IMG/VR virus record: IMGVR_UViG_3300025112_000078
Location: 1-34,363 of that record
Origin: a virus
Strand: one strand, 5' to 3'
DNA length: 34,363 nucleotides
The notes under the pieces were generated by a model. That model was not told where the DNA came from. It searched no databases and saw only the letters and a program-made list of their open reading frames with translations. Below are positions 1-34,363 of this stretch, piece by piece. A program made the position numbers and the translations under genes. Position 1 is the first letter of the stretch. Every line of letters begins with the position of its first letter.

Positions 1-3000
1 GCGGAAGCATTTCCTTCATTAGCCTCTGCTCCTATTTGATCACTAGCCCTAGCTCTATATATTGTTACTTTTTTTGGTCGCCCAGACATACCTATAGATG
101 CATTTTTAGCATTAGCAAAAGTATTAGCCGCCGACTCATCTAACAAACATTGAGTAGGATTATCATCCACAAACTCTTCGCAGTAATAAAATCCTGAAGT
201 CCACAGACTATCAAAAATGCCATCCCCATCTGAGTCATGACTCAATTTTAATAAGTTGGGGTAAGTACCACTTATATTACTAAAGGCATTATTTGGATCT
301 GTCATAAGAGCCGAAAGAGGTCCTGACATATTATAACACTGAGAATACACTTGATAAGCTGGTCCTAGGACTCCATAAAATTCATGGCCTAAAGGTGTTC
401 CGTTATGATAACCACTCATATCATTTTGTAGGAGCTTAGTTTCAGGTTTAGTAGAGAAATATAATCTAAATACTCCTTGATTCTCATAAGTATCAACGCC
501 TGCTCCATAAATCCCTGCATCTGTGCCATCCATCCTAGTAGATACTTGCCCAACGAACCCCAATCCAGACATCGCAATACCAGCATGAGTTATTTCTTGG
601 AGAGGATTACCTCCTATTGTATTATTATTGTTATAACTTGAAGAAACAGTTATAAACCTTCCAAAGGGCTCATTAAATCCTACCCCAGATGGTGCATACC
701 ATACACTACTTCCTGCCCCAAAAGTATCTAAAACACTTAATATTCCTGTTTCGGGAGTAGAAGAAGGAGCACCTGATGCAGCAACACCAGCGTCGGTCTC
801 TGCGGAGTTATCGGGCATAGTAGCAGAAGCCCATACAGCACTGGGACCATGATATCCTACATCGTAAGGATACATGGCACTAACAGAGCAGTAAGAAGCA
901 TTAAGTCTAGAAGTATCAGCAAAATTCCAGATCATCAAGCGATCACACTCTGTCCCGCTTACATTAAAATAAATTCCATCCATAGGAGTACTATTAAGTC
1001 CTATAGGAAAGTTTACATTAATAGCATTAACTTGGCTATCCCCTGTGGCTCGTACACAGACTCCCCCTACACAAGCTCGTCTCATGTCCCCACCTGTTGC
1101 AGGGAACGCTCCACCATAGTAATCTTGAGCTACCGTAAATTGATTAATAACATTGGGATTACCATCAGTATTAGTAGTATGGGTAGTAAAAGTAGGAGAT
1201 ATTAATGCTCTAAATTGTGTAAGAGCCTTATTACCAGGACCATTGTTTGCAGATAAATTAGCAAAATCATTATCACCCATTGCATTACTATTTTGAGGAT
1301 TAGGGAAAAATTGAAGACACCCCGCTCCAAACAAACCACTTAAACCATAAGGACTCTGAATATCATAATCTACTCCATAATCCATTACTGTTCGCCCTGT
1401 AGGACTGTTATCCCAACAATGATCAAATGCCCCTAGATTTTCTAGATTAATAGTTGAATTCTTGTTAGCAACCAAACAGGCTCTAGTAGAATGCAACTCA
1501 ACCGAAGTATGGTTTCCTGTATCACTTAAATCAAATGCACTCACGGCAGGAAGATAAGTTGCCTTCTCAATAGGGGGATTAATGTTGAGAACAGAATTAT
1601 CTTCTACCAACGCATCTACACCAAACTGTCCAATAAATGTGGGTCCATGTAATCCTAAAGTAGAATTATTTTTTGCATAAATCCCTGCTGCATATTGTTG
1701 AGTAACATACGTAGTAGGACCAATGATGAAAGTTGCTCCATTTTTAGTACCATAGAAATCTACCGTAGAGTTATTAATAGCACGAACTGCTAACCCATAC
1801 TGAGGGGCTATGGTAGCGTTATCAACATCTCTTGGTAGAATATATGCATTTAAGAAGTCTGCTTTAGAATTCTCTACATTAATAGCGGGATAAGTTAGTA
1901 CGGGCTGTGAGGCTCCTGTATAAGTTTCCCTACCATGAGCATACAGGAATGACATATTGCCATAGAGATTAGGTATGTTAGGTTTTTTAACGAAAGTAAA
2001 ATGACTATTAGATTGTAAATCTATGTGTTGTCCATTGTGAGAAAAGTCTGTTTGTCTAGACCTAGTTTGTCCCGCTGCTCCTGGGTATGCGGAGGAGTCT
2101 ACTGAAATTTTAGAATTTGTAGCCACTAATCCTGTATGTTGTTGATCTTCAACACACAAATCTCTATATTTTAGATTCGAATTTTCTACTACAATTCCTT
2201 CTGGGTTACTATAAACATCTAGTAATCCCACAAGATTAAGATTTGAATTATATAATTCTATACCGTTTTTACTATTAAGTTCAAATGTAGAGATCCCCCC
2301 TGTCTGAATATTATTACTTACAGACCGCCCCACTCCTCCTGTAAATTTAGAATTATCTAAACGCATTCCTGTAGTATTTCGAGATGCACACATCATTACA
2401 TCAATCCCGCTTCCCTGAAATTCTCCAGGAACCGCTCTCTCTACAGTAGCTGATAAATTAGCACTCAGAGTTACATCACTATTTACTGCATGGAACCCTA
2501 TTCCCCTATCAGGGTAGCGAGCATTGTCAGCAGATAAATCATAATTTCTATAAGCAAATGCTGACCTAGAGAGCATTACTTTTGAATTATTAAATTTGAA
2601 TCCAGCTTCTCGACACCTAACAGCCGCGCAATTTTCTAGTACTACATCTGAATTAGTAACTTCAATACCCGTAGGTCTTCCTGTATTTACAGTTTGATTG
2701 TATCCATCAACTACAAAATTTCTTACATAGATAGGACCATCACAATTTTTTATACTTAATTTCATTAAATGATTCAAGTATACTGATCCCCCTGCGCTAG
2801 TATTTATTGTAGGGGCTGCTCTTCTCATTAGTCCATCATCTAAAGGATTGATACAACTAAAATCATACGAAGTTCCTATAGTATTATCCGTATTTACATT
2901 CTCATAGGGATCTACTCCAAAGAAAAAATTATCATCAGCAGTATTACCTAAATTTCCAGGCGCAAAATTAGCTACTGTATTTTGAATACCTACAGTAAGA

Positions 3001-3683
3001 GGAGCTTGTTTACTTTCTAAATCGGGATATAAGAAAGTGTATACAGAACTTAGTCTGGATCCTCCTGATTTATTAGTGGAATCCGTCACGGTTAATACAG
3101 GAGAAACTACATTAATTCCTGAAGTACAAACTCCGTTGGTCTGCCCTATACCAGAAAATAAAGTAGCACTTAAATCAGCAGCGATAAATTTCGTTATTAA
3201 AGGAACACTCACATTGTAAGTAGGAGTAGTTACACCCATTATGCAGGAAGACGTAGTATAAACTTTAGAATATGCTCTATTTATAATTTCAATAGAACCC
3301 CCCTCTTCAATTCGGAAATTATGTAGCTCTAATTTCCCTAAATTTCCAAAATTACAAACTTCAATTAGAACAGGGAAGCGTACAATTTTAGGAATAGCTG
3401 CTATACAAGAACTTAGATCAGTGAATAGATTAGAATTCGCCTGTAAGCTCGCAGTATTAGCATCTGCTGATACTGTAAGAGCAAAACCAGTAAGCCCTGA
3501 TGTGGGGAATCCCGCTTGCTCCCACGACTCATAAGTTCTTTCTTCCAAATCATATAGGGGCATATTATCCTGCTCCCAGTTATAGAAAGAACTTGTATCA
3601 AATTTAGCTACAGTTGGAGTCCATGAATTATAGAGCTTTACGCTCCCACTACTTGTATAAATATCGCCTGCTCTGAATACCAT
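1..3683 (-). CDS. Large beta-helix virion protein, 3' end outside window
   Basis: An open frame of 1227 codons starts at the ATG at 3683 and runs off the left edge without a stop (I checked every codon by eye). The start overlaps the previous gene's stop as TAATG. The N-terminus (MVFRAGDIYTSSGSVKLYNS) and a segment near residues 30-60 (NWEQDNMPLYDLEERTYESW) look like a conserved virion-attachment module of T4-like phages, from general recall. From about residue 300 to 800 there are many short strands of the type NSxVxLxN (for example EVTNSDVVLENCAAV and FNNSKVMLSRSAF). These fit a right-handed parallel beta-helix, as in tail spikes and pectate-lyase-like proteins. A role as tail fibre, spike or appendage is inferred from this fold and from its place at the end of the baseplate operon. 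No catalytic residues could be assigned. Confidence 0.8.
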   Translation of the reverse strand, partial: MVFRAGDIYTSSGSVKLYNSWTPTVAKFDTSSFYNWEQDNMPLYDLEERTYESWEQAGFPTSGLTGFALTVSADANTASLQANSNLFTDLSSCIAAIPKIVRFPVLIEVCNFGNLGKLELHNFRIEEGGSIEIINRAYSKVYTTSSCIMGVTTPTYNVSVPLITKFIAADLSATLFSGIGQTNGVCTSGINVVSPVLTVTDSTNKSGGSRLSSVYTFLYPDLESKQAPLTVGIQNTVANFAPGNLGNTADDNFFFGVDPYENVNTDNTIGTSYDFSCINPLDDGLMRRAAPTINTSAGGSVYLNHLMKLSIKNCDGPIYVRNFVVDGYNQTVNTGRPTGIEVTNSDVVLENCAAVRCREAGFKFNNSKVMLSRSAFAYRNYDLSADNARYPDRGIGFHAVNSDVTLSANLSATVERAVPGEFQGSGIDVMMCASRNTTGMRLDNSKFTGGVGRSVSNNIQTGGISTFELNSKNGIELYNSNLNLVGLLDVYSNPEGIVVENSNLKYRDLCVEDQQHTGLVATNSKISVDSSAYPGAAGQTRSRQTDFSHNGQHIDLQSNSHFTFVKKPNIPNLYGNMSFLYAHGRETYTGASQPVLTYPAINVENSKADFLNAYILPRDVDNATIAPQYGLAVRAINNSTVDFYGTKNGATFIIGPTTYVTQQYAAGIYAKNNSTLGLHGPTFIGQFGVDALVEDNSVLNINPPIEKATYLPAVSAFDLSDTGNHTSVELHSTRACLVANKNSTINLENLGAFDHCWDNSPTGRTVMDYGVDYDIQSPYGLSGLFGAGCLQFFPNPQNSNAMGDNDFANLSANNGPGNKALTQFRALISPTFTTHTTNTDGNPNVINQFTVAQDYYGGAFPATGGDMRRACVGGVCVRATGDSQVNAINVNFPIGLNSTPMDGIYFNVSGTECDRLMIWNFADTSRLNASYCSVSAMYPYDVGYHGPSAVWASATMPDNSAETDAGVAASGAPSSTPETGILSVLDTFGAGSSVWYAPSGVGFNEPFGRFITVSSSYNNNNTIGGNPLQEITHAGIAMSGLGFVGQVSTRMDGTDAGIYGAGVDTYENQGVFRLYFSTKPETKLLQNDMSGYHNGTPLGHEFYGVLGPAYQVYSQCYNMSGPLSALMTDPNNAFSNISGTYPNLLKLSHDSDGDGIFDSLWTSGFYYCEEFVDDNPTQCLLDESAANTFANAKNASIGMSGRPKKVTIYRARASDQIGAEANEGNAS

Positions 3684-4318
3684 TAGAAATTAAGTGTCCA
3701 TCTAAATATTAAACTAAAATCACTAGTTTTACGTATGTTGCTAAAAGTTCGATAAGCTACCAAAATAGAGGCAGTAGGACTACTATCCCCCCTCGGATTC
3801 TTTGCCAATAAACCAATCTCATTAAGATATGTCTCATTTGATTGAGAATCCGCTAGACCATTACATGCTTCATCATCTACCACTATAGTATAACGCACAG
3901 AATTATCTGCTATTCGTGTAACCTTATTTGCAGGAATTAATCCAAAAGCTACGCCTGTGGTATCGTTTTCATTAGTCATTTGAGTACCTTCCGCTATAAA
4001 CAAATTACTTTCTGATCCATAACTAGTGGTAGCCCCTCTTAAAGTTAAAGGACCAGACAACTGGTAAGTAGTACTAGTTTCTAAAACTCCTGTAGCTACA
4101 TTAGTTGATCTCCCTGACACCCCTAATTGAAATCTGTCTATTTGATAATCTAAAACTACATGAGAACCTGAGGCTGTAAATAGATAAGCTAAATTAACCC
4201 CCATTCCTGACACAATAATATTGTGATCATCAAAGAGAACCTCTTCAACCCCATCATTATATCTTTTAATAATGGTCAGATGTCCATTAATACCTAATTC
4301 ATCTGTAAAATTTTTCAT
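3683..4318 (-). CDS. Small baseplate-appendage-type structural protein
   Basis: I do not recognise a named family. The longest frame starts at 4336 (MEIALPM...), but I prefer the ATG at 4318. It forms an ATGA overlap with the stop of the upstream gene, as elsewhere in this operon, and gives 211 residues starting MKNFTDELGINGHL. The protein is beta-rich with no signal peptide or membrane segment. Its ends resemble those of the 395-residue neighbour. The N-terminal part has a pattern G-x-L-x-I...D-x-N-I-I-V-S-G-x-G near residues 10-40, and the end reads DFSLIFRWTLNF where the neighbour ends LLIKWRLHFL. The two are probably diverged paralogues that join the baseplate to the beta-helix protein encoded next. 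That role is inference from position. Confidence 0.8.
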   Translation of the reverse strand: MKNFTDELGINGHLTIIKRYNDGVEEVLFDDHNIIVSGMGVNLAYLFTASGSHVVLDYQIDRFQLGVSGRSTNVATGVLETSTTYQLSGPLTLRGATTSYGSESNLFIAEGTQMTNENDTTGVAFGLIPANKVTRIADNSVRYTIVVDDEACNGLADSQSNETYLNEIGLLAKNPRGDSSPTASILVAYRTFSNIRKTSDFSLIFRWTLNF

Positions 4319-5502
4319 AGGAAGTGCAATCTCCATTTAATTAATAAATCTTTATAATTTATACAGCCCGCCTCATCTGGACTAGCATTTTTATCTTTAA
4401 TTTTTGCTATATTTCTTGTAAATGATTTATTAGAAAACAATCTATATGTCCTAGGATTATTTAGAGGATCAAACGCATAAGGAGGAGTATTTCCTTTGAG
4501 AAGAGATGCAGGCATGTCTATTGTCCATAATCCCATATTAAATAGACCCCCATATAAGTTAGCTGCTCCCACATCCCCTGATCCCATAGTTACAGAATAT
4601 TCTACCGTATAATCATTTATTGCCGAAGTTGCATTTGATGATCCTGAGAGACATAACCCACTATATGTACTACTCATTTCATATATATACCCCCCCGCAG
4701 CCACAGTGCGTGGAGTTCCAGACATAACCATATTCACAAAACCAGAAATATCCATAGAACTAGCTTCGTTAAATACTCCTTGATAGGGAGGTTGCTTTCT
4801 ATTAGTTCCGCTCCCCCCTCCGTGATAGACTACCTCAGAAGAACGGAACGCCGTCTCACGGAACCCAGAATAATCTGTCCCGCCCACTCCTCCTACTCCC
4901 TGCTGTGTAGGTTGACCAGACCCCGCAGGCCAGCATCCTATAAGAGAGGCACATACAGAAGATAGAGACGATAGAAGGGTACTACTAAAAACAGCCGTAT
5001 GATATGCAGATGGAATTAAATTTAAATTTTGCCCATTTCCTGGGATAATAGAACTTAAATCAATTCCACTTACTACTGCTGATACATCACTACTTAATTC
5101 TAAAGTAGTTAGTGTGGGGTCAGGATAATGAGGTAAGACATTAAGAGGTGAATAAGAACTTAAATTAAAAAACGAAGCAGTAGTAGCAACTTCGGGATCT
5201 CTTTGATTGAGGACAGCAATAACTGCGCTGTTAATATAGATACCAGATAAAAGGGTTGCCTTTGCCTCAGAGTAAGCGTGAGCATTTTGCTGATACTGAT
5301 TCGCTGCTGTCCCAAAAGATATAGCTTGAATAGTATAATTAGAAGTATCCAACATAGAGGATGTAGCATGATCTTTAATTGCCGACAAAGAGGGGGAAAC
5401 TGTCATAATATCAGCCAGTAAAGTTCCCGCTCCATCTACAATAAGATTATCCTCCCTTACTAGGAGCTTATCGCCACAATATATTTCAACTTCTCCTCTC
5501 AT
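4315..5502 (-). CDS. Baseplate-appendage-type structural protein, paralogue of next gene
   Basis: This 395-residue protein starts at an ATG immediately after the TAA of the 1513-residue gene, with no clear Shine-Dalgarno, which suggests translational coupling. The N-terminus reads MRGEVEIYCGDKLLVREDNL, followed by IVDGAGTLLADIM. This matches the pattern at the start of the following 211-residue protein, and the C-terminal LLIKWRLHFL also has a counterpart there. The middle (about residues 60-330) is an expansion rich in Ser, Gly and Thr, including a Gly/Gln-rich stretch near 195-235, and fits a beta-rich fibre or appendage protein. The function is not known. Position after gp7/gpI and before the beta-helix protein is where T4 carries its wedge-peripheral genes (8-11), but I see no direct match to those. 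Confidence 0.82.
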   Translation of the reverse strand: MRGEVEIYCGDKLLVREDNLIVDGAGTLLADIMTVSPSLSAIKDHATSSMLDTSNYTIQAISFGTAANQYQQNAHAYSEAKATLLSGIYINSAVIAVLNQRDPEVATTASFFNLSSYSPLNVLPHYPDPTLTTLELSSDVSAVVSGIDLSSIIPGNGQNLNLIPSAYHTAVFSSTLLSSLSSVCASLIGCWPAGSGQPTQQGVGGVGGTDYSGFRETAFRSSEVVYHGGGSGTNRKQPPYQGVFNEASSMDISGFVNMVMSGTPRTVAAGGYIYEMSSTYSGLCLSGSSNATSAINDYTVEYSVTMGSGDVGAANLYGGLFNMGLWTIDMPASLLKGNTPPYAFDPLNNPRTYRLFSNKSFTRNIAKIKDKNASPDEAGCINYKDLLIKWRLHFL

Positions 5503-8500
5503 TTAATTATCTGTCTGTATGAGTGTGTAATTATTAAAACTACTTTGTTTCGCAAATACCATTACTTGGGGATGTAATCTATAATTTAATCTACTTCCTC
5601 CACTTACTCCTAAATCACTCTTCTCAAGACTAGCATTTACATTAGGACCACTCTGCCAGTCCCTACCAGCCAAGTTCGTTGCATATAATCCAGTCCCACT
5701 ACCACTTAAACCTTTAAAGAATTTTAACGTATCTCGTAATTGGTCCTTATCATAATCTAGTCTATCTTCGGTTACAAAAGGTCTTAAAGGAGTTCCTAGA
5801 GTAGGAACGCCTGTACCTGTTCGTATTCCTGCGTTATCTCTTTGTGTAGAATCTTCTAAAGAAATCGTGTCAATTAACATATACTTTTCAGGAACAGCGG
5901 GGGTCATAAAAAAGATTTCCACAATATAATTTGTATCGTCTCTATGTACTTCATCTCTTAACTTATAAAATCTGTCAGGGATTGGAATTATGTCCTGATG
6001 TTCGTAATTATTATAGATTGTATAATTTCGCGTATCAAAATTTAATTCGAATGTATCAAAATATTCATCACGTATATTATTTAGAGTGACATTGTTCACT
6101 ACATCTACAGACTCAGTAGTATTGAAAAGACAAAATGTTTCAGTTCCTGGTGGTGTTTGTTTGGGAGGAAATCCAAAGAGATGAGAATAAGATATCACAT
6201 CGCTCTTAGCTGTTTTATAACTGTCCTGCATCTCCCACTTACCTTTAGAAGTCCATGACCACATATAACCACTTCCAGTTAGTGGATCAAAAATAGGTTG
6301 AGTATGAATCCATACTCCCATTTGACCTCCTCCCATCTGAGGAGAATTTTCTTCGGCTATTAAGGCTTTAATTTTGAGCTTAAATTTATGATTTTTTATA
6401 AAATAATTTCTTCTCTTTCCATAAGAAGATAAATCAAATCTTATGCGAGGCAATCCTGCTGCGGTTTTACACTTAATGACAGGATTCCCAATTAAATAAT
6501 TTTCTTCTTCTTGTTTTTTATACACCTTATCAATGTTAAATATATAGAAAGCATTTCCTATAGGACTCCCAGAAGTATTACAAAATTCTACACCACTTAA
6601 TATATGCGGATTTCTAAACTCACCATTATATGGTGCTCCTGAAACAAACTCGTATCCCGATAAGGGGACTACACAATCTTCTGCACCACTTGCTATATAA
6701 GTTCCCGAAGCAGGAACATTATCAATGCCTACAACATAACTCGCCACAGCGTACTTACTAAATACGCCAGAGGGGCTACTATCAATAGCACGCCCTGTAT
6801 CAACACTAGAAGCAATATAGTCTACCCCTGACGCTACAACAGCCGATCCTTCTACAGAGAAATCACAATTATATAAACCCTTCCCAAAAACCTGAGCAAA
6901 GATATTTCCCCCTGTTTCATCAACTTCCCTAGCTCCTAAGGGATTAAGGAAATACTTATTATAATCTTTATTTAAATCTTGTACTCCCCTTCCAAATGCA
7001 AAGTTTCTATAATCATCAAAAGAGTTTAAGACTAACCCACTAGCAATAGCACTATTCATATAACTCTGGTGTTCATTCTTCCAATAAGAATTAGGAGTAG
7101 TACTAGCGTCTAAATCCGCGTAAAAACTCGCTTTCTTATCAAAAAATTTGTGCATTGTAATATAAATAGGAGGAATTTGTCCTCTATCAACATACCTAGC
7201 TGTAGATGCTGAAAATTCATCCCACTTTGCATTAGATCCCAAAGCACTTAACCCTCTGTATGGGAAAGTAGTATTAGTAATTACCCCAGAAAAAGCTCTA
7301 GTAGAATTTAAATCTTCACAAGCATGCCACACTCCAGAAGGATTAATAGGATCAACAATAGGAAAGAATTTTCCGGCTGAGGGGACATATCCTAGAGTAT
7401 TTTCTCCCATACCAGAAGCGAGAGTGGGCGTTCCAGGGGCCTCCTCACCGCCTGCCGCTGGCTTACCAAACATAGAATACTCAATTGTAGAAGGATCCCA
7501 ACTATGGGGAGAGTTAAAACCAGTTCTATCATAATAACCTTCAGTGGGAAGGGTATACCTAAAGTTTCTCCTGCGTATTGCTCTACGCCCAGTTGCACCA
7601 GTAGAAAGATAACTTAGACCATTTAATAGCGGGTCAGTTGTTAAATTATCAACATCCGTTCGTTGAAAAGTATTTAATCCTCCTCTTCCATCCTTTGTTC
7701 CTGGGGCTTGTCCACCCATATCTAACCCACTAAATTCAAAGCCAGCTAAAACAGATCCACTTCCATAACTAACAAAATTATCATCTTTATCCAGAGATAA
7801 GTATGACCATCTAGTAGAAGATATATCATAGGGATCTAATGCACTTGCATTCAGATTAGTTTTAACTATAGAGTGCCCAGGGGAATAAGTTTTTGCTACT
7901 CTAGATGCGTTATATAACGCATACTTAGAATCTCCTTCATATGTTGTTTTAGCAAAATCAAAATCTGTATTATCAAAATCTAAAAATAAATGTGAAGACT
8001 TACCATTCCATAATCCTAATAAATTATTTTGGTATTCTGAAATCCTTCCTACCACATCATTGTAATTAGGGGGAGTTTGAACTGAACTAAAAAACATTAG
8101 GAAATCATTTAGACTTCCTAGATTAGTATCATCAGTAATTCCTTTATCCAAAATAAAAGATTCTACTGAGCTTGCAAAGCTGGGTGGCACTCCAAAGCAC
8201 TCTAACCGTTCTCTTAAAACAGAAACCAACCCTGGATTTAAAGAACAATCTTTATAATATTTGATCTCTTCAAACGGTGGGATAGGATAATTTACATGAT
8301 TTCTGTAATTAAAGAAGAAAGTTAAATCTCCTGTAGCAGAGAGATAAAGATGTGTAGCCCCAGGCGCAGGATCGGGATGAGCCTCTTCTGCCATATAAAC
8401 CCCATACCCTAATGGTCCGTCGCTGTGAGAAGCTTCCCATGCAGCTATCTGACCCCTCTCCAAGGCCTGCCTTTTAAATACCTCATACCCTCCATCCTGA

Positions 8501-10044
8501 GGTCTATGAACATGAAAGGGTTTCATTCCAGGCTCATTAGTAATTGTATATAATTTTGTTATGTCTCCAAAATCATCGAGTTCGTATAGTTTACTAGTAG
8601 GCCAGGGCTCTCCTGCTATTAAAAAGTAAGATGGAAATTTTTTATATAAATCTAATAAGATTGAATCTGTTACTAATTTTAAATTTCCCTCTAAACTACT
8701 TGTATTATATAGAAATACTCCCGCCTCTACAGCTAACCCAGGTGTCCAAGTGGTCAAATCCCTAAAATAAGGAGATTCAGTAGCTAAACTGTACCAAATT
8801 AAATGAGGAATATAAGATTCCCATAACTCTTGTACTCTTCCCGAAACATCCAAGACCGAATCAACAATTAAATGATCAACGGCAAACTGTATAGCGTTTA
8901 AAGTTCCCTTTTTCTTTTGAAGATTTACAGCTTCACGTAATTGCTGTCTCCATTTAAAAGCAGACCCACCCCATAGCTTGAAACCTATTAACTCTGCTAA
9001 ATATTGTAAGTGCTCACTTTCAGCATTTTCTATATCATATATAAGACCTACTTTTTCTACCTGATCTGTTACATCAGCCATACTGAACCCAAGTCCAGTC
9101 AAAAATTTCCTTAAAGGTCCTTTAGATACAAAATCTACTAATTCCGTAGACGCTCCAATGTAACTATCAAAAGCATCCTTAACTGTAAAATCCTGCTGAT
9201 CAATATATAAGGGAGAATAAATTACATCTATTAAAGTTAGTAAATTTTCTAGCTTTTGAGTTCCACTTGTATAAGTAGCTGGGATGCCTCCTGCACTTGG
9301 GGAGTACACAGCATCCGTCGCCCCCGAAACATAAGTATCATCTATTAATCCTAAATTAGAAAATACAGTACAGGTAGCATAATTTCTCCATATAAAATTT
9401 TCGAATCCTTTAATTCCATCAACTGTCTCAAGCTCGTTTCCCAAGTACAACGAATTTAAGGAACTTAATACGTATCCCGATGGTTCCCAATTGAGGCCAC
9501 CGCCCGCAGAGGTATTAAGAAAATAAAACCATCCTAATTTATCTATAAGATAATTATGAATACTACTTCCATCTGTACTTCCTGTAAGCCCAGACAAATA
9601 TGCTATGTTATCTCCTACTCCTCCCCCCTGAGATCCAGTAGTTAGTGTAATTGCAGGTAAGAAAGTCCCTGATAGAAAATTATTAAAATCTGTACTCGTA
9701 TCATAATGAGCTAGAGTAGTATTAAGAGGAACAAGTATTTGAGAATCAAAAGAATAAGGAGTAACTTTTGTTAGTTCATTTTGTTTTACAAAATAGGGAG
9801 ATATTCCACTGATGTTATCTATAGAAGAAGTTGACGAATTTGGTACGGCTGAAATGGAGAGTACCTGCGAGATGTTATTAGCAGCCCGTAAATTAGTATT
9901 AATAATACGGGAAAGGGGATTTAATTCTTGTCCACTTAAAGTTAGATCTTCTTCCAAATATAATTCAGGAATTACTGTTTCAAGTAAATCACCAAAATTA
10001 CGCTTGGCATAAGTTCTAGGATTAGGTGTAAATTTATTACTCAT
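5503..10044 (-). CDS. Baseplate wedge protein with P2 gpI-like domain (gp7-like)
   Basis: At 1513 residues this is one of the largest proteins in the window. Near residues 335-395 it has the hallmark of the tail protein I family: a helix with HLQYLAELIGFKLW, then FKWRQQLREAVNLQKKKGTL, then NAIQFAVDHLI. In P2 this protein and in T4 gp7 are wedge components that work with gpJ/gp6 and gpW/gp25, and the next two upstream genes here are exactly those. The rest (residues 400-1513) is beta-rich with many aromatic and Gly/Ser segments and may form peripheral wedge or fibre-docking domains. T4 gp7 is about 1030 residues, so this version is considerably larger. The ATG overlaps the gp6-like stop as TGATG, so it is probably coupled to it. 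Confidence 0.85.
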   Translation of the reverse strand: MSNKFTPNPRTYAKRNFGDLLETVIPELYLEEDLTLSGQELNPLSRIINTNLRAANNISQVLSISAVPNSSTSSIDNISGISPYFVKQNELTKVTPYSFDSQILVPLNTTLAHYDTSTDFNNFLSGTFLPAITLTTGSQGGGVGDNIAYLSGLTGSTDGSSIHNYLIDKLGWFYFLNTSAGGGLNWEPSGYVLSSLNSLYLGNELETVDGIKGFENFIWRNYATCTVFSNLGLIDDTYVSGATDAVYSPSAGGIPATYTSGTQKLENLLTLIDVIYSPLYIDQQDFTVKDAFDSYIGASTELVDFVSKGPLRKFLTGLGFSMADVTDQVEKVGLIYDIENAESEHLQYLAELIGFKLWGGSAFKWRQQLREAVNLQKKKGTLNAIQFAVDHLIVDSVLDVSGRVQELWESYIPHLIWYSLATESPYFRDLTTWTPGLAVEAGVFLYNTSSLEGNLKLVTDSILLDLYKKFPSYFLIAGEPWPTSKLYELDDFGDITKLYTITNEPGMKPFHVHRPQDGGYEVFKRQALERGQIAAWEASHSDGPLGYGVYMAEEAHPDPAPGATHLYLSATGDLTFFFNYRNHVNYPIPPFEEIKYYKDCSLNPGLVSVLRERLECFGVPPSFASSVESFILDKGITDDTNLGSLNDFLMFFSSVQTPPNYNDVVGRISEYQNNLLGLWNGKSSHLFLDFDNTDFDFAKTTYEGDSKYALYNASRVAKTYSPGHSIVKTNLNASALDPYDISSTRWSYLSLDKDDNFVSYGSGSVLAGFEFSGLDMGGQAPGTKDGRGGLNTFQRTDVDNLTTDPLLNGLSYLSTGATGRRAIRRRNFRYTLPTEGYYDRTGFNSPHSWDPSTIEYSMFGKPAAGGEEAPGTPTLASGMGENTLGYVPSAGKFFPIVDPINPSGVWHACEDLNSTRAFSGVITNTTFPYRGLSALGSNAKWDEFSASTARYVDRGQIPPIYITMHKFFDKKASFYADLDASTTPNSYWKNEHQSYMNSAIASGLVLNSFDDYRNFAFGRGVQDLNKDYNKYFLNPLGAREVDETGGNIFAQVFGKGLYNCDFSVEGSAVVASGVDYIASSVDTGRAIDSSPSGVFSKYAVASYVVGIDNVPASGTYIASGAEDCVVPLSGYEFVSGAPYNGEFRNPHILSGVEFCNTSGSPIGNAFYIFNIDKVYKKQEEENYLIGNPVIKCKTAAGLPRIRFDLSSYGKRRNYFIKNHKFKLKIKALIAEENSPQMGGGQMGVWIHTQPIFDPLTGSGYMWSWTSKGKWEMQDSYKTAKSDVISYSHLFGFPPKQTPPGTETFCLFNTTESVDVVNNVTLNNIRDEYFDTFELNFDTRNYTIYNNYEHQDIIPIPDRFYKLRDEVHRDDTNYIVEIFFMTPAVPEKYMLIDTISLEDSTQRDNAGIRTGTGVPTLGTPLRPFVTEDRLDYDKDQLRDTLKFFKGLSGSGTGLYATNLAGRDWQSGPNVNASLEKSDLGVSGGSRLNYRLHPQVMVFAKQSSFNNYTLIQTDN

Positions 10045-11648
10045 CAGTCTAGTAAACTAATATTCAATGTAAGATTATTTAATTGTATTATTTCATTAAA
10101 ATCTACTGAAATATCAGTATTAAAATTATCTACAGTAGAGAATCTAATAGCATCAATTTCAAAAATACGTCTATTCAATTCAGTAACATATAAGGTTTGT
10201 CCAAAACTCATATTTTCTACATTCATATAAGTAAGAATTTTATCCCTAGCTCTAGCTGCTATTGCATCTTGTCGAGCTTCGTCTTTCTTATCAATATAAA
10301 TAGTTACTATAAGATCTAAAGTTCTAATTAAACCATCTACAATTACAATCTCATCCGTTGCCATCTTCTTTTTATTAATAGATGTTAGCAGTTGAGTTTT
10401 GAAGGTAGGGGTAGCTTTCTGGAGTTGTACATCAGAGGCTTTTTCTAGTACATAAATATCAATAACATTAGCTGAACTATAAGCTTTTCTAGTGGTAGCG
10501 ACAGCTTTTCCTATAGTACCAAAAGTACTAATAAACGTATTTGCAAAAACCATATAATCTTCTAAAGTTACAAGTCTATCCTGTCTCGCAAAAGTAAGGG
10601 GAGCCCATTTTTTAGCATGCTCTACTGTTTCAGCATTCGCCCCTCCTGTAGCTATGGAAGTATTTGTGATAGCTCCTGGTCTAGCTACTCCATTAGTTGT
10701 AGCTATTGTAGTTGCATTTATTGCAAATGGATTTACGTTCCCTCTAGACCCTCCTCCCACTCTATATGTGACAAAATATGACGCAGTATCATCAGGAGAA
10801 ATTCCTACTGTCCCATCCCCAAATACAACTGTAGCGTTATAATTAGTTCCCTCTATTAGTTGGAATATCCTATCGGAACCTCCCGAAGCGAAATAAAGAT
10901 TATCTACTTCAGTATAAACTCCCGAAACACTTGAATCAGGAGACGTAACAAAAACTTCTACACTTCCTTCAATGACAGGAGCTTGAGTTAGTGGAATTGT
11001 TTTAACTCCTTCCGTACTCCCAAAACCTCCTGAATCTGTAACTAAAACTCCCTCTTGAAATACTAAATTACTGTAAACAGTTTCTACTTCAGGATTGTCA
11101 CTCTCTGTATTATACAAAAGAATATTTCCTGTAGGATTTGCTTTATCCACCAACCCATTTACTACCTTATATAGAGTATACGTCACAGAACCCCCATCCT
11201 CAGGAGAAGTAATACTTACAGTTCTAGCCGTAGGAGGAAGAGTATAATAAGCCTGTCCTCCTATATCAGCAGGGGGATCAGTAAAAATTATTTGTGCGTT
11301 GGCTGCGGCTGATAGAGGCCCGCGCATTCGCACCCCCACTAATTGAAGTAATTTTTTTATACTAGACCGCTGTTGTGCCGTAGCAAAAAAGTTTTCGTTA
11401 GCTAACATATCTGCTTTCATGGACATTACAGATCCCATATAAGCGACTAATTCAATAAATACCATTCCTAAATCAGATTCTACAAAATAAGTATACTCTA
11501 AAGGATATACAGCTTTTATATATTTAATTAACGAATTTCTTAGAGAAAGATAATCCGTAGCCGCGAAATCAATAAGAGATGGCCTCTTCCCTATAGGGAG
11601 ATGGGCAAGATTCATAAAATCCGACGCTATTGTTCCAGAAAAACTCAT
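10044..11648 (-). CDS. Baseplate wedge protein, baseplate J / gp6 family
   Basis: This 534-residue protein belongs to the baseplate J-like family (P2 gpJ, T4 gp6), which forms the ring of wedges around the hub. Diagnostic features are the N-terminal DYLSLRNSLIKYIKAVYP region, followed by an FIELVAYMGSVMSMKADMLA helix near residue 65. Near residues 340-375 there is EHAKKWAPLTFARQDRLVTL followed by EDYMVFANTF, the conserved core of the family. T4 gp6 is about 660 residues, so the length is normal. The start ATG overlaps the gp25-like stop (ATGA). A GAGG ribosome binding site lies 9 nt upstream. Confidence 0.93.
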   Translation of the reverse strand: MSFSGTIASDFMNLAHLPIGKRPSLIDFAATDYLSLRNSLIKYIKAVYPLEYTYFVESDLGMVFIELVAYMGSVMSMKADMLANENFFATAQQRSSIKKLLQLVGVRMRGPLSAAANAQIIFTDPPADIGGQAYYTLPPTARTVSITSPEDGGSVTYTLYKVVNGLVDKANPTGNILLYNTESDNPEVETVYSNLVFQEGVLVTDSGGFGSTEGVKTIPLTQAPVIEGSVEVFVTSPDSSVSGVYTEVDNLYFASGGSDRIFQLIEGTNYNATVVFGDGTVGISPDDTASYFVTYRVGGGSRGNVNPFAINATTIATTNGVARPGAITNTSIATGGANAETVEHAKKWAPLTFARQDRLVTLEDYMVFANTFISTFGTIGKAVATTRKAYSSANVIDIYVLEKASDVQLQKATPTFKTQLLTSINKKKMATDEIVIVDGLIRTLDLIVTIYIDKKDEARQDAIAARARDKILTYMNVENMSFGQTLYVTELNRRIFEIDAIRFSTVDNFNTDISVDFNEIIQLNNLTLNISLLD

Positions 11649-12112
11649 TTAATTAATACCTCTACATCAAATACAGCCAAATCTTCCTCAATAAGTTGAA
11701 GAACTAGTGTAACTTTTAAGGAGTTCCCCCCCGCAGGGCCTACCTCCCCGAAAGGAACTACAGACAATTTTACTATTCTAGCTCCTATAATATATCTACC
11801 AAAGGAGTATAAAATTTCTCTTTTAATAGATTCGAAGGTTGATTCCGTTAGAGGCTCAAACAAATACTTGCGTAAATTACAACCAAAACGAGGAAGCATA
11901 AGACGTTCCCCTTTTTGAGTTCCTAATAATTGCCTAACTGAATCTCTAATAAGATTTCTTCCACTCTCTCTTTTTAGAAAACCCCCCGTATCTCTTCTTT
12001 TTCCAAAAGGAAAAGTAAGTCCATAAGTTACCCTTTGGAGTTCAGCCGTATTCCTATCTAAAGGTGGAAAATATGTAGTTCCATAAGTCGTTACAGTTTT
12101 ATTTATTCCCAT
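11645..12112 (-). CDS. Baseplate wedge protein, gp25 / P2 gpW family
   Basis: At 155 residues, the protein has the complete gp25-like domain. A strand-turn segment with FPFGKRRDTGGFLK lies near residues 35-47. The helix GRNLIRDSVRQLLGTQKGER follows, and then LMLPRFGCNLRKYLFEP near 71-87, the best-conserved stretch of the family. In T4 gp25 is the smallest wedge protein and joins the gp6/gp7 wedge to the sheath; its homologues are essential in all contractile injection systems. The ATG is preceded by GGGAG at normal distance and the stop overlaps the gp6-like start. Confidence 0.95.
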   Translation of the reverse strand: MGINKTVTTYGTTYFPPLDRNTAELQRVTYGLTFPFGKRRDTGGFLKRESGRNLIRDSVRQLLGTQKGERLMLPRFGCNLRKYLFEPLTESTFESIKREILYSFGRYIIGARIVKLSVVPFGEVGPAGGNSLKVTLVLQLIEEDLAVFDVEVLIK

Positions 12113-12124
12113 AGATAAACTCCC

Positions 12125-15100
12125 TTAAGAGAAGGGTTCCTTTCTTTGGTCTAGGTAATTATTAAGAGAATTTAAGAGTGCATAATATACCCTGGCTAAC
12201 ATCCAGTCTGCATTCCCCTGATCCCCTTGATCGGCCTCATTTAATAACCATGCTAAGGGATCTAATGTATCAGCCTGACCACCAAGTTTTGCTGGCATAA
12301 GTAAATCATGTAATTCATACGAATCATAATCTGTACCATCAGCATTTTTTATATGGTACACTTCATCCAATCCTGAACCTTCCTGATCCACATACCCGCT
12401 AGTAGGTCTTATTAACTTCCAAACACCACCGCTTGCATTAGGTAGACTGCTGTAAACCGCTGTCGTATCAGCCCCAGAGGTTTGATAATGTCCCCATTTA
12501 TAAGGGCTGGCGCTTATACTTAATCCCCGTCTTCTCTCCCAAGGTTGCGTAGGATTACCACTCATACTACTATCGTTAATCAGGTCATTATCTACATCAG
12601 TAGTAACTAACGCACCAGTCGAACCTGCGGGGGATGAGTCATACTTAGCTTTCTTCCCTGTAAAGGTTCCTTGAGTTGCCGATGTTATTACCCCATCAAC
12701 ATCAAAATCAGTAGCTGCTGATGCAGTAGAATTACCCATCGTCTTAAATACTTCAGCAAATGAGTAGTTCCTGTTATTAGTAGGAGCACCACTTAAAACA
12801 GGTAAGAAAGAATGTCCCTCAAATCTCTGCGGTAAAGGTCCAGTTAAAGGAACATTTTCTTTAGTGATTCCAGCAATTTGTGCTATAGTAGCATACATAT
12901 CAACAGCATCTACAAAAACATCAGTAGTTCTATTTCTTTCTGTAATGAATGAAGCACTTACAATAAGAGGAACTCTGGTCCCTCTTTCATAAACTGAATC
13001 CTTCATTCCTCTAGCCTTGTCTAGATCTCCCCCCTTTCTATTAGGCAAATATGTTTCTCCTTGACCCTGAAGCCACTTCGTATATACAGGGCCTAACCCA
13101 CTATTATCCGCGTCATTAGTGCCCATGCCGCCACCCCCATTATAGAATCTGAGAGCACTAGCGTAGACATTCATAGTGTCCATGTTATTATAATCAGACC
13201 CGTTATCTCCCATAAAGATGAAAACAGTTCTACTTTTCTTTGTTTCATCAATAGAGGAAAGGAAAGAACTTAACATCCAGTCCATATCTTCCACCTGAGC
13301 CATTTGGTTCACCCAAGCTGCACTAGCATTAACACCCGCTTCGTCCTCCTCTGTTATTGTAGCTGGCGTGACCCTTGACTCCTGATAGTAACGATCATAA
13401 TTTCCTTGAATACTATTCGAGGAAAAGAAAAGATCATTGTTATAAACCATAGCACTAGGAGGATACGTATTCGGTTGATGTGCAGCGTTTAAGGGTAAAT
13501 ATAAAAAGAAAGGTTCTTTTAGGTGGTTGTATGTATCAACTGCTTCAGCTATAGTTTTATGAGTTGCGTAAGAGGAAAAATCTCCTTGATTGTATGCTAT
13601 CCTATCCTCTGGAGAAGTCCCACCCCCTGCTGCGTCGGTTCCTGAAAGAGATTGATCAAATGAAGTGTATCCATAATCAGAAACAGTTAGAACTGTTCCA
13701 TTCTTATTCATATAATAATTTATATACCCCATTTTTTCATCATGAACGCCTTGTCCTGTTTCCCAATACGCAGCCCCATCCTTAGTTGTAAGATCATTAT
13801 GTCCTGGCATTGGAGGTTTATTCAAATTCCAGAACATGGCTCGATAATCATCCCACTTCCCTACTGCTGATATATGATCCCAGCCTGTGCCAGAAGCTGA
13901 TTGAGGTGTAGGATAATCACCATTATACTCATAGTAGGAACCTAATTGATCCCACTCAGCTAAATGCCATTTTCCAACCATCCCACTTCTGTAACCTTTT
14001 GATCTTAATAACTCAGGTAAAATCTTAAAGTTAACTCCTGAAGTCCAAACAGACTCTCTGCCATCAGCGGAACGAACAATTTGAGATAAAGGCTTCACCC
14101 CACCACTAGCATCATACAATATGTACTCATTCCCTAATCCTTGAAGACCTCCCCATAACTTTTCAGACTTAGTAGTTCCTACAGTACCCATACCATGTCC
14201 CCAATATCCCGACACTTGATCGGATATCTTGAAATTAGGACTACTAAAAGCCTGCTTACCTGTTAAAATAGATGCTCTAGTAGGTGTGCATAGTGGTGTA
14301 GCGTGAGCATTCATAAATGTCACCCCGTTTACAGCTAAACCACTCAAAGTAGGAGTATGGGGGTAAAGATTTATTCCATCAGTTTCATGCCCTGGATCTA
14401 AATTACTGAAAGGAGATGATACACTTTCAGCAACACCAAGATCATATGGATTTTGAGAGTGATACATACTTAAATTATCTATTCCTATATCATCAACTAA
14501 GATTAATACAACATTAAATCCTTCTCCTGTTAGATAATTAAATTCATGTAACTTTAGATCAATATTTTTAAAGTAACCTCTTTGAGCCTCATGGTTATTT
14601 CGCACCTCAAAATCATTAATAGGTTTTCCATAAAACTTGAGACTTCCTAAATGCCCCTTAAATCCACTTTGGAGCCCTCCTCTGTCTCCTCCCATAAAAT
14701 TACCATATTGATACATACCATCAGTATAGCCACCCCCAACTATCCAAGGAGTATAGAATGGGTTTAAACGGGGTCCTTCCTGGAGTGTAGACGGACCATC
14801 TACTGTAGTTGAAGAATATTCAAAACTATTGTCCTTCTTAAAAGAAGGTAAATTTGGAGTTGTAAAGGCATCTACACCAAATACAGCGTCAATACCAGAC
14901 GTAGTTACTAAAGATCCGTCTACATAGAATCTTATTTCATTTGTAGTAGGATTTAGGGTGACATCTACCAAAATAAAGTTAGAAGAAACATTTCCAAAGG
15001 CTGTATCTACTAAATCTACCTTCATTTTATAGAAAGTAGCTACATTTTCGCACACATCCTTATTAATCCATGAACAAGACGAAAAATCCCGTGATTGCGT

Positions 15101-17278
15101 AGGAGCTATAAAGAAACTTAATGACGATGCGGGGTCATTTTGTTCATTATTATTACTATAACCTGTATTTTCTTGTGTAATACGCCTATCCCGTGTAAAT
15201 CCCATTACCATCCCACGAACAAATTGATCTCCTCGATCATTTTCTAGATGATCGAGGTCTCTAGGTACTCCTTGATGATCTAACGCCGATGCTCCTTCTT
15301 TCGCTCCCACATTTTCACACCCTAAAATTACTTTTGTTAAGGAAGAAGCAGTTGCACTGGCCCATCCATCCCCTGCATTTGTAATATCTGGAGCATATGC
15401 CCAAAATTCAATGGAAAATCCACTAGGATTATATGTTAAATCTCGGAATTCAGAAGTATCAGGCAATCTACTAAAGGATCCCATAGCCGACGCGCCTATA
15501 TTGTTAGTTGATTTATTCTTAGTAATCCCCTCAAAATAAGGAATAGAGAGTCCATATGGGAATACACTAGGTCTATTTGTCCCTAATAATTTAGCATTAT
15601 TGTACTGATCTGTAGTAGCACAGTTAGTTATGAAATAATCAGTAGAAGAAGGAGTTACTAGCTTAGTTTCTAAGAAATTATAAATAGCAAAAAGATTTTC
15701 AGTAGCTATTTGATCAGTTAAAGAGAGAATTGTTCCATCCTGAGTCCCTGAAGCACTATAAATAATACTGCCTTTCCCTACTTTAGGAACATGGAGATGC
15801 CGAAAACCTATAGAAGCGGGTTTAGGAGGAGCTTGAACGAATGTTGTCTGAATAGGAAGTACCATCCCTGTTACTTCTCCTTGCTCAAAGACTAATGCCT
15901 TTTGTTTCTCTAAATCTACGGTTAAATTATATTCTTCTAAGTAGGCAAAGTCATTGATTGGCACCTTTCCCATAGCAAAAGGAGGGGATGTACCTGACGG
16001 TCCATATATTTGAGGAGCTTTATAAGCTATTTCTATCTGTTTTTTCCTTCTATTAATCTTACTATTATGATTAGCTATTTCAGATATTATCTGTTGCCTC
16101 TGATTTTGGACAATTGATGAGTCATCTCCGTATTGAACAATATAATCCTGTAAACTTCCAGATAGATCATAAATATGCTTATCCCTTTGTCCTAGTAGGA
16201 CATTTAAAAAGTGATCTTTATCATAATTAGCTTGCATACCTAAACTATCGTCAATTCTAAAAACATCAAATATATTTTCAGTGAATTTATTAAGAGATTT
16301 TATGGAAACTGCGTCCCCTTTTCCCCCTAAGTTGGGATCATAATTATAAGTCCACGCATCTCCAACGGGAACTATCCCCGAAATAGCTAGAATAATAGGA
16401 TCAAGTCCTCCCGTTTGAGAATCGTAGTAAAGACCGTCTGATGTGAGAATATATTGCCCAGTAGTAGCAACAGGAGGTCCATAAACTAATCTAAATACAT
16501 CTCCTTCGGCATCCTCTATTTCCTCGTCTTCTTCTAACCCAGGGTCAGGAACGGCACATCTCGGAAGATTTGTTCCTGAGAAAATCCAATCAAATTCAGG
16601 AGAATCTGAGAAACAAGGCTCTAACTCTGGATTAGCTTGTCTCTCCTGAAAAACTCTATTAATCTTCGCAATCATATCATTACAATTATTAATGAATTCT
16701 GATGCATTGTCAATTCGTGCCTTAGCCCCAGCATTCATAGTAGTTATGAGGGCATCTTGTTCGTCAGGAGATAAGGAAGCATTCATAGTACTCGAATTTC
16801 CACTATTAAAAGATTCAAGATCCTTAAGTTTATTAAAACAATCAATTATACTATTTACCTGATTGCTAATATTTTCATAATTTGCATACAAAGTGGCCGC
16901 CCCTGCTGATATAGCACCAAACCCTGCGGCAAGAGCGTTTATTTCACCCAAAATACTTAGATTATCATTATCCATCCCCAAATAACCATCATTTACTTTG
17001 AATTGAAATAAACCTGTATCAGTATTAAATTCAATAAGTCCATTATCTGCTAATTCTGTTTTTACCCATTTTGAAATATCAGACATTGCATTTGCTTTTC
17101 CTTGAAGGAAAGAGTCCTGTATACTTCCTAATACACCCCCAGGCAACAAACTAAGAGCATCTTGAGCTAAACTAAACAAACAAGTAGGAAGTCCCCATGA
17201 CATTCCTATAGATTGAAATAAGCCTGCACCTCCTATTTGCTGTATTCTTAAATATGAAGTAAGATCAAAAGCACCCAT
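12125..17278 (-). CDS. Giant baseplate-module protein with LamG-like and sulfatase domains
   Basis: One uninterrupted 1717-residue frame with three parts. Residues 1 to about 600 are unassigned and include helical stretches and an acidic patch near 235 (LEEDEEIEDAEGD), perhaps for virion attachment. Residues about 615-905 look like a LamG/concanavalin-type lectin fold (GFSIEFWAYAPD, then EIRFYVDGSLV, then GHLGSLKFYGKPI). Residues about 920-1715 form a type I sulfatase. D929 and D930 (VVLILVDDIG) are the first metal ligands. PLCTPTRASILTG contains C997, which a maturase would convert to formylglycine. GYRSGMVGKWH contains K1103 and H1105. GDNGSD (D1358, N1359) supplies further metal ligands. 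The predicted activity is hydrolysis of sulfate esters on a polysaccharide, after lectin binding. Its place between spike and gp25 argues for a virion protein. Maturation would need a host formylglycine-generating enzyme, as none is encoded here. Substrate is unknown. Confidence 0.9.
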   Translation of the reverse strand: MGAFDLTSYLRIQQIGGAGLFQSIGMSWGLPTCLFSLAQDALSLLPGGVLGSIQDSFLQGKANAMSDISKWVKTELADNGLIEFNTDTGLFQFKVNDGYLGMDNDNLSILGEINALAAGFGAISAGAATLYANYENISNQVNSIIDCFNKLKDLESFNSGNSSTMNASLSPDEQDALITTMNAGAKARIDNASEFINNCNDMIAKINRVFQERQANPELEPCFSDSPEFDWIFSGTNLPRCAVPDPGLEEDEEIEDAEGDVFRLVYGPPVATTGQYILTSDGLYYDSQTGGLDPIILAISGIVPVGDAWTYNYDPNLGGKGDAVSIKSLNKFTENIFDVFRIDDSLGMQANYDKDHFLNVLLGQRDKHIYDLSGSLQDYIVQYGDDSSIVQNQRQQIISEIANHNSKINRRKKQIEIAYKAPQIYGPSGTSPPFAMGKVPINDFAYLEEYNLTVDLEKQKALVFEQGEVTGMVLPIQTTFVQAPPKPASIGFRHLHVPKVGKGSIIYSASGTQDGTILSLTDQIATENLFAIYNFLETKLVTPSSTDYFITNCATTDQYNNAKLLGTNRPSVFPYGLSIPYFEGITKNKSTNNIGASAMGSFSRLPDTSEFRDLTYNPSGFSIEFWAYAPDITNAGDGWASATASSLTKVILGCENVGAKEGASALDHQGVPRDLDHLENDRGDQFVRGMVMGFTRDRRITQENTGYSNNNEQNDPASSLSFFIAPTQSRDFSSCSWINKDVCENVATFYKMKVDLVDTAFGNVSSNFILVDVTLNPTTNEIRFYVDGSLVTTSGIDAVFGVDAFTTPNLPSFKKDNSFEYSSTTVDGPSTLQEGPRLNPFYTPWIVGGGYTDGMYQYGNFMGGDRGGLQSGFKGHLGSLKFYGKPINDFEVRNNHEAQRGYFKNIDLKLHEFNYLTGEGFNVVLILVDDIGIDNLSMYHSQNPYDLGVAESVSSPFSNLDPGHETDGINLYPHTPTLSGLAVNGVTFMNAHATPLCTPTRASILTGKQAFSSPNFKISDQVSGYWGHGMGTVGTTKSEKLWGGLQGLGNEYILYDASGGVKPLSQIVRSADGRESVWTSGVNFKILPELLRSKGYRSGMVGKWHLAEWDQLGSYYEYNGDYPTPQSASGTGWDHISAVGKWDDYRAMFWNLNKPPMPGHNDLTTKDGAAYWETGQGVHDEKMGYINYYMNKNGTVLTVSDYGYTSFDQSLSGTDAAGGGTSPEDRIAYNQGDFSSYATHKTIAEAVDTYNHLKEPFFLYLPLNAAHQPNTYPPSAMVYNNDLFFSSNSIQGNYDRYYQESRVTPATITEEDEAGVNASAAWVNQMAQVEDMDWMLSSFLSSIDETKKSRTVFIFMGDNGSDYNNMDTMNVYASALRFYNGGGGMGTNDADNSGLGPVYTKWLQGQGETYLPNRKGGDLDKARGMKDSVYERGTRVPLIVSASFITERNRTTDVFVDAVDMYATIAQIAGITKENVPLTGPLPQRFEGHSFLPVLSGAPTNNRNYSFAEVFKTMGNSTASAATDFDVDGVITSATQGTFTGKKAKYDSSPAGSTGALVTTDVDNDLINDSSMSGNPTQPWERRRGLSISASPYKWGHYQTSGADTTAVYSSLPNASGGVWKLIRPTSGYVDQEGSGLDEVYHIKNADGTDYDSYELHDLLMPAKLGGQADTLDPLAWLLNEADQGDQGNADWMLARVYYALLNSLNNYLDQRKEPFS

Positions 17279-17281
17279 TTT

Positions 17282-18547
17282 TTATTCAACTCCCCCTTCT
17301 CCATAATTAGGATAGTCAGAACCAATAATTGGAATAGCGGGAAGAGAGAGTTCAGAATTTAAGTGAATTTGTGTTCCATCAGCATTAATGTTACCTCCAG
17401 ATTGAATATTAACATCTCCTCCTGCCGCTAAATTAAGATTACCCGTTGCTCTCATATTAATAGTTCCATTACATTCTATATCTATATTTCCCGCTGACTG
17501 TATCTCTACCTTTCCCGAAGATTTAATTCTAATAACACAGTCACCACTCCCATACCCTGGTCTTGGAACTACTGTACCTACTCCTTCACCTCTAGTTTGA
17601 AGTTGAATCACTTGTTGTGACCCTCGGGTATTTAGGCACTCAAGAAAAATTCTTCCAGTTCCAAAGCCGTGAGTGGGAGAATAATTATCTTGTTGGCTTG
17701 TATCAGTAAAAATATTTACATCTTTGAACTTACTTTGAATATTTATATTTCCATACTCTGCATTACTTGCAATAGGAGGAGGTAGCCATTGAATAGGAGG
17801 AGGCAACATGGATTTTTTAGATCCTGTAGACGAATTGAGGATATTAAGCTCCTTACCATCTTGAATTTTTATAGTTGTAGTTCCCCCTGCCGAGTCATAT
17901 AATTGATCTCCCGCACTTTCAACTTGAATTTTTGACATTCCAGGAGCAAACAGTGAAGGATTACCTATTGCGGCGAAATGTTGGTTAGATAAAGTTATCC
18001 TACTATTATTTCCACTATCAAGTATTATGGAATCAACACCAGGAGTATCATCTAGAGTAATTTTCTTTCCTAGAGCGGATACTAGCTCAGTTTTCCAATT
18101 ATAAAACGAATCATTATTCTCTTCAGCTATTATCAACCCTCCACCATGGGATCCTCTGAAACTTTGTCGCATAGGAAGTCCCTTAGCTCTAAGAGATTTA
18201 GAATCCGCAGCCGCATATGGGCTTACTGTAATCTCATCAATTTTTCCTCCTACGATGGAATCATAACTAGGGAAAAAAGTAGATCCTAAGTAAAAGTATT
18301 TTTCTGAATGACTAGGTTTACATACTAAAATTATATTATCCACTACAGGAGGAGCTATAAATCCCCCTTCTGTTTGTGTTACCCAGGGTGAACAGTACCA
18401 GACTGTTTCAGCCCCAGAGTCTAGTCCTGGAAAAAAGATTTCCGCTTTAAACGACCCAGTACTTCCTGGATCATAGATAGAAACCACTTTTGCTAAACAA
18501 ATAATAGTTCCGGCATATGATTGAGCTTCAGATTGGGGTGTAGTCAT
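17282..18547 (-). CDS. Baseplate central spike, gp5/gpV-like, without lysozyme domain
   Basis: This 421-residue protein has the two ends of the spike family. The N-terminal region (about 12-110) fits the OB-fold that docks onto the hub, with IICLAKVVSIYDPGSTGSFK and a WVTQTEGGFIAPPVVDNIIL strand pair. The C-terminal region (about 330-405) is a run of short Gly-ended repeats such as KVEIQSAGNIDIECNG and VNIQSGGNINADG. These are typical of the trimeric triple-stranded beta-helix needle of T4 gp5, P2 gpV and VgrG. T4 gp5 has a lysozyme domain between these parts (575 residues in all). I see no such domain, and the length leaves little room for one. Its stop is 3 nt from the start of the sulfatase gene, so the two are likely expressed together. 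Confidence 0.88.
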   Translation of the reverse strand: MTTPQSEAQSYAGTIICLAKVVSIYDPGSTGSFKAEIFFPGLDSGAETVWYCSPWVTQTEGGFIAPPVVDNIILVCKPSHSEKYFYLGSTFFPSYDSIVGGKIDEITVSPYAAADSKSLRAKGLPMRQSFRGSHGGGLIIAEENNDSFYNWKTELVSALGKKITLDDTPGVDSIILDSGNNSRITLSNQHFAAIGNPSLFAPGMSKIQVESAGDQLYDSAGGTTTIKIQDGKELNILNSSTGSKKSMLPPPIQWLPPPIASNAEYGNINIQSKFKDVNIFTDTSQQDNYSPTHGFGTGRIFLECLNTRGSQQVIQLQTRGEGVGTVVPRPGYGSGDCVIRIKSSGKVEIQSAGNIDIECNGTINMRATGNLNLAAGGDVNIQSGGNINADGTQIHLNSELSLPAIPIIGSDYPNYGEGGVE

Positions 18548-18552
18548 TATAA

Positions 18553-21500
18553 TTATGGTGCTAGTGTAATTTCGAATGTGTTAGGATCCACTGCTACCTT
18601 TCCTGAACTTATTTGGTGTGTCACATATTGCGCTCTAGCATCGGTTATCTCAAATCCTTCAGCGGAAGAGGAAATGCCCCCCTCTAGAGTTCCGCGTATA
18701 GCATTACTTAAATTTTTAATTAATCCAAATTCAGAATAAGCCTTTCCTTTAGCATTTATTACATGTTTAAACCGAAATATTTGATAACTCCCAGTGAAAA
18801 ATCTAGCTAATGCTGTTGGTGGGAGCATTCCTGCATGTACCTGAGAAATTACAGGTAGATCCTGTCCGATAAGCATACAATTTTTCGAGATATTACCTAC
18901 ATTTGATAAATGAAAAAGGGGAAGAGTTGTGATATCTACTTGAACTGCCTTTCTATACATCTGAACTATAAAATCATTTAACATTGCAACAGGATTACCA
19001 GGATACCCCTGCTCAAAAGGGATAGTTACTGCGCCTGTTCTATTATTTAATACAGTTTTGTATAAATCTACTGCAAGTTTTGCGGTCTGTGTAATTGAAG
19101 TTCGTAGTTCGGTTCCTATCAAGCGACCACGGCTATAACCTGGATCTAATTTAGCTATTATATCGTTCTCGACATCTGCCCAGGAGTGTGTCCTATCACC
19201 TATAACTTTTTCTCCCCAATTAGTCCTTATTAGATAATTAAGTACATCAGCACCACTCCCAAAAACAAAACCCCATCTAGAAGAATCCTCGGATAATCCT
19301 GTCGTTATTGCTGCTCCTCGGAGTCGTACAACATTATGAAACATAAGTTGTAATTGAACAAAATAAATACTTCCAAATTTATATTTTAAATCTGATACAT
19401 TTGGATTTTCTACATTAAATCGAAAAATAGGAACATTTCTTTTTATCCAAGAATCTCGAAGCTCTTCAACAAGAGACTCCGTTACATCTTCACTTGCAGT
19501 ACCACCCCCTTCTAGTTGCTGTTCTGCTTCGCTCTTAGACCAATAACTAGTATGTCCAAACGGTCCATAAGTATTCTCAATTGGGGGACTCACTAAACTA
19601 CGTATATACTTCCCATAGCCTTGGGTAAAAATTACTCTTTCTACAGGATGTAAAGGAACGAGATTTTGTTGTCCTATTTTTAAGTTCTGTAAAGATAAAG
19701 GAGCCAACCTATTTATCTGAGCGCGAGATTCTAATAGGTGTGCTTCCGTTTCGGCTCTCTGCGACTCAGAAAGAGGGCTCAGGCTGGCAGGCTCCTCATC
19801 AGGTGAGGGATCAGGAGCCCACCCTACCTCAAGTTCTGCCATAGATCGTTGTATATCCACCTCTAGGTAATCTAGTTCTCGATCTACGTATTTTGCTATT
19901 TTTTCTTTTTCCACCAAATCCGCTAAGTTTTTGGATATTAAATCAAAATCTCCCTCCCCATAAAGAAAATTAGAAATTAAATAAGGATCTCCAAAAATTA
20001 TGGTAGGCTCATTTGGATCAAAAGTGTGTCTTCCTCCAAAAAATCTAGAAGCTCTACGAATAGGACTTGCTAGATTCTCTTTATTCCACATATTCAATTC
20101 AATAGCTTTCCAATATTTTGAGAATTTTACATTAGTTTCAGTTATTAGGAGAGGTTGCCTTAATGGATAGAAACCTTTACACATTTTTTGGATCAAACTA
20201 TAAACCCCATAAATTGCCTCTTCATGGTCTGGTAGTCCTCCTCTCACCGAATTCATACGGAAAGCCTTATATACGCTATCTACCCAGTACATCAGGAGTT
20301 GCTGCGCGTCACGTTCCCCATGCTCGGAGGGCTCTGTCGTATATCCCTCGCCTCCCCCACTCATCCACCTTTGTAAGTTACGGTGAATTCGTGGCTGGTG
20401 TGGTTGTCTCTCCGTAGAACCCGTAAGATCCCCAGCACCAGCACCAGCGCCGAACCGACCGCAGTGCCGCTCATCCGTCATACCATCATCTAATACCAAG
20501 CGAAGTCCTAACGTATTTAATAAATCTTCTAAAATAGCTTGTGTTTTAATTATATGTATTAATTCGGGCTTAGATATGTCCGAATCCCTGAGAGAACGCC
20601 AAAGTTCCTCCAAAGATGATGCTATGTTTTTAGCTTCAATCTCTTTGATAATTTTCTTTATAACATAGGAACATACATAATTTAAATCAGGTAAAAGAAC
20701 TATTACATTTTTTGATTGCGTAGCTTTAGAAATATAATCTTTAAGAATATCAGTAACTATTAAATGGAGATCTATTTTCTCAATAAATTTCACGCCCGAT
20801 TCCCCTAACAACCCAGTCAGAAGATTACCATACTTAGTTCTTTGTTCTATAAATACCTGTTCGCCTAATTCGTCGGGGTGAGTTTCTTTAGCTGGGTTAT
20901 TCTCGGCAAAGTCTGCTACTTCATCTTTTAACATAACTCGACTTTCCTCCTCAAACCTTGGATTTTTAGGCTTCTGAGCGCCATATATTGGTTCCCCCGT
21001 GGGCCTCCCCCCTCCAGCTAGAGAAGGAAGGTCCATAAATAGTAAACGTGTCTCAAAACTACCTGAATGTTCTAGTGTAGTTAAACCTGCAAAATTAAAC
21101 TTATCCGATTCTCCACGACAATATGAATTTAATCCCCCTAAATTTATATTTACAACTTCTCCTCTAGGTCCGCGTCGGGCAAGAGGGGATATAGTATGAA
21201 GTACAGGCTGAAATTCTAGTGTTATCTTTCTAGAACCTTTTATTTCTATGGTTGCATTAGACATCATCATGGAATGAGGACCAGCCCATACATCAGTATT
21301 AGTTCCTAATCCATATGCAATATAAAAATGTTTATTTCCAAAGGCGGTGGTAAATCTTCGCTGAAATTCTGCTGCTTGTTCGGTAGTTAAGGCCCTACCC
21401 TCAGGAGGGGGAGGAGTATGAATACTAGGAAATGACCCTCCTACCGCACTTTCTAAATCAGTATTAACAAAACGAGACTCAAACTCATTAAAAGGATCAA

Positions 21501-21759
21501 TAAAAGATAGAGTCATCGTCTGATCCCCTGCATTTACTCCAAAAGTATGCTCAAAATTTATTAAATTGGGGTTAGAAGTGTTGTCAAATAATAAGAATTC
21601 TTTATCATCACTAGTTAAAAGTGCGACCCCCCCTTCCCCTACAGGACTTAATAAGTTAGACCCCTGGCCTGCTTTTTTTAAAATTTGTTCAATTACATTC
21701 CTTTTCCAACTAATAATAATAGATGCACTGGGAATTTCATTACGGGTAGCGGGTGACAT
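18553..21759 (-). CDS. Large baseplate hub protein (gp27-like position)
   Basis: This 1068-residue protein lies directly upstream of the spike, where the hub gene (T4 gp27, P2 gpD) belongs. The N-terminal part (about 55-190) is beta-rich, with INFEHTFGVNAGDQTMTLSF and FIDPFNEFESRF, then a segment HFYIAYGLGTNTDVWAGPHS and SRKITLEFQPV, which fits the tube-like fold of hub proteins. The C-terminal 280 residues (IYFVQLQLMFHNVVRLRG, and IGQDLPVISQVHAGMLPPT) look conserved. Hub identity is inferred mainly from synteny. It is far longer than T4 gp27 (391 residues). Residues about 425-490 form a low-complexity, GC-rich insert (GRFGAGAGAGDLTGSTERQP) unlike the rest in base composition. The ATG has only a weak ribosome binding site. 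Confidence 0.72.
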   Translation of the reverse strand: MSPATRNEIPSASIIISWKRNVIEQILKKAGQGSNLLSPVGEGGVALLTSDDKEFLLFDNTSNPNLINFEHTFGVNAGDQTMTLSFIDPFNEFESRFVNTDLESAVGGSFPSIHTPPPPEGRALTTEQAAEFQRRFTTAFGNKHFYIAYGLGTNTDVWAGPHSMMMSNATIEIKGSRKITLEFQPVLHTISPLARRGPRGEVVNINLGGLNSYCRGESDKFNFAGLTTLEHSGSFETRLLFMDLPSLAGGGRPTGEPIYGAQKPKNPRFEEESRVMLKDEVADFAENNPAKETHPDELGEQVFIEQRTKYGNLLTGLLGESGVKFIEKIDLHLIVTDILKDYISKATQSKNVIVLLPDLNYVCSYVIKKIIKEIEAKNIASSLEELWRSLRDSDISKPELIHIIKTQAILEDLLNTLGLRLVLDDGMTDERHCGRFGAGAGAGDLTGSTERQPHQPRIHRNLQRWMSGGGEGYTTEPSEHGERDAQQLLMYWVDSVYKAFRMNSVRGGLPDHEEAIYGVYSLIQKMCKGFYPLRQPLLITETNVKFSKYWKAIELNMWNKENLASPIRRASRFFGGRHTFDPNEPTIIFGDPYLISNFLYGEGDFDLISKNLADLVEKEKIAKYVDRELDYLEVDIQRSMAELEVGWAPDPSPDEEPASLSPLSESQRAETEAHLLESRAQINRLAPLSLQNLKIGQQNLVPLHPVERVIFTQGYGKYIRSLVSPPIENTYGPFGHTSYWSKSEAEQQLEGGGTASEDVTESLVEELRDSWIKRNVPIFRFNVENPNVSDLKYKFGSIYFVQLQLMFHNVVRLRGAAITTGLSEDSSRWGFVFGSGADVLNYLIRTNWGEKVIGDRTHSWADVENDIIAKLDPGYSRGRLIGTELRTSITQTAKLAVDLYKTVLNNRTGAVTIPFEQGYPGNPVAMLNDFIVQMYRKAVQVDITTLPLFHLSNVGNISKNCMLIGQDLPVISQVHAGMLPPTALARFFTGSYQIFRFKHVINAKGKAYSEFGLIKNLSNAIRGTLEGGISSSAEGFEITDARAQYVTHQISSGKVAVDPNTFEITLAP

Positions 21760-21767
21760 TTTTTACT

Positions 21768-22070
21768 TTATACTGGAATTAGTATCTGTTCGTTTACTTT
21801 GAATCCCTCAAAAGGATCTGTAATATTATTTACAAGCATTAATAACCACCAATTTTTAGGAGTTCCATAGAATAAAGTAGAAATAAGATCAGGTCTATGC
21901 TGATACCCCTGAGGAATATAACCTACCTCATAATTCGTATTCCTACTCATATTTATAATATAATTATCAAAATAGGGAGTATTTACTATAGTACTAATTT
22001 TTGCATTTCTATGATTAACAAGTTTATAACCAAGTTCATAAGGTCCTCTATTTTCTCCTAAAGATGTCAT
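21768..22070 (-). CDS. Baseplate wedge protein, gp53-like
   Basis: This short protein (100 residues) has a conserved end: YIPQGYQHRPDLISTLFYGT, then the paired tryptophans W74-W75, then LVNNITDPFEGF and a final LIPV. This pattern (a small 'where is the structure placed and how heavy is it' fold ending in a LysM-like unit) fits the gp53 family, which staples neighbouring wedges together in T4. T4 gp53 is nearly twice as long (196 residues), so this is a minimal version. It overlaps the upstream gene's stop by an ATGA junction and lies 8 nt before the hub gene. Confidence 0.72.
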   Translation of the reverse strand: MTSLGENRGPYELGYKLVNHRNAKISTIVNTPYFDNYIINMSRNTNYEVGYIPQGYQHRPDLISTLFYGTPKNWWLLMLVNNITDPFEGFKVNEQILIPV

Positions 22071-23095
22071 AGTACACCCATCCCTCTGCCCCCTGTAAGT
22101 TCAGATAAATAACCAGGATCCATTGATTGATGTTTTTGTGTAACAACCGATTCCCACCCAGCTAGATTATCTCTAGATACAATTAGATTATTAGGCTCTT
22201 TAAATTCTTGAAAATTTCCTGCTCTTAATTCTTCTAATTTCATATTAACTTTTATTCGTCTAGGCAGTAAGGTTTGTAAATCATATCCTACTGCTTCTTC
22301 CCACTCTATACTGTAATCTTGAGCTAGACAGGGAACATCTTGATACATTATACCATGTATCAATCTTATTATAGGAGGACCATATATAGGATTAGTAGCA
22401 TTATTTACAACACTAGTTCTTATGATATTTACCCAGTAAATAATTAGATCAATAGTACTATATCTACGAATAAGCTCTAGTTTCTTCTTATCGGGAACGG
22501 TCGCCATGGTCTCGAACCCGCGCAGGACGGTCCCCGGCGGCAGGTCTTCGAGGTCCAGGGCCTCCCCAGGAGTCTCTCCTAAGTAAGTCTTCTTAATATA
22601 GGCTTTATCCCTTAGTTTTAAATAGGGATGAAATTGTAATACTTGTTTAGCTGTACTTTCTACATTTTCTAAATCTAAATATTGATAAGCTATTTTAACT
22701 GAAGGATTAGAAATACCACCCTCGACTCCTACTTCCCCCGTATGTTCAGGAGATTTGAAGCGCATCCTATTCTTATGGTCTCTATCATTAATTCCCAGCT
22801 TCATAAAGGAACTTTTAGTTAATTCAGAATGTTCATCTTCTATATGAGGAAGAGTAAGAAAAAAAGATAAATCAAATTGTCTAGAATCTGCTCCTAAATA
22901 AGCATAAAGATTACTAGATCTTGCTATCGTAGAATATTTTTGATAGCGTGCTCTTTTTCTTTCCCTAATACTTACATTTTCAAAAAATGGAAGTTCAACA
23001 ATATAATAATCCTCGTCTGGGGTGGGACTAGGGAAATAAAACATTAACTTAGTACGTTCAGGAAGTGCTCTATCTATAATTCTCATATTTGCCAT
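22067..23095 (-). CDS. Tail tube cap / tube-initiator protein (gp48/gp54-like)
   Basis: This 342-residue protein lies between the tape measure and the gp53-like gene, the usual place for the proteins that start the tail tube on the hub (T4 gp48 and gp54; 364 and 320 residues). The last third holds GPPIIRLIHGIMYQDVPCLA, QDYSIEWEEAVGYDLQTLLP and RRIKVNMKLEEL, a pattern of tube-fold proteins in contractile systems. Residues 176-198 (about 22501-22570) are encoded by a stretch of about 73 percent GC. GGAGG lies 7 nt upstream of the ATG. The fold assignment is moderate; the exact T4 counterpart is not certain. Confidence 0.6.
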   Translation of the reverse strand: MANMRIIDRALPERTKLMFYFPSPTPDEDYYIVELPFFENVSIRERKRARYQKYSTIARSSNLYAYLGADSRQFDLSFFLTLPHIEDEHSELTKSSFMKLGINDRDHKNRMRFKSPEHTGEVGVEGGISNPSVKIAYQYLDLENVESTAKQVLQFHPYLKLRDKAYIKKTYLGETPGEALDLEDLPPGTVLRGFETMATVPDKKKLELIRRYSTIDLIIYWVNIIRTSVVNNATNPIYGPPIIRLIHGIMYQDVPCLAQDYSIEWEEAVGYDLQTLLPRRIKVNMKLEELRAGNFQEFKEPNNLIVSRDNLAGWESVVTQKHQSMDPGYLSELTGGRGMGVL

Positions 23096-23109
23096 AAGTT
23101 ATCCTCCAA

Positions 23110-24834
23110 TTAGTATGGATTTCCGGTGGAGGGCACCATTCTCATATGCTCTAGGCTAGTATCTATGCTTTGTAAGATATCTATCTGGTACTCTGAGAGC
23201 CTGTCCGACTCACCTGAGCCTGCGCCTGGAAGACCTAAGAAAAACTCTGCGTGTCTAGCTAAATCTTCTGCTTCGGCTCTTACCCTATCTGAAGCACTTT
23301 CCCTCACCAGTGTTCGTGTGTCCCCCGCAATATCTCGCATTACCTCCAGTCCCTCTCTCTCTAACGCAAGTCCTTCCTTAAAAGCCTCTAGAGTTGGGAT
23401 AATAAAGGTCTTTGCCCAACTTCCCTCTTCTCCTACTCCTAGAAGCTCTCCTATCATTCCTCTCGTAGTAAATGCAGCTAATAAATCCCTCTGACTCGCC
23501 TCCATCGCTGCCCCCACTTCATCTGCTATAGTTCCTCCTCCTGTGATTTGTTTCCATATACCTTTTACTAATCCTAGTTTGCCTCTACTACCTGCTGTTG
23601 CAATAAGTACTAGTCTAGAAAATACATCAGCCAATAATGCTGATGTGGTTACTAAAAACTTGAGAGTTGGAATTACGGATTCCCATATTCCTTTAAACGA
23701 AACCCAGAAATTTTGAGCCATATCAAAAACTGTTACCAGCGTCTCCATAATAAATATTACTATTCCCCTCATACTCACCTCTATTTCAGGAATACGTTTA
23801 TCTATAAAATCACCCATTGTTTTAGTTATCGCCTGACCTAATTGAGAAAACGTTTCAGTCACATCTAAAACAGTTGGGAATAACTTAAAACTGATAACCT
23901 CATATAGTGGAGTCCATACTTCAGCCCTTAATGTCTCCATTGTTCTAGCAAAATCAACTTTAGTTGTTGCATCTTTTTCTATACTATTTTCAAGAGCTTC
24001 AGCTAAGGCAGGAAAATGTAGATTATGTTGCCCAAACATACGTTCAGCTACTCCAACCATTAATGCAAATTTATCTGATCCTGCTGTGAAATTTTCTATT
24101 TTAACTCCCGCAGTCGTAAACGCATCTCTTAGTATCTCTACCGCTTGAGCAGTAGTAGTGGCAGCAGCTAATTGTTCTCTTACACCACCTATACCTAGCA
24201 TAGTTAATTTTTGAAACCCTTCTATGCTAGTATCCATAATGGAACCCATGACAGCCTCAAGGGGTCCTGCCATAGCGGTGCCTAATTCACCCTGTAACTT
24301 AACCATAGCCTCAGTTACTTGTTGTCCCATCCCCATTAATCGCATAGCTGGGAACGACTTAGATAAATTATTCAAAGAATTTACTAGTACTTCAGTACTA
24401 ATATTATATGTATCATTCACCTCCAGTAGGTTTACAGCTAAACTATTTGTTGCTTCTTCTGATAAGCCTAATACCTTGTGTAATGCAGCAAAAGTGGGAG
24501 CAGTCTTAGCGAAAGCTGTCCCCGTCAACATTTGCTGATTAATGAGTTTAGTTACTCCCGCTGTATTTCCATGAAGGCCAGCTTCCAAAGCCATGAAAGC
24601 TCCCATCATTTTTGTGCTTAAATCACCCCGTAAGCCTTCTACAGATGATGAGAATTTTGCCTGGGCAGTAGTATACGTCATGCCCAATTCTAAGGAAGCT
24701 TTTTGTGCTCTATCTCCGAATCCTATACTCTTATTGAATGCTCCCTCCACAGCCTGTGTTAGTTTGTCTACACCTTTGGCGAGACCTCCCATGCCCTTTT
24801 CTAAGGCTCCTAATGCTACTAAGGGATTTACCAT
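23110..24834 (-). CDS. Tail tape measure protein (gp29-like)
   Basis: This 574-residue protein has the composition of a tape measure: Ala-, Leu- and Gly-rich helices, no cysteine, and hydrophobic segments near residues 355-440 (GIVIFIMETLVTVFDMA, TLKFLVTTSALLADVFSRLV). These would permit insertion into the host membrane at DNA entry. The N-terminus, ALGALEKGMGGLAKGVDKLT, is an amphipathic helix. Length is close to T4 gp29 (590 residues), which would predict a tail of about T4 length (roughly 100 nm). It lies just upstream of the tube-cap and hub genes and downstream of the gp26-like chaperone, as expected. The assignment rests on composition and synteny, not on a unique motif. Confidence 0.75.
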   Translation of the reverse strand: MVNPLVALGALEKGMGGLAKGVDKLTQAVEGAFNKSIGFGDRAQKASLELGMTYTTAQAKFSSSVEGLRGDLSTKMMGAFMALEAGLHGNTAGVTKLINQQMLTGTAFAKTAPTFAALHKVLGLSEEATNSLAVNLLEVNDTYNISTEVLVNSLNNLSKSFPAMRLMGMGQQVTEAMVKLQGELGTAMAGPLEAVMGSIMDTSIEGFQKLTMLGIGGVREQLAAATTTAQAVEILRDAFTTAGVKIENFTAGSDKFALMVGVAERMFGQHNLHFPALAEALENSIEKDATTKVDFARTMETLRAEVWTPLYEVISFKLFPTVLDVTETFSQLGQAITKTMGDFIDKRIPEIEVSMRGIVIFIMETLVTVFDMAQNFWVSFKGIWESVIPTLKFLVTTSALLADVFSRLVLIATAGSRGKLGLVKGIWKQITGGGTIADEVGAAMEASQRDLLAAFTTRGMIGELLGVGEEGSWAKTFIIPTLEAFKEGLALEREGLEVMRDIAGDTRTLVRESASDRVRAEAEDLARHAEFFLGLPGAGSGESDRLSEYQIDILQSIDTSLEHMRMVPSTGNPY

Positions 24835-24844
24835 TTAATATTTC

Positions 24845-25303
24845 TTATTCTTCAAGTCTACTAATCTTTCTAAGAGGACCCCAAACACGACTTACTATAT
24901 ACGTTCTATAACTATCCTCAGGTATTACTATATCTGCCATCTCGTCTACTGGATCACTTTCACCTTCAATATTTTCCAAATCTTCATATACATCTAACCC
25001 CTGGTCTTGTTTTAATTCTCCTAATTTATATAGAACCTCAAGAGAATCGAGATTAAAATTAGCATCTACAGGTAATGTAAAGCCTGTCATTAGTTTATTT
25101 CCTGTACGTGCATTCCTAAATACAGGTTTTACTAGAAGAAATACCCTAGCTGCGCGACTTCCCACACCTTCCCCCAATTGGTATCTAAAAAATAGTACAT
25201 CTCCAGGGTAACAACTCCCCACTGTAACTATAGAAACCCTAGTACGGGGGTCTGCCCCAATTTTTTTTAAAAAATTCGAAACTATTGGTGAAAATCTAGA
25301 CAT
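24845..25303 (-). CDS. Unknown 152-residue protein upstream of tape measure
   Basis: I do not recognise this family. The first 100 residues are beta-rich and basic (SRAARVFLLVKPVFRNARTG), followed by an acidic stretch near 105-125 (EDLENIEGESDPVDEM) and a basic end (VSRVWGPLRKISRLEE). A small SH3-like or OB-like barrel is possible. There is no signal or membrane segment. It is the first gene of the minus-strand tail operon after the divergent gap at 25304-25343, and its stop is 10 nt from the tape measure start. No ribosome binding site is evident; a TATAAT-like box lies only about 8 nt before the ATG. A late structural or assembly role is inferred from position only. Confidence 0.75.
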   Translation of the reverse strand: MSRFSPIVSNFLKKIGADPRTRVSIVTVGSCYPGDVLFFRYQLGEGVGSRAARVFLLVKPVFRNARTGNKLMTGFTLPVDANFNLDSLEVLYKLGELKQDQGLDVYEDLENIEGESDPVDEMADIVIPEDSYRTYIVSRVWGPLRKISRLEE

Positions 25304-25343
25304 GGCGTATATTATATATTATTCTTGAAGTATAAAACAAACA
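25304..25343. promoter_or_regulatory. Divergent AT-rich gap with possible promoters
   Basis: Forty bases separate the start of the minus-strand tail operon from a plus-strand gene. On the minus strand the sequence AATATATAATATACGCC precedes the ATG and includes a TATAAT-like box. On the plus strand TATAAAAC lies about 10 nt before the ATG of the 98-residue gene. Both are candidate -10 or T4-late-like elements, but in AT-rich DNA such matches are weak evidence. Confidence 0.35.
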
Positions 25344-25640
25344 ATGCAAAGTGAAAATCTTGATATAGATATAATTGATTTTTTAGATCTATTAAATGAA
25401 ACATTAAGTTATTCATTTGTAGAAAAATGGAGACATAAATACTCTGAAAAATTTATAAAGCATTTTCAATTAAGACTTCTCGCAGCCTTAAATAAACAAA
25501 AACCTCTAAAAATTGAAATGTTGTATAATTATCTAACTAAGAAGTGTAAGTACTCGGAGGAGCAAGTAATTAACTTCTTCAACACTATTGAGATTGATAT
25601 CTACTCTCCGTTTATTTACGGGCGTTTGAAGAAGAAGTAG
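25344..25640 (+). CDS. Unknown small helical protein
   Basis: This 98-residue plus-strand gene lies among minus-strand late genes. The product is mostly helical and rich in Lys, Leu and aromatic residues (for example SFVEKWRHKYSEKFIKHFQL, then YLTKKCKYSEEQVINFFN). It has no membrane segment, no metal-binding pattern and no family I recognise. It ends with the basic GRLKKK. There is no Shine-Dalgarno before the ATG, as for the other plus-strand genes here. Its last 29 nt overlap the 3' end of the convergent nuclease gene. An early, DNA-metabolism-type expression pattern is likely because its strand is shared with the primase and helicase. Confidence 0.7.
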   Translation: MQSENLDIDIIDFLDLLNETLSYSFVEKWRHKYSEKFIKHFQLRLLAALNKQKPLKIEMLYNYLTKKCKYSEEQVINFFNTIEIDIYSPFIYGRLKKK

Positions 25641-26394
25641 CCTTTAATTCTTCAATCTTTTTATTCACTTCATGTAAGGTGCAGAATTCAGGACAAGCAT
25701 CTTTATAAGCACACCAGTTGCAGAAATCATTTCTGCTAGGCTTCATCTCATCCTTCTTCTTTTTACGAATCTTCCAGACCTCATCCACAATCTTTCTTAG
25801 ATGAGCATTTATTTGAGGAATGGAATATTGAACAAAAACGAAGGTATTCGTAAGAGGATAATAATGAGCAGCAACGATGTTGGAGATGGGTGTCTCATAC
25901 ATTTTACTGATAGCGTAAGTATACCCCTTTAGTTGAGTATCCTGGTAAAGCTCCACTTTACTCTTTTGACGCTTTGAAGTCTTATAATCAATAATTAGGT
26001 AGCCACCGTCTTTTCCCTTGATAACTCGGTCAATTATACCATTAAGAGTAATATCATCTTTTACGGGAACTTGGAAGACTAATTCAGTTGCGACCGTTTC
26101 TCCTAACTTTGCGTTAAATTTAAGAAAATTCTCAATACACGTTAAATCTTTGCCTGTGTACTTCTTTGATACCTTGTATGAACCCTTCACATCCTCAGCA
26201 ATCTGCACTAATTCGTCCTTTGTGGTGGCTTTTACGCCATCTTCAAGAACTTTGTGGATATATGATCCAAAATGCAAAGCTTCGGTATTGGCCTCTTTGG
26301 GCTCAGGTAGCCTCTCAACATACCTATAACGGTACTTTAGCTGACATTGTTTAAAAGTCTGGAATTTTGATTCGGAAATTGTTTTTATGTACAT
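25612..26394 (-). CDS. PD-(D/E)XK nuclease, Cas4/AddB/RecB-like with Fe-S cysteines
   Basis: This 260-residue protein has the RecB-like nuclease core: H47 (FGSYIHKVLE), D122 (GIIDRV), D136 and K138 (LIIDYKTSK), and the QxxxY helix Q154-Y158 (QLKGY). Four cysteines match the Fe-S arrangement of Cas4, AddB and Dna2: C17 near the N-terminus plus C225-x2-C228-x5-C234; C238 is extra. Such enzymes resect or degrade DNA ends. In this phage it could process recombination or replication ends, or degrade host DNA. A good ribosome binding site (GAGGTG) lies upstream of the ATG. Its first 8 bases overlap the primase start on the other strand. It is on the late-gene strand although its function is that of an early or middle gene. 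Confidence 0.9.
   Translation of the reverse strand: MYIKTISESKFQTFKQCQLKYRYRYVERLPEPKEANTEALHFGSYIHKVLEDGVKATTKDELVQIAEDVKGSYKVSKKYTGKDLTCIENFLKFNAKLGETVATELVFQVPVKDDITLNGIIDRVIKGKDGGYLIIDYKTSKRQKSKVELYQDTQLKGYTYAISKMYETPISNIVAAHYYPLTNTFVFVQYSIPQINAHLRKIVDEVWKIRKKKKDEMKPSRNDFCNWCAYKDACPEFCTLHEVNKKIEELKATSSSNARK
26387..26394. promoter_or_regulatory. Shared palindromic start ATGTACAT of two divergent genes
   Basis: The palindrome ATGTACAT reads ATG TAC AT on both strands. It is the start of the plus-strand primase and of the minus-strand nuclease, so both proteins begin MYI. The nuclease has GAGGTG upstream of its ATG; the primase start has no such site. Confidence 0.7.
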
Positions 26395-27373
26395 ATTATC
26401 ACCTCAGTTTATTAGAGACTATATTACTGAAAAGTTCAGCGATGTAGGCAAACTCTCTGCAAATGGCCGCGAATTCATTCTTGAGTCCATATTTGTCGAG
26501 AAGGACTGGAAACGGCATATGAGCATCAATATAGATAGTGGTCTGTGGCAGTGCTTTAAAACAGGGCGTACAGGCAATTTCACCAGCTTCTACGCTCATG
26601 TGGAGAATGTTCCTTATTTTAGGGCGCAACGGGACTTATTGATTAAAAACTTCGAATTTCTTGGAGAGGAGATTCCCGAATTAGACAGACCCACACAAGA
26701 ATACACTGAGCTAGATACATCAAAACTCAAACCTATCTCTATATCGTCAGCTTATAGCGAAGATAAGAATGTCCTTTTAGCTTGGAGCTTTTTATTTGGG
26801 AGAAAGCTATTTGATGAAACCTCAGAAGAAAAAGAACCTTTCTACCTGTGTATGCATGGGAAGTTTCACAACAGGATAATTATCCCTTTTCGTAAAGATG
26901 GGGTAGTTTATTACTACCAGGGTAGAACACTATTAGATGCTAGACCTAAGTACCTCAACCCCTCTACAGAGATAGCTCCAAAGCCCTCAGATATCCTATA
27001 TCCCTACGATGAAGAGGGCGATCTCCTAGTTGTCTGTGAGGGGCCTCTAGACGCTCTCTCGCTGCACTTGAGGGGTGTGAACGCTACATGTACCATAGGC
27101 TCCTCAATCAGCCCCACACAGGCTGAGATGCTGTCTACGTTCAAGGGAAGAATCATCATGGGGTTTGACAACGACGAAGCAGGGCAACGAGGAATTAACA
27201 AATTTGACAGACTAAGAAAAGAGAGAAGGATGGACACCTTTGAAGTTTGCTTTCCTCCTTCTGGGCACAAAGATTGGAATTCAGCCCATATTGCTAACTT
27301 TGATTTAGACTCTCACATTACTAAAAATAGTAAGTTATACGATTTTGAATATAAAATGAGATCTAGTTTATAG
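26387..27373 (+). CDS. DNA primase, DnaG/gp61-type with TOPRIM domain
   Basis: The C-terminal half of this 328-residue protein carries a TOPRIM fold: the acidic motif VVCEGPLDAL (E218) and MGFDNDEAGQRG with D261 and D263, which bind the catalytic metals. The region KFHNRIIIPFRKDGVVYYYQ, followed by GRTLLDARPKYLNP, near residues 160-200 is the usual DnaG-like N-terminal catalytic subdomain. T4 gp61 is 342 residues, so length fits. It would make RNA primers for lagging-strand replication, though no helicase partner of the gp41 type is in the window. The first 90 residues resemble a zinc-ribbon domain (SGLWQCFKTGRTGNFTSFYA) but only one cysteine (C56) is present, so zinc binding looks lost. The start lies in the palindrome shared with the divergent nuclease gene, without a clear ribosome binding site. 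Confidence 0.88.
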   Translation: MYILSPQFIRDYITEKFSDVGKLSANGREFILESIFVEKDWKRHMSINIDSGLWQCFKTGRTGNFTSFYAHVENVPYFRAQRDLLIKNFEFLGEEIPELDRPTQEYTELDTSKLKPISISSAYSEDKNVLLAWSFLFGRKLFDETSEEKEPFYLCMHGKFHNRIIIPFRKDGVVYYYQGRTLLDARPKYLNPSTEIAPKPSDILYPYDEEGDLLVVCEGPLDALSLHLRGVNATCTIGSSISPTQAEMLSTFKGRIIMGFDNDEAGQRGINKFDRLRKERRMDTFEVCFPPSGHKDWNSAHIANFDLDSHITKNSKLYDFEYKMRSSL

Positions 27374-28310
27374 TGAAGTAATAGGGAACTGTAATTACGG
27401 TTTCATTTAACAAGTTATATTTAGCTGTAACCCTATAAGTCCCCACAATACCTCCAAAACTAGCTACATTAGGATGAGTGGCTAAGGTAGTGGTATCAAA
27501 TCTCCACAAAATAGTATTATCAGAAGTAATATCCACAGTTGCCCTAGTATCCTCGTAGCTAACCACCGTAACATGAGCAGGCAAAGCTACGGACCCCTCA
27601 TTTACTTTTTGCACTTCAACCATAGCATTTGTAATTGCCGAATCCTTAAAGATATTTTTGATACTTTCATCAATATCCTTATTTGCTACCGTAATTTCAG
27701 TTGTAATTTTTAGATTTTCAATTGAACTTAAAGTGAGATGTTTATTAACTAAACGGTTACGGGAGGTAAATATTAACGGTTGAGTTATAGTAAAGAACGT
27801 ATCATTATATAAATGAAAATCATTAATTAAAGCTTGATAATCAGATCCTTCGTTAAATTTTACAGTCCAAATATCAATATAATCATTTACTGTCGAGGCT
27901 GAATTTATAATGTGAATGTTTGAGCCATTATACGAATAAAGTCCCCGCTGCTCCTGCGTTCCATCTAAGACACATACAAATTCTCCCTGTTTAACTCGAT
28001 AAACTCCACTTAAAGAACTTACATCTATAGGACTATAATTTGTAGGATTTAGTGATCCCCCAGGAGTAGGGTGACTAGAAACTCCAAACTGAGCTACAAT
28101 AAGACTAGAATCTATATCTGTCTTAATTAAATTATTATCCAGTACGCTATCGGGGGATGTATTATCAGCTTTCTTAAATACTGTTACTCCACTAATATCA
28201 TAAGGGTCGTAATATTCACCATCATTAATAAAAAATGCCCTAAGAGCCACCCTCTGGATAACTGTGGGTCTATTGTGTCGATCAACTATATCAAATCCGT
28301 TTAATTGCAT
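27363..28310 (-). CDS. Unknown beta-rich structural-type protein
   Basis: I do not recognise this 315-residue protein. It is beta-rich with a strand-turn pattern throughout (for example GVYRVKQGEFVCVLDGTQ) and ends with an Ig-like or jelly-roll-type strand set (VTVVSYEDTRATVDITSDNT, GTYRVTAKYNLLNETVITVP). Such proteins are often neck, head-completion or tail accessory proteins. It begins within the -1 frame extension of the gp26-like gene, with AGGAG 10 nt upstream of the ATG, so it is probably translated from the same message. Its last 11 nt overlap the convergent primase gene. A virion role is inference from strand and neighbours. Confidence 0.78.
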   Translation of the reverse strand: MQLNGFDIVDRHNRPTVIQRVALRAFFINDGEYYDPYDISGVTVFKKADNTSPDSVLDNNLIKTDIDSSLIVAQFGVSSHPTPGGSLNPTNYSPIDVSSLSGVYRVKQGEFVCVLDGTQEQRGLYSYNGSNIHIINSASTVNDYIDIWTVKFNEGSDYQALINDFHLYNDTFFTITQPLIFTSRNRLVNKHLTLSSIENLKITTEITVANKDIDESIKNIFKDSAITNAMVEVQKVNEGSVALPAHVTVVSYEDTRATVDITSDNTILWRFDTTTLATHPNVASFGGIVGTYRVTAKYNLLNETVITVPYYFTIN

Positions 28311-28476
28311 TTTCTTGTCGCTCCTGGTCTTCCCGTAAGAGGTTAAGGAATGTACTCCTTTCTGTTCTTGTCATACCTCGTACATCTAGGTATGAGAATC
28401 TTCCCCTATTCACTAATATATAGGCTTCTAATAGAAGAGAATCAATATCAATTGTCTCTTCTAGCTCGCGTCGAAA
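28291..28476 (-). CDS. -1 frame extension of the gp26-like chaperone (305-residue fusion)
   Basis: In the -1 frame an open reading frame of 60 new codons follows the gp26-like gene and stops with TGA at 28293-28291. It is preceded in its own frame by a stop (TGA upstream of TGC AAA TTT) and has no convincing ATG near its start, so it is not an independent gene. Shifted reading continues NFF with RRELEETIDIDSLLLEAYIL, then VNRGRFSYLDV. The region is charged and helical, like the T portion of other tail chaperones. The product would have 305 residues. It overlaps the next gene's start by about 20 nt. Existence as protein is unproven. Confidence 0.75.
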   Translation of the reverse strand, partial: FRRELEETIDIDSLLLEAYILVNRGRFSYLDVRGMTRTERSTFLNLLREDQERQENAIKRI

Positions 28477-28482
28477 AAATTT
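28432..28482 (-). promoter_or_regulatory. Candidate -1 programmed frameshift signal
   Basis: In the gp26-like frame, GCA AAT TTT TTC contains two overlapping heptamers of the X XXY YYZ type: A AAT TTT and T TTT TTC. After the second comes a 9-nt spacer (GACGCGAGC). Then a hairpin: TAGAAGAGA pairs perfectly with TCTCTTCTA (9 bp), and inside CAAT pairs with ATTG around the tetraloop TGAT, with an AT bulge. The stop TAG of the zero frame is the first three bases of the stem. All of this is read directly from the sequence. Confidence 0.8.
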
Positions 28483-29207
28483 GCATCAATGGGTAGATCA
28501 ACTACGGAGGCCTCCTTACAAGTATTGCATGCGAATTTAATTCTAGTTTCTATCCCAAAATTTGTTTTCATAGCGTTTAGAATGACTCTTGTATCTTTAA
28601 TTGGAAGTTTCTTTAAAACTTCCCCTACAACCGTTTTGTCTCTATGCCCATCAATTTCTACTACAAATCTCCATAATTGAGAATATGCTTCTTTAGGATC
28701 GGCAAATAATTTTTCATCTTTTACCCGTGGCAACGAAACTTTAGCTTCCTTATTTATAGAGGGAAGTGTAATAGTTACAGGATCCGTGAAATCTTCAGGA
28801 ACTGGGATAATTTTTAATTGAGATAGCTTAATGACTGTTGGATTTTCGGCTCTACAATGAGTACAGAGCAAGAGAACATTGTAATCGTCTCCATAGGATA
28901 TTTCTCTTAATTTCATTAACAAATACAATTTATCTATCGTCAATAATTGTGAAATATTTATATTTGTGGTACACTGTTGAAGAATTATATTAACAGGATC
29001 TTGATTTTTATTAGTTCCTAAAATATTTTTTTCATCTTCAAATGTCATAGGTCGAAGAGTAACTGGAGAAGAAGGATCTTCTAAGGTATATACCTTATTC
29101 TCAGACGGTAGATTTACTTCAACCGCAGCTTGAGAAGGTAAATCTGTCAATATCTCATCAACGATTTGTTGTTTTGCATCTACTTGACTAGGGGTGGGTT
29201 CTAACAT
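28461..29207 (-). CDS. Tail assembly chaperone / baseplate hub subunit, gp26-like
   Basis: This 248-residue protein matches the T4 baseplate protein family that includes gp26. Family features are LRPMTFEDEKNILGT near residue 51, LTIDKLYLLMKLREISYGDDYNV (residues 89-111; the helix and following turn), and two CxxC knuckles (C115-x2-C118 in LLLCTHCRAENP; C227-x2-C230 in FACNTCKEAS) that could bind zinc. Such proteins are thought to act as tape measure chaperones. A GGAGG site lies 7 nt upstream of the ATG. The gene ends in NFFDAS, where slippery heptamers and a hairpin suggest a -1 frameshift to a 305-residue product (separate entry). The tape measure lies further along the same strand, interrupted by the primase/nuclease patch. 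Confidence 0.88.
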   Translation of the reverse strand: MLEPTPSQVDAKQQIVDEILTDLPSQAAVEVNLPSENKVYTLEDPSSPVTLRPMTFEDEKNILGTNKNQDPVNIILQQCTTNINISQLLTIDKLYLLMKLREISYGDDYNVLLLCTHCRAENPTVIKLSQLKIIPVPEDFTDPVTITLPSINKEAKVSLPRVKDEKLFADPKEAYSQLWRFVVEIDGHRDKTVVGEVLKKLPIKDTRVILNAMKTNFGIETRIKFACNTCKEASVVDLPIDANFFDAS

Positions 29208-29238
29208 AAAATAACCTCCATTATTTTGGTTTGTATAC

Positions 29239-29244
29239 TATAAT
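29239..29244 (+). promoter_or_regulatory. Possible -10 box close to the helicase start
   Basis: TATAAT precedes the helicase ATG by only 6 nt (ATACTATAATAGTGTAATG). If used as a -10 element, transcription would begin near the start codon and give a leaderless message. There is no Shine-Dalgarno. In AT-rich DNA the match may be chance. Confidence 0.35.
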
Positions 29245-29250
29245 AGTGTA

Positions 29251-30621
29251 ATGAAAATTCATATAAATATAATAAATTCTAAGATTCAAACAGATAATCC
29301 AAAGATTTTAGAGGCTCTATATGAATTGTACTCCTTTAAGATTCCTGGATCGGAATATTCACTAGCTTACAAACGCAGGAATTGGGATGGAAAACGTCAC
29401 TTTATATCTAGAGTAGGAGTTTTTAAAACAGGATTATTAGATAGGGTAGTTAAGGATTTAAACAAAATTGAATGCACTCCTGAACTTGTGCATATGCCCA
29501 TCTTTCCCATCCACACCGCAAATAACTGGCAGATTCAAGATTTTAAATATTACGATTATCAAGAAGAACTGATCCTAAAGGGAATCAATCGTAAACGAGG
29601 GATTATTAAGTCCCCTACAGGTTCAGGAAAGACTCTCATCATGGCTGGGTTAGTTAAAGCTCTTGCTGGGCAAAAAATGGTAATTTTATTTAATGCTAAA
29701 CAATTACTAAAACAAACTTATGATTTTTTTACTAAAGACTGTCGCTTGGATAATATTGGGATATGCTTTGGGGAGGGCTATATTGACGGTGACATTATGT
29801 TGTGTACTGTCCAAAGCATTGAGCGGATCCTTGATACACACCTCCAAAAAACAAAAGTATTAATGGTTGACGAATGCCATGAGTTTGCAAATGGAAAAAC
29901 TACACTTGCTGCCATAAACTCATTTCCAAACGCAGAATATCGTATTGGATTTACAGCTACACCTCCTTCTGATAAGATACCTAAATATAACCTAGAGGGC
30001 GCATTTGGTCCTGTATGGGAAATAGTGAGCACCGCAGATTTAATTGATTCTGGAAAGCTGACTAAACCTATAATACAATTGGTTGAACGATCATATACAG
30101 CTAGTGGTGTGGATGAAGATATGCCCTACCCAGAGGTATATGATGAATATATCGTAAATAATGATTTACGAAACAAAGTAATTAGAGAGATTACAGATGA
30201 CATCAGAAAACGATTTAAGCGAGCCCGTATACTTATACTTACCAAATCACTTGATCATGGAAGAGCCCTGGAAAACTTACTTGGAGAATCATGCGAGTTT
30301 CTTGAAGGAGCTAACTCCATCGGAGACAGGTATAAGGCTATATCTAGATTCAGAGGATCTAGATCGGCTCGCATCCTCATTGGCACTAAAATCTTGCAAA
30401 CAGGGATCAACATCGAAGAAATCACACATTTCATTAACGCAAGAGGGATGAAATCCGAGATAGCAACACTTCAGGCATTAGGACGAGCCCTTAGGCGACA
30501 CGATTCCAAGGACAGAGTGTATGTCTATGATTTTCTAGATAAAGAAAAATATCTTAGAGATCACTCCTTAGCTCGCCAACGTCACTATAAAAAAGAAGGA
30601 CATGAGACAAAAATAATATGA
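29251..30621 (+). CDS. uvsW: SF2 DNA helicase, UvsW-like
   Basis: A 456-residue superfamily 2 helicase. N-terminal domain: residues 25-55 (LYSFKIPGSEYSLAYKRRNW, then DGKRHF) match the DNA-binding start of T4 UvsW, which has a closely similar FSF...WDG pattern. Motor motifs: Walker A SPTGSGKT (121-128), Walker B DECH (207-210), FTATPP (motif III region), and motif VI QALGRALRR (408-416). T4 UvsW (about 500 residues) unwinds branched structures (R-loops, Holliday junctions) and supports recombination-dependent replication. It starts at ATG without a Shine-Dalgarno, after a possible -10 box. It overlaps the next small gene by an ATGA junction and shares its strand with the primase. Confidence 0.94.
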   Translation: MKIHINIINSKIQTDNPKILEALYELYSFKIPGSEYSLAYKRRNWDGKRHFISRVGVFKTGLLDRVVKDLNKIECTPELVHMPIFPIHTANNWQIQDFKYYDYQEELILKGINRKRGIIKSPTGSGKTLIMAGLVKALAGQKMVILFNAKQLLKQTYDFFTKDCRLDNIGICFGEGYIDGDIMLCTVQSIERILDTHLQKTKVLMVDECHEFANGKTTLAAINSFPNAEYRIGFTATPPSDKIPKYNLEGAFGPVWEIVSTADLIDSGKLTKPIIQLVERSYTASGVDEDMPYPEVYDEYIVNNDLRNKVIREITDDIRKRFKRARILILTKSLDHGRALENLLGESCEFLEGANSIGDRYKAISRFRGSRSARILIGTKILQTGINIEEITHFINARGMKSEIATLQALGRALRRHDSKDRVYVYDFLDKEKYLRDHSLARQRHYKKEGHETKII

Positions 30622-30845
30622 GAACATCACATGATATAAGAAAAAAAGCTTCTGCATTATCCGAAGCCGATAAAAAAACTCTCCTAACTCTTATAGAAGA
30701 GTTAAAATTTGTTATAGATCATCCTCAACTAAATGAGGACATGCTTACAAAGCTCGGAAATATAAGTACCACAATTAATACTTTTAGAGAAAACTATATG
30801 TGGCGTATCCTTAGAGCAGCTAAACAAAATCACATGCTAGACTAG
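30618..30845 (+). CDS. Small helical protein in the UvsW.1 position
   Basis: The 75-residue product starts at ATGA overlapping the helicase stop. It is predicted to be all-helical (LSEADKKTLLTLIEELKFVI, LGNISTTINTFRENYMWRIL) and slightly basic. T4 has a small gene of similar size (uvsW.1, about 76 residues) directly after uvsW, and size, order and overlap agree. I cannot confirm sequence similarity, and its role is unknown. The last codons fall in the repeat that recurs beyond the tRNA. Confidence 0.65.
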   Translation: MRTSHDIRKKASALSEADKKTLLTLIEELKFVIDHPQLNEDMLTKLGNISTTINTFRENYMWRILRAAKQNHMLD

Positions 30846-30870
30846 CATGTAAAGACACATCCTTTCAGAA
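30826..30870. repeat. Left copy of a direct repeat flanking the tRNA
   Basis: The sequence AAAATCACATGCTAGACTAG, continuing CATGT, and ending with CCTTTCAG, recurs in imperfect form after the tRNA. Within it, ACATGCTAG-A-CTAGCATGT is a perfect 9-bp inverted repeat around one base (30832-30850). It includes the 3' end of the 75-residue gene and its stop. Over about 47 positions roughly three quarters match the right copy. Confidence 0.7.
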
Positions 30871-30945
30871 GCGGCTGTAGCTCAGTGGTAGAGCGCGACC
30901 TTGCCAAGGTCGATGTCGGGAGTTCAAATCTCCTCAGCCGCTCCA
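30871..30945 (+). tRNA. tRNA-Gly (anticodon GCC)
   Basis: A full cloverleaf is present: acceptor GCGGCTG pairs with CAGCCGC, the D-arm is GCTC/GAGC, and the anticodon stem CGACC/GGTCG holds the loop TTGCCAA with anticodon GCC. The T-arm is GGGAG/CTCCT around TTCAAAT. A T discriminator and an encoded CCA (30943-30945) follow. GCC decodes GGC and GGU glycine codons. Such tRNAs may supply translation of the many glycine-rich virion proteins; that is inference. Confidence 0.95.
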
Positions 30946-30990
30946 AAAATCACATGCTAAACTAGCACGTAGCTACGCACCTTTTCAGCA
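30942..30990. repeat. Right copy of the direct repeat flanking the tRNA
   Basis: CCAAAAATCACATGCTAAAC, continuing TAGCACGT, then CCTTTTCAGCA, matches the segment to the left of the tRNA with scattered changes. The palindrome has decayed in this copy (ACATGCTAA and CTAGCACGT). The tRNA's CCA end borders the repeat. Confidence 0.7.
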
Positions 30991-30991
30991 G

Positions 30992-31023
30992 TGGGCCACA
31001 ACGGGCCATTTCCATTTTTTTAT
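30992..31023 (+). terminator. Weak terminator-like hairpin with T tract
   Basis: TGGGCCACAACGGGCCA can fold as a short GC stem (GGCC/GGCC, six-base loop) and is followed by ATTTCC and then a run of seven Ts. It would end plus-strand transcripts of the helicase and tRNA before the convergent gene at 31026. The stem is only 4 bp and the T tract is offset. Confidence 0.35.
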
Positions 31024-31025
31024 TG

Positions 31026-31259
31026 TCATTGTTCTACCTCAGGTATAACTATTGCTGGGTTAGCTAATTTTAGCTTTAAACCCCAGTTCTCCATATCTCG
31101 TCTCGTCCATTGATCTTGTAATTTATCTGTTAACGTCTCTAACTTATAATTTATAGAGTTTAGCTCATTACTAATCCATAAAAGTCCTGTACAGATAATT
31201 ATTACCAAACCTAATGGCAGTAGAGTATCTTTATTTATAATTGTTTTCTTTTCTGTCAT
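31026..31259 (-). CDS. Small single-pass membrane protein
   Basis: This 77-residue protein has one membrane segment at about residues 11-30 (TLLPLGLVIIICTGLLWI), with basic residues before it. The remaining 47 residues are polar and partly coiled-coil-like (LNSINYKLETLTDKLQDQW, then TRRDMENWGLKLKLANP). Proteins of this shape are common in phage structural regions and are sometimes linked to lysis (holin or spanin type), but I see nothing that proves that. The start overlaps the fibre stop (TAATG) and it follows AAGG at normal spacing. Confidence 0.72.
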   Translation of the reverse strand: MTEKKTIINKDTLLPLGLVIIICTGLLWISNELNSINYKLETLTDKLQDQWTRRDMENWGLKLKLANPAIVIPEVEQ

Positions 31260-33031
31260 TAAGCTAACCTTTGTACGAATACTGTAGAACCTTGCATTAA
31301 TTGAGCATTGTCCCCCGATCCCGAATTGATGGTTACAGATAAGGGTTCAGTTGTCCTTGCAAAACCCACCCAAGTTCCTACAAGATTGTGAGGATCAGTT
31401 ACACTATGTACTCTAATATCAAACCTGTGAACTAGGGTTGAGCCTGTATAAAAGGACACAGTAATAGTTATGGCAGCACCCACCTCTGTAACCCCAACAA
31501 ATTCCACTTTATATACCCCATCTGCGCTAACAGCTAGTTCAGAATCTTCATTATTCCATAAATAATATCCATCTTCACCGCCCCGACCGACAGAGGAAAC
31601 TCCCTGAACCGCAGTCCCCGCCCCAAAACTAATTTCAGAAGTTCCTGCTGTCCCATCTCCTACAGCACTTAAGAAGCAGAAAGCTCCAGGAGGAGAGGGG
31701 CAACTTAGTGAATCTATAGTAGGTAATGCTCCTGTCATAGTAGCTACTGAATTTTGAGAAGAGACAACAAGAGTTTTATTTAGCGTAGGAGTTCCAGTTA
31801 CCGTAAGATCTCCCGTCATGTAAGTATCTCCACTTACTCCTAAATCACTTCCTATATTTGTATTTCCATCAAAAGTAGAAGTTTTATTTTTAGCAGAACT
31901 TAGATCAGCTTCAAATTCAACTCGCGTTATATTACTATCCGTTGTTACTACAGTAGGAGCCTCTAGTGGCTCCCCGCCCGAATTTTTAGGAACAATCGGC
32001 AATTTGGTCATAATAAATCTTGTATTAACATAATCATACAGAAATATATTATTACCTGTAATGTTCGCCTTAGTTTTATCGTCTCCAGGCCCGAATCCAG
32101 ATACATAAACAGAAGAAGGTTCATTATTAAAAATAACAGGTAGGAGAATTCCTCCACTCACTTCAGCAGCAGATACATCCAAACCGTAGTCCCCGTATCC
32201 CTTCAATAGAGGATACGAGTCTGCTGTATTTCCTAGAATAGATAATTCATCAGTAAGATCTGTTTTTATTCTAGTAGCCGAAAGTTGGGTACAATTTTTA
32301 ATTGACCTATCCCCCATATCAATATTGCCGCCCGCGCCTTCAGTTAGTACTAGACCTGATACAGTAAGCACATTCCCAGCAAGCGGCAGATCCAAGATTG
32401 CTGATGTTCCTCCCATAACCCCTACATTATCAGAGTTAACCCCTATACTTGCTGTATTAGCAGCTATATCAGTATCGTTAGCAGTAATATTAGTGGTATT
32501 AGTACCAATATTCGTATTTAAAGTAGCAGCACTAGCCTCCGCAGCACCAGGGAATAAATTCAAGGCTACAGCACTTGTATTTAAAGTAGCAGCACTAGCC
32601 TCAGCAAGCCCAGGGAATAAATTCAAGGCTACAGCACTTGTATTTAAAGTAGCAGCACTAGCCTCAGCAAGCCCAGGGAATAAATTTAGGGCACCCACAC
32701 TCGTATCAAGGGTTGCTATATTAGTTGCATTAGTAGCAATGTTACCCGACACTGTTGAAATAGCTGATGTCGCCCCTATATTTGCAGAGGCCCCTTGAGC
32801 ATATAAAGAAGCTCCTTGCCACAATCCAGAAATAGATCCAGGAACCGAGGCTGCTCCTCCTTCATCCCATTTAGCTGAAGAATCTACAACTTCTTGAATA
32901 GCACTCCGCACAGGAGTTGGAAAAATAGTACTAGGAGTTACATCTCCATCAGCTACGGAAAATTGAGCTATAGCTGAAGGATCTCCACTATCGGGGTCTG
33001 TTGAGACGTATACAGGAAGTTGTTCAACCAC
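31259..33031 (-). CDS. Tail-fibre-like protein with tandem repeats
   Basis: This 590-residue protein starts with GTG, supported by GGAGG six bases upstream and by the TAGTG overlap with the previous gene. Residues about 60-200 are helical repeats of the coiled-coil type seen in trimeric fibres (NIATNATNIATLD, NTTNITANDTDIAANTASIG). They include three copies of a 21-residue unit (LNTSAVALNLFPGLAEASAAT). A beta-rich shaft follows, then a C-terminal domain (about 455-590) with SLSCPSPPGAFCFLSAV, GVYKVEFVGV, and NLVGTWVGFARTTEPLSVTI. This resembles the compact jelly-roll heads (C1q/TNF-like) of fibre tips. Receptor binding is inferred. It is away from the baseplate operon, so a head or neck fibre is possible too. 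Confidence 0.78.
   Translation of the reverse strand: MVEQLPVYVSTDPDSGDPSAIAQFSVADGDVTPSTIFPTPVRSAIQEVVDSSAKWDEGGAASVPGSISGLWQGASLYAQGASANIGATSAISTVSGNIATNATNIATLDTSVGALNLFPGLAEASAATLNTSAVALNLFPGLAEASAATLNTSAVALNLFPGAAEASAATLNTNIGTNTTNITANDTDIAANTASIGVNSDNVGVMGGTSAILDLPLAGNVLTVSGLVLTEGAGGNIDMGDRSIKNCTQLSATRIKTDLTDELSILGNTADSYPLLKGYGDYGLDVSAAEVSGGILLPVIFNNEPSSVYVSGFGPGDDKTKANITGNNIFLYDYVNTRFIMTKLPIVPKNSGGEPLEAPTVVTTDSNITRVEFEADLSSAKNKTSTFDGNTNIGSDLGVSGDTYMTGDLTVTGTPTLNKTLVVSSQNSVATMTGALPTIDSLSCPSPPGAFCFLSAVGDGTAGTSEISFGAGTAVQGVSSVGRGGEDGYYLWNNEDSELAVSADGVYKVEFVGVTEVGAAITITVSFYTGSTLVHRFDIRVHSVTDPHNLVGTWVGFARTTEPLSVTINSGSGDNAQLMQGSTVFVQRLA
32514..32702. repeat. Three tandem copies of a 63-bp coding repeat
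   Basis: Copies begin at 32514, 32577 and 32640, each with GTATTTAAAGTAGCAGCACT and with a 63-bp period. They are nearly identical at the DNA level, including synonymous positions, and keep the reading frame of the fibre gene (21 residues each). Confidence 0.9.
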
Positions 33032-33459
33032 TACACACCTCCACTAAACCTAATAGAACCAGCACAGGTAGCAGCGGTGAAAGCTTCATTTACTGACTCA
33101 GAAACTCTTGCTTGCAATACACCACCTAAACCTCCCCCTGCAATATCAGAAGGAAGCCCACTCATAGCAGTAGCCAGGGTCAAAGTTGTAGTCAAATAAA
33201 TATTACACTCCAGATCATAAATTCGTATTCCCCATCGTGGAGTAGCTCCCCCACTGATCCTATTAAACATTAGTCTATAGGAATTTCCTTTAGCTCCTGC
33301 TAATGCACCTTTTAAATAAAATGTTATAGCTACATTTCCCGCACTTGCCCGAAAGCTTACGGAAGCATTTCTGGGAGATGGCTTTCTTCTTCCACTGGAT
33401 TTAGATTCTCCAATATAGGGAGTTATTTGCCCATAAGGAGAAAAACTAATTCTAGACAT
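33031..33459 (-). CDS. Unknown small virion-type protein
   Basis: I do not recognise this 142-residue protein. The first 30 residues are basic and Ser-rich (ESKSSGRRKPSPRNASV). The rest is beta-rich (VAITFYLKGALAGAKGNSYR; WGIRIYDLECNIYLTTTLTL), with small residues predominating. There is no signal sequence. It is flanked by the fibre and another small virion-type protein; starts and stops overlap or abut. AAGGAA at 7 nt supports the start. A structural role is inference from neighbours. Confidence 0.75.
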   Translation of the reverse strand: MSRISFSPYGQITPYIGESKSSGRRKPSPRNASVSFRASAGNVAITFYLKGALAGAKGNSYRLMFNRISGGATPRWGIRIYDLECNIYLTTTLTLATAMSGLPSDIAGGGLGGVLQARVSESVNEAFTAATCAGSIRFSGGV

Positions 33460-33903
33460 TTAATTTCCTTTAGGACGTTGATAATCTCGTAGTGCATTTC
33501 CTGTAAATACTTGTCCATAGTTAATCATGAAAAAAGTTTGTTGAGCTTTATGTTGGGAAACATAAATTGTACTAACTCGATCAGTATCAGGTAGAAGAAG
33601 CTCAACAACTCCTTTTTCCGTACTTGCAACACCTCCTGGTACGCCGCTCGTAAGAGCACTGCTATTCAGAAGCATTGCTGCGGCTGGATAAATAGAATTT
33701 TCTGTCTTACCCACCGAAGCAATACTAGAAGCAGCAACTACAAAGAAATTTCCACTATCTAGATTATTATTTCTTGACGATGCTGTTACTGAAACAAAAT
33801 TACATTCTAGTAATCCATTAGAGCTATCTGTTAACGGAATTGCGCTAACTCCTATATCGTGTAACAACGCAACTTTGGTATAAGGTTTAAATTGTTGTCT
33901 CAT
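33460..33903 (-). CDS. Unknown virion-type beta protein
   Basis: This 147-residue protein is rich in Ser, Ala and beta-branched residues (NGLLECNFVSVTASSRNNNL, GNFFVVAASSIASVG). It looks like a small beta-sandwich, such as a head decoration or cement protein, but I recognise no family. The ATG overlaps the acidic gene stop (ATGA) and AAGGATG lies upstream at normal spacing. It lies near the fibre and an acidic scaffold-like protein, so a head role is one possibility. Confidence 0.75.
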   Translation of the reverse strand: MRQQFKPYTKVALLHDIGVSAIPLTDSSNGLLECNFVSVTASSRNNNLDSGNFFVVAASSIASVGKTENSIYPAAAMLLNSSALTSGVPGGVASTEKGVVELLLPDTDRVSTIYVSQHKAQQTFFMINYGQVFTGNALRDYQRPKGN

Positions 33904-34363
33904 TTTTCATCCTTCATTTCTTTTCCACCTAGCTCATCGGCAAGCTCTTGTACTAAACTTTCTAAATCAGAAAGTTCTTTATTTGCCTCTTTTTGAGAAG
34001 TAGGAGCTTTTGATTTTTCCTCATCTCCCTCTCCCCCTTCTTCCTCAGGAGCCTCTTCCTCCTTGGGAGCTTCCTTAGGCTCGGCTTTCTCTTCTTCAGA
34101 ATCCTCATCTTCATCTTCTTTGGCGATCAATTTTTTTGTATTCACATTCTCATCAGAAGGATATTCTTGATCTTTAGTCGCTACAATTTTAGCCTTCTCT
34201 TTTTTGAGAGCCGTTTTAACTTCTGACAACTCTGCGCCCTCAGAAACAATATCGCTCAATCGTGTTAAAGGTTCTTGAAAAGTTTGAGTGATTTCTAGAA
34301 TATCGTCATAACCAGCTTCGCTGAATACTTCTTTAAAATATTCATTTATATCAATACCTTCTA
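33900..34363 (-). CDS. C-terminal part of an acidic protein, 5' end outside window
   Basis: The frame is open to the right edge, so a start at 34259 (a TTG codon) is unlikely to be real; 153 codons are visible before the TGA. The visible N-terminal part (GIDINEYFKEVFSEAGYDDI) is folded-looking. It is followed by a highly acidic low-complexity stretch of about 40 residues (EDEDEDSEEEKAEPKEAPKE and onwards), then a helical end (ELSDLESLVQELADELGG). Acidic tails of this type occur in phage scaffolding or prohead core proteins, but no family is recognisable. Such a role is inference. Confidence 0.7.
   Translation of the reverse strand, partial: EGIDINEYFKEVFSEAGYDDILEITQTFQEPLTRLSDIVSEGAELSEVKTALKKEKAKIVATKDQEYPSDENVNTKKLIAKEDEDEDSEEEKAEPKEAPKEEEAPEEEGGEGDEEKSKAPTSQKEANKELSDLESLVQELADELGGKEMKDEK

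Follow-up and report, generated by a model that had tools for sequence, protein, structure and literature searches.

The window analysed here, the whole stretch of 34,363 nucleotides, makes up a single 34-kb virus record (IMG/VR record IMGVR_UViG_3300025112_000078). Its minus strand carries, at positions 12125..17278, one unbroken frame of 1717 residues with an ATG start, encoding a baseplate-cluster scaffold protein with a C-terminal sulfatase; the plus strand of the same interval has stops throughout in the frame translated. The frame was divided as follows, with all parts on the minus strand: residues 1-600, the conserved N-terminal part of the scaffold, which occurs without the sulfatase in related phages (15479..17278); residues 620-908, a tentative LamG-like (concanavalin-type) region closing the scaffold, labelled on weak PF13385 matches found in relatives only (14555..15421); residues 909-917, a linker (14528..14554); and residues 918-1717, the type I sulfatase module (12128..14527). 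The first-pass annotation had read a sulfatase and a long N-terminal region in one frame, tightly packed between the spike gene and gp25. The frame is intact, and the gaps are 3 bases on the spike side and 12 bases on the gp25 side.

The fusion is encoded between the spike and gp25 in a conserved, colinear T4-like baseplate cluster. On the spike side lies a baseplate spike-like protein of 421 aa (17282..18547, minus strand) matching phrog_9992 (E 5.7e-6) and phrog_13211 (E 4.3e-5). At E 0.01 Pfam recognises nothing in the spike, and hence no lysozyme is seen in it, in line with the earlier remark that this enzyme is missing. On the other side follow, all on the minus strand, a gp25-like baseplate wedge protein (11645..12112; PF04965, E 6.7e-11), a gp6-like baseplate wedge protein (10044..11648; phrog_219, E 1.9e-38), a large baseplate-cluster protein of 1513 residues with Tail_P2_I, gp7-like by position (5503..10044; PF09684, E 1.1e-6), and a phrog_5417-like protein of 217 aa (3683..4336), a duplicated relative of which bears the sulfatase in the class B phages described below. 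The cluster also encodes a T4_baseplate hub-like protein (PF12322, E 9e-18) and a gp53-like protein (PF11246, E 1.3e-5); genes for a UvsW-like helicase, a primase and an exonuclease lie in the surroundings as well. A near-identical longer record (63.7 kb) contains a tail sheath and a large terminase, both of which resemble those of T4-like phages. At window positions 3683-5502, the 217- and 395-residue proteins resemble paralogues, their first and last segments being similar by eye, which suggests that the cluster uses the phrog_5417-like fold several times. A tRNA-Gly gene (GCC) is located at 30871-30945, between a helicase gene and a structural-looking gene.

Assembly error was considered as a source of the fusion, as the near-identical record L001 is split at this gene. 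Two short exact duplications of 56 and 116 bases (at ~10156 and ~11340 of L001) break the fusion frame there; elsewhere L001 is >99.9% identical to the window, and the duplications look like unmerged contig overlaps. Gene bases 1-2157 are covered by L001 at 99.9%, and L002, a separate near-identical record, is colinear at 99.7% over gene bases 2047-5154. Because L002, L001 and the divergent records with the same intact fusion agree, the frame is no assembly chimera; that explanation was rejected and is given hardly any credence.

A type I sulfatase, as had been proposed from the motifs, was recovered by HMM search: Pfam Sulfatase (PF00884) matches the fusion in two stretches at E 4.7e-30, with 105.4 bits against a curated cut-off of 25. 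The two sulfatase signatures are intact as described (PLCTPTRASILTG from residue 995, including C997, and GYRSGMVGKWH from residue 1095), and the metal ligands D929, D930, D1358 and N1359 stand where they had been placed. The maturation motif C/S-x-P-x-R is present as CTPTR at residues 997-1001, with C997 (codon 14288..14290) as the predicted formylglycine site. The remaining codons of the active site, on the minus strand like that of C997, were assigned with reference to Pseudomonas arylsulfatase (PAS): the metal ligands D929 and D930 (14489..14494; PAS D13 and D14), inside a Pfam stretch; K1103-W-H1105 (13964..13972; PAS K113 and H115); H1267 (13478..13480; PAS H211); D1358 and N1359 (13202..13207; PAS D317 and N318); and K1426 (13001..13003; PAS K375).

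Conservation was assessed in 20 aligned viral rows (10 of class A and 10 of class B), from which 4 of 24 records were excluded as split, partial or near copies and in which the near copies window and L002, and L140 and L141, are still included. All ten PAS active-site residues are present in the window's module and are identical in the viral rows wherever these can be read. D929, D930, C997, P999, R1001, K1103 and H1105, and so the C, P and R of the maturation motif, are the same in 19/19 readable rows (L016 is cut there), and H1267, D1358, N1359 and K1426 in 20/20. With an E limit of 0.001, a profile of 12 viral sulfatases matched 75 distinct sequences of solved structure, with PAS at the top (1hdh, E 1.8e-25) and GalNAc-6- and carrageenan sulfatases ranking near it. 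In the profile alignment, viral residues align with PAS position 51, R55, K113, H115, H211, D317, N318 and K375; D13 and D14, which lie outside the printed profile alignment, were placed by motif.

Some formylglycine enzymes of the sulfatase superfamily hydrolyse phosphodiesters or phosphonates, and the domain might instead cleave such an ester on phosphate-bearing surface glycans. A phosphonate monoester hydrolase is indeed among the solved matches (4upk, E 2.1e-7) and NCBIfam PehA matches weakly (E 1.1e-5), but the arylsulfatases score far better, and we regard cleavage of another ester as improbable. An AlphaFold model of the sulfatase, built on an alignment of the 12 viral sequences and no cellular ones, had a mean pLDDT of 31.8, too low for the catalytic pocket to be judged from it. 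The phage collection gave no match at 1e-5 to the whole 1717-residue protein, and eight weak matches to the sulfatase (best E 2e-4), one of which is an annotated arylsulfatase in a Salmonella record. The family phrog_19870, of which the listed function is unknown, matches fusion residues 974-1014 (E 3.5e-11) and L004 (E 1.6e-9); as the match covers the sulfatase motif region, phrog_19870 may hold phage sulfatases.

The scaffold was followed into other viruses. Virus contigs searched with the first 600 residues yielded 20 loci, and 16/20 encode the protein without any sulfatase (879-908 residues, the shortest being cut at its start), so that the suggested search for this N-terminal part in phages lacking the sulfatase did find such phages. 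After a wider gp6 search (best 80 of 548 relatives), 61 complete scaffold frames without a sulfatase were counted among 138 viral loci, giving 49 distinct module-free proteins of 888-931 residues, one of which belongs to a class B phage. The module-free orthologues sit in the same slot before gp25 and stop at the junction: relatives close on, for example, GFFKNIKI-stop, at the equivalent of residues 906-908, and the fusion continues with GYFKNIDLKLHEFNYLTGEGFNVVLI, the nine-residue linker and then the module. On this comparison the predicted sulfatase is an added module on a conserved baseplate-cluster protein.

The nature of the scaffold itself is less sharply drawn. A LamG-like domain had been named in the first-pass annotation, and this stood only in part: PF13385 found no match in the window's own protein even at E 10, and relatives match weakly, none of those listed above the cut-off. 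At the E 10 limit 11/16 scaffold proteins match (best E 5.2e-5), and at E 0.01 three of seven scanned do, the best with 23.9 bits, below the 27.6-bit cut-off. The LamG or concanavalin-like label for residues 620-908 is therefore kept as tentative. A profile of the 16 scaffold proteins gave one chance-like match among solved structures (E 0.73), the phage collection gave no match to the scaffold at E 1, and an AlphaFold model from 16 sequences had a mean pLDDT of 41.6. Gp10_D3 (PF22670) weakly matches 2/16 scaffold proteins (best E 5.2e-5), and in the protein at L122:2519-5422 residues 275-304 match this T4 gp10 domain 3 at E 2.8e-5, with 24.8 bits below a cut-off of 27; the possible likeness to T4 gp10 domain 3 is only a lead. 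The scaffold of L130 matches the virion structural protein family phrog_8510 (E 3.5e-4).

Four queries (the entire protein, the sulfatase by itself, the scaffold and gp6) together gathered 24 virus records with a related sulfatase, the window included (23 further records). As these comprise near copies (window/L001/L002, L121/L159, L004/L005 and L140/L141), they represent about 19 distinct viruses. Fusion to one of two scaffolds is visible in 22/24, the other two being cut. In class A (12 records) the sulfatase is on the protein before gp25, and the fusion is visible in 10; gp25 and gp6 follow in both cut records, L016, which is ~94% identical to L003, and L159, which is 99.9% identical to L121, whose fusion is visible. 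In class B (12 records) a homologous sulfatase is on a phrog_5417-like protein between a p395-like gene and a large adhesin gene, and a second, short phrog_5417-like gene follows in 8/8 records that reach far enough (two of which are near copies). The predicted class B module is seated on a duplicated phrog_5417-like protein of which the short copy has been kept. Three class B records show the other scaffold in sulfatase-free form: in L015 and L123 its end is visible before gp25, and the long record G008 contains the complete orthologue, of 888 residues and 34% identity.

Other variation was observed around the class B slot. At L209:17507-20275 a duplicated phrog_5417-like protein carries a different C-terminal domain of ~710 residues, followed by a short second phrog_5417-like copy as in class B. 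This domain weakly resembles an alpha/beta-hydrolase (9w30, E 0.0079) and matches nothing in Pfam at 0.5 or in PHROG; a search for its relatives found again only its own record. The p395-like protein has ~600-660 residues, against 355-416, in several sulfatase-bearing records, owing to an insertion (L004:5395-7356, L122:14363-16342, L019:7497-9350 and other class B records); no Pfam match was found in the three long forms scanned. In L015:8489-10000, ~500 residues without a good family match stand between the phrog_5417-like part and the sulfatase.

A free-standing copy of the viral sulfatase was not seen in the 24 records, and this bears on the possibility of an auxiliary metabolic gene whose product supplies the infected cell with sulfate. 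Published lists of viral auxiliary genes include sulfatases (PMC10029852), and 13 sulfatases on potential prophage regions have been treated in this way (PMC11077953). Those are viral sequences too, but auxiliary metabolic genes, and no tail-protein fusion is mentioned in the parts of the two papers that we consulted. With fusion to two different tail-cluster genes and no free copy in these 24 records, a free auxiliary gene was rejected, and an auxiliary role is considered most improbable.

The history of the module was examined in two trees. Of the 73 rows in the gp6 tree, 10 belong to class A, 4 to class B and 55 are sulfatase-free, with 4 of unknown state; sulfatase-free means here that the slot before gp25 was seen with the scaffold's own end visible. 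Class A forms a single clade (100/98) among sulfatase-free rows, with the forks just outside it supported at 93/85 to 100/99, so one gain suffices for class A. The four class B rows are on long branches, and their joining was called unsure by the tool. PF00884 was found in 0/9 sulfatase-free records searched across their whole length, these records being fragments. In the sulfatase tree the 20 viral rows form one clade against 25 cellular rows (100/100). These cellular rows were drawn from among the matches listed by a pattern scan, which may have missed a nearer cellular relative. The split between classes A and B is poorly resolved (68/71 and 76/57). An initial scan of genome contigs yielded no relative; in a second, the 80 retained of 226 were all distant, with identities of 20-53% in their best segments, the top value applying to a segment of 36 residues. 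The dN/dS of the module is 0.32, 0.23, 0.30 and 0.21 in four close pairs, and the viral sulfatase module is under purifying selection.

Type I sulfatases need formylglycine, which in bacteria is made by FGE or by anaerobic maturases before folding. FGE was found in 0/20 phage records and radical SAM proteins in 0/11, all of them partial; with neither seen there, the host would have to supply the maturase. FGE-family matches were obtained in 6/6 bacterial genomes examined, which had been picked for carrying sulfatase relatives, and the family also includes non-maturase proteins. A domain that is never matured could serve as a non-catalytic, lectin-like binder of sulfated glycans, which would be in keeping with the lack of a visible maturase in the partial phage records and with the tentative lectin-like region preceding the domain in class A. 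However, the ten catalytic residues are all kept at identities down to ~32-37%, and the cysteine, lysines and metal ligands need not persist together in a pure binder, so we judge a binding role quite unlikely.

The host was approached from several sides. The best terminase and sheath matches, among those listed (25 each of 2703 and 2584 records), are to phages of many hosts at 27-38% identity. A gp6 profile gave only distant matches (best E 1.7e-27) in bacterial genomes drawn from the phylum of a Verrucomicrobia record (6/387), the phylum of a Pirellulales record (20/392) and the order of a Bacteroidetes record (3/395). Shine-Dalgarno-like sites precede 10/21 window genes against a shuffled mean of 2.4, and under the general rule on such sites in Bacteroidota this excess weakly disfavours a Bacteroidota host.

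Taken together, the fusion suggests that in a group of uncultured T4-like phages the particle itself strips sulfate from glycans on meeting a cell. We favour, as rather probable, a virion-borne desulfating enzyme that would act at adsorption from the baseplate of an uncultured T4-like myovirus and be matured by the host. The annotation had proposed that the virion may carry a desulfating enzyme, and this is strengthened because the module extends an otherwise conserved protein of the baseplate cluster, because a homologous sulfatase is also fused to a second tail-cluster protein, because no copy stands free in the 24 records and because the active site is unvarying in the aligned rows. A complete type I (formylglycine) sulfatase, added to the C-terminus of a baseplate-cluster protein, would be incorporated into the virion close to the spike. 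Before assembly, while the protein is still in the host cytosol, an FGE or anaerobic radical-SAM maturase of the host would convert C997 to formylglycine. At the cell surface the enzyme may then desulfate a capsule, exopolysaccharide or lipopolysaccharide that bears sulfate esters, which would give access to a receptor or clear a path for the spike, by analogy with other phages that deacetylate or cut surface glycans. The lectin-like region before the class A sulfatase would tentatively fit binding combined with desulfation; in class B, however, the sulfatase sits on a different protein, so binding and desulfation need not go together.

Several results count against the virion-borne desulfating enzyme. 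NCBIfam sulfatase models match weakly and fall far short of their cut-offs (48.8 bits at best, where 481 would be needed). Among PHROGs and solved structures, no known virion protein resembles the scaffold convincingly. Most rows of the sampled gp6 clade are without a sulfatase, and activity would depend on a host maturase. The module also evolves somewhat faster than the scaffold (0.16-0.23 against 0.12-0.15 in the same four distant pairs, where synonymous sites are near saturation). An active, virion-borne enzyme might also work on the sulfated polysaccharide of its surroundings (algal particles, mucus or the matrix of lysed hosts) and so promote diffusion or release instead of adsorption. 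Several source records are presumably from seawater, judging by their record number series, and the solved relatives include carrageenan and mucin-desulfating sulfatases; a location beside the spike or a large adhesin, however, suits cell contact better than release, and we hold action on the surroundings to be unlikely, while giving it some weight.

A more specific version of the virion-borne desulfating enzyme is possible, although we would not stake as much on it: particles would desulfate the host surface at adsorption, the enzyme working only if the previous host made formylglycine, and the baseplate would offer two enzyme slots. The first slot would lie at the C-terminal end of the protein encoded before gp25, the second on the duplicated phrog_5417-like protein, which in L209 would bear a different, perhaps alpha/beta-hydrolase, domain. 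Many aquatic cells and particles have a coat of sulfated polysaccharides. If a desulfating enzyme is carried on the particle, phage entry would gain a kind of chemistry new to it, and infectivity would be tied to a post-translational step made by the host, with host maturase activity as a hidden factor of infectivity and host range. Sulfated surface glycans would also be indicated in bacterial hosts. The module-free relatives are a ready natural control.

Among known systems, the T4 gp5 spike carries a lysozyme and is likewise a case of an enzyme near the baseplate spike, whereas here the enzyme is a sulfatase on the protein next to the spike, and the spike is without a lysozyme match. Type I sulfatases (PF00884; 1hdh and the carrageenan sulfatase S1_16, 9fo1) share the profile, CxPxR and the ten active-site residues with the viral module, which differs from them in its ~800 residues inside a phage tail-cluster protein and in forming a clade separate (100/100) from the 25 cellular sequences used. 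The so-called FGE-sulfatase domain resembles the maturase, with a C-type-lectin-like fold. Such domains have been described on phage tail proteins varied by diversity-generating retroelements (PMC12724379), and domains of the FGE type have been reported both as accessory genes and as tail proteins that vary (PMC12724379, PMC11318856); being maturase-like and not sulfatases, the former share only an annotation word with the present module. FGE genes have been reported in Pseudoalteromonas phages (PMC10232697), and the sulfatases of PMC9853417, PMC5175280 and PMC7354516, as far as these were seen, are of bacteria and not of phages. No precedent for a tail- or baseplate-fused sulfatase was found in the literature searched, from which preprints and most subscription papers fell outside coverage, and which was in part seen as excerpts. 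The closest counterparts are virion-borne polysaccharide deacetylases, the tailspike of Acinetobacter phage Aristophanes (PMC8471582) and, reportedly, that of Pectobacterium phage PP99, from which phages are known to alter glycan substituents at entry (PMC8471582). These likewise are glycan-modifying enzymes of the virion that change substituents and leave the chain uncut, the virion location here being deduced from the genes. The chemistry here is predicted to be that of sulfate esters, needing a maturase-made formylglycine, and the enzyme is on baseplate-cluster proteins, whereas theirs is on a tailspike or fibre. Virion-borne glycan-modifying enzymes are thus already known, and a sulfatase in that role did not appear in the literature as far as it was covered; new here are the sulfatase as an added module, its module-free relatives and the second tail scaffold.
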